Positions 1 to 64,000 of a stretch of DNA of 64,000 nt are shown here, piece after piece. The stretch is taken from NCBI RefSeq assembly GCF_002797495.1, contig NZ_PGEZ01000002.1, forward strand, positions 434,001 through 498,000, in the 5' to 3' direction. A model generated the notes under the pieces. It did no database searches and was not told the DNA's origin. It saw nothing but the letters and a program-made list of their open reading frames with translations. A program made the translations under genes and the position numbers. This DNA comes from Mumia flava (GTDB lineage Bacteria; Actinomycetota; Actinomycetes; Propionibacteriales; Nocardioidaceae). Each line of letters opens with the position of its first letter. Position 1 is the stretch's first letter.

Positions 1-76
1 ACGCGTGAACTCCCCCGTCAGACCCACCAACGCATCCTCCGCACGTTCGCGCGCGGGGTATGGGAGATGGAGAACC

Positions 77-844
77 ATGACTGAGACAATCGACGGCCCC
101 GACTCCGACATCGTCACGGATACGAGGGCGCAGAGGGCGAGCGAGGCCCTCGTCGCACAGTTGATGAAGGTGATCGACGAAGGCGTCGGGCCACTTGGTG
201 GTGCGCGGGACTATGCCGAGTCACGTCAGAAGACAGCGGGATCAGTCGACGGTGCGATCCAGCGGATCGTTCGAGAGTCGACGGTGGGGGCCGGCGGTGT
301 CGGCTTCGCCACGAGCGTGGGAGGCATTGTCACCACGGTCGCGGCGCTCCCTGTCAACGTGTCCGTGCAAGCCGTCATCAACGCGCGCATGGTGGCCGCC
401 ATCGCCCATCTTCGCGGGTGGGACATCCAGGATGAGGCCGTTCGCGCCGCCATCCTGATCACCCTCGCGGGTTCCACCCCGAACGCCGCGCTCAGGGGCT
501 TCGGGATCAAGGTTGGCCAGGGCGTAGCGACGACCGCGATCAAGAGGATTCCGATCGATGTCATCCGCGCCATCAACAAGAAGTTTGGCTTCATGCTGTT
601 GGCCAAGTACGGCACGAAACGAAGCGCAGTCGCGCTCGTACGTTTCGTCCCGATCGCTGGTGGGGTCGTGGGAGGCACCTTCGATGCCGCGTTCGCTCGG
701 ACGGTTGCGGCCATCGCGAAGAAGTCGTTCCCCCCGGTCGATGACGCGCCGACGGTCGCAGCCGACAGCGCGGACACACCAAGCTCTCCACCGACTCCCA
801 CTGATCCCGATTCTCCCCAGCCCTCCGCCCCAGTCGATCTCTGA
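77..844 (+). CDS. EcsC family protein
   Basis: A 255-residue protein whose central part fits the EcsC family: a glycine-rich segment (GGVGFATSVGGIVT, about residues 74-87), a conserved RMVAAIAHLRG stretch, INKKFGFMLLAKYG, and a second glycine-rich hydrophobic segment (VPIAGGVVGGTFDAA). The two hydrophobic segments suggest membrane association. The C-terminus is a proline/serine/aspartate-rich tail. I chose the ATG at 77 because GGAGATGGAGA lies just upstream; an in-frame start at 5 has no such site. Its stop overlaps the next start (ATGA), so it is translationally coupled to the defence-type operon that follows. The molecular role of EcsC proteins is not settled; membrane remodelling or an effector role would be inference. 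Confidence 0.8.
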   Translation: MTETIDGPDSDIVTDTRAQRASEALVAQLMKVIDEGVGPLGGARDYAESRQKTAGSVDGAIQRIVRESTVGAGGVGFATSVGGIVTTVAALPVNVSVQAVINARMVAAIAHLRGWDIQDEAVRAAILITLAGSTPNAALRGFGIKVGQGVATTAIKRIPIDVIRAINKKFGFMLLAKYGTKRSAVALVRFVPIAGGVVGGTFDAAFARTVAAIAKKSFPPVDDAPTVAADSADTPSSPPTPTDPDSPQPSAPVDL

Positions 845-1524
845 TGACCGCTACCAACGCCGCGGTGTTGGAGATCCTCCGCCGCCGGCCCGAGTGGAGC
901 AACGCGGTCGAAAAGCTGCGAGAGCTCCTCGCCACGCACGACGAGGAAGCTCGCCGGAGCGCGGAGGAGTACGGGCGCTACTACGAGGGCCGCAGGGGCG
1001 CGATGGTGTTCGACGTCGTCGCATCACGGCAACGGCGATACCTGCAACGCGTGCGTCCTTTAGTCGACCAATGGACCGCGGATGTCGGTGAGCCAACGCT
1101 CGAGGTGCTCGCTCAGAAGACTCCAGATCGAGCTCGCTACGGCCTGCGCGCTGACGAGAACGTCACCATGTCGACCGTGGCGACCAACTTGCTCGAGATC
1201 TCCAGAGACCTCAGCATCTCAGAGGATGATGCGTGCAAGGTCTGGGCAGACAACGTCACAGGGCTGGAGTTTGCGCCCGCCCTCGACCCCGTAGCAGGCG
1301 CTGTCCGCGGCATCGGCGTGGCGCTCTTCAGCTACCTGCGGATGCGATGTGGCGCGAGCGCATTGAAACCCGACATACGAGTTCGGCGCGCGCTCAGCGA
1401 TCTCGGCTTCACCGTCCCCAGAGGCGAGGCCGCCATCCTGACCGTTGCGCATGCCGCGGCAGCGGAGCTGGACGTTGACCTGCTCACGCTCGATCAGCTT
1501 CTCTGGTCTGCGAACGACCGATAA
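844..1524 (+). CDS. Hypothetical protein with HhH-GPD-like C-terminal half
   Basis: A 226-residue protein I do not recognise as a named family. The N-terminal half is charged and probably helical (residues about 1-70). The C-terminal half reads like the helix-hairpin-helix/GPD fold of endonuclease-III-type glycosylases: VRGIGVALFSYLRMRCG resembles the glycine-rich hairpin, followed by LKPDIRVRRALSDLGFTVP, which resembles the segment carrying the family's catalytic aspartate. No FeS cysteine cluster is present. It overlaps the EcsC gene by ATGA and precedes the DUF6361 gene by 29 nt, so it is probably part of the same operon. A DNA-binding or base-recognising role is inference only; structure prediction would be needed to confirm the fold. 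Confidence 0.6.
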   Translation: MTATNAAVLEILRRRPEWSNAVEKLRELLATHDEEARRSAEEYGRYYEGRRGAMVFDVVASRQRRYLQRVRPLVDQWTADVGEPTLEVLAQKTPDRARYGLRADENVTMSTVATNLLEISRDLSISEDDACKVWADNVTGLEFAPALDPVAGAVRGIGVALFSYLRMRCGASALKPDIRVRRALSDLGFTVPRGEAAILTVAHAAAAELDVDLLTLDQLLWSANDR

Positions 1525-1553
1525 CGGAACCCTCTCGTCCTCCCGGAGCACTC

Positions 1554-2765
1554 ATGACCTCACGACTCTCCTGGCTCGACACCGATCCGGACCAGAACCG
1601 CCGAATGAACGAACTCGTCGACCTGTTCAAGGACAAGTCCGCGGTGGACGAGCTAGGAATCGGGACGATCCGCGACACGTTCGCGAATGCTCTGTTCCCC
1701 GGGACGTCAGTCCTGCACACCCGAGCTCGCTACCTCTTGTTCATCGCCTGGCTCCTGGACGACGTCGCGCGTCACGGGTGGACGCCAGACCGCGCCCAGC
1801 AGGAGCTCCGCAGCCGCGAAGTCAAGCTCATCAAGGCCCTCCTGGCCGGTGGCGAAGGTGGCGGGCGCGGAGTCATCGGCGAGCAGGCGAAGGACAAGCT
1901 GAAGCGCATGCCCAGCGCTGCCTACTGGGCTGCGCTCCGCCGGTTCGGGCTGCGGCTGCACGACACCTCGATCGCCGGACACTTCCGCGCCGCGGCGCAG
2001 GAAGGTCGTCGTCATCACGAACGGGAAGACGACGAGCCGGGCCGCTCGTCCCTGGGTGTCGACCCCCAGATCCCACCACCACCGCGGGACTTCCTTTCGG
2101 TGGCCAGCTTTGCCCTCACAGAGGACGAGGCGCGGTACTTACGCGACAAGATCGCCAGCCGGTGCCCGGGGTCGCTGTTCGCCGACCTCGTGCTGGCAGA
2201 CCCTCTGACGGATGACGATCTGGCGAATGTCTCCTTCATCTGGGAGCACCCCCACTTTGAGACCTTCGACGCGCGGCATCAGCGGCTGATCGATCACGGG
2301 CAGCGCCTTCACCATCTCCAGTACGGCGCCGCGCTCCTCTACAACCTGATCCTGGCGGAGAAGACCAAGTCGGACGATCTGGTCGAGACCTACGAGGCTG
2401 ACATCGAGCGCTGGCTCGACACCGCCCGCTCGGAGGTCTGCCTCGACGGTTGGGACTTCGATGACTTCTGGCTGTGCGTGGCGGAGAATGCGACGTCGGT
2501 GATCCGGAGCCCGACACGTTCGTTCGTGACTGCCTGGCATCGGATCCTCAGCACGGGAGACGTGACAGGGAAGGCCGCGCGCACCCTCGTGGCCAATCGC
2601 GAACTCCAGCTCAAGGGACCGCGGAGCCGGATCCACAACCCGTCGGCACGACTTCAGTGGACCGGCGGCGCGGGCCTTGTCGCGCTCTCATACCGATGGG
2701 AAGTCGCGCAGCGTTACCTCCTTGATCTCGCGAACGCGAGGGAGGTCGCCGATGCTGTCGCCTGA
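1554..2765 (+). CDS. DUF6361 family protein
   Basis: A 403-residue protein. The N-terminus (LSWLDTDPDQNRRMNELVDL, then LGIGTIRDTFANALFPGTS and TRARYLLFIAWLL) is characteristic of the DUF6361 family, for which no activity is established to my knowledge. No catalytic motif or membrane segment stands out; the middle (about residues 140-180) is charged and contains a PPPPRDF linker. The ATG has a weak GGAG site 7 nt upstream. Its 3' end overlaps the next gene by 14 nt, and the ribosome site for the next gene lies inside its last codons. The gene lies between the HhH-like protein and a phospholipase-D/helicase pair, which suggests it is a component of the same system. Confidence 0.8.
   Translation: MTSRLSWLDTDPDQNRRMNELVDLFKDKSAVDELGIGTIRDTFANALFPGTSVLHTRARYLLFIAWLLDDVARHGWTPDRAQQELRSREVKLIKALLAGGEGGGRGVIGEQAKDKLKRMPSAAYWAALRRFGLRLHDTSIAGHFRAAAQEGRRHHEREDDEPGRSSLGVDPQIPPPPRDFLSVASFALTEDEARYLRDKIASRCPGSLFADLVLADPLTDDDLANVSFIWEHPHFETFDARHQRLIDHGQRLHHLQYGAALLYNLILAEKTKSDDLVETYEADIERWLDTARSEVCLDGWDFDDFWLCVAENATSVIRSPTRSFVTAWHRILSTGDVTGKAARTLVANRELQLKGPRSRIHNPSARLQWTGGAGLVALSYRWEVAQRYLLDLANAREVADAVA
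2738..2745 (+). promoter_or_regulatory. Ribosome binding site setting the PLD-like gene start
   Basis: GAGGGAGG, 6 nt before the ATG at 2752, lies inside the end of the DUF6361 gene. It supports this ATG over the in-frame TTG at 2677. Confidence 0.7.
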
Positions 2766-4596
2766 TGACCGACACGTTCTGACCGATGCGCTCAACCCAC
2801 CGTCCGGCATGCGCCTCGACGCCGCCGCGGTGTCCACCTACAGCCTTGACCTCACCTCACTCCTCATGGCACCGCTTGCGATGGCAGCCCACGAGATCAC
2901 GAGCAGCGGAGTCACCGACCCTCTCGCCCTTCTCGAAGCAGTGCGGCGATACGCCGACCGGACCACGGTGTTCTGCCAAGCGGGGGCGATCCATGTCCCG
3001 CCGGAGTACCAGCGCCTCGTGACGTTCGCTGAACGTTGCGTCGTCGAGGTCGCGACGGCCGACGAGGGCACCTTCCATCCGAAGGTGTGGCTCCTACGTT
3101 TCGCCGGTGCCGACGGGTCGGAGCATCATCGAACGCTCGTCCTCAGCCGCAACCTGACCCGCGACCAGTCCTGGGACACGATCCTGCAGCTCGACGAGGC
3201 CGCCGAGGACACTCAGCGTGTGCTCGACGGCGAGAAGGTTGCGCAGTTCTTCGGTCGCCTCCCGCAGCTTGCGCTGCGGCCACTCCCAGGGGTGCACGGC
3301 GATTCGGTGGCGTCGCTAGCCGCGTCGGCGCGGATGGTTCGGTTCGAGCTCCCGGCGGGTTTCCACGACGGCGAGTTCCTGGGAATCGGTCTCGACCCCG
3401 GCGATCGGTGGCCTCTTCCCGAGGTTGCGGACCGGCTGCTCGTCGTCTCGCCGTTCCTCGATCGAACCACGATCGACCGTCTTCCGGACTCAAACGACAC
3501 GGTCGTGGTCTCACGCGCCGAGACGCTCGATCGGATCGGGCGCACTGCGCTCGAGGGGATCTCGACCTTCGTCCTCCAAGCGCCTGCGGAGTCAGACGAG
3601 GCGGACCCGAACGGAACGGACCAGCGGGGCCAGAATGCCTCGAGTGCCTCCCGGGGCACGGCCGACAGCGCCAGCTCGCTTCTCGAGCCGACTCGAGGGC
3701 TGCACGCCAAGCTGTTCGCCTGGGATTCCGGACACGAGTCGCACCTCCTCACCGGCTCGGCCAACGCGACCAGCGCAGCCTTTCGCCGCAACGTCGAGGC
3801 TTCGGTCCTGCTCTCGGGACGTCGCGCCCAGGCTGGGGTCGAGGCGATTCTGGACGACCCTTCGCTCGGACTCCGGCGTGTGCTCCAGGAGTATGTGCCG
3901 ACTACCGACGACGGAACAAGCGACGAGGACATGCGAGCTGAGAGGGACCTCGAGGCATTCCATCTGGCGCTGGCCGAAGCCGGCGCGACGCTTCACGTCA
4001 CTGGACGCGACGATGGTTACCACGACCTCCAGCTCACTCTCGACGCCGCCGTTCCGTCCGTCGGTGAGACGGCTATCCGACCGATCTCGCTCCCGGCTCG
4101 CGTGCACAGACGATCCTGGGCGGGCGGTCCGGTCACGTGGGCCGAGGTGGACACGAAAGACCTGACACCCTTCGTCGCCATCGAGACCACGCTCGAACGG
4201 GACGGACGCACGACCGTCCGAAGTTGCGTGATCACAGCCAACCTCGTCGGCGCACCAGAGACGCGGGCGCGAACCGTTCTCCGCAGCCTCGTCGAGAACG
4301 AGCGAGACCTCCTCCGTCTGCTCGCACTCCTGCTGCAGGACCCGAGCTTCGATCCTGGATTCCTCGCCTCAAGCTCGACCGAGAGCGAGGGAACGGGCGA
4401 ACGGAGACCCATCTTCGACGACCTCGTCCTGCTGGAACCACTCGTCCGCGCCGCCGCGCGTGGGGACGACGGCCTGGACCGGGTCGCACGCCTGTTCGAG
4501 GACCTCTCGGATGAGGACAACCACGTCCCGTACTTGACCGACGAGATCGCAACGCTCTGGAAGACCGTATGGGCGGCGAAGAAGGCCTCCGCATGA
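2752..4596 (+). CDS. Phospholipase D-like domain protein (putative nuclease)
   Basis: A 614-residue protein with two HxK motifs of the phospholipase-D superfamily: FHPKVWLL (H109, K111) and LHAKLFAW (H318, K320), the second followed by TGSANATSAAF, matching the conserved G-S-x-N part of an HKD motif. In bacterial defence loci such proteins are usually nucleases rather than lipases. The C-terminal 250 residues have no motif I recognise. The second HxK half lacks the classical downstream aspartate at its usual place, so the catalytic set should be checked by alignment. It overlaps DUF6361 upstream by 14 nt and the helicase downstream by ATGA, so the three are almost certainly co-translated and may form a complex. 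Confidence 0.8.
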   Translation: MLSPDDRHVLTDALNPPSGMRLDAAAVSTYSLDLTSLLMAPLAMAAHEITSSGVTDPLALLEAVRRYADRTTVFCQAGAIHVPPEYQRLVTFAERCVVEVATADEGTFHPKVWLLRFAGADGSEHHRTLVLSRNLTRDQSWDTILQLDEAAEDTQRVLDGEKVAQFFGRLPQLALRPLPGVHGDSVASLAASARMVRFELPAGFHDGEFLGIGLDPGDRWPLPEVADRLLVVSPFLDRTTIDRLPDSNDTVVVSRAETLDRIGRTALEGISTFVLQAPAESDEADPNGTDQRGQNASSASRGTADSASSLLEPTRGLHAKLFAWDSGHESHLLTGSANATSAAFRRNVEASVLLSGRRAQAGVEAILDDPSLGLRRVLQEYVPTTDDGTSDEDMRAERDLEAFHLALAEAGATLHVTGRDDGYHDLQLTLDAAVPSVGETAIRPISLPARVHRRSWAGGPVTWAEVDTKDLTPFVAIETTLERDGRTTVRSCVITANLVGAPETRARTVLRSLVENERDLLRLLALLLQDPSFDPGFLASSSTESEGTGERRPIFDDLVLLEPLVRAAARGDDGLDRVARLFEDLSDEDNHVPYLTDEIATLWKTVWAAKKASA

Positions 4597-7500
4597 CGCA
4601 GCAACGACCTGATGTGAACGCTGAGATCGCCAAGCTCAAGGACTTCCAGCGGGACACCGTCAATTACGTCCACGATCGACTCTGGAGCAAAGACGATCCG
4701 ACGACGCGGTTCCTCGTCGCCGACGAGGTGGGTCTCGGCAAGACCATGGTCGCTCGCGGTGTGATCGCGAAGGCAATCGATCACATGTGGGACACGATCG
4801 ACCGCATCGACGTCGTGTACATCTGCTCCAATGCCCAGATAGCCCAGCAGAACCTCCGCAAGTTGCTGATGGCCGACAGCGAGTCTGTCGCTGAGGCGAC
4901 CAGGCTGACGATGCTCTCCAAGAAGCTCCGAAACCTTCGCGAGAACAAGGTCAACTTCGTCTCCTTCTCGCCAGGGACGTCCTTTGAACTGAAGAGCAGC
5001 GGTGGGCATGCCCCGGAGCGCGTGCTCCTCTACTGGATGCTCGCTGCAGCCTGGGGGCACTCGGCCGTACGGTCGCGGAAGTGGCTGCAGTTCTTCCGTG
5101 CCAAGTCGTCACTGTCGAGCTTCGAACAGCAGATCAAGTGGTTCGATCGCTCAGAGATTCCGCCGGAGATGGCCGAGGCGCTCGCCGCCGCCGTGGAGAA
5201 GGACGAGTTCGGCGGGGTTCCGCTGCGCGATGCTCTCGAGGAGTGCGTCGACCAGTTCGCCTACCTGCGCACTGGAAAGACAGTCCCGCAGGAGGTGTCG
5301 TCACGTCGGTACCGACTGATCGGGCGCCTCCGCCAGCTACTCGCGCGCGCCTCCGTCGACGCGCTCGAGCCAGACCTCGTGATTCTCGATGAGTTCCAGC
5401 GCTTCAAGGATCTGATGTCGGGTGACGACGACAGCGCGGAACTTGCCCGCGCCCTGTTCGACGCTCCGGGTTGCCGACTTCTCCTGCTCTCGGCGACTCC
5501 GTTCAAGATGTACACGTTGCCGGACGAGCCCGAGGGTGAAGACCACTATCGGGACTTCGTCGCAACGATCGAGTTCCTTGCCGGCCACGATCGAGCCCGG
5601 GTCGTCGAGGAAGCTCTCGGCGACATGCGGAGATCGTTGTTCTCTGGCGACCTCGACGGTGCGCAGATCGCGCGAGACCGCGCCGAGCGCGAGCTCCGGC
5701 GCGTCATGTGCCGGACCGAGCGCCTCGCCACCACGCCTGACCGAGACGGCATGGTGCGGGAGGCAACGTTCGATGGCGTGCGGCTAGATCCGCTCGACGT
5801 GAACGACTACATGCGCCTCAGCGCGGTCTCGAACGTTCTGAACAGCGGAGATCTCCTCGAATACTGGCGGTCGTCGCCGTACGTCCTCGAGCTCATGGAG
5901 GGGTACAAGGTCAAGAAGACCCTCCGCGCGCACGCCGACACCAACCCCGACCTCCCCGCCGCGTTCCGGGGACGGGCGCGTGGACGTATCCTCCAGTGGG
6001 CTGACGTCTCGCGGTATCGGGAGATTGACCCCGGCAACGCGAAGATGCGCGGCCTGGCCGGCGACACCGTGGGCCGCGGCGCCCACGAGCTGGCGTGGAT
6101 CCCGCCGGCGCTCCCGTACTACGAGCTCGCGGGTGCGTACGCAAGGCCGGAGATCCAAGAGTTCACGAAGCGGCTCGTCTTCTCGTCGTGGTCGGTGGTC
6201 CCGAAGGCGATCAGCACGGTTCTGAGCTACGACGCCGAGCGTCGGATCATGTCCGCGAGCGATCCTGGCCGCGCGTACGACCGTCAGATCACACCACGAC
6301 TCACTTTCTCGTACAGCAGCGGACGGCTGGCGGGCATGCCCGTGGTCGCTCTGATCTACCCCTGCGTCACGTTGGCTGAGGCCGGTGATCCGGTCGCGAT
6401 CGCGCGCGAGCTCGGTGCATCGTTCCCCCTCGCCCGCGGGACCCTGTGGGATGAGGTCCACACGCGCGTCGGCGACCTGGTCGCCACGCTGCCCGACGGC
6501 GGCTCGCCTGACGGTCCCGTCGACCAGGCCTGGTACTGGGCCGCACCGGTGCTCCTCGACCGAGAGCGCGGACACCTCGACGGGACGGACGAGTACATCG
6601 GCGGTCATGCCTTCGAATGGCACGACGACGAGAGCGCAACGCGCGACCTCCGGTTCGAGGAGCACCTGGAGAAGGCCGACGCTGTCACCGTCAACGAGCT
6701 CGGCCGGCGCCCCGATGATCTCGTGGAGGTGCTGACGCTTCAGGCCCTTGCAGCGCCCGGTGTGTGTGCGCTCCGCGCCGTAGCCCGTGTCTGTGGCGGC
6801 AACGATGCCCTTTCCGACTGGAACGTCCGCGACAACGCGTCAACGATCTCGTGGAGCCTCCGCAGTCTGTTCAACCAGCCCCACGTCATCGCGCTGGTAC
6901 GGGGCGATGCCGACGAGGAGGACGAAGCGACTTACTGGAGGTCCGTGCTGCGGCACTCCTTCGACGGTGGGCTCCAGTCGGTGCTCGACGAGTACGCGCA
7001 CGTCGTCGCGGAACAACTTCTCAAGGATCCAGTGGAGCTGGCGGAGGAGGTGGCGAGCGAAATCTGCGCCGGTCTTGGCCTTCGGACGAGCAGCAACACT
7101 TTCAACGAGATTGTGGCGCGGCCCGACGGGGTTGAGCTCACCGATCGCAGAACACGCTCACACTTCGCCGTCCGCTTCGGCCGGACCGCGAGCGAAGACG
7201 GCGGCGTGCAGCAGCGCGAAGGTGCGGTCCGAGCCGCGTTCAACAGCCCGTTCTGGCCTTTTGTCCTCGCCTCGACATCAGTTGGTCAGGAAGGGCTGGA
7301 CTTCCACCGCTACAGCCACGCCGTCGTTCACTGGAACCTGCCGTCGAATCCCGTCGATCTCGAGCAGCGCGAGGGGCGTGTCCATCGCTACAAGAGTCAT
7401 GCCGTGCGGCGCAACGTGGCAGCCGAATACGGCGGCCGGGCAGAGGTCGTGGAGGCTCGCGATCCGTGGGAGGCGATGTTCTCGCTCGCCGCGGCCGACT

Positions 7501-7757
7501 CGCGGGCCCAGGGACTGTCCGATCTCAGCCCCTACTGGGTATTCCCACGAGCCGATGGTGCCGCGATCGAGCGGTACGTGCCGTCGTTGCCGCTCAGCAA
7601 GGAACGACATGCCCTGTCACGGCTGATGCGAACGGTCGGCGCATACCGACTCGTCCTCGGTCAGCCACGGCAGGAGGACCTGCTGCGGTATCTCGGCGAC
7701 AGGGTCGGCGATCTCGAAGACCTGAGAATCGACCTGACGCCGAGGAGAATCACGTAG
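4593..7757 (+). CDS. SF2 DEAD/SNF2-like helicase, defence-associated
   Basis: A 1,054-residue superfamily 2 helicase. Motif I is DEVGLGKT near residues 43-51, motif II is ILDEFQRF near residue 266 (DEFQ rather than DEAH), and motif III is LLSATPF near residue 298. In the second RecA domain, STSVGQEGLDF and NLPSNPVDLEQREGRVHR (motifs V and VI, about residues 890-931) are clear. This layout is like the RapA/SNF2 family of translocases. The long insertion between the RecA halves is poorly conserved to my eye. I chose the ATG at 4593 because it forms an ATGA overlap with the PLD-like stop; the in-frame ATG at 4569 lies inside that gene. The OLD-like gene begins 9 nt after its stop. Confidence 0.88.
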   Translation: MTQQRPDVNAEIAKLKDFQRDTVNYVHDRLWSKDDPTTRFLVADEVGLGKTMVARGVIAKAIDHMWDTIDRIDVVYICSNAQIAQQNLRKLLMADSESVAEATRLTMLSKKLRNLRENKVNFVSFSPGTSFELKSSGGHAPERVLLYWMLAAAWGHSAVRSRKWLQFFRAKSSLSSFEQQIKWFDRSEIPPEMAEALAAAVEKDEFGGVPLRDALEECVDQFAYLRTGKTVPQEVSSRRYRLIGRLRQLLARASVDALEPDLVILDEFQRFKDLMSGDDDSAELARALFDAPGCRLLLLSATPFKMYTLPDEPEGEDHYRDFVATIEFLAGHDRARVVEEALGDMRRSLFSGDLDGAQIARDRAERELRRVMCRTERLATTPDRDGMVREATFDGVRLDPLDVNDYMRLSAVSNVLNSGDLLEYWRSSPYVLELMEGYKVKKTLRAHADTNPDLPAAFRGRARGRILQWADVSRYREIDPGNAKMRGLAGDTVGRGAHELAWIPPALPYYELAGAYARPEIQEFTKRLVFSSWSVVPKAISTVLSYDAERRIMSASDPGRAYDRQITPRLTFSYSSGRLAGMPVVALIYPCVTLAEAGDPVAIARELGASFPLARGTLWDEVHTRVGDLVATLPDGGSPDGPVDQAWYWAAPVLLDRERGHLDGTDEYIGGHAFEWHDDESATRDLRFEEHLEKADAVTVNELGRRPDDLVEVLTLQALAAPGVCALRAVARVCGGNDALSDWNVRDNASTISWSLRSLFNQPHVIALVRGDADEEDEATYWRSVLRHSFDGGLQSVLDEYAHVVAEQLLKDPVELAEEVASEICAGLGLRTSSNTFNEIVARPDGVELTDRRTRSHFAVRFGRTASEDGGVQQREGAVRAAFNSPFWPFVLASTSVGQEGLDFHRYSHAVVHWNLPSNPVDLEQREGRVHRYKSHAVRRNVAAEYGGRAEVVEARDPWEAMFSLAAADSRAQGLSDLSPYWVFPRADGAAIERYVPSLPLSKERHALSRLMRTVGAYRLVLGQPRQEDLLRYLGDRVGDLEDLRIDLTPRRIT

Positions 7758-7766
7758 CATCCCGCT

Positions 7767-9938
7767 ATGCCGGTCCCAGGAGCAGACTTCGACATTCTCG
7801 GCGTGACGATCGCTCGGACCCCGCCGATCGACGGCGTCGTTCACCTCACCCTCGAGCCGGCTCCGCGGGCGCTCTACGGCCTGAATGGCGTCGGAAAAAC
7901 GCGGCTCCTGCGGACAATCGCGCAAGCACTTCACGGAGTTGGCGCGGAACCTGGGCTCCCGGACGTGCCCACCGACGAGCGCCTCGATGTGCACATCAGA
8001 CTGCACGGAAGCCTCCCGCCCCATCTGGAGAGGGCTATTGGGACGTATGCCGATAAGCTCAGGAGGCAACTGCGAGAACTCGGACACGACGCGACATCCA
8101 CACACCGCGCGCTCATCGAACAGGTAGTCGACCTGGCCGCGCAGCTACGGCGCGCAGAACTGTCCGACCTCGCCCGCAACAATGACTTCCCGCCTGGCGA
8201 CCTGGGGCCGTGGAAGGAGCTGGACGACCAGCGCGAAAGGGCGCGCCAAGCCCTGACGGAGGCCGCGACCAATGGGAGACTAACGCTCCGCGCCGTAGGC
8301 TCAGATTCTGATCCACGGTGGCAGATCTTCGTAGCATGTTCGCCTTCGGATGTCGTCTCGGAGCGGGTCCTCACAGAGACCGACCGGTGCTTTCACGAAC
8401 TCAGACGCGATGCCGCCAGGGGACACTCGGTTCCCGACATGTTCGAGATCGCGTACTGGGGAACGTCCGGGAGCCCCCGGTTCCTGGCAGCCCTTCCTCG
8501 CACCTTGCAGGTTCCTGCGCTCTTGATCGGAGAGGTTGGCGCTGGTCGATGGCACGAGTTCTCGAGGTCGGAACGCGGGACAACTCGCGTTGTCCGCGAC
8601 TGGTACGACGGGTTCACGCTCGCCACGGTCACGGGAGACGTTCCCACAGCGCAGAATGCCGATGCCTTCACCCTCGAGCATGTGCTCTCGAGGACTGAAG
8701 GAGTCGAGTTCGGAGCACTCGAGTGGGACTCAGCCGAGCTAGACGCAGAACTCGCTGCCCACCTCCAGGAGCTGGAAGCGCGGGCCAACATGTTTCTCCA
8801 AGTAGTCATGCCGTCCCCACCTGCCCTGACATGGGATATGGGATCTCCGGAGGACTGGCTGCGAGGGCGTTCGCCTCGCTGGCGAGCGGATGGGCTGGAC
8901 CTTAGCCACGTCTCCGCCGCCCAGAAGCGGTGGATAACATTGAGCACATCGATGGCTGCCGTCGATCCAACTGAAGACCCTCCCCACATCGTTCTCATCG
9001 ACGAGCCAGAGGCGGGACTGCACCGGCTGGTTGAGCATCGACTGGCTGCGGGACTGGGCGCCTGGTCAGCGACGAACAGCGCGGCAGTGTTGGTCGCTAC
9101 GCATTCCCCGGACCTCCTCAGTTCGCCCGCAGTTGAGAGCACGTTTGTCACCCGCGACTCCAGCATGTCCGTCGAGCTCCGAAACGTACCTCTCAGTCTC
9201 GTGGACGGACACTCCACCCTTCGGTCGGCGCACGAGCTCGGCCTGTCCGTCGGTGATCTGTGGGCGCTCGCCCGCGTGACCGTCGTGGTCGAAGGCATTC
9301 ACGACGAGTTCGTATTCAAGTCATTGTTGCGAGGAGACATCGACGCAGCACCCGCTGGGATTCTTCCCATCCACGGTGGGGCACGCCTCCGGTCTCTGGC
9401 AGAGGCACGGTTGGTGATGACTGGCACGGACTCGCAGGTCCTCATTGTGCTGGACGATCTGACGGTCTCGGAAGGCAATGATGCGTTGGCCCGCATCAAA
9501 TCGGCGGCCGCAGGACCCGATCCGGCGCAACTCCGGGCGGTGCTCGAAGAGGTGCGCGTGAAAGGACAGAAGCACGACTCGCTCTTGTTCCTTCACCAGT
9601 TCGCCAAGGTCGCGGCGGAACTCGGGCATCTGGATCGCGTTTCCATCCACGGTTTGGCGTATCCAGACGTCATCTGCTATCTCGACCCGGAAACAGTCCT
9701 AACATCGGAGCACCCGTGGGAGACACTGATCAACCGCTGGACCCGCGACGCCGCGCCCGAGCCGCCGAAGAACCTCAAGAAATGGCTGCGGCGTGAAGGA
9801 CTGCTGCCGGATGACCAGCAACTGATCGATGAAGCGATTGAGCGTGGCGCAATCCAGATGGAGCAGGAGGGCCGCGGTCTCCATCGTGACCTCGTTGCCC
9901 TCGGCTCGCGAATCACCGAGCTGGCGCTCGTTCGCTGA
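7767..9938 (+). CDS. OLD-like AAA ATPase with TOPRIM domain
   Basis: A 723-residue protein with an SMC/ABC-type ATPase head and a C-terminal TOPRIM domain, as in OLD-family nucleases. Walker A is GLNGVGKT (residues 38-45) and Walker B is IVLIDEPEAGLH (about 408-419). An ABC-signature-like SAAQKRWITLS precedes Walker B. TOPRIM landmarks are VVVEGIHDEFVF (about 505-516) with the conserved glutamate, and VLIVLDDL (about 557) with the acidic pair. The insert between the Walker motifs (about 75-160) is charged and probably coiled-coil. It is the last gene of the operon, 9 nt after the helicase, and ends 49 nt before a convergent MazG-like gene. Known OLD-type proteins such as GajA nick or cleave DNA; the exact activity here is not visible from sequence. 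Confidence 0.85.
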   Translation: MPVPGADFDILGVTIARTPPIDGVVHLTLEPAPRALYGLNGVGKTRLLRTIAQALHGVGAEPGLPDVPTDERLDVHIRLHGSLPPHLERAIGTYADKLRRQLRELGHDATSTHRALIEQVVDLAAQLRRAELSDLARNNDFPPGDLGPWKELDDQRERARQALTEAATNGRLTLRAVGSDSDPRWQIFVACSPSDVVSERVLTETDRCFHELRRDAARGHSVPDMFEIAYWGTSGSPRFLAALPRTLQVPALLIGEVGAGRWHEFSRSERGTTRVVRDWYDGFTLATVTGDVPTAQNADAFTLEHVLSRTEGVEFGALEWDSAELDAELAAHLQELEARANMFLQVVMPSPPALTWDMGSPEDWLRGRSPRWRADGLDLSHVSAAQKRWITLSTSMAAVDPTEDPPHIVLIDEPEAGLHRLVEHRLAAGLGAWSATNSAAVLVATHSPDLLSSPAVESTFVTRDSSMSVELRNVPLSLVDGHSTLRSAHELGLSVGDLWALARVTVVVEGIHDEFVFKSLLRGDIDAAPAGILPIHGGARLRSLAEARLVMTGTDSQVLIVLDDLTVSEGNDALARIKSAAAGPDPAQLRAVLEEVRVKGQKHDSLLFLHQFAKVAAELGHLDRVSIHGLAYPDVICYLDPETVLTSEHPWETLINRWTRDAAPEPPKNLKKWLRREGLLPDDQQLIDEAIERGAIQMEQEGRGLHRDLVALGSRITELALVR

Positions 9939-9987
9939 TCGCGATAGGACGTTGAGGAGTACACCACGAGGCGGTGACGCGAGTCTG

Positions 9988-10272
9988 CTACGCCCGATGC
10001 TTCTCCGCGTTCAGCTCCATCTTCCGCCGCGCCGCCTCCGCGAGGTCGACGCCAACCACGTCCGCCAGCCGTACGAGGTAGAGCAGCACGTCTGCCATCT
10101 CCTCCCCCACCCGCGTCCGCAGCGGCTCGTCGCCAGCGAGCTCCCGCGCATCGTCCGCCGGCAGCCACTGGAACAGCTCTGCAAGCTCGCCCACCTCGCC
10201 GGTGAGCGCCAGCAGCAGCGACTTCGGGTCGTGGAACCTCTCCCAGTCCCGCTCGGCGGTGAAGGCCCGCAT
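9988..10272 (-). CDS. MazG-like nucleotide pyrophosphohydrolase, probably N-terminally disrupted
   Basis: A 94-residue ORF with the all-alpha NTP pyrophosphohydrolase core: LTGEVGELAELFQWL carries the ExxE pair and EEMADVLLYLVRLAD the ExxD pair that bind magnesium. The expected N-terminal residues LDQLRDLM are encoded just upstream of the ATG at 10272, but no start codon lies in that frame. The natural ATG at 10301, 13 nt after the DUF2075 stop, is one base out of frame, so a one-base deletion near 10297 is likely. The C-terminus also stops shortly after KMELNAEKH, earlier than in typical homologs. These enzymes cleave (d)NTPs to monophosphates. Functional status is uncertain. Confidence 0.6.
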   Translation of the reverse strand: MRAFTAERDWERFHDPKSLLLALTGEVGELAELFQWLPADDARELAGDEPLRTRVGEEMADVLLYLVRLADVVGVDLAEAARRKMELNAEKHRA

Positions 10273-10314
10273 GAGGTCGCGGAGCTGGTCAGGTCGGACA
10301 TGGGCTGCACTCTC

Positions 10315-11991
10315 TCACGCGCGTTCGGGCACCAGCGACTCCAGCATCGCCTGGGTCTCCGCGTCGGTCGAGTAGACGATGGTGCCGCGCATCCCCCGCG
10401 TGAGCAGCACCTTGTACGCGTTGCGGATCGCGCGGTCGAACTCCTCGTACGACCCGCGCTTGACCGCCGAGTCGTGGCTCCTGTCCGGCTGGGCGACCCA
10501 ATGGTCGGTCCGCCAGACGAGATCGGGTCCGAGAATCACGCCGGCGTAGTCGTACTCGAAGCCCTGAGCCGTGTAGATGCACCCCACCTGGTCGAAGCCG
10601 GCCGGATCGGTCGCCCAGAACGGCGTCCCCGGCGCTCCGGCGTGCGAGGACGCCTTCTTGTTGTTCCAGGGGCGGTGCCAGGAGCCGATCTCAACGTCCG
10701 GCGCGAGCCCACCGCCCTTGATCGGGTCACTCCACTGCCAGCAATAGCCGGCCGCGATCCGCGCGCCGTACCCCTGCTCGAGGACCGACCGCAGGTGCTC
10801 CTCCATCGGGCTCGGCGCGTCGGCGACCTCCAGGTCGAAGCCGTCATCGCCCTCCCACGGGATCGGCCCGCCGCCCTCCAGCCCGAGCAGCCGTAGAACC
10901 CACCGCTCGTACGCGCGGCTGCCGCCGCACCGGAACTGACCGTCGAGCGAGGTCACCCGCGTGTCGAGCCCCAGCGATCGCGCCGCAGCGCGGATGTCCT
11001 CGACGGTGCCGATCTCCCCCGGCCGTACGACCTGGTGCTCGTCGAGCAGGAACACCGGGACGCGCGCGGCGTCGATGAGCTCGGCGACCTGCGGCTTGCC
11101 GGTCCGCTCGCCCGCCTTCGTGTAGCGGTTCGCGGAGGTCTCCCGTAGGCGGTGGGCCTCGTCGCAGATCAGGACGTCGATCCCGTTCTGCTGCGCGGTG
11201 ACGAACTGGTTGAAGTACTTGAACATCCCCTTCACCCGCGGAGCCCTGGCGCCTGCGACGCGACGGAGCGTCTGGGTGAAGGCGCTGGATCCGGTCGCGT
11301 GCAGCGCCGTCATCCCGCGGCGCGACAGCTCACCGAGGAGCGACAAGGCGATCACGCTCTTGCCCGAGCCGGGCCCACCGGAGACGACGAGCACCTCCTT
11401 GGTGTTGAGGTGATGCGCTCGCTCGACCGCCCGGAGGACGAGGGAGTACGCGACCTCCTGCTCGTCGAGGAGGACGAACTGCTCGCGCCGCTGAACCTCC
11501 TCAGCCGCGAGCGCCATCAGTTGCTTGCTCGGGCGTACGGCGGAGTCGAGCAGGTGGTCGGCCGCCTTCGCTCCCGGCTCCGGCGAGAGCTTCGTCCGGA
11601 GGTAGTCGAGGAACGCCCCACGGCGCTGACCCGTGAAGAGGCGTCCCTGCTCGGACTCCGGGAGCTCCCAGAGGTCGGCGATGTCGAGGTCGGTCGCGTT
11701 GTGGAGATACGCGACGCCAGCGAGCTGCGTCGTGTCCCCAGCGAGCGACGCCACGAAGTCCGCGATGTGTGTGCAGTAGCGCCGCACCTGCTCCATCGGG
11801 TGCAGCCGTTCCCCCGCGCCGTCGAGCTCCACGACGACGTCGGAGTCCTCCAGCAAGTGCGCCCGCGACCACTGCTTCAGCTCGACCACGACGTACGAGT
11901 CGTCGCGCGTCCTTGGGTGCGTTCCGCAGAGGACGACGTCGGCGCGCTTGCTGGTGAGCGGGAGCTGGTACTCGACGAGGGCCTTCGACAT
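10315..11991 (-). CDS. DUF2075/Schlafen-like helicase with N-terminal nuclease part, 5'-truncated reading frame
   Basis: A 558-residue open frame. It starts within a nuclease-like region (DDSYVVVELKQW, about residues 29-40, similar to a PD-(D/E)XK core), then carries an SF1-type ATPase: Walker A GGPGSGKS (about 205-212), Walker B VLICDEAHRL (about 270-279), QFRCGGSRAYERW, and the C-terminal YTAQGFEYDYAGVILG. This architecture is that of DUF2075 proteins. The family normally has about 65 more residues before EYQLPLTSKR; these are present upstream but broken by three small indels (see 11992-12180). The ATG at 11991 directly follows an in-frame TGA, so this may be a pseudogene or produce a truncated protein. 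A MazG-like gene follows. Antiviral function is plausible by family and location, not shown. Confidence 0.65.
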   Translation of the reverse strand: MSKALVEYQLPLTSKRADVVLCGTHPRTRDDSYVVVELKQWSRAHLLEDSDVVVELDGAGERLHPMEQVRRYCTHIADFVASLAGDTTQLAGVAYLHNATDLDIADLWELPESEQGRLFTGQRRGAFLDYLRTKLSPEPGAKAADHLLDSAVRPSKQLMALAAEEVQRREQFVLLDEQEVAYSLVLRAVERAHHLNTKEVLVVSGGPGSGKSVIALSLLGELSRRGMTALHATGSSAFTQTLRRVAGARAPRVKGMFKYFNQFVTAQQNGIDVLICDEAHRLRETSANRYTKAGERTGKPQVAELIDAARVPVFLLDEHQVVRPGEIGTVEDIRAAARSLGLDTRVTSLDGQFRCGGSRAYERWVLRLLGLEGGGPIPWEGDDGFDLEVADAPSPMEEHLRSVLEQGYGARIAAGYCWQWSDPIKGGGLAPDVEIGSWHRPWNNKKASSHAGAPGTPFWATDPAGFDQVGCIYTAQGFEYDYAGVILGPDLVWRTDHWVAQPDRSHDSAVKRGSYEEFDRAIRNAYKVLLTRGMRGTIVYSTDAETQAMLESLVPERA

Positions 11992-12180
11992 CCATCAGGC
12001 CCGCCTCGACGAGTATCGGCGGACAGGACCTGAAGGCTGCGCTCCCACGACCACCTCCGACGGCGGAGCCGAGCGCCCGAGTTGGTGCCGGTACTGCTCC
12101 GACAGCATGGGCACCAACGACCTGTCCTCGATCTGCGCGCGCAAACGTGCAACGGACCCGCGGAACAGAGGCACGACCAA
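11992..12180 (-). pseudogene. Out-of-frame N-terminus of the DUF2075 helicase
   Basis: From an ATG at 12180 the frame reads MVVPLFRGSV...LSEQYRHQLG...PPSEV, the usual start of DUF2075 proteins. After SEV (12052) the expected SWERSLQVLSAD continues in a second frame, LVEAGLMDVE in the third frame, and ALVEYQLPLTSKR back in the first frame. The extra or missing bases are at about 12051, 12014 and 11983. Staying in the first frame gives a TGA at 11995-11997. Three indels within 70 bp whose net effect restores the frame downstream are more consistent with local decay or a local assembly problem than with a normal gene start. Confidence 0.7.
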
Positions 12181-12503
12181 CCCCAGGAAGGCAGAACGAC
12201 TTCCCGCACGGATGGAGGCTTGTCGTGGACGCGCCTGTCGGGCCGCAACGGACTAACGGTGGCGAGGATAGCGTCTAGTAGACGATTCGTCCGCGACGGC
12301 CCGCACGCGAGACCAGCCCATCCCACCTGCCCCAGAAAGCTGAAGACTGTACCTCGCCGCCCTCGCGCCGCCCTATTAGCGCTGGATGGCGTACCGTCCT
12401 GGCGATGCATTTGGCCTGAAGATGCATTTGGCGCACCGCACAGCGCCCGGGCCGCAAGAGACTCGCCCACCGACGGGCGCGAACCGGTCTCGAACCAAGC
12501 GAC
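12181..12503. other. Intergenic stretch between the DUF2075 and DUF4420 genes
   Basis: About 320 bases with no supported gene. It holds a direct repeat GATGCATTTGGC (near 12404 and 12420) and probably the promoter of the leftward DUF2075 gene. No RNA gene was recognised. Confidence 0.4.
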
Positions 12504-13484
12504 CTACTCGACCCGGTCCACGGGCAGCAGGACAGCGATCAGTTCATCGAGTCCGCAAACGCGGCGGGCTTCCGTGCAATCGGCTCGAAACCGGACGGCT
12601 GTGACGCCAGGGGGCGCCGCCGCGATCCTCGGAATGGAATCCACGTCGAGGCAGGCCGCGGACTCAATGGCCTGGCCAACGTCGAAACACCGCTCGGATG
12701 ACCGGGTCCAGTCGGGCCCGAGCGTAGCGGCAACCAAGTGATGCAACGTCATCTGCCTCGAAGCATCATTTGCCAAGTCCGACTCGAGTTCTCCTACCAA
12801 CTCGCGGACCGAAGTCCCAGAGTTAGTCTCAGTCGTCATCAGCGACAGAACTAGTACGCGCGCAGAAGGCAGCGGTAAGAGTTGCTCAAGGGCGAACTCA
12901 TGGAGCCGAACGTCACGCGTAGTCGCTTTGACGTCCAACCTAAAATCGTCGCCGGCAAAGTCAAACCGCGAGTCAACGTAGGGATGCCAATAATCGAGGA
13001 GCTTGTGGCCATCGGCGGCCCGGGCCATTACAAACAACTCACCCCACAGGCCCAGCACACTTCCGCGAGCCGGGGTCGAAGGATCAAAAAGCTGGACGAA
13101 CCTGCGCATTGCTGCGCTAACGCTGCCGTCAGTGGGCGATGTCCCGATAAGCCGGATAAGAACCAGAACAACGTCCAGAAATGCTGGAGTCAACTCATCC
13201 TCACCAACACGAAGGCGGACGACGCCAAAGTCACCCTCTACCTTGTCGCGTCCTTCCGTCTCTACTACGCACCTAAGACGCGGGTCCATCGAAATTCTTC
13301 TTAACCTCGTTGGGGGATCCGGCGTAGGATCTGGTGGAGTGAGAAGAACGATCGAGCCCTCGGAATCACGACCAATTCGGTAAGGCGGATCGCCAGGTAG
13401 CGGGGCAACCAGGAACACGTCGCTCGGCCCGACCGGTCGATCGACTCCGGCAAGAAGGCCCTTTAGTTCGTCGGCGGATGTCAC
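12504..13484 (-). CDS. PD-(D/E)XK motif protein (DUF4420), restriction-like nuclease
   Basis: A 326-residue protein with a restriction-endonuclease-like core: GLWGELFVM (E149), then SRFDFAGDDFRLDVKATT with D184 and K186 forming the acidic-x-K part. This organisation matches DUF4420 PD-(D/E)XK proteins found beside Z1 helicases and MutL/MORC-type ATPases. I chose the GTG at 13484, which overlaps the Z1 stop as GTGA; the in-frame ATG at 13559 lies inside the Z1 gene. It is the third and last gene of a coupled leftward operon. Its predicted role is the DNA-cleaving subunit, guided or activated by the Z1 and MutL-like partners; that is inference from family context. Confidence 0.82.
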   Translation of the reverse strand: MTSADELKGLLAGVDRPVGPSDVFLVAPLPGDPPYRIGRDSEGSIVLLTPPDPTPDPPTRLRRISMDPRLRCVVETEGRDKVEGDFGVVRLRVGEDELTPAFLDVVLVLIRLIGTSPTDGSVSAAMRRFVQLFDPSTPARGSVLGLWGELFVMARAADGHKLLDYWHPYVDSRFDFAGDDFRLDVKATTRDVRLHEFALEQLLPLPSARVLVLSLMTTETNSGTSVRELVGELESDLANDASRQMTLHHLVAATLGPDWTRSSERCFDVGQAIESAACLDVDSIPRIAAAPPGVTAVRFRADCTEARRVCGLDELIAVLLPVDRVE

Positions 13485-15691
13485 TCTGCATCTACCTGGA
13501 GAAGAGCTCCGCCCGCGAGGCCGGAAGGGACTCGAATGGAGAGCCCAGCCGCCTCCCATGACGGTCCTTCAGCATCGGATCTCGAGACTACGTGATGTAC
13601 TTGAATCGAAGTTCGATCCTCGGTGTAGAACGCCATGTCGCCGATGTAGCGACCTTGAGGAGACCTGCCCTGCTGAAGATTGTTCACCGTTTGCAGATCC
13701 GCCCTTGTAGCGCGTTCGCGAACCTCAAGATCGTCCATAAGGTACACGTCGGCAAGCAGGGAGGGATCTTGGTCGACCCGTGCCTGGAGTACGAGTATCA
13801 ATTGCTGAAGTCCCGCCCGGTCTGTCGAGCGGCCATACCAGTCCGCAAGCAACTCAGTAAGAAGAGTCTCTAGCGGCACCGTGAAGACGGTATTACGCCG
13901 CGCCCCTTTTCGAGCGTCTCGCGGATCCGTCTCGCGACGGCGTCCGTGGTGCGTTTGGAATGTCTCGACCGCAGCAAGGTTCAACAAACCGTCCCGTCCA
14001 AGATGGGCAACGCTAGCGACGTTCGACCACTGCTCTCCCCGCACGCCGCCATGCAGGTAGGGCAGATCAATTACCGCACGCCTAGTCGGCTTATACTCGG
14101 GGTTGAGAAGCATCGTGCGCGTCCACTCCTGCAGTGAGCGTCCCTCTCGATCGACCGCCTGCAGGTCCGTACGAAGATTCTCCTCATGATCAACATAGTG
14201 TTCGAATGCCGCCGCCATTGTCGCAGATAGCCATACGCGGCATAGCGAACCGTATGCCGCTTTGTATCCGAAGAAGCGGGCCCGCTGTTGAAGAGTATCC
14301 ACGTTACCGACGCCCAATCCCCGCGGCATGTACGTGACAGCCAAGCCTTCGACCGTGAAACCTCGGTCCAGCTTGTTTCCACCAATCAGAATCCATGATG
14401 GCGCGGTGCCCCATCGGATATCGCTGTCGGCAGGAGTTCCTGAGTTGACCGTTCTCACCTGCGTGCTCGTGATCCAGAACGGCAGGTTGACCAATAAATC
14501 ATCTAAGGGCGGAAGGGGATTGCTAGATTTCTCGGAAAGATTCAAGTACGCCGGAGTAAAGTACGCCTCCACAAGCTCATCGCGATCCGCTCCTGGCAAC
14601 TTGAGAAGTGACTTCCAACTCCTAAGAAGCCCAGTCACAAAAGATGCGTAAACCGAATGAAGATCTCGGCCGTGCGACGGATGAACCAGCATCGAGGTGT
14701 GGCTCCGCCTGCCTCGGATCGAGCGAACGAGAAGGTATGTTGCTAGAGCCGATTCAAGTGAGCTTGGCGGCTCGGTAGGGGAGGGATCGAGAGCTTCTTC
14801 AATCTCGTCGCTGGACATTTCTTGGACGAACGTCGACCTATGGTCCTTGAAGAAATACTGACCGCCCGTGTATCCCCTGCCCGGCGTAAGGACGGACACA
14901 AACTCGGGAGAAAGGGTATCGGCGATATTCACCAAGAGTGGGGCCTGCGGCGTAGCGGTGTACATCACGTATGAATGTCTGGGAATCGCGCTTCGCAGCG
15001 ATGCAATTGCCGCATATGTGGCGGAAGGCTCTTCTTCGCCTGGAGCCGCGTTCAAGCCGGCTTGGTCAGCCTCATCATCAATCACAAGCACCGCGCTCTT
15101 TGCGAGATTAACCCCACTTCGTGCGATATTCTCGAGTACCTCCTTCACCTTCCCCAGACGATTGCTGTTCTTCATAACAGTGATGAGGACTGTGCGCTTG
15201 AACCACGGAGGGGTCTCGGGGTCCGAAAACTCGCGAACGTAACCGGATAAAGCTGCGATTTCGGCCGGTGTGGCACTCGGATTGCTGGTGAGATACCACG
15301 GCGACATACCGCCCTCGCGTTCAGTTTCCAGGTCGGTTGCCAGGCGAGCGGATGTCTGCTCGTGTAGATTCCGCTTGGTGCCCGCCAACAGGATCACAAT
15401 TGGGAAGCCGTTGTCTCTTGCGAGCGCGATCAGCGTCGTGAACGACAGTGTCTTGCCGCTCTGAACGTACCCGACAACGAGACCGGTGCGGGAGGCCGGT
15501 TGCGCAGTTTCCGGCCCCACGCAACGGGAAAGAACGCCCGCGGCTTCTCTCAGGACAAGACTTCTTGCCGCATCGTCCGTCAACGCCCGTGAAAGAAGGT
15601 CGTTAGTCTCCTCGCCCGAAACCGGCCGCCACAACGCGAGTCGATCATCTCCCGGCGCCGATGAAGCATGTATCGTTTCGTGTATGTTCAA
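13481..15691 (-). CDS. Z1 domain superfamily 2 helicase-like ATPase
   Basis: A 736-residue protein with Walker A GYVQSGKT (residues 74-81), Walker B AVLVIDDEADQAG (about 200) and YTATPQAPLL (about 250) in the first RecA domain. The hallmark Z1 region follows: GGNKLDRGFTVEGLAV, YMPRGLGVGN and DTLQQRARFFGYK, which supply the motif V/VI equivalents. Z1 proteins are helicase-like ATPases known mainly from restriction-type and antiviral loci together with MutL/MORC ATPases and DUF4420 nucleases, exactly the neighbours here. The start lies 9 nt after the MutL-like stop; its own stop overlaps the DUF4420 start. Base composition is visibly less GC-rich than the flanking chromosome. Confidence 0.9.
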   Translation of the reverse strand: MNIHETIHASSAPGDDRLALWRPVSGEETNDLLSRALTDDAARSLVLREAAGVLSRCVGPETAQPASRTGLVVGYVQSGKTLSFTTLIALARDNGFPIVILLAGTKRNLHEQTSARLATDLETEREGGMSPWYLTSNPSATPAEIAALSGYVREFSDPETPPWFKRTVLITVMKNSNRLGKVKEVLENIARSGVNLAKSAVLVIDDEADQAGLNAAPGEEEPSATYAAIASLRSAIPRHSYVMYTATPQAPLLVNIADTLSPEFVSVLTPGRGYTGGQYFFKDHRSTFVQEMSSDEIEEALDPSPTEPPSSLESALATYLLVRSIRGRRSHTSMLVHPSHGRDLHSVYASFVTGLLRSWKSLLKLPGADRDELVEAYFTPAYLNLSEKSSNPLPPLDDLLVNLPFWITSTQVRTVNSGTPADSDIRWGTAPSWILIGGNKLDRGFTVEGLAVTYMPRGLGVGNVDTLQQRARFFGYKAAYGSLCRVWLSATMAAAFEHYVDHEENLRTDLQAVDREGRSLQEWTRTMLLNPEYKPTRRAVIDLPYLHGGVRGEQWSNVASVAHLGRDGLLNLAAVETFQTHHGRRRETDPRDARKGARRNTVFTVPLETLLTELLADWYGRSTDRAGLQQLILVLQARVDQDPSLLADVYLMDDLEVRERATRADLQTVNNLQQGRSPQGRYIGDMAFYTEDRTSIQVHHVVSRSDAEGPSWEAAGLSIRVPSGLAGGALLQVDAE

Positions 15692-15700
15692 GCCGCTCGC

Positions 15701-17245
15701 CTAATCCTTCTTTGATAGGTACCCGAGAAGAATACTGTTGACGCTCCGAATGACTAAAGATGGCATGCGCGCACCTTCCTTTCGCGCAAGTTCCTGCCCC
15801 AGGCCCAGCGCAACTGCAACTCGCCAAACCGGCTCCAGTTCTTGACCTGGTAACTCACAGTACGCTCGCATGAACGGATGAGACTGGTTCACCTTTATGA
15901 TCACGTGAGGCTCCCCGGTTGACCCGACATCAGTGGCGACACCGAGCCAATCATCGTCTCCTTCGTCCGAAACCAGCCTAAGCGATACCTTCCATACCGC
16001 ACCGTCGATCGGCATCCCCAACTCACGATCCACGTGAATTTGCGGACCTGCATTATTGCCGACAGTCGAGCTATTATGCTCGAACGTCGCTTCGACCGGC
16101 ACAGCCGGCGGGCTAGTCAGTAAGTCGGGCGCTGCAAGCAGCGATGATGCGATGTTTCCCGCTGCCGTTTCGGCTTGCCGCGTGGAACCCTTCGAAAGGG
16201 TCCGGGAACGATAATTCTGTGCCTGCTTCAATAGCGGCAGATCTTCATCTTCTAGTTCGGTTCGCAGCAGTTCGACAAACTCGTCTTCTTCGTCGTGCCA
16301 CACAAGTGCGTCTTTCGTGTAGGTCACGTCGAACTCGTCCATGTGAAGCTCGCCAAAAAGCCGCTGCGACTGGAAAGTGTTCCCCGCACCGAAGACTCGC
16401 TCGGGTCTGTATGTATCCTCGCCCGCACCGGTCACGACCTTGTCACGATAGAACAGCGCGAGTCCAGCCATCGACGTTGAGCCCGTCTCGCGAATCGCAA
16501 CGAAACCTAGGACCCGCCTCCCTGACCGCAGGGTAACGTCGACCGGTCGGCGCCACTCAATTGCGCCACCGTGAGGGTCCTTCCAGAGCGGGGCTGTCAA
16601 GACTGCCGGTTCGTCGTACTCTATCCGCTCACCATTGAATACAATGTCGACGTCGCCGCGCCTGATGAATTGGCGATAGATCGACCCGAGATACTGTCGA
16701 ATCTTCCCTACCGTTCGCCGCCTCGGTGTGCGGTGCAAACTCGTCATCCTGATCTCGGTTCCGTGTCGATCCCACGGTGCGACGGACTCCCGGACGACCA
16801 GGTTCTCTTCGTGTGCCTCAACGATCGCCGGAACATCGAACAGAACGGTCCGTTTGCATTCCTCGCCTATCGAACTGGATTCCAACGTCCAGCTGCGAGA
16901 GAACCAACAACACGCGGCCTTCATTCCGATGCCGAACTGTGAAAGGCCGCTCGTGTCCGCGGGTGGCTCTCCCACCTGAAAGGCTCGCTGCCAGTCAGCC
17001 ACCGAGATCCCGGCGGCGTTGTCGCGGACCGTGATCATCCCGCCCTCCGTCGGATCAACCACGATCTCGACCCGCAGCCGGTAGTCTGATCCATGAAGGT
17101 CGCGAAGGCGGTCACGGCTCGCAACGTAACTCTGAATCGAGTTGTCGACTAGTTCGCCAAGGGCATACCACGGCTGATACTTCATGTGTGGGAACAGTCC
17201 CAACATGCCGACGCCAGGTCGGATGCTGACGGTCTCCTCAGTCAC
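15701..17245 (-). CDS. MutL/MORC-type GHKL ATPase
   Basis: A 514-residue protein with an N-terminal GHKL ATP-binding fold. The N box is ELVDNSIQSY (E31, D34, N35), the G1 box VRDNAAGISV (about 74-83) and the G2 region LSQFGIGMKAA (about 101-111). The following S5-like region contains RHGTEIRM and a basic stretch. The C-terminal 150 residues are not a MutL endonuclease domain that I can identify; no DQHAAHERxxYE-like motif is visible. Prokaryotic MORC/MutL ATPases of this kind are associated with restriction-modification and Z1 modules. First gene of the leftward three-gene operon; a divergent promoter region of about 90 bp separates it from vsr. Confidence 0.87.
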   Translation of the reverse strand: MTEETVSIRPGVGMLGLFPHMKYQPWYALGELVDNSIQSYVASRDRLRDLHGSDYRLRVEIVVDPTEGGMITVRDNAAGISVADWQRAFQVGEPPADTSGLSQFGIGMKAACCWFSRSWTLESSSIGEECKRTVLFDVPAIVEAHEENLVVRESVAPWDRHGTEIRMTSLHRTPRRRTVGKIRQYLGSIYRQFIRRGDVDIVFNGERIEYDEPAVLTAPLWKDPHGGAIEWRRPVDVTLRSGRRVLGFVAIRETGSTSMAGLALFYRDKVVTGAGEDTYRPERVFGAGNTFQSQRLFGELHMDEFDVTYTKDALVWHDEEDEFVELLRTELEDEDLPLLKQAQNYRSRTLSKGSTRQAETAAGNIASSLLAAPDLLTSPPAVPVEATFEHNSSTVGNNAGPQIHVDRELGMPIDGAVWKVSLRLVSDEGDDDWLGVATDVGSTGEPHVIIKVNQSHPFMRAYCELPGQELEPVWRVAVALGLGQELARKEGARMPSLVIRSVNSILLGYLSKKD

Positions 17246-17320
17246 GGCACTCCCTGAATCGTGTGGCTGTGCTCACCACCCTATTCACCATGCGCGAGTT
17301 TTGTGCAGGATCCAAGATGC

Positions 17321-17328
17321 GAGGGAGG
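17321..17328 (+). promoter_or_regulatory. Ribosome binding site setting a TTG start for vsr
   Basis: GAGGGAGG, 8 nt before a TTG at 17337. The ATG at 17184 in the same frame lies inside the divergent MutL-like gene and has no such site. Confidence 0.65.
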
Positions 17329-17336
17329 TCGCCACT

Positions 17337-17873
17337 TTGATCTCGGACGCCGAGGACACACCCGGGGGGGTCGTTCAAGGCAGGTCGCCAGGCGAGCCTG
17401 ACCGGGTCCGGCCCGAGCGCGCCGTGAGCCTGCGCATGGCGATACGACCGCGCCGTGACACGGCCCCGGAGCTCGCTCTTCGGCGCGCCATGCACGCTCT
17501 AGGGCTGCGCTATCGGTTGCAGTGGGCACTACCCTGGAACAGGCGTTGCAAGGTCGACGTCGTGTTCACGAGAGCCAAGGTGGCGGTTTTCGTCGATGGT
17601 TGCTTCTGGCATGGCTGTCCACGTCACTGCGTTCAACCCCAGAGGAATGGCGACTGGTGGCGGTGGAAAATCACGCGGAATCAGGAACGTGACCAAGTCA
17701 CGACTCAGTCACTAGAGCGTGAGGGGTGGACCGTTCTGAGGTTCTGGGAGCATGAAGACCCCCAGGTCTGCGCAGATGTCGTCTATGAGCGGGTCATGGC
17801 CGTCGAATCACAGGAAGGTCTGGCGACGCCAGGACAGCATCAACGAGGCTCTGGCCGCCCTGCTCAGCGATGA
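17337..17873 (+). CDS. vsr: Very short patch repair endonuclease (Vsr)
   Basis: A 178-residue protein with the Vsr core: MAIRPRRDTAPELALRRAMH, RCKVDVVFTRAKVAVFVDG, CFWHGCPRHC and WWRWKITRNQERD, then GWTVLRFWEHED. The FVDGCFWHGCP block holds zinc and active-site residues of the family. Vsr nicks DNA at T:G mismatches made by deamination of 5-methylcytosine, so it fits the adjacent C5-cytosine methyltransferase. The start is taken as TTG at 17337 from its ribosome site; it is divergent from the MutL-like gene. Its last 80 bases overlap the 3' end of the methyltransferase on the other strand, so transcription from each gene runs antisense into the other. Confidence 0.85.
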   Translation: MISDAEDTPGGVVQGRSPGEPDRVRPERAVSLRMAIRPRRDTAPELALRRAMHALGLRYRLQWALPWNRRCKVDVVFTRAKVAVFVDGCFWHGCPRHCVQPQRNGDWWRWKITRNQERDQVTTQSLEREGWTVLRFWEHEDPQVCADVVYERVMAVESQEGLATPGQHQRGSGRPAQR

Positions 17874-19095
17874 GATCCGCGTCGCGCGCGACATGGCGGC
17901 GAATCGCGAAGTAGGCTACCCCAATGTTGATCGCGTTCCCGAGTTGTTTGAACGAACGCGAGTCTGGCTGATGGTCCAGTTGAAACCAATCTGGGAAGCC
18001 TTGGAGTCGTGCTGCCTCACGCGGACTCATTCGACGGCCGAGGGGACCAATGAGAGGTGTCTGCGCCATGGCGACGAGCGCTGGCGAGTACGTGAGCTTC
18101 TTCGCTCGAATGCCCGAAGGCCGGAGGTGCAGGAGGCACTGATCGAGATCCCGTGGCGAGTCCTGCGCCTGCCATTCGAGTTTCTGTCGACTCAGTGGAA
18201 AACTGTTGAGTCGAGGATTTGCTCTTAACCAGGCCCTAATGATGGACCGATGGTCGCAGTAGAAGTCGATGTTCTTCTGCTCGAGCACCTGCTTCCAGCG
18301 CGGGGCATCCGGGTCAACCACTGCGTCATCGGACCAATACGTCGACCACAATGGAAACCCTGGAAGGCGAATATCTCTCGTTCGGCGAAGGAAGTCGTTC
18401 CAGACGTCCAGCCACTCTCGTTCCTCGCTGGAGAACCGATATCGCGAGTGCTCCACTGATTCATCCGGGTCCACGATCTGCTGCAAGAGGTCCCATGCAT
18501 CAGGAGACCATGACAGGTCTGGTACTCGAGCAACGGATGGCTCCACGTGAACATCCCGCACTGCGCGCTCGCCGACATACGTGCCCATAATGTAAACCCG
18601 ATCGCGTGACTGCGGCGCTCCGCCCACGGTCGGACTAAGTCGGTGAGGACTGATGACGCACGGCGTCGCGGATACGCGATAGCCCGCTTCACGAAGGCCT
18701 CCGATGACCTCTCTCCAGGTCGACTGCTGTCTCGGCCCAGCGATGTTGCGGACGTTCTCTAACACTACGAGCGGTGGCCGATAGCGCTTCAGAATCTTGA
18801 CGATCTCGGTGAACAGTTGCCCTCGTCGTTCCTCCATTCCGCGTTGCCGCCCTGACTTGCTGAACGGCTGGCAAGGAAACCCCCCCGCCAGGACAGAGTG
18901 GTGACCGATCTCTTCGAGACGCGGCCCAGCCATCTCCACGACGTCGTGCTCCGGGTCAACCCCCCAGTTGCGCTTGTACGTTTCCCGGGCTGCCTCATCA
19001 AGCTCGACCGCCAGCGTCAGATCGCCCCCAAGCGCACCCAGGGCAGCATGGAAACCGCCTATGCCAGCGAAGAGGTCGATGTACGAGAATGACAC
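17794..19095 (-). CDS. dcm: DNA (cytosine-5-)-methyltransferase
   Basis: A 433-residue C5-cytosine methyltransferase with motif I DLFAGIGG (residues 7-14), motif IV GGFPCQPFSKSG with the catalytic cysteine C75, motif VI VVLENVRN, motif VIII QSRDRVYIMG (about 170) and motifs IX-X AARLQGFPDWFQ and QLGNAINIGVA near the C-terminus. The target-recognition region is about residues 230-350. It transfers a methyl group from SAM to C5 of cytosine in a recognition site that cannot be read from the sequence. Convergent with vsr with an 80-nt overlap. It may protect host DNA from the MutL/Z1/DUF4420 module, although it lies on its own transcript from the far end. Confidence 0.92.
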   Translation of the reverse strand: MSFSYIDLFAGIGGFHAALGALGGDLTLAVELDEAARETYKRNWGVDPEHDVVEMAGPRLEEIGHHSVLAGGFPCQPFSKSGRQRGMEERRGQLFTEIVKILKRYRPPLVVLENVRNIAGPRQQSTWREVIGGLREAGYRVSATPCVISPHRLSPTVGGAPQSRDRVYIMGTYVGERAVRDVHVEPSVARVPDLSWSPDAWDLLQQIVDPDESVEHSRYRFSSEEREWLDVWNDFLRRTRDIRLPGFPLWSTYWSDDAVVDPDAPRWKQVLEQKNIDFYCDHRSIIRAWLRANPRLNSFPLSRQKLEWQAQDSPRDLDQCLLHLRPSGIRAKKLTYSPALVAMAQTPLIGPLGRRMSPREAARLQGFPDWFQLDHQPDSRSFKQLGNAINIGVAYFAIRRHVARDADLIAEQGGQSLVDAVLASPDLPVIRRP

Positions 19096-19174
19096 GTATG
19101 TAGTTTACCTCGCTTAGCGCCCCGGGACGCGCGAACCGCACGGCGACAACCGGCGCCTGTGAAAGGCTTCGTGC

Positions 19175-19429
19175 ATGGCTCGTGTGACTAGGATCTTCCA
19201 CAACCCGATGGACTCGCGTCAGCACACCGAAGTTGAGTGTGGCTGGGCGAAAGTCAGTTCCACCGCAGGTGAGCCTCTGCTCCAGCTCAGCACATACGGC
19301 TCCGTGCAGAGGCGCTCGCAACCAAAGGTAAGCCAGACCCTCCAGTTCGACGAGAATCAGGCTCGCCAACTGCTGTCCGTTATCCACCGAACGTTTCCGG
19401 GGCTAGAGAGTGATCCCCACGCTCTCTAG
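19175..19429 (+). CDS. Conserved small protein of unknown function
   Basis: An 84-residue protein (FHNPMDSRQHTEVECGW, LLQLSTYGS, SQTLQFDENQARQLL). It has no signal peptide, membrane segment or metal-binding cluster. The pattern looks like a conserved short protein found in actinobacterial accessory regions, but I cannot assign a function. It begins 79 nt from the start of the divergent methyltransferase, so the two may share a promoter region. It ends before the hairpin terminator of nrdJ at 19487-19520. Confidence 0.6.
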   Translation: MARVTRIFHNPMDSRQHTEVECGWAKVSSTAGEPLLQLSTYGSVQRRSQPKVSQTLQFDENQARQLLSVIHRTFPGLESDPHAL

Positions 19430-19486
19430 CGTTGCGCGTTTACTCGTCACATCCTGACGAAGGTTCTATGCCTGCCAAAGCGACAG

Positions 19487-19520
19487 CGAGTGGGGCGCCC
19501 CCTCGGGAGCGCCCCACTCG
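19487..19520 (-). terminator. Hairpin terminator after nrdJ
   Basis: A 12-bp perfect GC-rich stem (CGAGTGGGGCGC at 19487-19498 pairing with 19509-19520) with a 10-nt loop, 11 nt beyond the nrdJ stop. It may also stop rightward transcription from the small gene at 19175. Confidence 0.75.
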
Positions 19521-19531
19521 TTGTCAGTCCA

Positions 19532-22498
19532 TCAGCTGCAGCCGCTCGTCGCGCCGCAGCCCTCGCACACGTGGCAGCTACCCGCCGGCCGCATCTTCGT
19601 CCCGCAGGTGAAGCAGAGCGGGGCGTCGACCTCAGTGCCGGAGATCACCTGCAGCAGCTCGGCTGAGGTGTGCGCCGAGCGCGGTGCGGGCTTGGCGGAC
19701 TCCGCCATGATCTCCGCGTCGTCGGCGTCGATCTGGGCTTCGCGCTCGAGTTCGGCGACGGAAGCGTCTCGATCACTCGCTTCGCTCGCGCCTCGACGGT
19801 CGGTGTCCGGTGCCGGTGAGGACTTGAGCGACTCCGACTCCGGGATCTCCTCGTCCTCCGCGGGGAGGTACGAGCCGGTGTCGAGCTGCCGCTGGCGCTC
19901 CTCGGCCGAGTAGATGCCGATCTGCGACCGCACGTCGAACGGCAGGTAGTCCAGCGCGAGCCTGCGGAAGATGTAGTCCATGATCGACTGGCTCATCCGC
20001 ACGTCCGGGTCGTCGGTCAGACCGGCCGGCTCGAACTTGAGGTTCGTGAACTTCTGCACGTACGTCTCGAGCGGCACCCCGTACTGGAGGCCGATCGACA
20101 CCGCGATCGAGAACGCGTCCATCACGCCGGCCAGGGTCGAACCCTGCTTACCGAGCTTGAGGAACACCTCGCCGAGACCGTCGTCCGGGTACGAGCCGGA
20201 GGTCATGTAGCCCTCGGCACCGCCCACGGTGAACGACTGCGTGATCGACGGCCGCTTCTTCGGGAGCCGCTTGCGGGTCGGCTTCTCGATGACGACGGTC
20301 TTGACCTCGGGCTCGGCCGGGTCTCGATCACTCGCTTCGCTCGCGCCTCGACCATCGGCATCAGCGGACTTCTTCTTCTCGACCGACAGCGGCTGGCCGA
20401 CCTTGCAGTTGTCGCGGTACACCGCGAGTGCCTTCAGGCCGAGCTTCCAGCCCTGGAAGTAGATGTCCTGGATCTCCTCGACGGTCGCCGTCTCCGGCAT
20501 GTTGACCGTCTTCGAGATCGCGCCCGACAGGAACGGCTGCGTCGCCGCCATCATCCGGACGTGGCCCATCGGCTTGATGGCCCGCTCCCCCATTGCGCAG
20601 TCGAACACCTCGTAGTGCTCCGGCTTGAGCCCCGGCGCGTCGATGACGTGTCCGTGCTCGGCGATGTACTCGACGATCGCCTCGATCGTCTCGGTCGTGT
20701 AGCCGAGCTTCTTCAGCGCGGCCGGGACCGTCTGGTTGACGATCTGCATCGACCCACCGCCGACGAGCTTCTTGAACTTGACCAGCGAGAAGTCCGGCTC
20801 GATGCCGGTCGTGTCGCAGTCCATCATGAAGCCGATCGTGCCGGTGGGCGCGAGCACCGACGCCTGGGCGTTGCGCCACCCATTCTTGGTGCCGATCTCG
20901 ATGCCCTTGGCCCACTGCTTCGTGGCCTCGCGGTGCACGGCGATGTCCATCGCGTGCATCGTGCGGACCGCGTCGTTGGCCGCCTGGTGCTTGCGCATCA
21001 CCCGAGCGTGCGGCTCCGCGTTCTGCTTGAAGCCGTCGTACGGGCCGACGACGCCGGCGAGCTCCGCCGAGCGGCGGTACGACGTGCCGGTCATCAGCGA
21101 CGTGATCGACGCGGCGAGCGCGCGGCCGCCGTCGGAGTCGTACGCGAGGCCGGACGCCATCAGCAGCGCGCCGAGGTTCGCGTACCCGATGCCGAGCTGG
21201 CGGAACTTCCGCGTGGTCTCGCCGATCGCCTCGGTCGGGAAGTCCGCGAAGCAGATCGAGATGTCCATCGCGGTGATGATCAGCTCGACGGCCTTCACGA
21301 ACGTCGCACTGTCGAACGACCCGTCGTCCTGCAGGAACTTCAGCAGGTTGAGGCTCGCGAGGTTGCACGACGAGTTGTCGAGGTGCATGTACTCAGAGCA
21401 CGGGTTGGACGCGGTGATCCGACCGGTCTCCGGCGTGGTGTGCCAGTCGTTGATCGTCGTGTCGTACTGCAGACCCGGGTCGGCGCACTCCCACGCCGCC
21501 TGCGCGATGTCGGCGAACAGCTTCTTCGCGTCGACGGTGTCGATGACCTCGCCGGTCGTCCGGGCGCGCAGCCCGAAGTCGGTGCCGTCCTCGACCGCGC
21601 GCATGAACTCGTCGGTGACGCGGACGGAGTTGTTGGCGTTCTGGTACTGGACCGAGGTGATGTCGTCCCCGCCGAGGTCCATGTCGAACCCGGCGTCACG
21701 CAGCACGCGGATCTTGTCCTCCTCGCGCGCCTTCGTCTGGACGAACTCCTCGACGTCGGGGTGGTCGACGTCGAGCACGACCATCTTCGCCGCACGTCGC
21801 GTCGCGCCGCCGGACTTGATCGTCCCCGCCGACGCATCCGCGCCGCGCATGAAGGAGACGGGACCGGACGCCGTACCGCCCGAGGAGCGCAGCAGCTCCT
21901 TGCTCGAGCGGATCCGCGAGAGGTTCAGGCCGGCGCCGGAGCCGCCCTTGAAGATCAGGCCCTCCTCCTTGTACCAGTTCAGGATCGAGTCCATCGAGTC
22001 GTCGACGGCGAGGATGAAGCACGCGGACACCTGCTGCGGGCTGGAGGTGCCGACGTTGAACCACACCGGGCTGTTGAAGCTGAAGACCTGGTGGAGAAGC
22101 ATGTACGTGAGCTCGTGCTCGAAGACCTCGGCGTCGGACTCCGTGGCGAAGTAGCCGTGGTCCTTGCCGGCCTTCACGTAGGTGAGCACGACGCGGTCGA
22201 GCAGCTGCTTGAGCGACTGCTCGCGGTCCTCGGAGCCGACGGCCCCGCGGAAGTACTTCGTCGTCACGATCGTCGACGCGTTCGCGCTCCAGAAGTCGGG
22301 GAACTCAACACCCCGCTGCTCGAAGACGGTCTCGCCGGTCTTCCAGTTCTGCTGCACGACGTCGCGACGCTCCCACGTCACGTCGTCGTACGGGTGCACA
22401 CCCTCGGTGGTGTAGACCCGGTCGATCGTCAGGCCCTTGCTCCGCCCCCGTGCCCGGCCGCCCTTGCGACCGGTCGGACCGCTGACCGTCTCCGTCAT
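19532..22498 (-). CDS. nrdJ: Vitamin B12-dependent (class II) ribonucleotide reductase
   Basis: A 988-residue adenosylcobalamin-dependent ribonucleotide reductase, making deoxyribonucleotides without oxygen dependence. Family signatures are NSPVWFNVGT, SACFILAVDDSMDSI, NPCSEYMHLDNSSCNLASLN, LAPTGTIGFMMDCDTTGIEPD, and a C-terminal cysteine cluster (LCFTCGTKMRPAGSCHVCEG) for zinc and re-reduction. Two linker regions carry the same in-frame peptide [10 protein letters not shown], at about residues 716-726 and 901-910; both are encoded by copies of a 32-bp dispersed repeat. The start at 22498 lies 93 nt after nrdR on the same strand, so the two are probably co-transcribed from the NrdR-boxed promoter. 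A hairpin terminator follows. No cobalamin riboswitch was seen. Confidence 0.96.
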   Translation of the reverse strand: MTETVSGPTGRKGGRARGRSKGLTIDRVYTTEGVHPYDDVTWERRDVVQQNWKTGETVFEQRGVEFPDFWSANASTIVTTKYFRGAVGSEDREQSLKQLLDRVVLTYVKAGKDHGYFATESDAEVFEHELTYMLLHQVFSFNSPVWFNVGTSSPQQVSACFILAVDDSMDSILNWYKEEGLIFKGGSGAGLNLSRIRSSKELLRSSGGTASGPVSFMRGADASAGTIKSGGATRRAAKMVVLDVDHPDVEEFVQTKAREEDKIRVLRDAGFDMDLGGDDITSVQYQNANNSVRVTDEFMRAVEDGTDFGLRARTTGEVIDTVDAKKLFADIAQAAWECADPGLQYDTTINDWHTTPETGRITASNPCSEYMHLDNSSCNLASLNLLKFLQDDGSFDSATFVKAVELIITAMDISICFADFPTEAIGETTRKFRQLGIGYANLGALLMASGLAYDSDGGRALAASITSLMTGTSYRRSAELAGVVGPYDGFKQNAEPHARVMRKHQAANDAVRTMHAMDIAVHREATKQWAKGIEIGTKNGWRNAQASVLAPTGTIGFMMDCDTTGIEPDFSLVKFKKLVGGGSMQIVNQTVPAALKKLGYTTETIEAIVEYIAEHGHVIDAPGLKPEHYEVFDCAMGERAIKPMGHVRMMAATQPFLSGAISKTVNMPETATVEEIQDIYFQGWKLGLKALAVYRDNCKVGQPLSVEKKKSADADGRGASEASDRDPAEPEVKTVVIEKPTRKRLPKKRPSITQSFTVGGAEGYMTSGSYPDDGLGEVFLKLGKQGSTLAGVMDAFSIAVSIGLQYGVPLETYVQKFTNLKFEPAGLTDDPDVRMSQSIMDYIFRRLALDYLPFDVRSQIGIYSAEERQRQLDTGSYLPAEDEEIPESESLKSSPAPDTDRRGASEASDRDASVAELEREAQIDADDAEIMAESAKPAPRSAHTSAELLQVISGTEVDAPLCFTCGTKMRPAGSCHVCEGCGATSGCS
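19766..19797 (-). repeat. 32-bp dispersed repeat copy inside nrdJ (distal)
   Basis: On the + strand it begins GTCTCGATCACTCGC and ends GCGCCTCGAC. In the nrdJ frame it encodes [10 protein letters not shown] near residue 905. Same unit as 20321-20352 and the intergenic copies at 25228, 26756, 26807, 27323, 27373, 27423 and 55314. Confidence 0.85.
20321..20352 (-). repeat. 32-bp dispersed repeat copy inside nrdJ (proximal)
   Basis: Identical over its length to the copy at 19766 and in the same reading phase, encoding [10 protein letters not shown] near residue 720, in the linker before KKRPSITQSFTVGG. Confidence 0.85.
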
Positions 22499-22591
22499 CC
22501 TGTGCCTCTTCCCCTCTACGTGCTTCCCCGTGATGTGCTGCTGAGGTCCCGCCGGCTCGACCCGCCCCTTGCCGGTCGAGCCGGCGAACCC

Positions 22592-23083
22592 CTAGCTGTG
22601 CTTCGTCGACTCGGACTCCTTGACCAGGTCGCAGTCGGCGTCGGCCGCCATGAGCTCTGCGATCTCGTCAGCGAAGTCCGCCACGTCGGCGAAGTTCTTG
22701 TAGACGCTGGCGAACCGCAGGTATGCGACCTTGTCCAGCGCCTTGAGCGGCTCGAGCACAGCGAGCCCCACCTCGTGGGAGCTCACCTCTGCTCCCCCGC
22801 TTGCCCGCAGCGCGTGCTCGACGGCTTGGCCGAGCCGCGCCAGATCGTCCTCGGAGACCGGCCGGCCCTTGCACGCCTTGCGTACGCCGGCGACCGCCTT
22901 GTCCCGCGAGAACGGCTCGCTCGCTCCCGAGCGCTTGCACACCGTCAGCTGGATCTGCTCGACGGTGGTGAACCGCTTGTTGCACTCCGTGCACGTGCGG
23001 CGACGCTTGATCGCGCCCCCGTCGTCCGCGACACGGCTGTCGAGGACCCGGGTGTCGGTGTGTCGGCAGTACGGACAGTGCAT
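22592..23083 (-). CDS. nrdR: Transcriptional repressor NrdR
   Basis: A 163-residue NrdR. The zinc ribbon has C3, C6 (MHCPYC), C31 and C34 (RTCTECN). The ATP-cone domain follows with [25 protein letters not shown], and [10 protein letters not shown]-like residues ([14 protein letters not shown]). NrdR senses ATP/dATP and represses ribonucleotide reductase genes by binding paired NrdR boxes. Two such boxes lie about 85-130 nt upstream, so autoregulation together with nrdJ is expected. The C-terminal extension ([19 protein letters not shown]) is acidic. In many actinobacteria nrdR adjoins lexA and a LysM gene; here they are 16-22 kb away. Confidence 0.95.
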
Positions 23084-23168
23084 CCCGAGCCCCTCTCGTG
23101 CGTCGAGTCCTGTGGATGGAGTGTGGAGAACCCGGTCGATCCTGTGGGTTCGTCCACGGCCCCGTGTG

Positions 23169-23215
23169 GACTAGATGTGGATAACTACATCCGTGTAAGT
23201 ACTAGATGTAGTGGC
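23169..23215 (-). promoter_or_regulatory. Pair of NrdR boxes upstream of nrdR-nrdJ
   Basis: Two related sites, GACTAGATGTGGATAA and TACTAGATGTAGTGGC (shared core CTAGATGT at 23171 and 23202), are spaced exactly 31 bp, about three helical turns, which is the typical arrangement of NrdR boxes. They lie upstream of the leftward nrdR gene. Confidence 0.75.
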
Positions 23216-23458
23216 AACCGTACGCCCGGTCCCCAGGGCTTGCAAACCCACTCTCGCGTGTTGGTCCGACATTTTTCTGAGGTGTCCGTCTGCGCAGGTC
23301 AGAGGCGGTTCGGGCCGCCCTGGCTCGGCGTGTCGCGGCGCGCAACCTGGTCCTTTCCGCTGGTCGAGGCGGAGCGAAGCGGCTCCTTCCGCTGGTCGAG
23401 GCGGAGCGAGGCGGCTCCTTCCGCTGATCGAGGCGGAGCGAAGCGACGATCGAGACCC
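23216..23458. other. Non-coding stretch upstream of nrdR
   Basis: Holds no supported gene. Its right half is filled by the 32-bp tandem repeat at 23360-23455. Confidence 0.5.
23360..23455. repeat. Three 32-bp tandem repeat units
   Basis: Units start at 23360, 23392 and 23424, each beginning CTGGTCGAGGCGGAGCGA (third copy CTGATCGAGGCGGAGCGA). The last runs into CGATCGAGACCCTC. It resembles the reverse orientation of the 32-bp dispersed element (GGTCGAGGCG ... CGATCGAGAC) and abuts the stop of the DUF6343 gene. Confidence 0.8.
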
Positions 23459-23737
23459 TCACCCCCGGTGCCGTGGCCGCCCTTCCCGGTGCATGCGGCG
23501 CGCGACCACGACGGCGTCGATGATCGCGAGCACCGCCAGGAGTGCGGCGACGACACCGAGCTCCCGCACACCGGTCGCAGGGTCCGACATGAGGAATGCG
23601 CCGGCAGCCGCGACAGCGAACAGGATCGCGCCACCGATCGCGAGGACGAGACGGAGCCGGTACGGGCTGCGCGCCTTGGTGGGTTCGGTCCCCGTGTGCT
23701 GCAGATGAGGTCCGAAATGACTGGAAGAAGCACTCAT
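23459..23737 (-). CDS. DUF6343 family small membrane protein
   Basis: A 92-residue protein with a conserved EPTKARSPYRLRLVLA segment that fits DUF6343, then two hydrophobic segments (about residues 27-50 and 59-77) ending in a basic tail (RRMHREGRPRHRG). It is predicted to span the membrane twice. Function of the family is unknown to me. It is preceded on its strand by a free region shared with the divergent lipoprotein gene at 23855. An alternative start is the in-frame methionine-free region downstream; the ATG at 23737 has GGGGTGTGCC upstream, a weak site only. Confidence 0.65.
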   Translation of the reverse strand: MSASSSHFGPHLQHTGTEPTKARSPYRLRLVLAIGGAILFAVAAAGAFLMSDPATGVRELGVVAALLAVLAIIDAVVVARRMHREGRPRHRG

Positions 23738-23854
23738 GGCACACCCCTTTCGTGCCTACTTCGGTAGAACGCTCGAGCGCATCCGAACCTTCCCTCCACA
23801 ACCCTGTGACAGAGGGTTACGTCTGACCCCCGGAACTCGCTACGGTCCTTCGTC

Positions 23855-24406
23855 ATGACCCGCGCCGCCGTGCTGCTCGCAGCCCTCGGTCTTCTGGTCG
23901 TCGCGTGCAGCGGACCCGACCCCGCCGACGGCGAACCCACCCCCGACCCGACGCCCTCCCCGACTACGACGACGCCACCCGAGCCGGTCATGCCCGCGGC
24001 CGCGCAAGAGCAGACTGCCGAGGGAGCCGCGGCGTTCGTGAAGTACTGGTATCGGCTCCAGGCTCACGCGGCGACGACCGGCGACACGAGCGGACTAACT
24101 CGAGCCAGCCTGAAGAACTGCGACCCGTGCTCGTTGCTCGTCGACAGGCTGAACGAGATTTACGCGGCCGGCGGGTACTACGAGTCGTTCCCATGGCGAC
24201 CGCAGATCGTAGGTGCCAAGCCCGAGCGGAAGTACTTCGTTGTCCTTACCGAGGTCAGTACCGACTCCTACAAGTTCCGCGAGTCCTCATCGGAGCCAGT
24301 CATAACCGTGAAGCCAAAGACAAGGCACCATCTGTTTCGGCTCAGATTCGGGACCAACGGGTGGCGGATGCTATTGATCGCAAACCAGACTCGACCGAGC
24401 GCATGA
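23855..24406 (+). CDS. DUF6318 family lipoprotein
   Basis: A 183-residue predicted lipoprotein. The signal peptide is MTRAAVLLAALGLLVVACSG with lipobox LVVAC and lipidated Cys18. A threonine/proline-rich linker (about residues 24-45) precedes a domain with FVKYWYRLQAHAATTGDTS, CDPCSLLVDRL and GGYYESFPW, which matches DUF6318. It should be anchored on the outer face of the membrane. Its stop overlaps the next start (ATGA), so it is co-translated with the PKD-like protein. No function is established for the family to my knowledge. Confidence 0.8.
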   Translation: MTRAAVLLAALGLLVVACSGPDPADGEPTPDPTPSPTTTTPPEPVMPAAAQEQTAEGAAAFVKYWYRLQAHAATTGDTSGLTRASLKNCDPCSLLVDRLNEIYAAGGYYESFPWRPQIVGAKPERKYFVVLTEVSTDSYKFRESSSEPVITVKPKTRHHLFRLRFGTNGWRMLLIANQTRPSA

Positions 24407-25224
24407 GCCTTGCAATGGCGTTGATCGCCGTAGTCTCGTCGGCCCTCATGGCGGACCCGATCGTTGGAGGTGACGACGCTCTCGACGAGGTCTACGCGTC
24501 TGGTGACGAGACGGTGAATGAGGATTCGTCGCCAGGCGGCATTGACGCACCGACAGCGCCAGGCGCGACCGGGCCGCAGCCGAAGTATCGGTACGAGCTC
24601 ACATGCACCGAAAGCTCCGCCCAGTGCGCAACGACGTATCTGTGTCCTGAAGAGGGCCAGGTCCGGTACGACATCTACGTTCAGTACCCTGGCGAGCCGT
24701 GGCAGTACTCGGGTTCCGAATGCCGTGGTGGTGACGATCCGCCGCCGGCGGAGGCAGAGCTCCCGGAAGTCACCCCGGGCGATGTCCTCCGCGAGGTCCG
24801 ACGCCTCCCGCTCCCCCGCGCCGACATCAACGTCCAGCCGTCCGGCACCACGCTCGTCAACCTCGACACGGTGTTCTCTACAAAGGCCCCGTCGTTCGAA
24901 CGCACGGTCACGATCTTCTCCCAGCAGGTCGCCGTCACTGCGACACCGACCGCGTACACCTGGCACTTCGGCGACGGCACCACCCGTACGACCGACCACC
25001 CCGGCCGGCCGTACCCCGCACTCGACATCACGCACGCCTACGCCCGGGCCGACCGGACGTTCAGACCGCGGGTCGCGGTGACGTTCACGATCAGCTACTC
25101 GGTCGACGGCGGACCGACCCTGACCCTCGACCAGACCATCACGACCGACGGACCCGCGGTCGCGCTGGAGACCCGAGAGGCGGTGCCGGTCCTCGTCGAC
25201 GACCCTGCAGGGGCGGGAGGCTGA
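24403..25224 (+). CDS. PKD-domain-like secreted protein
   Basis: A 273-residue protein. MSLAMALIAVVSSALMADP is a probable short signal peptide. The middle carries four cysteines (TCTESSAQCATTYLC and SGSECRG) that could form disulphides. The C-terminal part has AYTWHFGDGTTRTT followed by ITHAYARADRTFRPRVAVTFT, the WxFGDGT and HxY landmarks of a PKD-like beta-sandwich (about residues 185-250). The start at 24403 is set by the ATGA overlap with the lipoprotein stop; longer in-frame ORF sequence upstream lies in the lipoprotein gene. It probably acts at the cell surface with the lipoprotein; the ligand is unknown. Confidence 0.75.
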   Translation: MSLAMALIAVVSSALMADPIVGGDDALDEVYASGDETVNEDSSPGGIDAPTAPGATGPQPKYRYELTCTESSAQCATTYLCPEEGQVRYDIYVQYPGEPWQYSGSECRGGDDPPPAEAELPEVTPGDVLREVRRLPLPRADINVQPSGTTLVNLDTVFSTKAPSFERTVTIFSQQVAVTATPTAYTWHFGDGTTRTTDHPGRPYPALDITHAYARADRTFRPRVAVTFTISYSVDGGPTLTLDQTITTDGPAVALETREAVPVLVDDPAGAGG

Positions 25225-25227
25225 GGG

Positions 25228-25260
25228 GTCTCGATCGCTCGCTTCGCTCGCGCCTCGACC
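25228..25260 (+). repeat. 32-33 bp dispersed repeat copy
   Basis: Begins GTCTCGATCGCTCGC, four bases after the stop of the PKD-like gene and just before the zwf stop on the other strand. One base differs from the nrdJ copies (ATCGCTC for ATCACTC). Confidence 0.8.
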
Positions 25261-25274
25261 AACGGAGCCCGGTC

Positions 25275-26711
25275 TCACTCCCCCAGCCACGGCTCCCGCC
25301 AGCCACCGTGGTCCGCGATCAGCGCATCGGCAGCGGCCGGCCCCCACGAGCCGGGCGCGTAGGGATGCACCGGCGGTGGCGAATCGAGCAGCGGCTGCAT
25401 GATCCGCCACGTCTCCTCGACGCCGTCCTGCCGTGCGAACCGTGTGCTCTGCCCCACCATCGCCGCGTGTAGCAGCACCTCGTACGGGGTCGGGCCTTCG
25501 CCACCCTCCTCGGCGAACTCCATCTCCAGATCGACCGGCCCGATCCCCTGCAGATCCGCACGCCGCGCCTCGACCTGGAGCCACATCCCGGCGGACGGGT
25601 CGAGCCGGACGACGAGCTCGTTCGGGTTGGCGACGTAGCCCTCGGGCCCGAACCCCAACCGCGGCGGCCGCTTGAACACGAGCCGCACCTCCGTCGCCGT
25701 CACCGCCAGCTTCTTGCCGGTCCGGATGAAGAAGGGCACGCCGGACCAGCGCCAGTTCTCGATCTCGAGCCGCAGCGCGGCGTACGTCTCCGTGGTCGAA
25801 TCGGACGCCACACCGTCGACGTCGCGATAGCCGTCGAACTGGCCCCGCACGTACTGCCCGGGGTCGGCCGCCTTCACCGCGCGGAACAGTGCGACCTTCG
25901 CGTCCATCAGGGTCGACGGGTCGCCACGCGACGGCGGTTCCATCGCGCACGCGGCCACGACTTGCATCAGGTGGTTCACGACGACGTCCCGCAGCGCGCC
26001 GACCGGGTCGTAGAAGTGACCGCGGTCGTCGATCCCGAACTCTTCGGCCATCGTGATCTGCACCGAGTCGACGTAGGTGCGGTTCCAGAGCGGTTCCATG
26101 ATCGCGTTCGCGAACCGCAGGTGCAGGATCTCCTCCAGCCCCATCTTCCCGAGGTAGTGGTCGATCCGGTACAGCCGCGACTCGTCCACGTACCGGTGCA
26201 GCTCGTCCGCCAGCGCCCTCGCCGACGCCAGATCGTGCCCGAACGGCTTCTCGACCACGATCCGCGCCGCCTTCGTCAACCCCGCATCGGACAGCCGGTG
26301 CACCACCTCCGCGAACAGCGACGGCGGGATCTCCAGGTAGAACACCGGACTCCGCTTGCCCTCGATCGCCTTCCCCACCCGCTCGTACGTCGCGGCGTCC
26401 GTGAAGTCACCACTGACGTACGAGAACCTGCGCGCGAGCCGGTCGAACACCTGCGGATCGAGGTCCTCCCCGGTCGCGACGATGGACGTACGGGCGCGTT
26501 CGACCAGCTGGTCCATCGACCAGTCGTCGACCGCGACGCCGACGATCGGACAGTCGAGCATCCCGCGCCGTTCGAGCCGGTACAACGACCGGAACGTCAT
26601 CACCCGCGCCAGATCCCCGGTGATGCCGAAGATCACGAGCACGTCGGCGGGTTGGGGATCGGCGCTCGTCGTAGCAGCGTCGTTGGTCGTAGCAGCGTCG
26701 TTCATGGACAT
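25275..26711 (-). CDS. zwf: Glucose-6-phosphate 1-dehydrogenase
   Basis: A 478-residue enzyme of the oxidative pentose phosphate pathway, converting glucose 6-phosphate to 6-phosphogluconolactone with NADP+ or NAD+. The Rossmann motif is [13 protein letters not shown] (G-x-x-G-D-L-A), the substrate-binding motif [12 protein letters not shown], and the active site [16 protein letters not shown] (about residues 181-196). [16 protein letters not shown] is also typical. The first 20 residues are an alanine/threonine/asparagine-rich extension with a repeated NDAATT. Its usual actinobacterial partners opcA, pgl and tal are not adjacent. Two copies of the dispersed repeat lie directly upstream. Confidence 0.95.
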
Positions 26712-26755
26712 GCCTTCCTCGACGGGATTCCATCGTGGCGCATCAGAGGCGTCGG

Positions 26756-26839
26756 GTCTCGATCACTCGCTTCGCTCGCGCCTCGACCAGCGGGGGCGGG
26801 GTGCTGGTCTCGATCACTCGCTGCGCTCGCGCCTCGACC
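26756..26839 (+). repeat. Two 32-33 bp dispersed repeat copies upstream of zwf
   Basis: Copies begin at 26756 and 26807 (GTCTCGATCACTCGC), 51 bp apart; the second has TGCGCTC in place of TTCGCTC. The spacer and the following bases to about 26930 hold degraded CCTCGACCAGCGGGG fragments. Confidence 0.85.
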
Positions 26840-26921
26840 AGCGAAGGGGGGTGCCCGTGTTTCGACCAGCGGGGGCGGGGTTGCCCACGCCTCGACCAGC
26901 GGGGCGGGGGCCGGCGCTCGA

Positions 26922-27299
26922 CTAGCAGGACGAAGCGTCGATCGGTGGGGCCCAGCCCGGACGCGGGATCAGGCAGAACGAATGCCCGGCCGGATCGGCG
27001 TACGTGTGGTCGCGCAGCCGCCGCGCCCCGAGCGAGAGCACGGCTTCCGCAGCCGAGTCGAGGTCGTCGACCATGACGTCGAGGTGCATCTGCTGCGGCA
27101 CGGCGGGATCCGGCCAGGTGGACGCGTGCAGATCCGGCGCCCGCTGGAACGCCATCCCCGACGTCGTCGCATCCCGCGACACCACCACGAAGTCACCATC
27201 GTCGTACGTGATCGGCTCACCCAGCACAGCCGACCAGAACGCCCCCACAGCCTGTGGGTCCGGCGCGTCGACGATGAGGTGATGGCGTCGCCCGATCAC
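26922..27299 (-). CDS. VOC (glyoxalase/bleomycin resistance) family protein
   Basis: A 125-residue single-domain vicinal-oxygen-chelate protein: HHLIVDAPDPQAVGAFWSAVLG is the first beta-alpha-beta-beta-beta module and MHLDVMVDDLDSAAEAVLSLGA the second, ending with ADPAGHSFCLIPRP. The family includes glyoxalases, dioxygenases and antibiotic-binding proteins; this short CapR-like form has no assigned substrate. Metal ligands may be absent from some positions. It stands alone between two repeat clusters. Confidence 0.85.
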   Translation of the reverse strand: MIGRRHHLIVDAPDPQAVGAFWSAVLGEPITYDDGDFVVVSRDATTSGMAFQRAPDLHASTWPDPAVPQQMHLDVMVDDLDSAAEAVLSLGARRLRDHTYADPAGHSFCLIPRPGWAPPIDASSC

Positions 27300-27322
27300 G
27301 TCGGCAGCGTACGCCTGGGGGG

Positions 27323-27455
27323 GTCTCGATCACTCGCTGCGCTCGCGCCTCGACCCACGGGGGCGGGCTGCGGTCTCGATCACTCGCTTCGCTCGCGCCT
27401 CGACCAGCGGGGGCGGGGTGCGGTCTCGATCACTCGCTGCGCTCGCGCCTCGACC
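27323..27455 (+). repeat. Three 32-33 bp dispersed repeat copies in tandem
   Basis: Copies begin at 27323, 27373 and 27423 with a 50-bp period; each is followed by CGACCAGCGGGGGCGGG-like spacer. The cluster mirrors that at 26756-26839, on the other side of the VOC gene, so the VOC gene is flanked by the same repeats in the same orientation. Confidence 0.85.
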
Positions 27456-27520
27456 AGCGAAGGGGGGTGCCCGTGTTTCGACCAGCGGGGAACGACGGGG
27501 TGATGGGGAGTGCTGGTACG

Positions 27521-27548
27521 CCGTGCTAGCACAGTGTGCGACGAATTT
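27521..27548. repeat. Palindromic element copy 1
   Basis: Contains the 10-bp palindrome GTGCTAGCAC (27523-27532) followed by AGTGTGCGACGAA. Related elements lie at 32790-32815 and 58063-58106. It ends at the stop of the degenerate ABC ATPase gene. Confidence 0.65.
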
Positions 27549-28589
27549 AACGTGACCCCTCTTCCTCCGGTGCGACGCGAAAACACCGGGCCTCGCCGCC
27601 GCCGTACCGCACCGGCTCCGGCATCTCGTCCACGCAGCGCTCGATCGCGATCGGGCAGCGCGCGACGTACGGGCATCCCAGCCCGGCTGCCTCCGCCGCG
27701 CTCGGCGCTGGTTCGCCGACGACGGCCTCCGGTTCGATCCGCCGGTCGTGCGGAGGCGGGACGCCGAGGAGAGCACGGGTGTACGGGTGGCGGGCCGCGC
27801 GGCGCAGCGTCTCCGCGTTCCCGGCCTCGACCGACCGACCTCCACACATCACGACGACGCGATCGCACACGGCGAGTGCGGGCTCGAGATCGGCGAACAC
27901 GCGCAACACCCCGACCCCACCGCCGGACTGCGCCCCACCGGACCGCGCCCGCGCCCCACAGGACTGCGCCCCACCGGGCCGTGCGCTGTCGAGCCGCACC
28001 TGATCCAGCAGCGCCGCCACCGCCGCACGCGGGCCGGACTCCACCTCCGCCGACGGCACGTCGACGAGCAGCAGGTCGGGTTCGCGGAGCAGCGCCTCGA
28101 CCACCGTCGCGACCCACAGCTCGGACTCGAACACCTGGAACGGGTGCTGCCGCATCAGCCTCTTCGGGTCCGCCACTCCCCCTTCACCGAGCCACTGGAC
28201 CGCTCGAGCCCGCGCCGTACGGACATCACCGCCGGCGGCGCGGACACCTTCCAACAGGTACTCCGCGACGCGCTGCACCGGGTTCATCGCGCGCCGCGGC
28301 TCGGACGGGATCAGACCGACCTGGTCGCGGCGGTACGCCCGCAGGTCGTCGTCCGCCAGCGCCCGCACGTCCGTGCCGTCCACGCGCACCGACCACGCAC
28401 CCGGACGTCGTCCGCCTCGGCCCGGGCGACGCAGGTGAGGACGTCGGACGCGCCGCCGCCGGGTTCGGCGACGAGCCCGACCAGCTCGCCGGCGTGCACC
28501 TCGACGTCGACGCCGCGGAGCACGTCGACGGGACCGCCCGCACCCTCACCCGGGACGCGCAGCGACAGCCCCGCCACCTCCAGCAGCAT
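27547..28589 (-). pseudogene. Degenerate, frameshifted oligopeptide-type ABC transporter ATPase
   Basis: Reads as a peptide/nickel ABC ATPase (DppD/OppD type), starting near 28589 (MLLEVAGLSLRVPGEG) and shifting frame near 28398 into VRVDGTDVRALADDDLRAY. The C-terminal oligopeptide domain is recognisable (GCPYVARCPIAIERC), as are AMNPVQRV and HPYTRALLG. All catalytic motifs are altered: Walker A reads EPGGGASD without the lysine, the signature LSGGQ is replaced by FQVFE, Walker B reads LLLVDVPSAE without the glutamate, and the H-loop histidine is missing. A low-complexity insert (GGAQSCGARARSGGAQSGGG) is present. It cannot hydrolyse ATP in the usual way. The intact frame 27547-28389 could still be expressed. 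Confidence 0.65.
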
Positions 28590-28664
28590 GCGCACCACCC
28601 CACCACCAGAGGCGAGCCCCTGCACGCCATGCGCCGCGTGCTGACCCTCCCGATCGCGAGCAAG

Positions 28665-28683
28665 ATAGGTTAGGCTCCCCTAA
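28665..28683 (+). promoter_or_regulatory. IdeR/DtxR-type iron box
   Basis: ATAGGTTAGGCTCCCCTAA matches the 19-bp actinobacterial consensus TTAGGTTAGGCTAACCTAA at 16 positions. It lies 24 bp before the DUF2470 gene start and between it and the divergent ABC pseudogene, so either could be iron-repressed. Confidence 0.75.
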
Positions 28684-28706
28684 ATCGAGTGCGAAGGGGC
28701 GCGGCC

Positions 28707-29381
28707 ATGTGCGACACACGGACGGACGAGACCAGGCTCGCCGAGCGCGCGCGTACCGCCCTCGCCGACGCCACCGTCGCCACCCTGTACGGCGGGGGCT
28801 GCCGCGTCGGTCGCGTGACCGACATCGTCGACATCGAGGACCGCGCCGAGGGCCCGGTCATCACGGTGTCCGCGGCGTCGCCGGCCGTCCAGGCGATGGT
28901 TCCCTGCCCGATCATCACGCTCGTGCTCCCCGGGCCAGGCAGCTTTCGGACCCTGCGTCTCGTCGGGACCACCAGCCCGCTGCCGGCCGAGAGCGACGGC
29001 GCCCACCGCTCGTACCAGCTCGGTCTGCTCTCCGTCCGCCTGGTCGGCACGACCTGCACCTCCGTGCCGGTCGCCGCCTTCCTCACGGCTGCGCCCGACC
29101 CGCTCCGCCAGTGGGCAACCAGCGCCGTACGGCACCTCGAGACCGCCCACAGCGCGGAGCTGCTGGCCTGCGTCCGCGCCCACGGACACGCGGCGGACGC
29201 CGTGCTCCCTCGGTCGATCGACCGGTACGGCCTCGAGCTCGCGGTCCTCAGCGCCGATGCTGTGTGCAGCGTGCGGCTCGAGTTCCCCGGCGGTCCGGTC
29301 AGCGGGATCGACGAGGTCGACGCCGGCCTGCGGATGCCCCTCACGTGTCGCTGCAGCGCCGGCGACCACTGCCAACCCTGA
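28707..29381 (+). CDS. DUF2470 (HugZ-like) protein, iron-regulated
   Basis: A 224-residue protein. The N-terminus (ERARTALADATVATLYG) and split-barrel-like middle, followed by a C-terminal DUF2470 part (LPRSIDRYGLELAVLSADAVCSVRLEFP), resemble the HugZ/pyridoxamine-oxidase-like haem-utilisation proteins. LSADAV and a final CRCSAGDHC cysteine cluster are unusual. The ATG at 28707 has AAGGGGCG 7 nt upstream; the in-frame GTG at 28689 is a weaker choice. The iron box immediately upstream supports a role in haem or iron acquisition. The stop codon lies inside a 14-bp tandem repeat. Confidence 0.75.
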   Translation: MCDTRTDETRLAERARTALADATVATLYGGGCRVGRVTDIVDIEDRAEGPVITVSAASPAVQAMVPCPIITLVLPGPGSFRTLRLVGTTSPLPAESDGAHRSYQLGLLSVRLVGTTCTSVPVAAFLTAAPDPLRQWATSAVRHLETAHSAELLACVRAHGHAADAVLPRSIDRYGLELAVLSADAVCSVRLEFPGGPVSGIDEVDAGLRMPLTCRCSAGDHCQP

Positions 29382-29416
29382 CCGCGCAGACCTGACCGCG
29401 CAGACCTGACCGCGCC
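29378..29416 (+). repeat. 14-bp tandem repeat over the DUF2470 stop codon
   Basis: CTGACCGCGCAGAC repeats at 29378 and 29392 with a partial third copy to 29416. Each full copy contains a TGA; the first is the stop of the DUF2470 gene. Confidence 0.8.
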
Positions 29417-29450
29417 GTGCGCGATCCGCACACCAGTACGCTGAGCGGTC

Positions 29451-30653
29451 ATGGACTTCACCCTCGACGAAACCCAGCAGAGCATCCGCGACCTGGCCCG
29501 CGACTTCGTCGACGCCGAGATCGTCCCGTACATCCGCGAGTGGGACCGTGCCGAGTCCGTCGACACGCGGATCGTCGCGAAGCTCGGCGAGATGGGATTC
29601 CTGGGCCTGACGATCGACGAGGAGTACGGCGGCACGCCGGTCGACATGCTCGGCTACACGCTGGTCTGCGAGGAGCTCGGGCGCGGGGACTCCTCCGTAC
29701 GCGGGATCGTGTCCGTGTCGCTCGGACTGGTCGCGAAGACCATCGCGTCCTACGGGACCGAGGAGCAGAAGGCGCAGTGGTTGCCGGAGCTGACCTCCGG
29801 ACGCGCGCTCGGGTGCTTCGGGCTGACCGAGCCCGGCTCGGGGTCGGACGCGGGGTCGCTGCGGACGCGGGCACGGCGGGTCTCGACAAGCTCGACCGGC
29901 GAGGGGGGCGGCTCGACCGGCGAAGGTGACTGGGTGCTCGACGGGGAGAAGACCTTCATCACCAACGGAACGTGGGCCCGCGTCGCGCTCGTGTTCGCGC
30001 GGACCGGCACCGTGGAGGACGGGGCTCGCGGGATCACGGCGTTCCTGGTCCCGACGGACTCCCCCGGTTTCACCGCCACCACGATCCACGGGAAGCTCGG
30101 GCTGCGCGGACAGGCCACCGCGTCCCTGTCCTTCGATGGCGTACGCCTCCCCGACTCCGCGCGGCTCGGCGAGGTCGGGAAGGGGTTCGGGATCGCGATG
30201 TCCGCGCTCGGCAAGGGCCGGATCTCCGTCGCGGCCGGCTCGGTCGGCGTCGCCCAGGCTGCGCTCGACGCCGCGACGAGGTACGCCACGGAACGCACGC
30301 AGTTCGGTGGGCCGATCGCGCAGAAGCAGCTCGTCCAGGAGCTGCTCGCCGACTCCGCCGTCGACATCGAGTCCGCACGCCTTCTGACGTGGCGCGCCGC
30401 GAGCCTGGTCGATCAGGGCGTCTCCGGCAAGGCGCTGACGTACCCGAGCTCGGTCGCGAAGCTCGCCGCCTCCGAGGCCGCCGTCCGGGTGACGAACCAG
30501 TGCCTCCAGGTCTTCGGCGGGTACGGGTTCGTCGACGAGTACCCGATGGGCAAGTACGTCCGCGACGCCCGCGTCCTCACGCTGTACGAGGGCACGAGCC
30601 AGGTGCAGAAGCTGATCATCGGACGGCACCTCACCGGCGTCGACGCGATGTAG
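29451..30653 (+). CDS. Acyl-CoA dehydrogenase
   Basis: A 400-residue flavoenzyme of fatty-acid or amino-acid degradation, oxidising an acyl-CoA to the enoyl-CoA with FAD. Signatures are CFGLTEPGSGSDAG, FITNGTWA, ASLSFDGVRLP, RTQFGGPIAQKQLVQELLAD, and near the end QVFGGYGFVDEYPMGKYVRDARVLTLYEGTSQVQKLIIGR split over the usual signature, with the catalytic-base glutamate in YEGTS. The linker after SLRTRA contains an insertion, about residues 142-159 (RVSTSSTGEGGG), encoded by a GTCTCGACAAGCTCGACC repeat. Substrate chain length is not evident. It stands alone; downstream is a membrane protein gene. Confidence 0.93.
   Translation: MDFTLDETQQSIRDLARDFVDAEIVPYIREWDRAESVDTRIVAKLGEMGFLGLTIDEEYGGTPVDMLGYTLVCEELGRGDSSVRGIVSVSLGLVAKTIASYGTEEQKAQWLPELTSGRALGCFGLTEPGSGSDAGSLRTRARRVSTSSTGEGGGSTGEGDWVLDGEKTFITNGTWARVALVFARTGTVEDGARGITAFLVPTDSPGFTATTIHGKLGLRGQATASLSFDGVRLPDSARLGEVGKGFGIAMSALGKGRISVAAGSVGVAQAALDAATRYATERTQFGGPIAQKQLVQELLADSAVDIESARLLTWRAASLVDQGVSGKALTYPSSVAKLAASEAAVRVTNQCLQVFGGYGFVDEYPMGKYVRDARVLTLYEGTSQVQKLIIGRHLTGVDAM
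29879..29928 (+). repeat. Short dispersed repeat embedded in the acyl-CoA dehydrogenase gene
   Basis: GGTCTCGACAAGCTCGACC at 29879-29897, then GGCTCGACCGGCGA. In frame it encodes VSTSSTG within a surface linker. The same element type, read in another phase and orientation, encodes VEPVETS in hflX. Confidence 0.7.
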
Positions 30654-30707
30654 CCGGGACACCCTGATGCGTCCCCGACACGCTCGAGCCCGGGGTAGAT
30701 TGCGGCC

Positions 30708-31607
30708 GTGACCTCACGCCTGCGCGCCGCCTACGAGCGGGGCCGCACCACGTACGAGCAGGGCCGCGAGTTCGGGATGCGCGTGCGCGAGGGTGTGGAG
30801 GCCACGTTCATCGGCGCGTGCATGCGCAGGATGTACGGCATCGACGGGCGCAACCGCGCCGTGACGCTCGCGGGTCAGGCGTTCGTCGGGTTCATCCCAC
30901 TGATGATCGTGGTCGCGTCGTTCTGGCCGCTGCGCGGCGACGACGAGGACGTCGGCGACAACATCATCGACGGCCTCGACCTCACCGGCTCCACCGCCGA
31001 CGCGGTCGAGATGCTGTTCGGCAGCCCACCGTCGGCCAGCGGCGGGATCACCCTCATCGGCTACATCATCCTGATCATGTCGCTCAGCTCGTTCAGCCGG
31101 TCGATGCAGCGGCTGTTCGAGGCGATCTGGGAGCTCGGCCCGCGCGGGCTGCGCGGCACCTTCGAGTCCCTCGGCGCGACGCTCCTGCTGCTCGCGTGCT
31201 TCGTGCTCGTCGGGTACGCCGGCGTGCTCGTCGGCAAGCTCCCGCTGTCGCGCCTGCTCACCCTGCCGGTGACGGTTCTCGTGCTGACACCCGTCTGGGT
31301 GCTCCTGATCAGGATGATGACGTCCCGCCGGATCGAGGCGCGCCACCTGCTGCTGTCCGGTGTGCTGTTCGCGGTCGCGCAGGTGCTCGTCGGGTGGGCG
31401 ACGCAGATCTACTTCCCGCACCTGATCGCCGTCGACGCACAGCGGTACGGCGTGATCGGCGTCGCGTTCGCCTTCGTGTCGTGGCTTGTCGTGATCGCCT
31501 ACCTGTTCGTCGGGTGCGCCGTGCTCGGGCGCGAGGCGACGGACTGGGTGACGCGCCGGTGGCCCGATCTGCCGTGGGAGCGGACTCGCACCCATGTGAT
31601 CCGGTAG
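30708..31607 (+). CDS. YihY/virulence factor BrkB family membrane protein
   Basis: A 299-residue inner-membrane protein with about six hydrophobic segments. RNRAVTLAGQAFVGFIPLMIVVASF and the later LGWATQIYF-like stretch (VGWATQIYFPHLI), GVIGVAFAFVSWLVVIAYLFVGCAVLGRE, match the YihY/BrkB family. The family's transport role is unresolved despite old RNase BN annotation. GTG start at 30708. It ends just before a second membrane protein gene (AI-2E family), likely co-transcribed. Confidence 0.85.
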   Translation: MTSRLRAAYERGRTTYEQGREFGMRVREGVEATFIGACMRRMYGIDGRNRAVTLAGQAFVGFIPLMIVVASFWPLRGDDEDVGDNIIDGLDLTGSTADAVEMLFGSPPSASGGITLIGYIILIMSLSSFSRSMQRLFEAIWELGPRGLRGTFESLGATLLLLACFVLVGYAGVLVGKLPLSRLLTLPVTVLVLTPVWVLLIRMMTSRRIEARHLLLSGVLFAVAQVLVGWATQIYFPHLIAVDAQRYGVIGVAFAFVSWLVVIAYLFVGCAVLGREATDWVTRRWPDLPWERTRTHVIR

Positions 31608-31617
31608 CGTGCCGCGC

Positions 31618-32727
31618 GTGAGCACGCCTCCGCCCGAACCCCTGGACCCTTCCGCCTCCGGCATCACGTCCGGCATCCCCCGTGGTCTCCTGATCCTCGT
31701 CGGCACCGCCGCCGGGTTCATCACGCTCCTCGGGATCCGCGCGATGAACGACGTCATCGCCTCCACGTTCCTCGCACTGATCCTGGTGATCGCGGTCCAG
31801 CCCGTACGGGACTGGGCGATCGCGCGGGGGCTCCCCGGCTGGATCGGCAGCGTCGGTGCCGCGATCGCCGTGTACGCGATCCTGCTCGGCCTGGCGTTCG
31901 CGCTGCTGCTGTCCGGGGCGAAGTTCGCGACGCTGCTCGCGGACTACCAGCCGCAGTTCAACGACGTCATCCACGAGGTGAACTCCTGGCTCCTGAGCCT
32001 CGGCGTCGGCGAGGACCAGATCAAGGCGATCACGTCGTCGTTCGATCCGGGCCAGCTCGTAGACATCGTGGTCAGTCTCCTCGGCGGCCTCGCCGGGGTG
32101 CTCAGCAGCATGTTCTTCCTGATCGTGCTGATCTTCTTCATGATCATCGACGCCGCGAACTTCCCGGCCAAGCTCGCCCAGATCCCCGGCCAGCGCTCGA
32201 CGGTCATGCAGGCCGCGCACTCCTTCGCGCAGGGCACCCGCAGCTACCTCGTCGTCTCGACCGTGTTCGGCGCGATCGTCGCCGTCTTCGACATCGGCCT
32301 GCTCTACGTGCTCGGCATCCCCGACCCGCTGCTGTGGGGTCTGCTCGCGTTCATCACGAACTACATTCCGAACGTCGGCTTCATCATCGGCCTCGTGCCG
32401 CCGGCCGTGATCGGGCTGCTCGACGGCGGCGTCGGGACCGCGCTCGCCGTGATCATCGGCTACTCGGTCCTGAACGCCATCATCCAGTCGGTGATCCAGC
32501 CACGCGTCGTCGGCCAGAGCGTCGGCCTGTCGGGCACGGTCACGTTCCTGTCGCTGATCGTGTGGGCCGGCGTGCTCGGCGGACTCGGCGCCCTGCTCGC
32601 CGTGCCGCTCACCCTGCTCGTGAAGGCGCTGCTGATCGACGTGGACGAGCAGTCCCGCTGGCTCGCGCCGCTGCTGTCCGGCGAGCCGGCACAGCCGAAG
32701 CAGGACCCACCCCCGACGGCGGTGTAG
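31618..32727 (+). CDS. AI-2E family transporter (PerM/UPF0118)
   Basis: A 369-residue multipass membrane protein. The central FFLIVLIFFMIIDAANFP and LLWGLLAFITNYIPNVGFIIGLVPPAVIGLL segments, and YSVLNAIIQSVIQPRVVGQSVGL, are hallmarks of the AI-2E/PerM family, which exports small solutes or acts as a cation antiporter in different members. Start choice is GTG at 31618; GTG at 31609 is an in-frame alternative, neither with a clear ribosome site. It lies 10 nt after the YihY stop, so the two are probably one unit. Confidence 0.85.
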   Translation: MSTPPPEPLDPSASGITSGIPRGLLILVGTAAGFITLLGIRAMNDVIASTFLALILVIAVQPVRDWAIARGLPGWIGSVGAAIAVYAILLGLAFALLLSGAKFATLLADYQPQFNDVIHEVNSWLLSLGVGEDQIKAITSSFDPGQLVDIVVSLLGGLAGVLSSMFFLIVLIFFMIIDAANFPAKLAQIPGQRSTVMQAAHSFAQGTRSYLVVSTVFGAIVAVFDIGLLYVLGIPDPLLWGLLAFITNYIPNVGFIIGLVPPAVIGLLDGGVGTALAVIIGYSVLNAIIQSVIQPRVVGQSVGLSGTVTFLSLIVWAGVLGGLGALLAVPLTLLVKALLIDVDEQSRWLAPLLSGEPAQPKQDPPPTAV

Positions 32728-32789
32728 GCGAGTCGGGGCCCCCGTCGGTCGAGCGCACACCGCGACGACGGATGCCTCGCCTCTTTCCT

Positions 32790-32815
32790 CGCACACCGTG
32801 CTAGCACAGCGTGCG
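32790..32815. repeat. Palindromic element copy 2
   Basis: CGCACACCGTGCTAGCAC followed by AGCGTGCGG, centred on GTGCTAGCAC (32798-32807). It lies between the convergent AI-2E and potassium channel genes and could act as a bidirectional terminator. Confidence 0.65.
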
Positions 32816-32876
32816 GGGAAACGTGATCGACGCCTTCGGTCTCACGCTGCTCCCCGCGGTCCAGCTCCGCCCGGCC

Positions 32877-32907
32877 GAGACGATCACGGCCGAGACGATC
32901 ACGGCCG
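32877..32907. repeat. 15-bp tandem duplication
   Basis: GAGACGATCACGGCC occurs twice in tandem, just downstream of the potassium channel stop. Confidence 0.75.
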
Positions 32908-32923
32908 GGCGGGCGAGGCGCTG

Positions 32924-33607
32924 TCAGCGTCCGCGGCCGCGGCGGGGGTGACGCGGGCGCGGAGCTCGGACCCGGCCCAGGTTGCCGACGAGCAGCGCGA
33001 CGATCGTGACCAGGTACAGCTGCCCGATCACCGCCTCGCTGACCGCGAGCATCCGCCCGGAGTCGTCGGCCGCGGTCAGGTCGCCGTACCCGGTGGTCGA
33101 GATCGTGGTGAGACTGAAGTAGAGGTACGTGATCAGGTTCTCGCCCTCGAGCCCCGTCGTCTCGGCGAAGAACCCGTCGTTGAGCGCGGCGAGGAACACG
33201 TAGCCGAACGTGTACGCCAGCGCGACGAGCAGGTAGATGCACAGACCGCCGGCGACGGTCTGCGCGCTCACCCGCGGCTGCTCGAGGATCCGCAGCACGA
33301 TCATCACGATCGTCGCGATGCACAGCAGGACGTTCACCCCGGCGTAGGCCATCGCCGCCGGCTGGGCGTCGGCGAGCTGCGCGGACGAGCCGATCACCAC
33401 CGCGAACACCACGAACGAAGCCGAGACCAGCAGCTCGCGACGCCGCGCGCCCGAGATCCACTGCGCGAACACGAGCAGCACGCCCAGCGATGCGCTCACC
33501 AGCGGCCGCAGCGCCGCCACGTCGATCGGGGACAGGATCATCACCCCGAGCAGCAGCAGGAGCAACAGTCCGAAGCGGTCCCTCTTCTCGTCGTTCACGG
33601 GCGACAT
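32924..33607 (-). CDS. Two-TM-pore potassium channel family protein
   Basis: A 227-residue membrane protein. Several hydrophobic segments (about residues 12-120) precede the pore: TYLYFSLTTISTTGYGDLTA holds the K+ selectivity filter TTGYGD (about residues 177-182), and LYLVTIVALLVGNLGRVR is the last helix. The C-terminal tail is short and basic, with no RCK ligand domain. I chose the ATG at 33607 (MSPVNDEKRDRFG) rather than the ORF start at 33670, whose leader is arginine/glycine-rich and unlike a membrane protein. It should conduct K+; gating is unknown. Confidence 0.85.
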   Translation of the reverse strand: MSPVNDEKRDRFGLLLLLLLGVMILSPIDVAALRPLVSASLGVLLVFAQWISGARRRELLVSASFVVFAVVIGSSAQLADAQPAAMAYAGVNVLLCIATIVMIVLRILEQPRVSAQTVAGGLCIYLLVALAYTFGYVFLAALNDGFFAETTGLEGENLITYLYFSLTTISTTGYGDLTAADDSGRMLAVSEAVIGQLYLVTIVALLVGNLGRVRAPRPRHPRRGRGR

Positions 33608-33781
33608 GGTCTCGCGGAGAGCGCCGCGCATCCCGCAGGCGCGCCCGCTACCCCCGGTCGAGCCCGCCAAGACCCGAGTCTCGATCGCCCAACGGTGCTG
33701 GGCGTCCCGCCACCCGGTGGTCGAGGCGTGGGCGAGGAACGAGTCCTCGATCGAGACCTCGGGACCCGTCCGACGGCACGG

Positions 33782-35572
33782 TCAGGTGTGCGCGTGGAGG
33801 GCGGCGAGCACGCGCTGGTGCGTGAGCCAGCCGACCAGGTCCGTACGGTGTGCGTCGAGCACGGGTACGCCGCCGGGTGAGTCCGCGAGGGCCCCGAGCG
33901 CGTCGCCGATCGAGTCGTCCACACCGACGGCGCCTGGCGTCTCGACCACCGAGCCGAGCCTGCGTTCGTCGTGCTCGCCGTCCGCCAGCGCGTCGGCGAG
34001 CGCGGACGCGGTCGCCACGCCGACGTACCCGCCGTCGGCGTCGACGACCGGCATCAGCGCGTGCGGCGCCGCGGCGACCGCGTCGGCGGCGTCGCTCAGG
34101 GTGGCGCCGAGGGCCAGGGTCGGCCCGACCGGCTCCAGCACGTCACCGACCCGTACGGCACTCATCGCCGGCGAGCGCGGCGGCGCGTCCAGGTCGACGC
34201 CGCGCCGCCGGAGCTTCAGCGTGTAGATCGTGTCGTGCGACAACAGGTGGCTGACACCGGTGGCGAGGGCGATGGCGAGCATCATCGGGAGGATGATCGA
34301 GTACTCGCCGGTGAGCTCGAACAGGATGATCACCGCGGTGATCGGAGCGCGCGCGGACCCGGCGAACACCGCCCCCATCCCCACCAGCCCGTACACCCCG
34401 GCGGCTCCGGCGATCGCCGGAGCGACGTCGTTCAGGCCCTGCCCGAACGCGGAGCCGAGCATCGCGCCGATGAACAGGCTCGGCGCGAACACGCCGCCCG
34501 AGCCGCCGATCCCGATCGTCAGGCTCGTCGCGACCATCTTGCCGACCAGCAGCACGACCAGGAACCCGATCGCGTACGCCCCGTCGATGCTGCCCGCGAG
34601 CACCGGGTAGCCCACTCCGTACATCTCGGGGAGGAGCAGCAGGAGCCCTCCGAGCAGCAGCCCGCCGACGGCCGGGCGCAGCCACTCCGGCCCTCGCCAC
34701 GCCCAGTCGCAGAGGTCCTCGATCACGTACAGGATCCGGGCGAAGCCGATCCCGACCGCGCCCGCCAGCAGGCCGAGCACGGCGAAGGAGAGGTAATGGA
34801 CCGAGCTGTCGACACCGAAGGTCGGCAGGTCGAGGAATGCCTCGTTGCCGAGCGCGGCCCGCGCGATCACGCTGGCAGTGACGGAGGAGATGACGACCAT
34901 GCTGAACGCGCGGGCGGCGAAGTCGCGCAGGATCAGCTCCATCGCGAAGAACACCCCGGCGAGCGGTGCGTTGAACGTCGCCGCGATCCCGCCGGCGGCA
35001 CCGCAGGCGACCAGGACGCGCAGGCGCGCCTCGGGCATCCGTACGACCTGGCCGACGCTGGATCCGAGGGCGGCGCCGATCTGCACGATCGGGCCCTCGC
35101 GTCCGACCGAGCCACCGCCGCCGATGCACAGCGCGGACGCCAGTGCCTTCACGCCGGCGACCTGTGGCGGGATCCGACCGCCGCGACGCGCCACGGCGTC
35201 CATCACCTCCGGTACGCCGTGCCCGCGGGCCTCGCGCGCGAAGAACGACACCAACGGCCCGTAGAGCAGGCCGGCGACGACCGGCGTGAGGAGGACGAAG
35301 GACGCTCCGAGCGCCGGGAAGCTCGGGTTGCCGACGTGACCGAGCCCGGCGTAGTCGTCGTACCCGGTGAACGCGCGGGTGAAGGTCTCGATGAGCCAGC
35401 GGAACATGATCGCGCCGAGTCCTGCGCCCGCACCGACCACGACGGCGAGTGCGGTCAGGCCGGCGTTTCCGGAGCGGAGAGAGGTCGCGACACGGGCGCG
35501 TCCGTGCTGGAGCGGGACCGCGATCGGTCCGCCGGGTCCCGGAACCGGTGATGCCTCGTTCCCGAACGCCAT
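33782..35572 (-). CDS. ClC-family chloride channel/antiporter with CBS domains
   Basis: A 596-residue ClC protein. Filter motifs are ARGHGVPEV (GxGxPE type), GGGSVGREGPIVQIGAALG, and GGSGGVFAPSLFIGAMLG (GxFxP). The N-terminal half of the GSGIPE motif reads GHGVPE. The C-terminal part (about residues 480-596) has two CBS-like repeats: VGDVLEPVGPTLALGATLSDAAD and VVETPGAVGVDDSIGDALGAL. It transports chloride, possibly in exchange for protons; the gating glutamate is present in GREGP. I chose ATG at 35572 (MAFGNEASP) since the longer ORF begins in the region upstream of a divergent ArsR gene. Confidence 0.9.
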   Translation of the reverse strand: MAFGNEASPVPGPGGPIAVPLQHGRARVATSLRSGNAGLTALAVVVGAGAGLGAIMFRWLIETFTRAFTGYDDYAGLGHVGNPSFPALGASFVLLTPVVAGLLYGPLVSFFAREARGHGVPEVMDAVARRGGRIPPQVAGVKALASALCIGGGGSVGREGPIVQIGAALGSSVGQVVRMPEARLRVLVACGAAGGIAATFNAPLAGVFFAMELILRDFAARAFSMVVISSVTASVIARAALGNEAFLDLPTFGVDSSVHYLSFAVLGLLAGAVGIGFARILYVIEDLCDWAWRGPEWLRPAVGGLLLGGLLLLLPEMYGVGYPVLAGSIDGAYAIGFLVVLLVGKMVATSLTIGIGGSGGVFAPSLFIGAMLGSAFGQGLNDVAPAIAGAAGVYGLVGMGAVFAGSARAPITAVIILFELTGEYSIILPMMLAIALATGVSHLLSHDTIYTLKLRRRGVDLDAPPRSPAMSAVRVGDVLEPVGPTLALGATLSDAADAVAAAPHALMPVVDADGGYVGVATASALADALADGEHDERRLGSVVETPGAVGVDDSIGDALGALADSPGGVPVLDAHRTDLVGWLTHQRVLAALHAHT

Positions 35573-35689
35573 GAGTTTCAGTATGCAACTACATCGTGAC
35601 CGCCTCCGCCCCGGGTCGCGGCCGCACAGTCGCCGCCCACACCGATGGGGGTTGACACGGTGCTCGACGGCGCACACTCTAGAACCATC

Positions 35690-35703
35690 AAGTTATAGAA
35701 CTT
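35690..35703 (+). promoter_or_regulatory. Putative ArsR operator
   Basis: AAGTTATAGAACTT is an inverted repeat (AAGTT-N4-AACTT) 21 bp before the ArsR start, in an AT-rich patch. It fits an autoregulatory operator for the adjacent ArsR-family gene. Confidence 0.55.
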
Positions 35704-35723
35704 ATTGGTGATGGAGACGGGCT

Positions 35724-36050
35724 GTGACGGACGACGAGCTGGATGCTGTGTTCGGGGCGCTCGCCGACCCGACGCGCCGGGCGATCCTGGCGCGGCTCGC
35801 ACGCGGCGATGCGTCGGTGAACGACCTCACCGAGCTCTTCCCGATGTCGCAGCCGGCGATCTCCAAGCACCTCAAGGTGCTCGAGCGGGCGGGACTCGTC
35901 TCCCGCACGCAGAAGGGCACGATGCGGATCAGCCATCTGGAGGCCGACCCGCTGCGCGAGGCGACCGACTGGCTCGCCGACTACCGCGCGTACTGGGAGG
36001 CCAGCTACGCCCGGCTCGACGCGCTCCTCGCCGACCTCGACGACACCTGA
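35724..36050 (+). CDS. ArsR/SmtB family transcriptional regulator
   Basis: A 108-residue winged-helix protein: VFGALADPTRRAILARLARG, then SVNDLTELFPMSQPAISKHLKVLERAGLVSR (recognition helix SQPAISKHL). No metal-binding cysteines are present (no ELCVCDL motif), so it belongs to the non-metal SdpR-like subgroup usually paired with AHSA1/START proteins. GTG start. The downstream AHSA1 gene 40 nt away is the classic partner, and a palindrome upstream is a candidate operator. Confidence 0.9.
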   Translation: MTDDELDAVFGALADPTRRAILARLARGDASVNDLTELFPMSQPAISKHLKVLERAGLVSRTQKGTMRISHLEADPLREATDWLADYRAYWEASYARLDALLADLDDT

Positions 36051-36090
36051 GCAGAACGACACCGACCGAACGAACCCACCAGGAGCAACC

Positions 36091-36567
36091 ATGTCCGACC
36101 TGACCGTCACCGCAGCACCCGGCACGTCCACGATCGAGATCACCCGGACGTTCGCCGGCACACCCGCGCAGCTCTTCCACGCCCACGTCGACGACGAGTG
36201 GCAGAAGAAGTGGCTCGGGCCCGAGAAGTACGAGACCGAGATCGGCGTCAACGAGGTCCGCGACGGCGGCCGCTGGCGCTGGACGCAGCGCGACACCGAC
36301 GGCAACGTGTACGGCTTCCGCGGCGTCTACCACGGCGAGCCGTCGGTGGAGAACGGCATCACCCGCACCTTCGAGTTCGACGGCGTGCCCGGGCACGTGT
36401 CGCTCGAGACGATCCGGTTCGTCGACCTCGGCGACGACCGGACCCGCATCGAGGTCGTCAGCGCGTTCGCCAGCGTCGAGGACCGCGACGGGATGGCCCA
36501 GTCCGGGATGGAGGCCGGGATGGAGGAAGGGTACGTCCGTCTGGACGCCCTGCTAGCAGACAGCTGA
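36091..36567 (+). CDS. SRPBCC/AHSA1 family protein
   Basis: A 158-residue START-like protein. ITRTFAGTPAQLFHAHVDDEWQKKWLG, GGRWRWTQRDTDGNVYGFRGVYH, and RFVDLGDDRTRIEV form the helix-grip fold; the C-terminus GMEAGMEEGYVRLDALL is the long terminal helix. These small proteins bind hydrophobic ligands, and their exact role is mostly unknown. AGGAG lies 5 nt before the ATG. Paired with the upstream ArsR regulator. Its stop codon lies in a 17-bp tandem repeat. Confidence 0.88.
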   Translation: MSDLTVTAAPGTSTIEITRTFAGTPAQLFHAHVDDEWQKKWLGPEKYETEIGVNEVRDGGRWRWTQRDTDGNVYGFRGVYHGEPSVENGITRTFEFDGVPGHVSLETIRFVDLGDDRTRIEVVSAFASVEDRDGMAQSGMEAGMEEGYVRLDALLADS

Positions 36568-36614
36568 GCCTCGCGGACGGCTGTGCCTCGCGGACGGCTG
36601 TGCCTAGCGGACAG
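36564..36614 (+). repeat. 17-bp tandem repeat over the AHSA1 stop codon
   Basis: Three units (36564, 36581, 36598) of the type CTGTGCCTCGCGGACGG. The first unit (CTGAGCC...) contains the TGA stop of the AHSA1 gene at 36565-36567. Confidence 0.8.
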
Positions 36615-36674
36615 CTGACTCTGGGCGCGCGTCGGTCGGACAGCCCCGTGGGCAGGGCCCCTAGGGTGGTCCGC

Positions 36675-37799
36675 GTGACCACCGCGTTCGCCTCGGACAA
36701 CTATGCTCCCGCCCACCCGGCCGTCCTCGACGCCGTCGCGGCCGCCAACGCCGGCCACGCGGTCGCGTACGGGGACGACGAGTGGACCGCGCGGCTGCGG
36801 GAGATCGTCCGGCACCACTTCGGCGCCCAGGCGCTGGCGTTCCCGGTGCTGAACGGCACCGGCGCGAACGTCATCTCGCTGGCGTCTCTCCTCCCCCGCT
36901 GGGGTTCGGTCGTCGTCTCCGACGTCGCGCACGTGAACGTCGACGAGAACGCCGCGCCCGAGCGGATGAGCGGCACGAAGCTGCTCACCGTGGAGACAGG
37001 GGACGGTCGGCTCGGCCTGGACGCGCTCGAACGGTACGCGGAGAACGCCGGTGACCCGCACCGCGCGCAGCCGCTCGCGGTGTCGCTGACGCAGTCGACC
37101 GAGCTCGGCACGGTCTACGGTGTCCATGAGCTGAAAGAGCTCTCCGCAGCAGCGCACCGACGTGGGATGGTCGTCCACATGGACGGCTCCCGGATCGCCA
37201 ACGCGGCGGTCTCGCTCGGGGTGCCGCTGCGCGCGCTGACGACCGACGCCGGGATCGACGTGCTGTCCTTCGGGGGCACGAAGAACGGCATCATGCTCGG
37301 TGAGGCCGTCGTCGTCCTCGCTCCGGAGGCGCTCGCGACGACGAGCAGCGGGTACGGGTCGGACCCCGACGCGGTCGTGGAGTTCGTCCGGAAGATGTCG
37401 ATGCAGCTGGCGTCGAAGATGCGGTACGTATCCGCGCAGCTCGTCGCTCTGCTCGATCCGGAGCGGGACCTGTGGCACGAGAACGCCTCCCGCTCGAACG
37501 CCGCGGCAGCCCGCCTGCGGGCCGGTCTCGACGACGTCGGCGCCGCGACCGCCGGCGCGGAGGGGCCGCGGATCCGCGCGACGCAGCCGACGGAGGCCAA
37601 CGCGGTCTTCGCGCTGCTGCCGCGCGACGTCGCCGACCGGGTACGGGAGCGGTTCCGGTTCTACGACTGGCGTCCTGGCCCGAGCGACGATCTCGTGGAG
37701 GTCCGGTTGATGTGCTCCTGGGACACGACGGACGACGACGTGGACGCGTTCCTCGCGGAGCTCGACGCCGCCGCCCGGTCCGAGAGTCCGCTGCGATGA
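36675..37799 (+). CDS. Low-specificity L-threonine aldolase (beta-eliminating lyase family)
   Basis: A 374-residue fold-type I PLP enzyme. Early residues FASDNYAPAHPAVLDAVAAAN, then VLNGTGANVISLASLL, VSLTQSTELGTVY and HMDGSRIANAAVSLG are typical; the PLP lysine is K203 in LSFGGTKNGIMLGEA. It cleaves threonine or allo-threonine to glycine and acetaldehyde. I chose GTG at 36675; GTG at 36666 in the same frame is possible. It overlaps the SelT-like gene by ATGA, which overlaps the serine hydrolase gene, giving a coupled three-gene operon. Confidence 0.88.
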   Translation: MTTAFASDNYAPAHPAVLDAVAAANAGHAVAYGDDEWTARLREIVRHHFGAQALAFPVLNGTGANVISLASLLPRWGSVVVSDVAHVNVDENAAPERMSGTKLLTVETGDGRLGLDALERYAENAGDPHRAQPLAVSLTQSTELGTVYGVHELKELSAAAHRRGMVVHMDGSRIANAAVSLGVPLRALTTDAGIDVLSFGGTKNGIMLGEAVVVLAPEALATTSSGYGSDPDAVVEFVRKMSMQLASKMRYVSAQLVALLDPERDLWHENASRSNAAAARLRAGLDDVGAATAGAEGPRIRATQPTEANAVFALLPRDVADRVRERFRFYDWRPGPSDDLVEVRLMCSWDTTDDDVDAFLAELDAAARSESPLR

Positions 37800-38131
37800 G
37801 TCACGGGCCGCGCGTCACCATCACGTACTGCACGCAGTGCCGGTGGCTGCTGCGCGCGGCCTGGATGGCGCAGGAGCTGCTCAGCACGTTCGAGGAGGAG
37901 ATCGCCGAGGTGGCGCTCGTGCCGACGCACGGCGGGGTCTTCCGGATCGACGTCGACGGGACGGCGGTGTGGAACCGCAAGCGTGACGGCGGCTTCCCCG
38001 ACGCCGCCGAGCTGAAGCAGCGCGTCCGGGACGTGATCGCCCCGGACCGCGACCTCGGCCACGCCGACCGGACCACGACCGACCGGACCACGACCGACGA
38101 CGCACCTGCGGGAAGCGAGCCGGGCCGATGA
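37796..38131 (+). CDS. SelT/SelW/SelH family (Rdx-type) protein
   Basis: A 111-residue protein with the thioredoxin-like Rdx fold: VTITYCTQCRWLLRAAWMAQELL carries the CxxC redox pair (C11, C14), and GVFRIDVDGTAVWNRKRDGGFPDAAELKQRVRD is the family C-terminal signature. The pair is plain cysteine; there is no in-frame TGA suggesting selenocysteine. The tail has a tandem TDRTT repeat encoded by a 15-bp duplication. Function is presumed redox. Overlaps both neighbours by ATGA. Confidence 0.85.
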   Translation: MSHGPRVTITYCTQCRWLLRAAWMAQELLSTFEEEIAEVALVPTHGGVFRIDVDGTAVWNRKRDGGFPDAAELKQRVRDVIAPDRDLGHADRTTTDRTTTDDAPAGSEPGR

Positions 38132-38961
38132 CCGCCGAGACGTCCGTTCCGCAGATCGCCCTGCCCGCCCTCTCCGACGGTGTCGCGTGGTCGGTGGAGA
38201 TCCGGGACGTGGCGAGCGGCGCCACGCTCGCCTGGCACGCCGCCGAGCGCGTCCTGCCGACGGCGAGCGTCGGCAAGATGTTCCTGCTGGCGGCGACGGC
38301 GGTCGCGATCGAGTCCGGCACCCTCGACCCGCACGAGCCTCTCACCCGCGCACGCGACGACGACGTCGCCGACTCGGGGATCTGGCAGCACCTCTCGACG
38401 CCGACCCTTCCGGTGACCGACGTGTGCACCCTCATCGGGTCGGTCAGCGACAACCTCGCGACGAACGTCCTCCTCCCCCGGATCGGCCTCGACGCCAGTC
38501 ACGTCGCCGCCGACCTGCTCGACGCGCGCGACAGTCGCCTGCTCGACAAGGTCCGCGACCACCGGGGCTCGGAGGATCCGCAGACGCTCTCCGTGGGATC
38601 TGCGCGTGATCTCGCGGGAGCCGCGGTCGCGATCGAGGTCGGCACGTCGCTCGGGGCGTCGGCATCCCGCCGGGTCCGCAGCTGGCTCGGCACGAGCGTG
38701 GACCTCTCGATGGTCGCCAGCGCCTTCGGACTCGACCCGCTCGCCCACAGCGCGCCGGACGCGGAGATCCGGCTGTGGAACAAGACCGGCACAGACGCCG
38801 GGATCCTCGCCGACGTCGGCGTCGTCAGCACGGCCGGCGACGCCCTCGCGTACGCCGTGGTCGCAGGCTGGGACCACCAGACCCAGCCGGACCTGCGCGA
38901 CGACGTGCTGGCCGACATGCACGCCGTCGGAGTCCGGATCCGGGAGCGCCTCGCGGCCTGA
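38128..38961 (+). CDS. Serine hydrolase, class A beta-lactamase-like
   Basis: A 277-residue serine hydrolase with the class A penicillin-recognising set: S47-V-G-K50 (TASVGKMFLL), S107-D108-N109 (GSVSDNLATN) and K219-T220-G221 (WNKTGTDAGI). A clear E166 equivalent is not obvious. It has no signal peptide, so it is probably cytoplasmic, unlike true beta-lactamases; an intracellular amidase or esterase is an alternative. The start overlaps the SelT-like stop. Its stop lies in a 14-bp tandem duplication shared with the convergent LysM stop. Confidence 0.8.
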   Translation: MTAETSVPQIALPALSDGVAWSVEIRDVASGATLAWHAAERVLPTASVGKMFLLAATAVAIESGTLDPHEPLTRARDDDVADSGIWQHLSTPTLPVTDVCTLIGSVSDNLATNVLLPRIGLDASHVAADLLDARDSRLLDKVRDHRGSEDPQTLSVGSARDLAGAAVAIEVGTSLGASASRRVRSWLGTSVDLSMVASAFGLDPLAHSAPDAEIRLWNKTGTDAGILADVGVVSTAGDALAYAVVAGWDHQTQPDLRDDVLADMHAVGVRIRERLAA

Positions 38962-38985
38962 TCAGCACAGCCCGATCAGTACAGC
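38958..38985. repeat. 14-bp tandem duplication holding two convergent stop codons
   Basis: CTGATCAGCACAGC (38958) and CCGATCAGTACAGC (38972). The first copy contains the stop of the serine hydrolase; the second, read on the other strand, the stop of the LysM gene. Confidence 0.75.
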
Positions 38986-39509
38986 GGGACGGCGATCCGC
39001 TGACCCGCGCTGATCTCACCCGAGCTCGACAGCGCGTTGAGCTCGGCGATCTCGTGCACCGTGGAGCGTACGTCGCCGTCCGGGTTGGCAGCGCGGGCGA
39101 GATCCCACAGCGTGTCGCCGGGCGCGACCGTCACCATCCGGCTCGGCACCGGCCGCCCCGGCTCGTCGGTCGCGATCACCTGCGCGCCGAACCCGATGGT
39201 CAGCCCGCACAGGGCGACGAGCGCGACCACGAACAGCACGACCCGGCCGCGCCGGGTCAGACGCGTGGTGGACCTGGTCGGCCGCGTCGAGCGGTCCGGC
39301 GTCGCCGTCCCGGTCGGCCGCGCCGGCCGGGTCACCTCCGCCTCGGGCGCGTGCGCGGGTGCGGTCCCCGGCCGCACCGGCGCGGTCGGCCGCGCCGCCC
39401 GTGTGGCATGAGCCGCGGCCGGACGCTCGGCCCCGCGCGACGCGGGCCGGCGACGCCCGGCGGGGTGGCGCATCAGCGGGGTGTCGAGGGTCGTCACGGT
39501 GGCGCTCAT
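38976..39509 (-). CDS. LysM domain protein, SOS-controlled (Rv2719c/DivS-like)
   Basis: A 177-residue protein. The N-terminal part is alanine/arginine/proline-rich, then one membrane segment (VVLFVVALVALCGLTIGFG), and a C-terminal LysM domain (APGDTLWDLARAANPDGD ... AGQRIAVPLY) for peptidoglycan binding. The ATG at 39509 has GGAGGA four bases upstream. SOS boxes at 39643 and 39696 support damage induction. This matches the LysM gene that adjoins lexA and nrdR in many actinobacteria, where it suppresses division during SOS (mycobacterial Rv2719c/ChiZ, corynebacterial DivS, Bacillus YneA as analogue). The division-inhibitor role is inference from the family and the boxes. Confidence 0.82.
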   Translation of the reverse strand: MSATVTTLDTPLMRHPAGRRRPASRGAERPAAAHATRAARPTAPVRPGTAPAHAPEAEVTRPARPTGTATPDRSTRPTRSTTRLTRRGRVVLFVVALVALCGLTIGFGAQVIATDEPGRPVPSRMVTVAPGDTLWDLARAANPDGDVRSTVHEIAELNALSSSGEISAGQRIAVPLY

Positions 39510-39642
39510 CGTGTCCTCCGGTGTCTGGGTGTCGGCGTCCTGCCCGATCTCCGCGACGCTCCTCACGGCCTCGTGGAGGCGGATCCGCGGGGTCTCGATC
39601 AGGCAGATCCTCGGGGCCCTGGAGAGGCGAACACGCGTTCGA

Positions 39643-39658
39643 TCGAACATGCGTACGA
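39643..39658 (-). promoter_or_regulatory. SOS (LexA) box of the LysM gene, near copy
   Basis: TCGAACATGCGTACGA matches the actinobacterial SOS consensus TCGAAC-N4-GTTCGA at 11 of 12 fixed positions. It overlaps a palindrome GTTCGATCGAAC (39637-39648). Confidence 0.8.
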
Positions 39659-39695
39659 CGATAGACCCAGCCACTGACAGAAGTGAAGCACCTCG

Positions 39696-39711
39696 TCGAA
39701 CAAATTATCGA
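39696..39711 (-). promoter_or_regulatory. Second SOS-like box of the LysM gene
   Basis: TCGAACAAATTATCGA matches the SOS consensus at 10 of 12 fixed positions. It is 53 bp from the first box, about five helical turns. Confidence 0.55.
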
Positions 39712-39796
39712 ACGGCCGCCCGAACCGCAGCAGCATCCCTGGAATTCCAGGCTTCCGGAGGAGCCGCAAGATCCGACGCGCGTCGCCGGGAGCGAC

Positions 39797-40558
39797 TCAG
39801 CCGACCGCCACGACCAGGTCCGCGCTCCCCCGCGTGCGCGCCACCACGCGCGCGTTCGCCTCGTCGGAGCGCTCGACCCAGGCCCGGGCGGCGTCCGGCG
39901 ACTTCCCGAACTCCACGTGCCGCGCGACCAGGCGCTCACGGCGGACGTCCTCGTCCCCGGAGCAGAACCACACCTCGTCGAGGAGCGCCCGGACGTCGCG
40001 CCACCCCGGTGCGTCCAGGAGCAGGTAGTTGCCCTCGGTCACCACGAGCCGCGTCGCTGCTCCGATCGGGATCGCGCCCGCGACCGGCTGCTCGATCACG
40101 CGGTCGAACGCCGGCGCGTACACGACGGCGCTGCCGTGCCCGGCACCTGCCGACCCGTCCGCGTGCAGCCGCTCGAGCAGCGCCACGTACCCCGCGACGT
40201 CGAAGGTCTCCGGTGCCCCCTTGCGGCCGCGCAGCCCGAGCCGATCGAGCTCGACGTCGGCGAGATGGAACCCGTCCATCGGCACCTGGCGCACCCAGGT
40301 CGCGTCGCTGCCCTCCGGTGGTTCGGCGGCCAGCGCCGCGACCAGCCCCGCGGCCAGGGTCGACTTCCCCGAGCCCGGCGCCCCCGCGATCCCGAGCACC
40401 GCACGCCGGTCGTCCGCCCGTGCCCTTACGGCCAGCGACCGCGCCCGCTCCACCAGCTCCGCCGGCACCATCAACTCTCCGGGCATCGTCAGCTCCCCCC
40501 GCACCGTCAGCTCCCCCGGCGCCGCCGGCTCCGGAGGCACCGCCGGCCCGCCGCTCAT
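39797..40558 (-). CDS. FrcK-like P-loop nucleoside/sugar kinase
   Basis: A 253-residue P-loop kinase of the uridine-kinase/PanK-like group. Walker A is GIAGAPGSGKST (about residues 53-64), then MDGFHLADVELDRLGLRGRKGAPETFD, and VVTEGNYLLLDAPGW. These resemble FrcK of the Sinorhizobium fructose system. The N-terminus carries a repeated GELTV/GELTM/GELMV peptide encoded by short tandem repeats. The start overlaps the isomerase stop (ATGA). It probably phosphorylates the sugar imported by the upstream ABC transporter, but the substrate is not visible. Confidence 0.78.
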   Translation of the reverse strand: MSGGPAVPPEPAAPGELTVRGELTMPGELMVPAELVERARSLAVRARADDRRAVLGIAGAPGSGKSTLAAGLVAALAAEPPEGSDATWVRQVPMDGFHLADVELDRLGLRGRKGAPETFDVAGYVALLERLHADGSAGAGHGSAVVYAPAFDRVIEQPVAGAIPIGAATRLVVTEGNYLLLDAPGWRDVRALLDEVWFCSGDEDVRRERLVARHVEFGKSPDAARAWVERSDEANARVVARTRGSADLVVAVG

Positions 40559-41418
40559 CGCCGCGCCGCCTCCAGACCCAGCGCCATGGTCGTACGTGCG
40601 TGCTCGGCGAGGTCGCGCCCGTCGTCCCACAGGTCGCGCCAGACCGCGAGGTCGTTGGACAGCCCGCGGGCGACCACTGCCGAGGAGAACGACTCGAACG
40701 TCACCGGACCTTCGTACCCGATGTCGGCCAGTGCGTGGAAGAACCCCGCCAGGTCCAGGTGCCCGGAGCCGAGGTAGCCGCGGTGGTTCTCCCCGACGTG
40801 CACGTACCCCAGGCGCTCCCCCGCGAGCCGCACGGGGCGTACGAGGTCGGGCTCCTCGATGTTCATGTGGTAGGTGTCGAGGTGGATCACGACGTTGTCG
40901 CGCCCGATGTCGTCGGCGAGCCGCAGCGCGTCCGCGCACGTGTTGACGACGTTCGTCTCGTACCGGTTGCAGATCTCCAGACCGAGCGTCATCGCCCGCT
41001 GCGACGCCTCGTCGGCGAGGCCCTGGAGCACGGTCACGACGTTCGCGCGGCCGCGCTCGCTCAGCGGCGCCCCGTACTTCCCGAGCGCGGAGTAGAGCGC
41101 TCCGGTCAGCAGCGTGCCGCCGAGCCCCTGGGTGATCCGCAGCGACTCGTGCAGCAGCTCCTCGCCGCGCGCGACGACCGCAGGGTCGTCGCTGGAGACG
41201 TCGGCGTCGAACGCGAGCCCGCGCGAGCAGGCCACCGACAGCCCGGCCGCCTTCAGCTGCGCCGCCGCGAGGTCGACGTCGAGGTTGAGCGAGTCGTGCA
41301 GCGACAGCTCCAACAGGTCGAACCCGGCCTCGCGGGTCTGCTCCACGGCGTACGCCACCGAGGCGGGCGACGTGTCGCCGGCCCAGACCAGGGCGTGGAT
41401 CCCGAGCGGGTTGGTCAT
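40555..41418 (-). CDS. Sugar phosphate isomerase/epimerase (D-tagatose/psicose 3-epimerase-like)
   Basis: A 287-residue TIM-barrel protein of the xylose-isomerase-like group. AGFDLLELSLHDSLNLDV, LGLEICNRYETNVVNTC, VVIHLDTYHMNIEE, YVHVGENHRGYLGSGHLD and PVTFESFSS hold the expected metal-binding residues (E, D, H, E), as in ketose 3-epimerases. AAGGAG lies 7 nt before the ATG at 41418. Fourth gene of the leftward sugar operon; it probably converts the imported ketose before or after phosphorylation by the downstream kinase. Confidence 0.85.
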   Translation of the reverse strand: MTNPLGIHALVWAGDTSPASVAYAVEQTREAGFDLLELSLHDSLNLDVDLAAAQLKAAGLSVACSRGLAFDADVSSDDPAVVARGEELLHESLRITQGLGGTLLTGALYSALGKYGAPLSERGRANVVTVLQGLADEASQRAMTLGLEICNRYETNVVNTCADALRLADDIGRDNVVIHLDTYHMNIEEPDLVRPVRLAGERLGYVHVGENHRGYLGSGHLDLAGFFHALADIGYEGPVTFESFSSAVVARGLSNDLAVWRDLWDDGRDLAEHARTTMALGLEAARR

Positions 41419-41468
41419 GACAGCTCCTTGGGTAGAGGCGGCAGCACAGCGGTGCGGCAGCGCAGCGC

Positions 41469-42230
41469 TCAGGCGGCCTGCGCGCCGGTGATCAGGGCGA
41501 CGATCTCCTCGCCGGTGGTCTCGGACGTACGGCGTCCCGCGACGCAGCGACCGGCGCGCATCACCCAGACCTGGTCCGACAAGCGCATCACCTGGTCGAA
41601 GTTGTGGCTGATCAGCAGGACCGCGGTGCCGTCCTCGCGGAGCTTGCGGATCAGCGCCTCGACCCGCGCGGTCTCCTGCACGCCGAGCGCGGCCGTCGGC
41701 TCGTCCATGATCACCAGGCGCGCGTCGAAGCTCGCCGCCCGGCAGATCGCCACGGCCTGACGCTGTCCGCCGGACAGCCTCCGTACGCGTGACTTCACCG
41801 CCGGCACGTTCACCGCGAGGGAGGAGACCATCTCGTCGGCGCGACGCCGCATCGTGCGCCGGTCGAGGATCGCGACCGGGCCCCACCCGCGGACGACCTC
41901 GCGGTTGAGGAAGAGGTTCTGCCAGACCGTCAGGTCCTCGACGAGCGCGAGGTTCTGGTGCACGGTCTCGATCCCGAGCTCGCGCGCCTCCTCCGGGTTC
42001 TTCGGGGCGAGCTCGTCGCCGTCGAGCGACATCGTGCCGGAGTCCGGCTTGTGCACGCCGCAGATGCAGCGCACGAGCGTGGACTTGCCGGCGCCGTTGT
42101 CGCCGACGATCGCGGTGATCTCGCCGGGCCGCAGGGCGATGTCGACGTCGCGCAGCGCACGCACGTTGCCGAACGACAGCGAGACGCCGTCGACCTTCAG
42201 CAGGGGCTGGGTCAGGGTGCTGGTGCTCAT
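41469..42230 (-). CDS. Sugar ABC transporter ATP-binding protein (FrcA-like, single NBD)
   Basis: A 253-residue ABC ATPase with one nucleotide-binding domain: Walker A VGDNGAGKST, Q-loop ETVHQNLALVEDL, signature RLSGGQRQAVAICRA and Walker B LVIMDEPTAALG, H-loop LLISHNF. Unlike RbsA/MglA it has one domain, as in the FrcA fructose system. Its start overlaps the permease stop (ATGA). It powers import by the permease and binding protein of the same operon. Confidence 0.92.
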   Translation of the reverse strand: MSTSTLTQPLLKVDGVSLSFGNVRALRDVDIALRPGEITAIVGDNGAGKSTLVRCICGVHKPDSGTMSLDGDELAPKNPEEARELGIETVHQNLALVEDLTVWQNLFLNREVVRGWGPVAILDRRTMRRRADEMVSSLAVNVPAVKSRVRRLSGGQRQAVAICRAASFDARLVIMDEPTAALGVQETARVEALIRKLREDGTAVLLISHNFDQVMRLSDQVWVMRAGRCVAGRRTSETTGEEIVALITGAQAA

Positions 42231-43246
42231 TTCTGGAACCTCGAGATCAGGGCCGCCAGGACGACGACCGAACCGACGGCGACGGGCTGGTAGTACTGCG
42301 AGACGCCGAGCAGCGTCAGGCCGTTGGTGAGCGCGGTCAGCAGCAGGGCGCCGAAGACCGGGCCGATGATCGTGGCCCGCCCGCCCATCAGGCTGACGCC
42401 ACCCAGCACGACCGCGGCGACGGCGTTGAGCAGGAACTGCGTGTTCGCGGCGGGCTCCGCGGCGCCGACCCGGGCGATCAGCAGGATCGCGGCGAGACCG
42501 GCGAGCGTGCCGGACAGCGAGTAGACCGCGATCTTGATCCGGCTGACGATGATGCCGGTCGCCGAGGCCGCCTCGGCCGAGCCGCCGGCGGCCAGCACGT
42601 GCGTACCGAACCGGGTGTGGAACAGCAGCCCGTGCGCCAGCAGCGCCACGACGAGGGCGACGACGACCGACCAGCCCACGACGCCGACGCCCTGCGTCGA
42701 CAGCCGCAGCAGGAACTGGTCGATCACCGTCACCGGCTTGCCGTCGGAGATCACCAGCGCCAGGCCCGAGGCGACCGAGAGCCCACCCAGGGTGACGATG
42801 AAGTCGGTGATCCGCCCGACGCCGATGATGAAGCCCTGCACGAGCCCGAAGGCGAACCCGCTGGCCAGCGAGGTCAGGATGCAGACCCACAGCGGGGCAC
42901 CGCCGGCGAACACGACGCCGAACATCACCGCCCCGAAGGTCATCGTCGAGGCGATCGCCAGGTCGATCCCGCCGGTGGCGATCACGAACGTCTGCCCGAC
43001 CGACAGCACGACGAGGATCGCCGCGGCCGACAGCATCGCGCGGACGTTGCCCTCGGTGAGGAAGGTCGAGTTCAGCAGCTGGAACACGATCACCAGCGCC
43101 ACGAACCCGACGGGTGCGGCCAGCTCGGCCCAGCTCCCGCCGGCGAGGAACCGGCGGACCGCCGACTCGCGCGGGGCGTCGTCGTCACCCTCCGCACCAG
43201 CCCTTACGGGCGGTGCTGCCGGGTGCACGGATCCTGGAGACGTCAT
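42227..43246 (-). CDS. Sugar ABC transporter permease (RbsC/FrcC-like)
   Basis: A 339-residue permease of the ribose/fructose family with about ten hydrophobic segments. ILVVLSVGQTFVIATGGIDLAIASTM and GGSAEAASATGIIVSRIKIAVYSLSGTLAGLAAILL are the conserved loops, and LLNAVAAVVLGGVSLMGGRATIIGPVFGALLL the C-terminal signature. The N-terminus is cytoplasmic and charged. Second gene of the operon, 29 nt after the binding protein. Confidence 0.92.
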   Translation of the reverse strand: MTSPGSVHPAAPPVRAGAEGDDDAPRESAVRRFLAGGSWAELAAPVGFVALVIVFQLLNSTFLTEGNVRAMLSAAAILVVLSVGQTFVIATGGIDLAIASTMTFGAVMFGVVFAGGAPLWVCILTSLASGFAFGLVQGFIIGVGRITDFIVTLGGLSVASGLALVISDGKPVTVIDQFLLRLSTQGVGVVGWSVVVALVVALLAHGLLFHTRFGTHVLAAGGSAEAASATGIIVSRIKIAVYSLSGTLAGLAAILLIARVGAAEPAANTQFLLNAVAAVVLGGVSLMGGRATIIGPVFGALLLTALTNGLTLLGVSQYYQPVAVGSVVVLAALISRFQK

Positions 43247-43275
43247 CTGGTCCTCCTGGTATCAGGGTCGCGGCG

Positions 43276-44307
43276 TCAGTCGGTCAACGCGTCGAGCGGG
43301 TTGTCGAACGACTCGAACGGCTCGGGGAACTTCTCGAGCGCACCCGCAGCCTTGTCCTCGGTCACCAGCGCGACCGGCGAGGTCACGGTGTCCGGGAGGT
43401 CCTCGCCGGCCATCGCGGCCTGGCACGCCTGGACGCCGAGCTGACCCACGGCGTACGGGTACTGCGCGACGGTCGCCTCGAGGTCGCCGGCCTGGACGGC
43501 CTTGATCGCGTCCTCGTTGCCGTCGACGCTGATCACGGCGACCTGCCCGGTCTTGCCGGCGTTGGCGACGGCGCGGGCGATCCCGAGGCCCATGTCGTCG
43601 TTGGCCGCGAAGAAGCCCTTGATGTCGGGGTTGGCGGTCATCAGGTCCGTCGCGGTCGTCAGAGCCTTCTGCCGGTCCCAGTCGGCCGCCACGACGGGGA
43701 GCGTGTCGAGCGTCCCCTCCACGGCGTCGGTGAACCCGGTGACGCGGTCGTTGCTCGTGACGTCGCCGGCGAGTCCGCCGATGATCCCGACGGTGCCGCT
43801 GCCGACGACCTCGGCCATGTGCTCGCCGGCCAGGCCGCCCGCCTGCACGTTGTCCGTCCCGACGTAGGTCGCGGGGTCGACGCCGGCGGCCTCGGCCGCG
43901 TCGGCATCGATCGGCTGGTCGATGTTGACGATCGGGACGTCCTTGGCGCCGACCTGGGCCAGGCCCTGGACGAGGTTGTTGCCGGTGATCGGATTGACGA
44001 TGTAGCAGCCGAAGTCCTGCTGCGACAGCGCGCTGAGCCGCTCCGCCTGGCCGGTGGTGTCGGTGATCGACTGCGCGGCCTGGACGGTCACGTCGACGCC
44101 CGCCTCGTCGGCCTGCGCGTCGATCCCGTCCTCCATCGTCTGGAAGAACGGGTTGTCCAGTCCCTTGATCACCGCGGCGACCGACTGCGAGCCCGAGTCC
44201 GAGCCCGACGCCGAGTCGTCGTCGCTGCCGCAGCCGGCGGCGACGAGCGGGAGCGCAGCGACGGCGACGACCGCGATGCGCAGCTTGGTGGTGTTCCTCA
44301 GGCTCAT
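43276..44307 (-). CDS. Sugar ABC transporter substrate-binding lipoprotein (RbsB/FrcB-like)
   Basis: A 343-residue periplasmic-binding-type lipoprotein. Signal peptide with lipobox LVAAGC (lipidated Cys26), then an aspartate/serine linker and a type I fold: AAVIKGLDNPFFQTMEDGIDAQ, YIVNPITGNNLVQGL, YVGTDNVQAGGLAGEHMAEV, GFFAANDDMGLGIARAV and ISVDGNEDAIKAV. The ligand is a ribose- or fructose-like sugar by family. First gene of the leftward operon; a divergent ROK regulator gene lies 143 bp away, and the AT-rich gap between them holds both promoters. Confidence 0.92.
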   Translation of the reverse strand: MSLRNTTKLRIAVVAVAALPLVAAGCGSDDDSASGSDSGSQSVAAVIKGLDNPFFQTMEDGIDAQADEAGVDVTVQAAQSITDTTGQAERLSALSQQDFGCYIVNPITGNNLVQGLAQVGAKDVPIVNIDQPIDADAAEAAGVDPATYVGTDNVQAGGLAGEHMAEVVGSGTVGIIGGLAGDVTSNDRVTGFTDAVEGTLDTLPVVAADWDRQKALTTATDLMTANPDIKGFFAANDDMGLGIARAVANAGKTGQVAVISVDGNEDAIKAVQAGDLEATVAQYPYAVGQLGVQACQAAMAGEDLPDTVTSPVALVTEDKAAGALEKFPEPFESFDNPLDALTD

Positions 44308-44450
44308 GGCCCCTCCTTTATGTGATGTACGAGACGTTAAGACGGTATTAATGGCTATGTCAAGACATAAATCAAGGTTGTTCTGTCTCGGCTAGTACGG
44401 ATATGGTGTTCCGGACCAGCAGAAGGAGTGGCCTGCAGAAGGAGCGGACC
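44308..44450. promoter_or_regulatory. Divergent promoter region of the sugar operon and its ROK regulator
   Basis: An unusually AT-rich patch (44,320-44,400) with TATTAAT and TGTCAAGACA, an imperfect inverted repeat. ROK repressors usually bind such regions in the divergent configuration; the exact operator is not proved. Confidence 0.5.
44439..44444 (+). promoter_or_regulatory. Ribosome binding site for the GTG start of the ROK gene
   Basis: AAGGAG, 6 nt before GTG at 44451. It favours this start over the in-frame ATG at 44403. Confidence 0.6.
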
Positions 44451-45626
44451 GTGCCAGGACTCGATCTCAGCGACGGAGCCGGCGAGCTCGTACGCCTCGT
44501 CCGGATCCACCCGCCGATGACCCGCGCCGAGGTCGGCGCCGTGACCGGGTGGGCCCGCGCGACCGTCAACGGCCGGATCGACGAGCTGCTCGAGCACGGC
44601 CTGCTCACGACCGCCGGGCCGATCGAGGGTGCGCGGGGCCGGCCCGCGACGCGGTTCCGGCTGCAGGCCGGGCGCGGCACGCTGCTCGTCGCCGACGTCG
44701 GCGCGTCCGCCGCGCGGGTCGCGGTCTGCGACCTCGACGGGCACGCGATCCGGACCGACCGGGTCCCGATCGACATCTCCGCCGGACCGGACGCCGTCCT
44801 GGCGACGGTCACGGGCGCACTCGACGCGCTGCGCTCCGACGACGACCCGCCGTTGTGGGGCCTCGGGATCAGCCTGCCCGGGCCGATCGAGCACGCGAGC
44901 GGACGCGTCGTGTCGCCGCCGATCATGACCGGCTGGGACGGCCTCGTGGTCCCCGACCTGCTCGAGCCGCGCTACGGCGTGCCGGTGCTCGTCGAGAACG
45001 ACGCCGATGCGATGGCCTGGGGCGAGCACGTGATCCGTACGCCCCGGGTCGACGACCTGCTCCACCTCAAGGTCGGTACGGGCGTGGGCGCCGGGCTCGT
45101 CGTGAACGGGCGGATCGTGCGTGGCGCGAACGGCGCCGCCGGCGACCTCGGACACACCCGCGTCGCTCCTGTGCCGGGACGCGCCGAGGCGCCGCTGTGC
45201 CGGTGCGGCAAGCTCGGCTGCGTCGAGGCGTACGCCGGGGGCTGGGCGATCGCACGCGACCTCGCCGCCGACGGCGAGCAGGTCGACACGCTCGGCGACG
45301 TCCTCGCCCTGATCGCCCGCGGCAACCCGAACGCCATCCGCCGCGTCCGCGACGCCGGCCGGATCCTCGGCGCCGCGCTCGCGCACGCGGTCAGCCTGCT
45401 CAACCCCTCCGACATCGTCGTCGGCGGCCAGCTCGCCGTCGCCGGAGAGCACCTGCTCAGCGGGATCCGCGAGCGGATCGCCGCCGACTCGCTCCCCCTC
45501 GCCACCTCCGAGCTGCGGATCCGGATCGGCGAGGCGCCGGACACCGCCGGGCTGATCGGCCTCGCGGACGCGCTCGCGGGGTGGGTGTTCAGCCGCGAGC
45601 GGCTCGCGGACGTGCTCGCGCGCTGA
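44451..45626 (+). CDS. ROK family transcriptional regulator (FrcR-like)
   Basis: A 391-residue ROK repressor. The N-terminal winged helix is [30 protein letters not shown] (about residues 22-52). The ROK sugar-kinase-like body has [66 protein letters not shown] and the zinc-binding [15 protein letters not shown]. The kinase aspartate position reads ENDAD, so catalysis is not excluded, but the helix-turn-helix marks it as a regulator. Divergent from the sugar ABC operon, which it most probably represses until an imported sugar binds. Confidence 0.9.
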
Positions 45627-45693
45627 TTCGGCCGCGGCGGGGCGCGCGGCGGGCGCGCGCGTACGGCCGGCCGTTCGACACGCCGACACGCGG

Positions 45694-45709
45694 TCGAACA
45701 TATGTTTGA
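45694..45709 (+). promoter_or_regulatory. SOS (LexA) box of lexA
   Basis: TCGAACATATGTTTGA matches the actinobacterial SOS consensus TCGAAC-N4-GTTCGA at 11 of 12 fixed positions, 33 bp before the lexA start, as expected for autoregulation. Confidence 0.85.
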
Positions 45710-45741
45710 TCGTGTCGGTGGTCAGGTCTAGTGTCAGCCGC

Positions 45742-46455
45742 ATGACCAAAGCCGAGGTTTCGGAGCTTCCGGACGGGCCCCCGGACGCGAGCGGGCTCAC
45801 CCCACGTCAACGACGCGTGCTGGAGATCATCCGTGAGTCGATCGAGCAGCGGGGCTACCCGCCGAGCATGCGCGAGATCGGCGCCGCCGTGGGTCTCGCC
45901 AGCGTCTCCTCGGTGGCGCACCAGCTGAAGGTGCTGGAGCGCAACGGGTTCGTGAAGCGCGACCCCAATCGTCCTCGCGCCCTCGAGGTCTTCCTTCCCG
46001 ACGTCCTCGCGGCGCGCAAGTCGATCGGCGACGCCCTGGACTTCGGGTTCGACGAGACCGACGCCGGCGACGAGAAGCCCGCCCCGACGTACGTCCCGAT
46101 GGTCGGGCGGATCGCTGCGGGCGGTCCGATCCTCGCGGAGGAGCGGGTCGAGGAGGTCATGCCGCTCCCCCGGACGCTCGTCGGCGACGGCACGCTGTTC
46201 ATGCTCGAGGTGCGCGGCGACTCGATGGTCGACGCGGCGATCTGCGACGGCGACTACGTCGTGGTCCGCCAGCAACCCACGGCCGAGAACGGCGAGATCG
46301 TCGCCGCGATGCTCGACGGCGAGGCGACCGTCAAGACGCTCCAGCGCAAGGCCGGCCAGGTGTGGCTGATCCCCCACAACGAGGCGTACGACCCGATCGA
46401 CGGCACCGACGCCACCATCCTCGGCAAGGTCACCACGGTCCTGCGGCGCGTCTGA
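45742..46455 (+). CDS. lexA: LexA repressor
   Basis: A 237-residue LexA. The N-terminal winged helix is [44 protein letters not shown] split over the usual positions. The cleavage site is the A-G bond in RIAAGGPI (about residues 124-131). The catalytic serine is in VRGDSMVDA and the lysine in EATVKTLQ. After RecA-stimulated self-cleavage the SOS regulon is released. ATG at 45742; an upstream in-frame TTG inside the SOS box is rejected. Its ancestral neighbours, the LysM gene and nrdR, lie 6 and 23 kb away. Confidence 0.96.
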
Positions 46456-46473
46456 CCCCACGCGTCGCAGTTT

Positions 46474-46511
46474 CGGCAGGCGTGAGGCCATCCCCGGCCT
46501 CACGCCTGCCG
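46474..46511. terminator. Hairpin terminator after lexA
   Basis: A perfect 16-bp stem (46474-46489 with 46496-46511) and 6-nt loop, 19 nt after the lexA stop. It may also end leftward transcription of the SRPBCC gene at 46612. Confidence 0.8.
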
Positions 46512-46611
46512 TTCTGCGTGCGGGACGAGACCCCGCCGGTCGAGCCCCATTCGTGCTGCGGCCGCACCGACGGGGCTACGCCCTGCATCCCGGAGCGGGG
46601 TCAGGCCTCCC

Positions 46612-47157
46612 TCAGACCAGCCGGCCGTACGCTGCCTCGAGCTCCTCGATCCGTGTGGCGTCGAAGATGTCCGCGTCGTCGCCGTCGAGGCTGGCGACGA
46701 GCGCATCGAGACACACGTGGTAACCGGTGGCGGTGCTCGCGAAGCCTCGCGGGCCGGGCTCGGTCGCCCGGACGGTCACGGCGAGCCGCGTCCCCGCGTC
46801 GGTCGGTGCCAGCTCGAAGGTGAGGTGCTCGGAGTCCCAGGTGAACGCGAACACCCGCGGCGGATCCCACGTCAGCAGCGTCCCCGGCAGGACCGCGTCG
46901 TCGAGGTCGAGACCCGAGGCTTCGATCTCGTCGCCCGCCTGCTCGATGGCCTCGGGCCAGAACGCGATCCGCAAGCTCGCGCCCTCGACCCGCTGGCCGA
47001 TGATGTCGGCGGGGAACCACGCCTTCAGGTGCTCGGACTCCGTGATCGCCCGCCACACCTTCTCGGGCGGGTGCGCAAGGTCGCGGGTGTAGCGCAGCAC
47101 GACGGAGTCGCCCTCACGGCTGATCGTGCCGAGCCGCGCGGTCGTCGATTCGGTCAT
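46612..47157 (-). CDS. SRPBCC/AHSA1 family protein
   Basis: A 181-residue START-like protein: LRYTRDLAHPPEKVWRAITESEHLKAWFPADIIG, LLTWDPPRVFAFTWDSEHLTFEL and GYHVCLDALVASLDG follow the helix-grip fold. The ATG at 47157 overlaps the ArsR stop (ATGA). It forms the second ArsR/AHSA1 pair of the window. Ligand unknown. Confidence 0.88.
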   Translation of the reverse strand: MTESTTARLGTISREGDSVVLRYTRDLAHPPEKVWRAITESEHLKAWFPADIIGQRVEGASLRIAFWPEAIEQAGDEIEASGLDLDDAVLPGTLLTWDPPRVFAFTWDSEHLTFELAPTDAGTRLAVTVRATEPGPRGFASTATGYHVCLDALVASLDGDDADIFDATRIEELEAAYGRLV

Positions 47158-47537
47158 GACGTCTCCTCGGTCAGGTCGTTGGTCTCGTACGGCCGATCGT
47201 CGGGCCCGTCGTACGGCCCGCTGTCGGGCATCGCGTCGAGGTGCTCGGTCAGCGCATCCAGGCGGTCGGCCCAGATCTCGCGGAACGGGGCGAGCCATGC
47301 GTCCAGCTCACGCAGCCGATCCGGCACCAGCGCGTAGTGACGGCTCGGCCCGTCGACCCGGAACCGGACGAGCCCCGCACCGCCGAGCGCCTTGAGGTGC
47401 TTGGACACGTTCGGCTGGGCCGTCCCGAGCACGTCGACGAGCTCGCCGACGCTGCGCTCGTGGTGCGTGAGCAGGGCGAGGATGTCGCGCCTCGTCGGGT
47501 TCGCGAGCACGGTGAAGACATCCGGTGAGCCGGCCAT
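47154..47537 (-). CDS. ArsR family transcriptional regulator
   Basis: A 127-residue winged-helix regulator: VFTVLANPTRRDILALLTHHERSVGELVDVLGTAQPNVSKHLKALGGAGLVRFR. No metal cysteines. The C-terminal tail (PDSGPYDGPDDRPYE) is acidic and proline-rich. I chose the ATG at 47537; the longer frame to 47861 runs through the palindrome region. It is coupled to the downstream SRPBCC gene. Confidence 0.9.
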   Translation of the reverse strand: MAGSPDVFTVLANPTRRDILALLTHHERSVGELVDVLGTAQPNVSKHLKALGGAGLVRFRVDGPSRHYALVPDRLRELDAWLAPFREIWADRLDALTEHLDAMPDSGPYDGPDDRPYETNDLTEETS

Positions 47538-47646
47538 GCGACGAGCATGCACTCCACGGCATATGCCTGCCAAGGAATACAGACTCAGCTGTAGCGCTCT
47601 GCATCCCGCTCCCCCGCACCGCCAGCCGCCTCCCGCGCACATGCAC

Positions 47647-47690
47647 GTTTGCGTTGCCGGCAACGGATCCTGGTTCCGGGCAACGCAGAC
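47647..47690. repeat. Imperfect inverted repeat related to the 47716 palindrome
   Basis: GTTTGCGTTGCC at 47647 pairs with GGCAACGCAGAC near 47679-47690. It shares its core with the perfect palindrome at 47716-47745. Confidence 0.65.
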
Positions 47691-47715
47691 ACGCGCGATT
47701 CCTCGGTGCCCGGAT

Positions 47716-47745
47716 CGTGTTTGCGTTGCCGGCAACGCAAACACG
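47716..47745 (-). terminator. 30-bp perfect palindrome after the DinG-like gene
   Basis: Perfectly self-complementary, centred between 47730 and 47731, with arms CGTGTTTGCGTTGCC. It lies 44 bp beyond the DinG-like stop, where a terminator or a mobile palindromic repeat could sit; there is no T-tract. Confidence 0.55.
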
Positions 47746-47788
47746 CAGGCGGCGGGAGTGAGGACGGCTCGACGGGCGAGTGGTCCGC

Positions 47789-49849
47789 TCAGCCGGCGGG
47801 TGCCGCCGCGTCCAGACGGCGGAGGGCGCCGAGCACGACGCCGCGGTCCGTGGTCCGCCACATCGGAGGCATCGACGAGGCGAGGAACGAGCCGTACCGC
47901 GCGGTGGCGAGACGCGAGTCGAGGACCGCGACCACGCCCCGGTCGTCGCTGCGCCGGATCAAGCGTCCCGCGCCCTGCGCGAGCAGCAGCGCAGCGTGGG
48001 TCGCAGCGACCGTCATGAACCCGTTGCCGCCGCGCCGCTCCACCAGCCGCTGCCGCGCACTCATCAACGGGTCGTCGGGTCGCGGGAACGGGATCCGGTC
48101 GATCAGCACGAGCTGGCAGGTCGAACCGGGCAGGTCGATCCCCTGCCAGAGGCTCAGCGTCCCGAACAGGCAGGTCCGCGGCTCCTCCACGAACCGCCGC
48201 GCGAGCTCCGACAGCTGCGCGTCACCCTGGCACAGCACCTCGACCGCGTCGCCGAGCCGTTCACGGACGGCCTCCGTCGCCGCCTCCGCGGCGCGTCGCG
48301 ACGAGAACAGCCCGAGCGTACGGCCGCCCGCCGCCTCGACCAGCGCGGCGATCTCGTCCAGGCTGGCGCTCGACGCGCCGTCGCGACCGGGCGGCGGCAG
48401 GTGGCGCGCGACGTACAGCATGGCCTGTTTCCCGTAGTCGAACGGCGAGCCGACGTCGATCGCGTCCCAGTCGGACTCACCGGGAGTCAGTCCGAGCGTC
48501 CGCGCGATCGGCTCGAAGCCTCCGCCGAGCTTCAGCGTGGCGCTGGTCAGCACCACGGTGTTCTCGGCGAAGAGCTTGTCGCGCAGCGTCGCGGCGACGT
48601 CGATCGGCGCGATCCGCAGCTCTGCACCGCCCCGTGCGGCATCGCGATCGACCACCCACAGCACGTCGAGCTCGGAGGCGGACGCCATCCTCTCGGCGAC
48701 CTTCCGGACGTCGTCGAGGGTGCTGCGGGTCTGCTGGCGCGCCGCGTCGCCCTCGCCGGGTGCCTCCTTGGACTCCTTCGGGAGCGCCGACATGCAGGCA
48801 CGTGCGCTGTCGCGCACCAACGACAGGGCGTCGGCGAGTGCGTCCGGGGGCACGGTGACGCGACCCGGCTCGAGACCGCTCAGGGCACCGCGGAGGGCGT
48901 CCGCCGCGTCTTCGAGGTCGTCGGCCTCGCGGCCCCGTACGAGCGCCCGCGCGCGGCGCCCCGCACGCTCGACCATCGTCGGCGACAGCTCGGCGGTGGA
49001 CGCCTGCGTGACGCGGGCGACCAGCTCGTGTGCCTCGTCGACCACCACCGTGTCGTACTCCGGGAGCATCGGCACCCCGTCGATCGCGTCGATCGCGAGC
49101 AGCGCGTGGTTCGTCACGACGACGTCCGCGTCCGCTGCGTCGTCGCGCGCGATCTCCGCGAAGCACTCCCGGGCGTACGGGCAGCGCGCGGCGCCGAGGC
49201 ACTCACGGGCCTGCACGCTGACCTGGCGCCACGCCCGGTCCGTGTGGGCCGGGGCGGCGTCACGGTCGCCGACCCCGGCACGCTCCGCCTCGGCCTCGGC
49301 CCACGACCGCAGCATCACGACCTCCTCGCCGAGCGAGCCGGTGGGCGCCTCGACGAGCACGCCCTGCTCGTCCGGCGCGCCCTCGCGGACGCGGTGCAGG
49401 CACGCGTAGTTGCCCCGGCCCTTCACCACCGCAGGCTTCGGCGTCCGACCGAGGACCGTACGGGCGCCGTCGAGCAGAGCCGGGATGTCGCGCTCCACGA
49501 GCTGGTGCTGGAGCTGGAGGGTAGCGGTCGCGACCACGACACGCTCGTCGTGCAGCAGGCTCGGAACGAGGTAGCCGAGCGACTTCCCGGTGCCGGTGCC
49601 GGCCTGGACGAGCAGGTGCTCGCCGGACTCGATCGCCTGAGCCACGGCCTCGGCCATCTGCACCTGACCAGGCCGTTCGGTGCCGCCGACGGCCTGGACG
49701 GCGGCATGCAGGACCGCCCGCAGCCGACCGTGGTCCGGCTCGCTGTCCGGGTCCGCGACGCGTCCACCATCCGGTCCGTCGGAGACCTGAGACGCCGTCT
49801 CATCATCGCCGTCGCGGGTGCTGTCCGGGTCGGGTACGGCGGCGGTCAT
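47789..49849 (-). CDS. DinG/XPD-like ATP-dependent DNA helicase
   Basis: A 686-residue SF2 FeS helicase. Walker A is LVQAGTGTGKSLGYL, motif Ia VATATLQLQHQL, DEAH VVVDEAHEL, and the C-terminal motifs LFGTLSLWQGIDLPGS and AQGAGRLIRRSDDRGVVAVLDSR. Four cysteines (NYACLHR, ARECLGAARCPYARECFAE) suggest a 4Fe-4S cluster between motifs Ia and II. DinG helicases unwind 5'-to-3' and process replication intermediates. I chose the ATG at 49849 (MTAAVPDPDS); the ORF reaches 49942 without a better site. Confidence 0.9.
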   Translation of the reverse strand: MTAAVPDPDSTRDGDDETASQVSDGPDGGRVADPDSEPDHGRLRAVLHAAVQAVGGTERPGQVQMAEAVAQAIESGEHLLVQAGTGTGKSLGYLVPSLLHDERVVVATATLQLQHQLVERDIPALLDGARTVLGRTPKPAVVKGRGNYACLHRVREGAPDEQGVLVEAPTGSLGEEVVMLRSWAEAEAERAGVGDRDAAPAHTDRAWRQVSVQARECLGAARCPYARECFAEIARDDAADADVVVTNHALLAIDAIDGVPMLPEYDTVVVDEAHELVARVTQASTAELSPTMVERAGRRARALVRGREADDLEDAADALRGALSGLEPGRVTVPPDALADALSLVRDSARACMSALPKESKEAPGEGDAARQQTRSTLDDVRKVAERMASASELDVLWVVDRDAARGGAELRIAPIDVAATLRDKLFAENTVVLTSATLKLGGGFEPIARTLGLTPGESDWDAIDVGSPFDYGKQAMLYVARHLPPPGRDGASSASLDEIAALVEAAGGRTLGLFSSRRAAEAATEAVRERLGDAVEVLCQGDAQLSELARRFVEEPRTCLFGTLSLWQGIDLPGSTCQLVLIDRIPFPRPDDPLMSARQRLVERRGGNGFMTVAATHAALLLAQGAGRLIRRSDDRGVVAVLDSRLATARYGSFLASSMPPMWRTTDRGVVLGALRRLDAAAPAG

Positions 49850-49973
49850 CGCAGCAGCGTAGCGGGCTGTTCGGGGATTCCGGGCGCCACCCGCGCCGGT
49901 TGGGGAAAGCCAGCCCTCCGACGGTCGTGTGATTCGCGTCACTGAACGGTAACGATTCTCGTGGCTAGGTTGC

Positions 49974-49987
49974 TAAGCGCTTGCTTA
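49974..49987. promoter_or_regulatory. Palindromic operator-like site upstream of the liv operon
   Basis: TAAGC-GCTT-GCTTA, a 14-bp inverted repeat of the kind bound by TetR-family regulators. It lies about 90 bp before livG. Confidence 0.5.
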
Positions 49988-50004
49988 CCGCCTTCGAGGC
50001 GGTA
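49986..50004 (+). promoter_or_regulatory. Hairpin in the liv operon leader
   Basis: TACCGCC-TTCGA-GGCGGTA, 7-bp stem with 5-nt loop. It could be an attenuator or simply a stable leader structure. Confidence 0.4.
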
Positions 50005-50061
50005 GCGTACGTGCCCACGACGGCTGTGAGTGGTCTCACAGGTGACCCTCCTCACTCCCCC

Positions 50062-50068
50062 GGAAGGA
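50062..50068 (+). promoter_or_regulatory. Ribosome binding site for a TTG start of livG
   Basis: GGAAGGA, 6 nt before TTG at 50075. It favours this start over the upstream in-frame GTG at 50030. Confidence 0.6.
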
Positions 50069-50074
50069 CTCGCG

Positions 50075-51028
50075 TTGAACCCTCCCCACGAGCCCACGAC
50101 GACGGCGGATCCCGCACCTCCGCCCGAGCCGGCCCCTCCCGCCAGCGGCGGATTCGGAGCCAAGGGCGTGACGGTGCGGTTCGGTGGCCTGGTCGCACTC
50201 GACGACGTCTCGGTCGACGTCGCACCCGGCCAGGTCCACGGTGTGATCGGACCGAACGGCGCCGGCAAGACGACGTTCTTCAACGTCTGCTGCGGCTTCC
50301 TCAAGCCCGACTCCGGGACGCTGTCCTGGGAGGGCGAGCCGCTGCGCCGCCTGCGGCCCCACGACCTCGCCGGTCTCGGGATCGCCCGGACGCTCCAGGG
50401 CGTCGGTCTGTTCCCGGGCATGTCCGCTCTCGAGAACGTCATGACGGGCGCCGCAGTGCGCTCGCGCAGCGGCTTCGTGTCGGCGGCGCTCGGCCTCCCG
50501 CGCGGCCAGCGGGACGAGCGGGAGCTGCGCGACCGCGCGATGGCGGCGCTCGTCGATCTCGATGCCGGCCACCTTGCGCCCCGCTACCCGGGGATGCTCC
50601 CCTACCCCGACCAGAAGAAGGTCGCGCTGGCCCGGGCGCTGGTCGCCGAGCCGCGGATGCTGCTGCTCGACGAGCCCGCGGCCGGCCTGTCCGAGTCGGA
50701 GATGGACGAGCTCGGCGACCTGGTCCAGAAGCTCACCGGTCGCATGTCGGTGATGCTCGTCGAGCACCACATGGACCTCGTGATGCGGATCTGCGACCGG
50801 ATCACCGTCCTCGACTTCGGCCAGGTGATCGCCCACGGCACGCCGGCCCAGGTCAAGGACGACCCGAAGGTGATCGCGGCCTACCTCGGCGCCGAGGTCG
50901 AGGGCGGCGATCCCGCCGCCACGCAGGCCGAGCCGACCGACGCGGCGGAGCCGACCGACTCGACGGACCCGACCGACTCGTCGGCCGACCCGACGGACCC
51001 GGCCGACCCGACGACGAAGGAGGCCTGA
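50075..51028 (+). CDS. livG: Branched-chain amino acid ABC transporter ATPase LivG
   Basis: A 317-residue ABC ATPase: Walker A GPNGAGKTT, GIARTLQGVGLFPGMSALENV (Q-loop), Walker B MLLLDEPAAGLS and H-loop LVEHHMDL. The normal LSGGQ signature reads GMLPYPDQKKVALARAL, i.e. replaced as in many LivG homologs (LPYGxQR). The N-terminal 30 residues are proline-rich. The C-terminal tail is an acidic low-complexity tract (PTDSTDPTDSSADPTDPADP). First gene of a five-gene import operon; ends 2 nt before livF. Confidence 0.9.
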   Translation: MNPPHEPTTTADPAPPPEPAPPASGGFGAKGVTVRFGGLVALDDVSVDVAPGQVHGVIGPNGAGKTTFFNVCCGFLKPDSGTLSWEGEPLRRLRPHDLAGLGIARTLQGVGLFPGMSALENVMTGAAVRSRSGFVSAALGLPRGQRDERELRDRAMAALVDLDAGHLAPRYPGMLPYPDQKKVALARALVAEPRMLLLDEPAAGLSESEMDELGDLVQKLTGRMSVMLVEHHMDLVMRICDRITVLDFGQVIAHGTPAQVKDDPKVIAAYLGAEVEGGDPAATQAEPTDAAEPTDSTDPTDSSADPTDPADPTTKEA

Positions 51029-51029
51029 G

Positions 51030-51752
51030 GTGCTCGAGATCCGCAACCTCACCACCACGTACGGGCCGGTGAAGGCGCTCGACTCGGTCGACATCACCGT
51101 CGAGCGCGGCGCCATCACGGCCGTCCTCGGTGCGAACGGCGCCGGCAAGACCTCGCTCCTGCGTACGGTCTCCGGCCTGGTCCGGCCCGCTGCCGGCACC
51201 GTCACCCTCGACGGCGAGGACATCACGTCGGCGCCGGTCGAGTCGATGGTCCGGCGCGGGATGGCCCACGTCCCCGAGGGGCGCGGCGTGATCGCCGAGC
51301 TCACCGTGGAGGAGAACCTCCGCCTCGGGATGATGGGCGCACCCACCAACGGCGACGCCTCCCGCGAGGCGCCGGTCCGGACCCTCAAGGACGCCTACGG
51401 GCTGTTCCCCGCACTCGGCGACCGCAGCAACCAGCAGGCGCACACGCTCTCGGGCGGCGAGCGCCAGATGCTGGTGATCGCCCGTGCCCTGCTCGCGCAG
51501 CCGACACTGCTGCTCCTGGACGAGCCGTCGCTGGGACTGGCACCCCGGATCGTGGCGCAGATCTTCGACCTGGTCCGCGGGCTGGTGGCCGACTCCGGCC
51601 TCACGGTGCTGCTGGTCGAGCAGAACGCCACGAGCGCGCTGTCGATCGCGCACACCGGGATCGTGCTCAACCTGGGCCGTGTCGTCGTCACCGAGTCCGC
51701 CGAGGCGCTGCGGCGCGACGAGACGCTCCGGCACTCGTACCTCGGGTTCTGA
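51030..51752 (+). CDS. livF: Branched-chain amino acid ABC transporter ATPase LivF
   Basis: A 240-residue ABC ATPase with Walker A GANGAGKTSLL, GMAHVPEGRGVIAELTVEENL, signature HTLSGGERQMLVIARAL, Walker B LLLLDEPSLGLAPRIV and H-loop LVEQNAT. The second ATPase of the branched-chain (HAAT) transporter, forming a heterodimer with LivG. GTG start, immediately after livG. Confidence 0.93.
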   Translation: MLEIRNLTTTYGPVKALDSVDITVERGAITAVLGANGAGKTSLLRTVSGLVRPAAGTVTLDGEDITSAPVESMVRRGMAHVPEGRGVIAELTVEENLRLGMMGAPTNGDASREAPVRTLKDAYGLFPALGDRSNQQAHTLSGGERQMLVIARALLAQPTLLLLDEPSLGLAPRIVAQIFDLVRGLVADSGLTVLLVEQNATSALSIAHTGIVLNLGRVVVTESAEALRRDETLRHSYLGF

Positions 51753-51767
51753 GGAGGGAGAGCAATC

Positions 51768-52646
51768 GTGCAGCAGTTCATCAACGTCGTGCTCAACGGC
51801 ATCATCGAAGGTGCCGTGATCGCCGCGTTCGCCCTGGCTCTCGTGCTGATCTTCCGCTCCACGCGGATCATCAACTTCGCGCAGGGCTCGCAAGCCATGT
51901 TCACCACCCTGATCGCGCTGACGCTGATCAGCAACGACGTCCCCTACTGGATCGCGTTCGTCGTCGCGATCGCCGCCGGGTTCCTGCTCGGCGCGATCCT
52001 CGAGCGTGGTGTGATCCGTCCGCTCGAGGGCGGCCTCGAGCTCAACATCGTGATCGCCACGCTCGGTCTGTACGTGGCGATCCAGGCGCTGGCCGCGATC
52101 CTGTTCGGGTCGGAGTTCCGCTCGTTCCCCTCGCCCGCCGGGCTCAGCGGGTTCCAGATCGGCGACCTGAACCTCATCCTCACGCCGACCAGCCTGTACA
52201 TCTTCGGCACCGTCGCGGTCGTGGTGATCGCCCTGACGCTGCTGTTCCGCAAGACGAACCTCGGCCTCACCATGCGGGCCGCGGCGTTCGACGGCGAGGT
52301 GTCGCGGCTCCTCGGCGTGAAGGTGTCGCACCTGCTCACCTTCGGGTGGGCGCTGGCCGGGGCGGTCGGCTCCGTCGCCGGCATCCTCGCCGCGAACGGC
52401 GGCCTGGTCTACCCGGCCTACATGGAGGTCTTCATCGTCTTCGGCTTCATCGCCGCGGTCATCGGCGGCCTCGACAGCCCCGTGGGCGCGGTGGTCGGCG
52501 GCCTCCTGCTCGGCCTGGTGAACTCGGCGGTCTCCAACTACGGGGCGCCGGGTCTGGTCAACATCGCCGCATTCGTCCTGCTCATCGCCGTGCTGCTCCT
52601 CAAGCCCGGCGGCCTGTTCTCCAGCATGAAAGAACGGAGGGTCTGA
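51768..52646 (+). CDS. livH: Branched-chain amino acid ABC transporter permease LivH
   Basis: A 292-residue permease with about eight membrane segments. NVVLNGIIEGAVIAAFALALVLIF and NFAQGSQAMF are the N-terminal signature of LivH; FIAAVIGGLDSPVGAVVGGLLLGLVNS the C-terminal. Substrate by family is branched-chain amino acids, urea or amides. GAGGGAGAG lies just upstream. Its stop overlaps the livM start by one base (TGATG). Confidence 0.92.
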   Translation: MQQFINVVLNGIIEGAVIAAFALALVLIFRSTRIINFAQGSQAMFTTLIALTLISNDVPYWIAFVVAIAAGFLLGAILERGVIRPLEGGLELNIVIATLGLYVAIQALAAILFGSEFRSFPSPAGLSGFQIGDLNLILTPTSLYIFGTVAVVVIALTLLFRKTNLGLTMRAAAFDGEVSRLLGVKVSHLLTFGWALAGAVGSVAGILAANGGLVYPAYMEVFIVFGFIAAVIGGLDSPVGAVVGGLLLGLVNSAVSNYGAPGLVNIAAFVLLIAVLLLKPGGLFSSMKERRV

Positions 52647-53758
52647 TGGCGACCGCCGCCCCCACTCCGCCGGCCCCGAAGACCGAGACGAAGCCGTCGG
52701 TGCTCAACCGGGCCTGGGACCTCAACCTGGTCCGCAACCTGCTGATCTGCCTGGCCGTCCTCGTCGTCGGCGTCATCGCGCTGGAGAGCACCGATGCCTT
52801 CCAGAACACCCAGCTGACGTCGTTGGCGTACTACGCGATCGCCGCCTTCGGCCTGACCGCGCTGACCGGCCTGAACGGCCAGATCTCCCTCGGGCACGGC
52901 GCCCTGATGGCCGTCGGCGCCTACACGACCGCCCTGTTCCTCGGCGCCGAGGAGCCGCTGCCGTTCCCGGTGATCGCGCTCGCAGCGGTGGTCGTGACGT
53001 CCCTGGTCGGCGTGGTCGTCGGCGCAGCGGCGGCGCGGCTGCACGGCCCGTACCTCGCGGGTGCGACCCTGGCCCTGGCTGTCGCGTTGCCGAGCCTGGC
53101 GCTCTACTTCAAGGAGACGCTCGGGGGCGACGCCGGCCTCAAGGTCAGCTCGCCGCAGGCACCCGACTGGTTCGTGTCGATGATCGAGACGCTGTCGGGC
53201 AACCTCGCGTCGTCGACGAAGTACGTCGCCTACATCGCCTGCGTCGCGCTCGTGGTCTCGCTCTTCTTCGTGCTGAACCTCAAGCGCTCGAAGGTCGGCC
53301 GCCACTGGCGCGCCGTCCGCGACAACGACGTCGCCGCCGAGATCGCCGGGATCCATCTGGGGCGCACCCGCGTCCAGGCGTTCGTGATCAGCGCGGCGTA
53401 CGCGGGGCTGGCGGGGGCCGTGATGGCGATCGCCGTCCGGCTCGCGGCACCGAGCGCGTTCACCATCGTGCTGTCGCTGTCCGTCCTCACCGCCGTGGTG
53501 ATCGGCGGGCTCGGCAGCATCACGGGAGCCGTCATCGGCGCAGCCGTGCTGGTGTTCCTCCCCCCGTGGGTCACCGGCTTCGCGACGGACTCCGGCCTGT
53601 CCGACACCCAGGCCGCCGAGATGGCACCGCTCGTGTACGGCATCGTCCTGGTGCTCGTCATGCTGCTCGCCCCGGGCGGCCTGATGGGGACGGTCTCGAA
53701 CGCCTGGCGCCGCACCCGCCAGCGCAGGCTCGCCAAGCAGGCGAGCAGCGCGTCGTGA
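52646..53758 (+). CDS. livM: Branched-chain amino acid ABC transporter permease LivM
   Basis: A 370-residue permease. LTALTGLNGQISLGHGALMAVGAYTTALF and VGRHWRAVRDNDVAAEIAGIHLGRTRVQAFVISAAYAGLAGAVM are LivM landmarks, and VIGGLGSITGAVIGAAVLVFLP the C-terminal signature. A 30-residue soluble N-terminus precedes the first helix. Pairs with LivH to form the channel. A 15-bp tandem repeat tract separates it from the binding protein gene. Confidence 0.92.
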   Translation: MATAAPTPPAPKTETKPSVLNRAWDLNLVRNLLICLAVLVVGVIALESTDAFQNTQLTSLAYYAIAAFGLTALTGLNGQISLGHGALMAVGAYTTALFLGAEEPLPFPVIALAAVVVTSLVGVVVGAAAARLHGPYLAGATLALAVALPSLALYFKETLGGDAGLKVSSPQAPDWFVSMIETLSGNLASSTKYVAYIACVALVVSLFFVLNLKRSKVGRHWRAVRDNDVAAEIAGIHLGRTRVQAFVISAAYAGLAGAVMAIAVRLAAPSAFTIVLSLSVLTAVVIGGLGSITGAVIGAAVLVFLPPWVTGFATDSGLSDTQAAEMAPLVYGIVLVLVMLLAPGGLMGTVSNAWRRTRQRRLAKQASSAS

Positions 53759-53786
53759 CCCCACCCCGCGCCGTCCGCCCGGCAAC

Positions 53787-53857
53787 CCATCCACCACACG
53801 TCCATCCACCACACGTCCATCCACCACACGTCCATTCACCACGCGTCCATTCACCAA
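53787..53857 (+). repeat. 15-bp tandem repeat between livM and livK
   Basis: Units of the form CCATCCACCACACGT start at 53787, 53802 and 53817, then diverged copies CCATTCACCACGCGT (53832) and CCATTCACCAAGAAG (53847). It ends 16 nt before the livK ribosome site and so lies in the intercistronic RNA. Confidence 0.9.
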
Positions 53858-53888
53858 GAAGCAAGTCCGTCCAGGAGGGATGACCATC

Positions 53889-55214
53889 ATGAAGATTGGC
53901 CACAAGCCGGCGCGACGCAGTCGCCGGCTCGCGCTGGGGGCCGCAGTCGCGGCGTCGGCGCTCCTCGTCGCAGCGTGCGGCGGCGGCAGCGGCGACGACG
54001 GCGGGTCGAACGACCCGGGTCTCACCGAGGACTCGATCAAGATCGGCGGCCACTTCCCGCTGACGGGTGTCGCGGCACCCGGCTACAGCGAGATCCCGGT
54101 CGGCCACAAGGCGTACTACGACTACGTCAACGCCAACGGCGGCATCGACGGCCGCGAGATCGAGTTCATCGCGAAGGACGACGGCTACAACCCGGCCAAG
54201 ACCTCGGAGGTCGTGAACGAGCTCGTCCTCCAGGACGAGGTGTTCGCGGTCGTCAGCGGGCTCGGCACCCCCACCCACCAGGCCGTGACCGACTTCCTCA
54301 ATTCCGAGGGCGTCCCGGACCTGTTCGTGAGCTCCGGCTCCACGCTGTGGGACCAGCCGGAGGATCTGCCCGAGACCTTCGGGTGGCAGCCGGACTACGA
54401 GTCCGAGGGCAAGATCATCGGCAAGTACATCGCCGAGAACATGCCCGACGCCAAGGTCGGCATCTTCGGCCAGGACGACGAGCTGGGTGAGGACGGCGCC
54501 CGCGGTCTGCGTCAGTTCATCGACGGCCAGGTCGTCGCCGAGGAGAAGTACGTCTCCGGCAACACCGACATCGGGACGCAGATCGGCAAGCTCCAGGCGG
54601 CCGGCGCCGACGTCGTGGTCGGGTTCAACGTCCCGTCGTACACCGCGCTCTCGCAGCTGACCGCGATGGCGCTGAACTACAAGCCGACCTGGTTCTACTC
54701 CAACGTCGGCTCGGACGCGACGCTCGTGGGCTCGCTGCTCGAGGAGTTCTCCGAGGGCGCGGTCAAGGGCACCAGCCCGCTGACCGGTGTCTACACCACG
54801 TCGTACATCCCGACGAACACCGACACCGAGGATCCGTGGATCCAGATGTTCCAGAAGGTGTGGGACGAGACGGGTGACGGGTCGCCGCTGACGAACTACA
54901 AGATCTACGGCATGTCCGAGGCGTACACCTTCGTCCAGGCGGCGATGGCTGCAGGCGACGACCTGTCGCGCGAGTCGATCGTGTCGGTGATCGAGGAGGA
55001 GGGTGCTGACTTCGAGGGCCCGAACCTCGTGCCGTACCGCTACTCGGAGGACCGTCACGCGGGCATCGGCGGCATGAAGGTCGTCCAGCTCACCGACGAC
55101 GGTTCGGTCGAGGACAAGACCCCGCTGTACCAGACCGACGTGGGCGACGCCCCCGTCGAGGAGTACACCGGCGAGCCGAGCACTCCGCCGGAGTCGGGGA
55201 TCCCGGGAGAGTGA
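53889..55214 (+). CDS. livK: Branched-chain amino acid ABC transporter substrate-binding lipoprotein
   Basis: A 441-residue type I binding lipoprotein: signal peptide with lipobox LLVAAC, glycine/aspartate linker, then IKIGGHFPLTGVAAPGYSEIPVGHKAYYDYVNANGGIDGREIE-type features split over GGHFPLTGV, YDYVNANGGIDGR and KDDGYNPAKT. VAVVSGLGTPTHQAV-like AVVSGLGTP, and FGQDDELGEDG are further markers. The start is ATG at 53889, 9 nt after AGGAGGG; ATG at 53880 is too close. Last gene of the liv operon; a hairpin terminator follows. The true ligand (Leu/Ile/Val, urea or aromatic acid) is unknown. Confidence 0.9.
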   Translation: MKIGHKPARRSRRLALGAAVAASALLVAACGGGSGDDGGSNDPGLTEDSIKIGGHFPLTGVAAPGYSEIPVGHKAYYDYVNANGGIDGREIEFIAKDDGYNPAKTSEVVNELVLQDEVFAVVSGLGTPTHQAVTDFLNSEGVPDLFVSSGSTLWDQPEDLPETFGWQPDYESEGKIIGKYIAENMPDAKVGIFGQDDELGEDGARGLRQFIDGQVVAEEKYVSGNTDIGTQIGKLQAAGADVVVGFNVPSYTALSQLTAMALNYKPTWFYSNVGSDATLVGSLLEEFSEGAVKGTSPLTGVYTTSYIPTNTDTEDPWIQMFQKVWDETGDGSPLTNYKIYGMSEAYTFVQAAMAAGDDLSRESIVSVIEEEGADFEGPNLVPYRYSEDRHAGIGGMKVVQLTDDGSVEDKTPLYQTDVGDAPVEEYTGEPSTPPESGIPGE

Positions 55215-55262
55215 TCTCCCACCCCTGAGCGCCGTCGGGCGCGCAGGGGCCCGAAGACAGGG

Positions 55263-55298
55263 TGCGCGCCGAACCACGTGCGGGTGGTTCGGCGCGCA
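55263..55298 (+). terminator. Hairpin terminator after livK
   Basis: A 15-bp perfect stem (TGCGCGCCGAACCAC at 55263 with 55284-55298) and 6-nt loop, 48 nt beyond the livK stop. Confidence 0.8.
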
Positions 55299-55313
55299 TC
55301 CGCCTGTTGGGGG

Positions 55314-55346
55314 GTCTCGATCGCTCGCTTCGCTCGCGCCTCGACC
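55314..55346 (+). repeat. 32-33 bp dispersed repeat copy
   Basis: Begins GTCTCGATCGCTCGC and continues directly into the 25-bp tandem tract at 55339. Confidence 0.85.
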
Positions 55347-55450
55347 AGCGGGACCCGGTCGCGCCTCGACCAGCGGGACCCGGCCGCACCTCGACCAGCG
55401 GGACCCGGACGCACCTCGACCAGCGCGACCCGGCCGCACCTCGACCGGTG
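55339..55450 (+). repeat. 25-bp tandem repeat downstream of hflX and livK
   Basis: Four units with the start CCTCGACCAGCGGGACCCGG at 55339, 55364, 55389 and 55414, then a partial fifth at 55439. An inverted, diverged copy of the dispersed element follows at about 55455-55495. Confidence 0.85.
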
Positions 55451-55519
55451 GACCGGTCGTCGAGGCGCGACGAGGAACGAGGCGCGATCGAGACGCGGCC
55501 CCGGACCTGCGTCGAAACC

Positions 55520-57028
55520 TCAGGCGTACGGGGCGAGTGCGCCGGCGAGGTCGTCGTGGACCCGCGCGACCACGTGCGTGCCGTCAGCGGTGTGCTCGAG
55601 CGCGTCGATCTCACCGTGCAGGTGCACCTGGTTGAGCAGGTCGCCGCGCTCGTACGGGATCACCACGTCGATCGTGGCCTCGGGCTGCGGCAGGTCCGCC
55701 TCGATGGCGGCGAGCAGCTCGTCGATCCCCTCCCCCGTGCGGGCGGAGACGACGACGGCGTGCGGCTCGCGGTTCAGCACGCGCCCGAGGACGAGGGGGT
55801 CGGCCGCGTCGGCCTTGTTCACGACGATGATCTCGGGCACGTCCAGGGCGCCGATCTCGCCGAACACCTCGCGGACCGCGTTGATCTGGCCTTCCGGGTC
55901 GGGGTGCGACCCGTCGACCACGTGCAGCACCAGGTCGGCGTCGGCGACCTCCTCCAGCGTCGAGCGGAACGCCTCGACGAGCTGGTGCGGGAGGTGCCGG
56001 ACGAATCCGACGGTGTCGGACAGCGTGTACTCGCGCCCGTCCGAGGTCTCCGTACGCCGGGTCGTCGGGTCCAGGGTCGCGAACAGCGCGTCCTCGACCA
56101 GCACGCCCGCACGGGTCAGGCGATTCAGGAGGCTGGACTTGCCGGCGTTCGTGTAGCCGGCGATGACGACTCCCGGGACCTGATGACGCCTGCGCTGCGC
56201 CCGCTTGGTGTCGCGGGTGCGACGCATCCCCGACAGCTCGCGGCGCAGCTTGGCGATCTTGTCGTTGATCCGCCGACGGTCGGTCTCGATCTTCGTCTCG
56301 CCTGGACCACGACCGCCGATGCCGCCGTCGCCGCCGACCCGACCGCCGGCCTGGCGCGACAGGTTGCCGCCCCAGCCGCGCAGGCGCTGCTTCATGTACT
56401 GCAGCTGCGCCAGCTCGACCTGCGCCCGGCCTTCGCGGGACTTCGCGTGCTGGGCGAAGATGTCGAGGATCAAGGCAGTCCGGTCGACGACCTTGACCTT
56501 GGTCCGGTCCTCCAGGTTGCGCAGCTGGCTGGGTGCGAGCTCACCGTCGCAGATCACCGTGTCGGCGCCGGTCGCACGGACGATCTCGGTCAGCTCCTCG
56601 ACCTTGCCCCGCCCGATGTACGTGGCCGGGTCGGCCTTCTGCCGGCGCTGGATCAGCCCGTCGAGAACCTCCGAGCCCGCGGTCTCCGCGAGCAGCTTCA
56701 GCTCGGTGAGCGAGTTGTCGGCGTCCTGCGCGGACCCCTCGGTCCACACGCCGACCAGGACGACCCGCTCCAGTCGAAGCTGGCGGTACTCGACCTCGGA
56801 GATGTCCTCCAGCTCGGTCGACAGCCCTGCGACGCGGCGCAGCGAGTTGCGATCAGCGAGGTCGAGCTGGTCCCCGTCGGGGGTGGTCTCGACGGGCTCG
56901 ACCGGCTCAGAGACGGGCTCGCCCGGCGCAGAGACGGGCTCGCGGTGTGCAGAGGTCTCGACGGGCTCGACCGACGGGCCGACCGGCTCGGCTGACGAGG
57001 TGCTGGGGATCGGGTTCGGTGCAGTCAT
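55520..57028 (-). CDS. hflX: GTPase HflX
   Basis: A 502-residue ribosome-associated GTPase. The N-terminal HflX domain includes VLVGVWTEGSAQDADNSLTELKLLAETAG, DPATYIGRGKVEEL and GGRGPGETKIETDRRRI; the G domain has G1 AGYTNAGKSSLLN, G3 DTVGFVRHLP, G4 VVNKADAAD. HflX rescues stalled or heat-damaged ribosomes in other bacteria. The first 53 residues are a non-conserved tail with PVEPVETS-type repeats (VEPVETS and VEPVETT), encoded by short dispersed repeats. It lies 31 bp downstream of dapF, probably in one transcript. Confidence 0.94.
   Translation of the reverse strand: MTAPNPIPSTSSAEPVGPSVEPVETSAHREPVSAPGEPVSEPVEPVETTPDGDQLDLADRNSLRRVAGLSTELEDISEVEYRQLRLERVVLVGVWTEGSAQDADNSLTELKLLAETAGSEVLDGLIQRRQKADPATYIGRGKVEELTEIVRATGADTVICDGELAPSQLRNLEDRTKVKVVDRTALILDIFAQHAKSREGRAQVELAQLQYMKQRLRGWGGNLSRQAGGRVGGDGGIGGRGPGETKIETDRRRINDKIAKLRRELSGMRRTRDTKRAQRRRHQVPGVVIAGYTNAGKSSLLNRLTRAGVLVEDALFATLDPTTRRTETSDGREYTLSDTVGFVRHLPHQLVEAFRSTLEEVADADLVLHVVDGSHPDPEGQINAVREVFGEIGALDVPEIIVVNKADAADPLVLGRVLNREPHAVVVSARTGEGIDELLAAIEADLPQPEATIDVVIPYERGDLLNQVHLHGEIDALEHTADGTHVVARVHDDLAGALAPYA
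56885..56972 (-). repeat. Short dispersed repeats inside the 5' end of hflX
   Basis: GGTCTCGACGGGCTCGACC occurs at 56885 and 56954 (+ strand). Read on the hflX strand they encode VEPVET. Similar GACGGGCTCGCC fragments fill the space between them. Confidence 0.75.
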
Positions 57029-57059
57029 CTGTTCCTTGCAACGTCGACGGTGCCGCCGA

Positions 57060-57929
57060 TCATCCCAGCCACGTCATCTCACCGCGAGCGGTTATCTCGG
57101 CCGGCCCGGCCAGGACCGCGTGCCCGTCCGGCCGGATCGTGATGTGCAAGGTCCCTCCGGGGACGTCGACGCGGTAGGTCCCGCCGGCGCAGCGATTGGC
57201 GGCCTCGGCGGGCCGTACGTCGTCGAGTGCCGCCGTGGCCACCGCGACCGCGACCGCACCGGTGCCGCAGGAACGTGTCTCGCCCGAACCCCGCTCGTGC
57301 ACCCGCATGCCGACGTGCAGCGGTCCCCGCCGTACGACGAACTCCACGTTCACACCTTCCGGATAGACCGACGCGTCGAACCCGGGTTCGTCCAGCAGCG
57401 TCCCGGCGTCCGCGAGGTCGTCGACGAACGCGACCGCGTGAGGGTTGCCGACGTCCACGTGCCGCGCGGGCCACGTCCGGTCGCCCACGGACACCTTGGT
57501 CTCGGGCAGCAGCGTCGGAGCGCCCATGTCGACGGCGATGCGGTCCCCGTCGTACGTCACGACCTTGACGCCGTCTCGCGTCCCGATCGGGACCGGGCCG
57601 GTGGGATCGACGAGGTCGGCCTCTGCGAGGTAGCGCGCGAACACCCGGATCCCGTTGCCGCACATCTCCGAGACGGACCCATCGGCGTTGCGGTAGTCCA
57701 TGAACCACTCGGCGGCCTGTCCCGCGATCGCGGGATCGCCGGACTTCGCCGCGAGTGCCGCCGTACGGATCACCCGCATCACCCCGTCGGCGCCCAACCC
57801 GCGTCGCCGGTGGCAGAGACCCGCGACGAAGGCAGCATCGAGCGTGCCGTGCACGTCCCCCTCCGGGTCCGGCAGCAGCACGAAGTCGTTCTCGGTGCCG
57901 TGGCCCTTCAGCCACGCGAAGCTCGTCAC
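57060..57929 (-). CDS. dapF: Diaminopimelate epimerase
   Basis: A 289-residue epimerase converting LL- to meso-diaminopimelate for lysine and peptidoglycan synthesis. The two catalytic cysteines lie in SEMCGNGIRVFARYL and ETRSCGTGAVAVAVA; KGHGTENDFVLLPDPEG opens the first domain. GTG start at 57929. Followed by hflX. Upstream lies a large palindrome at 58063-58106. Confidence 0.96.
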   Translation of the reverse strand: MTSFAWLKGHGTENDFVLLPDPEGDVHGTLDAAFVAGLCHRRRGLGADGVMRVIRTAALAAKSGDPAIAGQAAEWFMDYRNADGSVSEMCGNGIRVFARYLAEADLVDPTGPVPIGTRDGVKVVTYDGDRIAVDMGAPTLLPETKVSVGDRTWPARHVDVGNPHAVAFVDDLADAGTLLDEPGFDASVYPEGVNVEFVVRRGPLHVGMRVHERGSGETRSCGTGAVAVAVATAALDDVRPAEAANRCAGGTYRVDVPGGTLHITIRPDGHAVLAGPAEITARGEMTWLG

Positions 57930-58062
57930 GCGCCCAGTCTAGGTCGCGCAGCCTCGGTCGACGGACCCTCCGGCCGACGCCTGCGGACGAACGACCGTCG
58001 GCGCGAGGGTGATCGTGACGGTGATGTCGTGTCACGCCGTGCGGCAAGCACGGTCCCTTCTC

Positions 58063-58106
58063 TTTTTTCGTCGCACACCGTGCGCGCACGGTGTGCGACG
58101 AAAAAA
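58063..58106. repeat. 44-bp perfect palindrome (element copy 3)
   Basis: Perfectly self-complementary, starting TTTTTTCGTCGCACACCGTG and centred between 58084 and 58085; outer bases continue with a two-base bulge to TCCCTTC / GAAGGGA. Arms with a T-tract and A-tract would work as a bidirectional terminator, yet it lies between two divergent genes. Confidence 0.85.
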
Positions 58107-58191
58107 GAAGGGACGATCATTCCGCTGCGCGCCGCGAAGGCGGGAGTCGCACGGTCGGCCCAGGCCACGGTGGTCGCTCGGCCCGACGGCC

Positions 58192-58270
58192 TGCCTGCGC
58201 CTGGTTGCCTGTGGCTGGCTGCCTGCGCCTGGTTGCCTGCGCCTGCTTGCCTGCGCCTGGCTGCCTGTGG
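58192..58270 (+). repeat. 14-bp tandem repeat
   Basis: Five units TGCCTGCGCCTGGT with small changes (58192, 58206, 58220, 58234, 58248) and a partial sixth. It precedes the TetR gene by about 45 bp. Confidence 0.9.
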
Positions 58271-58314
58271 AGAACCCCCTCACGTGCCACGAGCGCCGCT
58301 AGCGTCAGCCCGGG

Positions 58315-58941
58315 GTGATCACGATGGCCAACACCGGCCGCTATCCGGAGATCCGCGACATCGCGTGCGCCATCGTTCGCGAGGAGGGGTGGAGCGCCTT
58401 GAGCGTCAGGACGCTGGCTGCCCGGGCCGGGGTCGCGATGGGGACCGTCCGGCACTACTTCCCGACCCAGGCCGAGCTGTACGAGGACGTGGCAAGGGTG
58501 ACCGTGCCGTGGGATCTCGAGCCGCCGACGGGTGCATGGCTCCGACAACCCGCGCGCGAACGCCTCCGCAGCACGGCGGCGCACCTCGTGGCCGCCTGCA
58601 CCGAGCCCGCGCCGAGCTGGCTGACCGCACTGGCCACGATGCCGCGGGTCCGTGGGGACGTGTGGTGGCGACACCCGACGGCCACGGTCTGGTTCCGTCG
58701 CGCCGTCGAGAGCGTCCGGGACAGCCTGTACGGGCCGGCGCCCAGGTCCGCACCGTTCACGTCCCGGCTCGGCGACGTCGATGACGCGGCCACGCTGGTG
58801 GCGGCCTGCGTCCTCGGCGTCGGACTGCTGCAGGCCTCGGGCGCTCTGCTCGACGACGAGCTCCCCACGCGCTTGCCCGACCTGATCACGGAGCTCCTGC
58901 TGGACGACCGCTCCGGCGCACCCGCGTCGGTCGCCAGCTGA
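58315..58941 (+). CDS. TetR family transcriptional regulator
   Basis: A 208-residue TetR protein. The N-terminal helix-turn-helix is YPEIRDIACAIVREEGWSALSVRTLAARAGVAMGTVRHYFPTQAELYEDV across the usual positions (about residues 10-58), with recognition helix VAMGTVRHYF. The ligand-binding C-terminal domain is divergent, as usual. GTG at 58315 or ATG at 58324 may be the start. Convergent with a thioesterase gene; target unknown. Confidence 0.88.
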   Translation: MITMANTGRYPEIRDIACAIVREEGWSALSVRTLAARAGVAMGTVRHYFPTQAELYEDVARVTVPWDLEPPTGAWLRQPARERLRSTAAHLVAACTEPAPSWLTALATMPRVRGDVWWRHPTATVWFRRAVESVRDSLYGPAPRSAPFTSRLGDVDDAATLVAACVLGVGLLQASGALLDDELPTRLPDLITELLLDDRSGAPASVAS

Positions 58942-58946
58942 TCCGT

Positions 58947-58997
58947 CCGGACGCTCAGCCCAGCCGGACGCTCAGCCCAGCCGGACGCTCAGCCCAG
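58947..58997. repeat. 17-bp tandem repeat over a stop codon
   Basis: Three identical units CCGGACGCTCAGCCCAG at 58947, 58964 and 58981. On the minus strand each contains a TGA; the one at 58989-58991 is the stop of the thioesterase gene. Confidence 0.9.
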
Positions 58998-59906
58998 CCG
59001 GATGCCGGCGAGCTGGGTGGCCTGGGCGACGAGCCGGCCGCGGCTGTCGAAGACGGTGGTGACCTCGTCGACGCGCTGATCCTCGATCAGCTGAGCGCGA
59101 TGCAGCACCGTGACCGGGCCCGGCGCCGGCAGTGCCCGGACGTACGTCGTCATCTCGAGGGTCGGCACCCATCCGGTCGGGGCGACCTCGAAGGTCGCCG
59201 GCGGCAGCGCGTCGACCGCGTAGAGCAGCGCGACCGGGTCGAACGGCTCGTCCTCGGGCAGCCGCAGCCATCCCCGCAGCTCGCCCGCGCCGCTCGGGCG
59301 TCCCCGCGCGAAACCTGTCACGCCCGGGTCCAGCCGCAGGTCGACCTGGTCGAAGATCGGTGCCGAGACGCCCGTGGGGCTGGTCCCGGGAACGCGGAAC
59401 CAGCCGCCCGGCTCCCCGCCCGGCTCCCCGCCGAGCTCCCCGCCGAGCTCACCGTGCGTGACCTTCGGAGCAGCCGGGGTGGTCGGAGCCGCCGGGGCCG
59501 CCACGGCCGCCGGGGGGGTCGGAGCAGCGGGAGCGCCGGCGTCCCAGTACGGCGTGGCGTCGGTCCGCAGCGTCCCGACCATGAACGTCGACTCGACGCA
59601 CGGTGTGCCGCCCTGGCTCATCTGCACCCGCACGTGGTCGGCGGTCCGGCCTTTCCTCAGGACCGACGTCGTCAGCTCGACCGTCCCAGGGTCGGGCGAG
59701 TGCAGGTAGTGCGTCGACGCACTCAGCACGTGCTCGTGGCCCGCCGTCGCGACCGCGGCGCGCGCGAGGGCGGCGAGCAGGTAGCCGCCGTTCGGCTTGC
59801 CGCCGATCGTCCAGTCCGGATCGACCTCAGCCGTGAACGCCCCTCCGGCCGGGGCCTCGGCGGTGATCGCGGTGACGTCGTCGAAGCGGCGCGGCGCGTG
59901 CGGCAT
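58989..59906 (-). CDS. TesB-like acyl-CoA thioesterase family protein
   Basis: A 305-residue double-hotdog protein. The N-terminal hotdog contains GGKPNGGYLLAALARAAVATAG and HYLHSPDPGTVELTTSVLRKGRTADHVRVQM; the C-terminal hotdog DPVALLYAVDALPPATFEVAPTGWVPTLEMTTYVRALP. The linker has tandem GELGG/GEPGG units from a 12-bp repeat and an alanine/proline-rich run, longer than in typical homologs. It is predicted to hydrolyse acyl-CoA. Its stop lies in a 17-bp tandem repeat. Confidence 0.82.
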   Translation of the reverse strand: MPHAPRRFDDVTAITAEAPAGGAFTAEVDPDWTIGGKPNGGYLLAALARAAVATAGHEHVLSASTHYLHSPDPGTVELTTSVLRKGRTADHVRVQMSQGGTPCVESTFMVGTLRTDATPYWDAGAPAAPTPPAAVAAPAAPTTPAAPKVTHGELGGELGGEPGGEPGGWFRVPGTSPTGVSAPIFDQVDLRLDPGVTGFARGRPSGAGELRGWLRLPEDEPFDPVALLYAVDALPPATFEVAPTGWVPTLEMTTYVRALPAPGPVTVLHRAQLIEDQRVDEVTTVFDSRGRLVAQATQLAGIRLG

Positions 59907-59984
59907 CGGGAATCCTCTCGTCCGGCCCCATGATCACCGACGGCGTCGCCGGAACGTCCGGTGGGGTGCGTACCAGGCCGACGG

Positions 59985-60152
59985 TCAGTCGTCGTCCTCG
60001 GAGTCCCAGGCTTCGTTGCGCTCCTGGGCGATCTCCAGGGCGCGCTCCGCCTCCTCGCGCGTGTCGTACGGCCCGAGCCGGTCGATCGCCTTGCACCCGT
60101 CGGCCCCTTCGACCTGATGATGCTTGACGCAGTAGTAGTACGTCTCCGCCAT
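59985..60152 (-). CDS. Small conserved protein of unknown function
   Basis: A 55-residue protein: MAETYYYCVKHHQVEGADGC, then KAIDRLGPYDTREEAERALEI. It looks like a small conserved actinobacterial protein, with a C-x7-8-C-like pair (CVKHHQVEGADGC) that might bind metal. The ATG at 60152 has AGGAGG 6 nt upstream. Located between the thioesterase and map genes. Function unknown. Confidence 0.7.
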   Translation of the reverse strand: MAETYYYCVKHHQVEGADGCKAIDRLGPYDTREEAERALEIAQERNEAWDSEDDD

Positions 60153-60226
60153 GAGCGCCTCCTGTCCGAGCCCCATCATGGCGCTCGGTCGGACCGGATG
60201 CACGCGCGCCTCCTAGACTCGGCGAC

Positions 60227-61093
60227 GTGACCGTGCTGACTCCCCACACCCAGTCCCCGCGGCGCGAGGTCCCCGCGTCGATCCCGCGACCCGAGTACGT
60301 CGGGAGGCCCGCGCCGAGCCCGTACGACGGGCCGCTGGTCCGCAGCGCGGAGATGATCGAGGCGATCCGCGTGGCGAGCCGGATCGCAGCGCAGGCGCTC
60401 GACGTGGTCGAGGCCGCGATCGCCCCCGGCGTGACCACCGACGAGCTCGACGCGGTCGGGCACGCCTTCCTCCTCGAGAACGACGCCTACCCCTCGACGC
60501 TCGGCTACCGCCAGTACCCGAAGTCGCTGTGCACGAGCGTCAACGAGGTGATCTGCCACGGGATCCCCGACGCCCGTCCCCTCGTCGACGGCGACATCGT
60601 GAACGTCGACATCACGGCGTTCGTCGGCGGCGCGCACGGCGACACCAACAAGACGTACCTCGTCGGCGAGGTGGACGATGAGTCGCGGCTCCTGGTGGAG
60701 CGGACCCACGAGTCGTTGATGCGCGCGATCCGCGCCGTGAAGCCGGGTCGCCAGATCAACGTGATCGGGCGGGTGATCGAGTCGTACGCGAAGCGGTTCG
60801 GGTACGGCGTCGTGCGCGACTTCACCGGCCACGGGGTCGGGCCCGCGTTCCACGACGGGCTGATCGTGCCGCACTACGACGACCCGTACGCCGACACGGT
60901 GATCGAGCCCGGGATGACGTTCACGATCGAGCCGATGCTGACGCTCGGCACGATCGCGTGGGACATGTGGGACGACGGCTGGACCGTCACGACGAAGGAC
61001 AAGCAGCGGACCGCTCAGTTCGAGCACACCCTGCTCGTGACCGACAGCGGCGCGGAGGTTCTCACGGTCTCCGGCCCCGAGGTCGCACCGTGA
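60227..61093 (+). CDS. map: Type I methionine aminopeptidase
   Basis: A 288-residue enzyme removing the N-terminal methionine from new proteins. Metal ligands are in [17 protein letters not shown] (two aspartates), [11 protein letters not shown] (histidine), FTIEPMLT (glutamate) and QFEHTLLV (glutamate). A 40-residue N-terminal extension ([16 protein letters not shown]) is typical of actinobacterial MapB-type proteins. GTG start at 60227. No operon partner is obvious. Confidence 0.95.
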
Positions 61094-61155
61094 TCTACGA
61101 CGCAGCGTAGGAGCCGGTGTCCGGCGACCGGGGACGCCCCGATACCGTGGACGCC

Positions 61156-61551
61156 GTGACGAACTCCCCCGCCGCCCCCGCGCCCGCCAGCCACGCCCGT
61201 ACGCGCACGGTCTTCCGTGTCGTCGCCTTCGCCGAGGCCCTGTCGTGGGCGGGCCTGCTGATCGGGATGTACTTCAAGTGGATCGCGGAGACCACCGAGG
61301 TCGGCGTGAAGATCTTCGGTCCGATCCATGGCGGCATCTTCATCGCGTTCGTGCTGTCGTGCTTCGTCGCGTGGCGGGTGTTCCGCTGGTCGCTGACCAC
61401 CCTCGCGCTCGCGCTGCTCTCGAGCATCCCACCGTTCTTCACCGTGGTGTTCGAGGTGCTCGCAGACCGGCGCGGCCTGCTCGGCACCCCGGGGACCGGG
61501 GACGCAGACGTTCAGAGCGCCTCGGCGAAGCCGTCGCGCCAGGACGCGTAG
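61156..61551 (+). CDS. DUF3817 family membrane protein
   Basis: A 131-residue protein with about three hydrophobic segments: FRVVAFAEALSWAGLLIGMYFKWI, GPIHGGIFIAFVLSCFVAWRVF and LALALLSSIPPFFTVVFEVLA. The pattern VGVKIFGPIHG is characteristic of DUF3817. GTG at 61156 is chosen; GTG at 61147 is also possible. Its 3' end overlaps the convergent epimerase gene by 40 nt. Function unknown. Confidence 0.8.
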   Translation: MTNSPAAPAPASHARTRTVFRVVAFAEALSWAGLLIGMYFKWIAETTEVGVKIFGPIHGGIFIAFVLSCFVAWRVFRWSLTTLALALLSSIPPFFTVVFEVLADRRGLLGTPGTGDADVQSASAKPSRQDA

Positions 61552-62438
61552 CGAGGCACGAACCCGACGTCGCGCGCGGTCACGTTGGATCCGCCGCGCG
61601 CCGCGGTCATAACGTGGGCGGCGAACGGCCCGACGGTCAGCCGCACGACCCAGCGTGGCACGCGACGCGGCGCGGGTGCGTCGACCAGACGCGCGAGCTC
61701 GGGCAGCCACTCCCGCACCGGGACGGGATCGTCGTCCACGATCTCGTACGTCCCGCCCGGCCGCTCGGTGACCGCGAGAGCGACGGCTCGTCCCGCGTCC
61801 TCGACGTGGCAGAACGACCACATGCCGCCCGCGGAGCCGACGAGGGGAACCCGCCGGGCCGCGACGTCCTCGAGCACGCTCCCACCCTTGCCGAGACTGG
61901 TTCCCGGCCCGTACAGCGCGCCGAAGCGCAGCACCGTGCCGTGCGACCCGAGCACGGCGACCGCTTCCTCGAGGTGACGCAGCGCCGCGACCGTCTCGCG
62001 CGCGTCGTGCGGCGGACCGGACAGCAGGGGCGCCGGTCCCCGGCCGGTCCGGCCCTCGCTGAACCACCCGGCGACCGAAGCCGCGACGACGTGCGCTCCG
62101 GAGGTGGCAGCGGAGCGGACCAGCGCCGCCGTCACGCGCTCCCGCAGCGCGTTCGTGCTCGCCAGCGAGCGGTCGAGCCTGCCGAACCCGGTCAGGCGCT
62201 TGAGATCGGTGACCGCGGTGACGACGACGTCCGGCTGCGCGGCGCGCACGAGGTCGACGAGGTCGTCGACGGGCTGCGACCGCGAGCTCCACGGCACCGC
62301 CTGCGCGCCGAGACTCGTGATCACCGCGCAGCCGTCGACACCCGACGCCGTCCCGACGACCTCGTGGCCGCCGGACAGCAGCAGCGGGAGGGCGCTGCGT
62401 CCGATCACCCCGCTGGCCCCTGCGAAGAACACCTTCAT
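61512..62438 (-). CDS. NAD-dependent epimerase/dehydratase family protein
   Basis: A 308-residue Rossmann-fold protein with N-terminal FFAGASGVIGRSALPLLLSGGHEVVG (GxxGxxG), then VVTAVTDLKRL and FGALYGPGTSLGKGGSVLEDV. The SDR catalytic Y-x3-K is not obvious; YGPG lies near the usual place. It resembles atypical extended SDRs that act as reductases or NAD(P)-binding regulators. Convergent overlap of 40 nt with the DUF3817 gene. Confidence 0.82.
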   Translation of the reverse strand: MKVFFAGASGVIGRSALPLLLSGGHEVVGTASGVDGCAVITSLGAQAVPWSSRSQPVDDLVDLVRAAQPDVVVTAVTDLKRLTGFGRLDRSLASTNALRERVTAALVRSAATSGAHVVAASVAGWFSEGRTGRGPAPLLSGPPHDARETVAALRHLEEAVAVLGSHGTVLRFGALYGPGTSLGKGGSVLEDVAARRVPLVGSAGGMWSFCHVEDAGRAVALAVTERPGGTYEIVDDDPVPVREWLPELARLVDAPAPRRVPRWVVRLTVGPFAAHVMTAARGGSNVTARDVGFVPRYASWRDGFAEAL

Positions 62439-62636
62439 GATGCGACCCCCCGTCCCGGCGACGACTGCTCGTGCGGTTCATGGGAGTCCGCGGTTCCTGC
62501 GCGGACAAGGAACGAGCCCCTGCGCGGCGTTCCCTCATCGCTCGCCGTCCACCGGCACCGCCGATGGCCTGAAACAATCGGTGACCGTCCCACACGCCAC
62601 TCGCCCGGCGCGCGCACCCGGACGTACCGTGACCAG

Positions 62637-63695
62637 ATGACAGCGCATCGCGTCGCCGTGGTGGTCCCCGAGGACATCACGTTGTTCGAGCTCGGAGTCG
62701 CGGCCGAGGTGTTCGGCCTGCGACGACCCGAGATGGGTCTGGACTGGTACGACGTCCGGATCTGCACGGCCGCGCCCGGCCAGGTGTCGGCGATGGGTCT
62801 GCTCGATGCCGTCGTCCAGCACGGTCCGGAGGCGATCGACTGGGCTCAGACCGTCGTGGTCCCGCAGTGCGACACCCTCGAGCGGCCGGCTGCGCCCGAG
62901 GTCCTGGAGGCGATCCGGCGGGCCTACCGTCGCGGCGCGCGCCTCGTGTCGTACTGCTCGGGCGCCTTCGTCCTCGCCGCCGCCGGTGTGCTCGACGGCC
63001 GCCGAGCGACGACGCACTGGAAGTTCACGCGTCGGCTGGTCCGGGACTACCCGCGGGTGCAGGTCGATCCCGACGTCCTCTACGTCGACGACGGACAGGT
63101 GCTGACGTCGGCCGGGACGGCGGCCGGGATCGACCTCAGCCTGCACATCGTCCGCCAGGACTACGGCGCGAAGGCCGCCCGGCACATCTCCCGCACGATG
63201 GTCGTCGCGCCGCACCGGGAAGGGGGCCAGGCACAGTTCGTGATGACCCCGGTGCCGCCGTCGTCCGAGGAGCCCGACGGCATCACCCAGACGATGGAGT
63301 ACGCGCTCACGCACCTCGAGGAGGATCTCGACCTCGAGTCGATGGCGCGACGGGCGTACATGTCGACGCGCCACTTCTCCCGCCGGTTCCGTGAGGTCTC
63401 CGGGACGACACCGATGCGCTGGCTGCTGCACCAGCGGCTGTCGCGGGCTCGCGAGCTGCTCGAGGACACCAACCTGTCGATCGACACGATCGCGGCGCAG
63501 ACGGGCTTCGGGAGCACCGTCACCCTCCGTCAGCGCTTCGCCAAGCACCTGTACACGTCGCCGTCGGCCTACCGCAAGGCCTTCCGTGCCCGGGTCTCCC
63601 CTCGTCTGCGTCAGGCTGCGCCGTCCGGTCCGCCTGCCGCCGCGACCCCGGGGCGGGGTCGCGCGCGGGCGTCGGACCTGCGCAGCGCGGGATAG
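62637..63695 (+). CDS. GlxA family (AraC-type) transcriptional regulator
   Basis: A 352-residue regulator with an N-terminal DJ-1/PfpI-like domain (VAVVVPEDITLFELGVAAEVFG, VSYCSGAFVLAAAGVLDGRRATTHW, about residues 1-190) and a C-terminal AraC DNA-binding domain with two helix-turn-helices (LESMARRAYMSTRHFSRRFREVSG and IDTIAAQTGFGSTVTLRQRF, about 215-320). The cysteine of the DJ-1 nucleophile elbow (SYCSGAF) is present. Its C-terminal 30 residues are proline/alanine-rich. It may regulate the short-chain dehydrogenase gene 55 nt downstream. Confidence 0.9.
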   Translation: MTAHRVAVVVPEDITLFELGVAAEVFGLRRPEMGLDWYDVRICTAAPGQVSAMGLLDAVVQHGPEAIDWAQTVVVPQCDTLERPAAPEVLEAIRRAYRRGARLVSYCSGAFVLAAAGVLDGRRATTHWKFTRRLVRDYPRVQVDPDVLYVDDGQVLTSAGTAAGIDLSLHIVRQDYGAKAARHISRTMVVAPHREGGQAQFVMTPVPPSSEEPDGITQTMEYALTHLEEDLDLESMARRAYMSTRHFSRRFREVSGTTPMRWLLHQRLSRARELLEDTNLSIDTIAAQTGFGSTVTLRQRFAKHLYTSPSAYRKAFRARVSPRLRQAAPSGPPAAATPGRGRARASDLRSAG

Positions 63696-63750
63696 CTCGC
63701 GTCGGCTCGCCCGCGGCGAGGCAACAGCACCACACACGGAGGTCCCCACG

Positions 63751-64000
63751 ATGCCATCGCTGATCGTCGTCGGCGCCGGACCCGGGATCGGCGCCTCGGT
63801 CGCCGCCGCGCTGAGCGACGCGGGCGACCGGGTCGGCCTCGTCGCCCGCAGCCGTGCGGGCCTCGAGGTGGTCGCACAGCACCTGCCGCGCCGCCGGGTC
63901 CGGACCGCGAGGGCGGACGTCGCGGACGCACGCGCTCTCGACGAGGCGCTCGACACCCTGCTGGACGCGATCGGTCTCCCCGAGGTCGTCGTCTACAACG
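63751..64000 (+). CDS. Short-chain dehydrogenase/reductase, N-terminal part (cut by window end)
   Basis: The first 83 codons of a Rossmann-fold SDR: MPSLIVVGAGPGIGASVAAA has the classical GxxxGxG motif (GAGPGIG), followed by DRVGLVARSRAGLEVV and TARADVADARAL, which carries the adenine-binding aspartate. A GGAGG site lies 8 nt before the ATG. The reading frame runs past the window end, so the catalytic S-Y-K part is not visible. It is downstream of the GlxA-type regulator. Confidence 0.85.
   Translation, partial: MPSLIVVGAGPGIGASVAAALSDAGDRVGLVARSRAGLEVVAQHLPRRRVRTARADVADARALDEALDTLLDAIGLPEVVVYN

What the first reader, a model, noticed from the sequence alone, without database searches (positions are those of the whole stretch)
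12504..19095. MutL/MORC-Z1-DUF4420 module with Vsr and a C5-methyltransferase but no AIPR
The leftward operon MutL-type ATPase, Z1 helicase and DUF4420 nuclease is flanked by divergent vsr and a convergent methyltransferase. This matches restriction-type MORC/MutL modules described by Iyer, Abhiman and Aravind and the MZA antiviral system of Gao and colleagues. The AIPR component is missing, so it is a variant in which methylation and T:G repair may provide self-protection.
Basis: partly seen in the sequence, partly recalled or inferred. Interest (0 to 1): 0.6.

Follow-up and report, generated by a model that had tools for sequence, protein, structure and literature searches.

The report
MORC-Z1 restriction operon with methylase, Vsr
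The window holds what looks like a bacterial anti-virus DNA restriction set of an already described kind, whose near relatives also lack an AIPR gene; the less expected part is that its methylating enzyme may recognise the same DNA site in very distant bacteria.

Summary
The ATPase's closest solved folds are MORC proteins. AIPR is not 'missing': none of 80 related loci has it (module Z1 in 79, methylase in 79, DUF4420 in 66, Vsr in 20). AIPR goes with a separate long-Z1 lineage (true MZA), and one such locus also carries Vsr and a C5 methylase, so methylation and Vsr do not stand in for AIPR. The operon type was described by Iyer et al. 2008, and an AIPR-free Z1/PD-(D/E)XK/C5-methylase system in 2022. 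Best reading: ATP-dependent restriction-modification; the methylase marks self, MORC-Z1-DUF4420 attacks unmarked DNA, Vsr repairs deaminated 5mC. Less expected: the methylase target domain is conserved in 73 of 78 loci across phyla, and the same methylase family serves another engine (DUF262 + long Z1 + DUF4420), at the same chromosomal site in a congener and beside the MORC gene in a Sphingomonas locus. The recognised sequence is unknown.

The parts
12504..13487 (-). DUF4420 PD-(D/E)XK nuclease (327 aa from GTG 13487; the longest ORF runs to 13559)
   Evidence: Pfam PF14390 7e-20. E174, D200, K211 and Q226 (longest-ORF numbering) conserved in at least 95% of 68 rows. AF2 pLDDT 93.7. C-domain aligns weakly with EcoRV (Z about 5) and the SPARDA nuclease (Z 5.6).
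13481..15691 (-). Z1 superfamily-2 helicase/ATPase, short form, 736 aa
   Evidence: Pfam PF10593 8e-37. Motifs GYVQSGKT, DDEADQ, TATPQ and DTLQQRARFFG present. Same-strand Z1 directly downstream of the ATPase in 79 of 80 loci.
15701..17245 (-). [quoted passage not shown]
   Evidence: Pfam HATPase_c_3 2e-15. E31, D34, N35, D75-N-A-x-G, GxGMK and HxT conserved. AF2 pLDDT 89.1; VIA Z 24.3 to SMCHD1 and 22-24 to MORC2/3/4.
17246..17423 (.). divergent intergenic region between the ATPase gene and vsr (shared promoter region is an inference)
   Evidence: Follows from the vsr start chosen by homology; no promoter was tested.
17424..17873 (+). Vsr-type endonuclease, about 149 aa
   Evidence: Pfam PF03852 8e-17. 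Homology begins near residue 80 of the 229-aa ORF; D125 and H143 conserved in at least 95% of 21 rows.
17794..19095 (-). C5-cytosine DNA methylase; 3' end overlaps vsr tail-to-tail by 80 bases
   Evidence: Pfam PF00145 6e-59. PCQ and ENV motifs present. PADLOC DruM2 profile PDLC00034, 511 bits.
18046..18414 (-). variable-region/target-recognition segment of the methylase (residues 228-350; the name rests on its place between conserved C5-methylase motifs)
   Evidence: 32% identity or more to the window in 73 of 78 loci, against 9-18% in 7 control methylases; alignment A4.
19482..19525 (.). 21-bp inverted repeat (90% complementary) between nrdJ and the methylase gene, terminator-like

Best explanation
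It is a chromosomal, ATP-dependent restriction-modification system of the MORC/short-Z1/DUF4420 family. The C5 methylase marks one sequence in the host DNA. Foreign DNA without the mark is engaged by a MORC-Z1-DUF4420 complex: MORC dimerises on ATP and clamps or loops DNA, the Z1 helicase translocates or remodels it, and the DUF4420 nuclease cuts. Vsr is an accessory that mends the T:G mismatches left when 5-methylcytosine deaminates. Shown here: intact genes, conserved catalytic residues, conserved linkage and gene order, a MORC-like fold, a probable restriction-nuclease fold. Inferred: complex formation, the order of steps, restriction itself and the role of Vsr. Not located: the subunit that reads the site during cutting.
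For: In 80 ATPase-selected loci, own-profile hits were Z1 80, methylase 79, DUF4420 67 and Vsr 20. In L046 the Z1 and DUF4420 belong to a second, opposite-strand engine, which leaves 79, 79, 66 and 20 for the module. 65 of 80 have all four main genes, 58 of them in the order methylase>ATPase>Z1>DUF4420 on one strand (less L046). The one locus without a methylase (L044) and one with a fragment (L079) are cut by contig ends. By record titles the loci span Actinomycetota, Pseudomonadota, Chloroflexota, Bacteroidota, Acidobacteriota, Planctomycetota and others (many are MAGs), and two lie on plasmids. Conserved catalytic residues. MORC-like fold. Methylase-core and ATPase distances correlate, r 0.78. 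A biochemically tested C5-methylase/R/Z1 trio (CglI, NgoAVII) has a Z1-protein ATPase that needs the R protein and unmethylated sites (passages). The nrdJ neighbourhood holds different restriction or helicase genes in congeners.
Against: No restriction, methylation or phage data exist for this locus. In 10 of 80 loci the module has no DUF4420 although the contig goes on; 2 of these have an HNH protein there and the other 8 no nuclease that I recognised directly downstream. Five of 78 loci pair the same ATPase with a different methylase, so the coupling is not absolute. The test for a partner that tracks the methylase target domain was negative. The best Foldseek match of DUF4420 in the PDB has E 0.27, and VIA Z values near 5 may mean only a common arrangement, so its fold rests on Pfam and motifs too. 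Foldseek itself ranks Hsp90-type TRAP1 above MORC3.
Confidence: 0.75

Rival explanations
1. It is an MZA system that lost its AIPR gene, with methylation and Vsr taking over self-protection.
For: Shared Pfam domains; PADLOC MzaC hit of 102 bits over residues 306-514.
Against: No AIPR in the 80 relatives as held, with a working positive control; the nearest AIPR in any carrier genome is about 23 kb away. Short-Z1 rows separate from AIPR-linked rows. MzaB 14 bits and MzaD none, against 329 and 83 bits for a true MZA locus, which itself has Vsr and a methylase.
Confidence: 0.05
2. The MORC-Z1-nuclease set works by abortive infection or conflict sensing (for example of DNA ends or superhelicity), and the methylase and Vsr are linked but separate epigenetic genes.
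For: Vsr is in only 20 of 80 loci. Copies of the methylase without an engine in the DNA held exist, one of them among virion genes. In 5 of 78 loci the methylase differs while the ATPase and Z1 stay.
Against: The methylase is in 79 of 80 loci, mostly as first gene of the same operon, which is hard to explain without functional coupling.
Confidence: 0.15
3. The locus is a decayed or silent island with no present activity.
For: The methylase is separated from the operon by a divergent vsr, unlike the common four-gene operon.
Against: Five open frames with the conserved catalytic residues. The methylase/vsr(reversed)/ATPase layout recurs in Aeromicrobium and Nocardioides loci L021, L022 and L025.
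Confidence: 0.05

Closest known systems
Third MORC operon type of Iyer, Abhiman and Aravind 2008 (PMC2292703; introduction parts 1 and 2 of 4 read)
   Same: GHKL-S5 ATPase, SFII helicase with the DThhQXuRhFG motif, RE-fold nuclease with an E-D-ExK motif, often C5 methylase and Vsr.
   Different: Nothing fundamental seen. The window has Q at one hydrophobic position of the helicase motif, D for E in the nuclease and K for R in the MORC S5 motif.
Putative Z1/PD-(D/E)XK/C5-methylase defence system of PMC9523054 (Nat Commun 2022; section 11 read)
   Same: Core of Z1, PD-(D/E)XK and cytosine methylase; a type without AIPR linked to DNA-repair endonucleases and a type with AIPR.
   Different: Their Z1 protein is 925 aa; the window and its group have the short form (736 aa). 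Their figure and supplement were not available, so exact type membership was not checked.
MZA (Gao et al. 2020; not held in the library, recalled, plus the PADLOC profiles)
   Same: Z1, GHKL and DUF4420-type genes.
   Different: MZA has AIPR (MzaE) and a long MzaC; the window lacks AIPR, has a short Z1 and scores low on MzaB, MzaC and MzaD.
CglI / NgoAVII / BceSIV ATP-dependent type II RM (PMC4267653; passages read)
   Same: C5 methylase plus a DEAD-Z1 ATPase that works with a separate nuclease.
   Different: The nuclease there is PLD+B3, no MORC ATPase is described in the passages read, and the NgoAVII methylase target domain hardly aligns (17% over 41 columns).
Druantia type II (PADLOC DruM2 profile)
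   Same: The window methylase scores 511 bits on PDLC00034; four methylases of distant relatives score 223-269.
   Different: No DUF1998-type helicase among the 14 window ORFs scanned with Pfam.

Membership tests
Iyer 2008 third-type MORC operon | SFII/Z1 helicase with DThhQXuRhFG | tested here: met
   DTLQQRARFFG in the window, 10 of 11 positions fit; D465, Q468, Q469, R470, R472, F473 and G475 are at least 95% conserved in 81 rows
Iyer 2008 third-type MORC operon | RE-fold protein with E-D-ExK | tested here: met
   E174, D200 and K211 conserved; window has DVK where the family consensus has EVK
Iyer 2008 third-type MORC operon | MORC S5 motif GhXhhpXXRhl | tested here: inconclusive
   Window GLALFYRDKVV has K for R; that column is R in 74 and K in 7 of 81 rows. 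Best fold matches are SMCHD1 and MORC
Iyer 2008 third-type MORC operon | linked cytosine methylase and Vsr (frequent) | tested here: met
   Both in the window; 79 and 20 of 80 loci
MZA | AIPR (MzaE) in the operon | tested here: not met
   Only AIPR in the genome is on another contig; none in the 80 related loci as held
MZA | MzaB, MzaC and MzaD at family-level scores | tested here: not met
   14, 102 and no hit, against 329, 650 and 83 bits for L011
MZA | mzaA sigma factor | not tested
   Only known from PMC9523054 text
CglI/NgoAVII RM | R protein with PLD nuclease and B3 DNA-binding domain | tested here: not met
   Module nuclease is DUF4420; the PLD-like ORF at 2.7-4.6 kb is in another, opposite-strand gene set
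CglI/NgoAVII RM | GCSGC specificity | not testable with these tools
   Target domains differ (17% over 41 columns); the site needs methylome data
Druantia type II | DruE-type DUF1998 helicase (recalled) | tested here: not met
   Not among Pfam hits of the 14 window ORFs scanned between 0 and 22.5 kb
Druantia type II | DruM2-type methylase | tested here: met
   PDLC00034, 511 bits, residues 2-428

The most novel reading that the evidence does not exclude
The methylase writes one fixed 5mC mark, the same in distant phyla, and several different ATP-driven restriction engines (MORC + short Z1 + DUF4420; DUF262 + long Z1 + DUF4420; perhaps Druantia II) are built around that one mark. The engine can then be exchanged at a locus without self-cutting, and phages answer with a solitary methylase of the same target domain. 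Ordinary restriction systems, by contrast, diversify their specificity.
Probability: 0.4. Interest if true: 0.6.

Novelty: new member of a known kind. Interest (0 to 1): 0.35.

Why it matters
It corrects a plausible but wrong story (a system that lost AIPR) and separates two Z1 lineages that share domain names. If the methylase specificity really is fixed, one methylome experiment would give the recognition site for a family spread over many phyla. It would also let the role of prokaryotic MORC proteins in restriction be tested directly.

Tried and rejected
Tried without result: (a) Partial correlation of methylase target-domain distance with 40-residue windows of ATPase, Z1 and DUF4420 over 57 loci, to find the site-reading subunit: values between -0.25 and 0.19. 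(b) The five methylase-swapped loci: the ATPases of L057 and L091 fit the family consensus worse than any other locus and their Z1 fit worse than the 5th percentile; the other three are ordinary, and so is DUF4420 in the three that have it; too few to conclude. (c) Foldseek of the DUF4420 model: 0 matches at E 0.001 or below; its N-terminal domain had no convincing match, which shows nothing about novelty. (d) PDB sequence search: Z1 nothing at E 1; ATPase one chance-level hit, E 0.42. (e) viral-contig scan with the single ATPase: no relative. (f) E. coli genomes with the Pseudescherichia operon, near mode: no match. (g) The small E. coli plasmid methylase that I fetched (L155) matches the core only, with no target-domain hit; dropped.

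Considered and rejected: the contig labelled phage (MT835579) as anti-restriction. It carries Vsr, the methylase and a short Z1 together, so it is the system itself. A recent methylase swap into the window locus: its methylase is nearest (43-53%) to those of the five loci that are nearest in ATPase and Z1.

Mended on checking: L046, first counted as a locus with Z1 and DUF4420, has these in a second engine. The module counts went down by one, and I raised the probability of the novel reading from 0.35 to 0.40 because L046 is a further case of one methylase beside two engines. The AIPR of Aeromicrobium massiliense was found to be on the same contig, about 23 kb away.

Literature searches run. 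Among the papers listed I saw no experimental study of this short-Z1 MORC family; most subscription papers are not held, so this is weak.

Full report
Observation. The five genes are at the stated places, and Pfam confirms DUF4420, Z1, HATPase_c_3, Vsr and DNA_methylase. From the lengths of relatives I place the DUF4420 start at GTG 13487, overlapping the end of Z1 by 7 bases. The Vsr start is placed at 17424 or 17436, which leaves a divergent gap between vsr and the ATPase gene. The methylase lies upstream of the operon on the same strand and meets vsr tail-to-tail.

Census. A four-row ATPase alignment (window, Rathayibacter plasmid, Hymenobacter plasmid, one actinobacterial locus) was used to scan one genome for each of 84,980 species. 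It found 258 relatives, of which the best 80 were returned. With profiles built from the hits of the window proteins, Z1 was in 80 of 80, C5 methylase in 79, DUF4420 in 67 and Vsr in 20 (positions). In L046 the Z1 (977 aa) and DUF4420 are on the other strand, behind a DUF262 gene, and the ATPase has no Z1 after it. The module counts are therefore 79, 79, 66 and 20. The locus without a methylase (L044) and one with a fragment (L079) are cut by contig ends. 65 of 80 have all four main genes, 58 of them in the order methylase>ATPase>Z1>DUF4420 on one strand; 17 of 20 Vsr frames (stop to stop) lie within 300 bases of a module gene (less L046). 21 of 80 loci hold under 5 kb on one side. These 80 are the closest relatives only, so the counts apply to them. 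DUF4420 alone is rare: 9 places in 8 of 296 genomes of the phylum, the window included. Of the other eight places, Z1 is near in 8, a C5 methylase in 7 and Vsr in 5.

AIPR. The window genome has one AIPR gene, on another contig. Whole-genome searches found AIPR in 7 of 40 and 4 of 40 carrier genomes. A profile made from these AIPR proteins of 400 aa or more found none in the ORFs of the 80 loci, yet it did find AIPR in L011 and L012, which were not in its training set. L011 is a true MZA by PADLOC (MzaB 329, MzaC 650, MzaD 83, MzaE 265 bits) and also has Vsr and a C5 methylase. The window proteins score 14 (MzaB), 102 (MzaC) and no hit (MzaD). In a Z1 tree of 35 rows (window, 20 of the 80 loci and 14 others), 23 short-Z1 rows including the window form one group (97/88). 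Nine long-Z1 rows including the AIPR-linked ones form another (100/99), joined by the DUF262-linked long Z1 of L125 (98/95). Against a simple size rule: a 732-aa Z1 (L132) falls outside, with NgoAVII. Both are long branches, and the tree is rooted at the midpoint for drawing only.

Parts and fold. Of the columns conserved at 95% or more, the window has the consensus residue in all five proteins except at GHKL position 92. The AF2 model of the ATPase (pLDDT 89.1, 66 rows, being 65 of 80 relatives plus the window) gives VIA Z 24.3 to SMCHD1, 22-24 to ten MORC2/3/4 chains and about 19-21 to Hsp90-type chains. MutL is not among the 50 rows shown, which does not exclude it. Foldseek alone ranks TRAP1 first and MORC3 tenth. 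The AF2 model of DUF4420 (pLDDT 93.7, 61 rows, being 60 of 67 relatives plus the window) aligns over its C-terminal half with EcoRV (Z about 5) and the SPARDA nuclease (5.6). These are weak values. Its N-terminal domain of about 120 residues had no convincing match.

Nuclease exchange. 13 of 80 loci have no DUF4420 hit, and in L046 it belongs to the other engine. In four (L040, L060, L079, L087) the contig ends at or soon after Z1. L094 and L097 (Hymenobacter) have an HNH protein in its place (PADLOC HNH for L097). L026, L032, L036, L047, L053, L061 and L083 show no nuclease that I recognised directly downstream; L026 and L032 have Vsr.

Methylase. Identity to the window in the target-recognition region (columns 230-345) is 32% or more in 73 of 78 loci, nearly as high as in the rest of the enzyme (means over all 78: core 40.1%, target region 36.7%). 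Five loci (L057, L072, L083, L087, L091) have a different methylase (target region 8-19%, core 27-33%). Seven control methylases from long-Z1 loci and NgoAVII give 9-18%, and three further MORC loci 35-36%. The controls have a lower core identity (28-34%), so the comparison is not matched for overall divergence. Conserved target regions suggest, but do not prove, one recognition sequence.

Same methylase, other engines. Between nrdJ and the Schlafen/MazG genes, the congener G380 has DUF262 + long Z1 (914 aa) + DUF4420 + methylase + Vsr. Its methylase is 52% identical to the window's in the core and 44% in the target region. A Neorhizobium plasmid has methylase (in two frames) + DUF262 + Z1 + PD-(D/E)XK. 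In L046 (Sphingomonas) one methylase of this target type (38%) lies between DUF262-Z1-DUF4420 on one side and the MORC gene on the other. Of 22 viral contigs with this target domain, 8 carry the MORC ATPase, 7 of them with Z1 and DUF4420 too. The other 14 show neither ATPase nor Z1 in the DNA held, several being cut off. In L136 the methylase sits among virion genes, which would fit phage self-protection. Target-domain hits were found in 4 of 396 genomes of the phylum, the window included.

Genomic setting. In all five congeners the DNA similarity to the window ends at the nrdJ gene on the module side. The adjoining genes differ: a DUF262-Z1 system (L125), an FtsK-type gene (L126), an AspBHI/Mrr-type nuclease (L127), DUF1156 and helicase genes (L128), and genes I did not identify (L129). 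The Schlafen gene was seen again only in L125 and L127. Vsr genes lie in L125, L126 and L127. I read this as a defence hotspot.

Known work. Iyer et al. 2008 (introduction parts 1 and 2 of 4) describes this operon type, its methylases and its Vsr. PMC9523054 (section 11) describes a Z1/PD-(D/E)XK/C5-methylase system with and without AIPR. PMC4267653 (passages) gives the biochemical model for a Z1 ATPase in restriction. PMC12137116 (passages) shows a fused GHKL ATPase and PD-(D/E)XK nuclease defending against phage, both activities being needed. PMC5379612 (passages) and PMC8011034 (passages) give further Z1/DUF4420 and paraMORC-methylase-Vsr contexts. Gao 2020 is not held; it is cited from memory and through PMC9523054.

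Verdict. A real, apparently intact member of a published kind. The AIPR-loss story is not supported. The open and testable point is the apparently fixed methylation specificity and its sharing among different engines.

Noticed in passing
window 844-9938: Plus-strand gene set: unknown protein, DUF6361, PLD-like protein, 1062-aa helicase and an AAA ATPase whose C-terminal part looks like Toprim to me (no Pfam hit for that); may be another defence operon.
   Followed up: partly
window 9988-11991: Schlafen group 3 helicase with a MazG-like gene on the other side of the module; both genes are in congener L125 (about 80% DNA identity) and the helicase end in L127.
   Followed up: partly
L125-L129 (congeners, nrdJ neighbourhood): Genes next to nrdJ differ in each of five congeners, as at a hotspot.
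   Followed up: partly
L011 4868-15274: MZA locus (MzaB-E) with Vsr and a C5 methylase attached.
   Followed up: yes
L046 2846-11494: One methylase between a DUF262-Z1-DUF4420 set on one strand and a lone MORC gene on the other.
   Followed up: partly
L094 13918-14793; L097 13766-14689: HNH protein in place of DUF4420 after Z1 in Hymenobacter.
   Followed up: partly
L143 5227-8723; L150 7239-10754: Viral-collection contigs where the methylase lies beside two proteins without Pfam hits; perhaps a further partner set.
   Followed up: no
L136 7299-8591: Methylase of this family among phage head and tail genes.
   Followed up: partly
L001 697-2481: AIPR gene on contig C3 of the window genome, with no Z1 seen in the 3.8 kb held.
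   Followed up: partly
window 19745-19803 and 20300-20358: Two copies (81%) of a short repeat inside the nrdJ coding sequence; a different 32-bp tandem repeat lies at 23355-23450.
   Followed up: no
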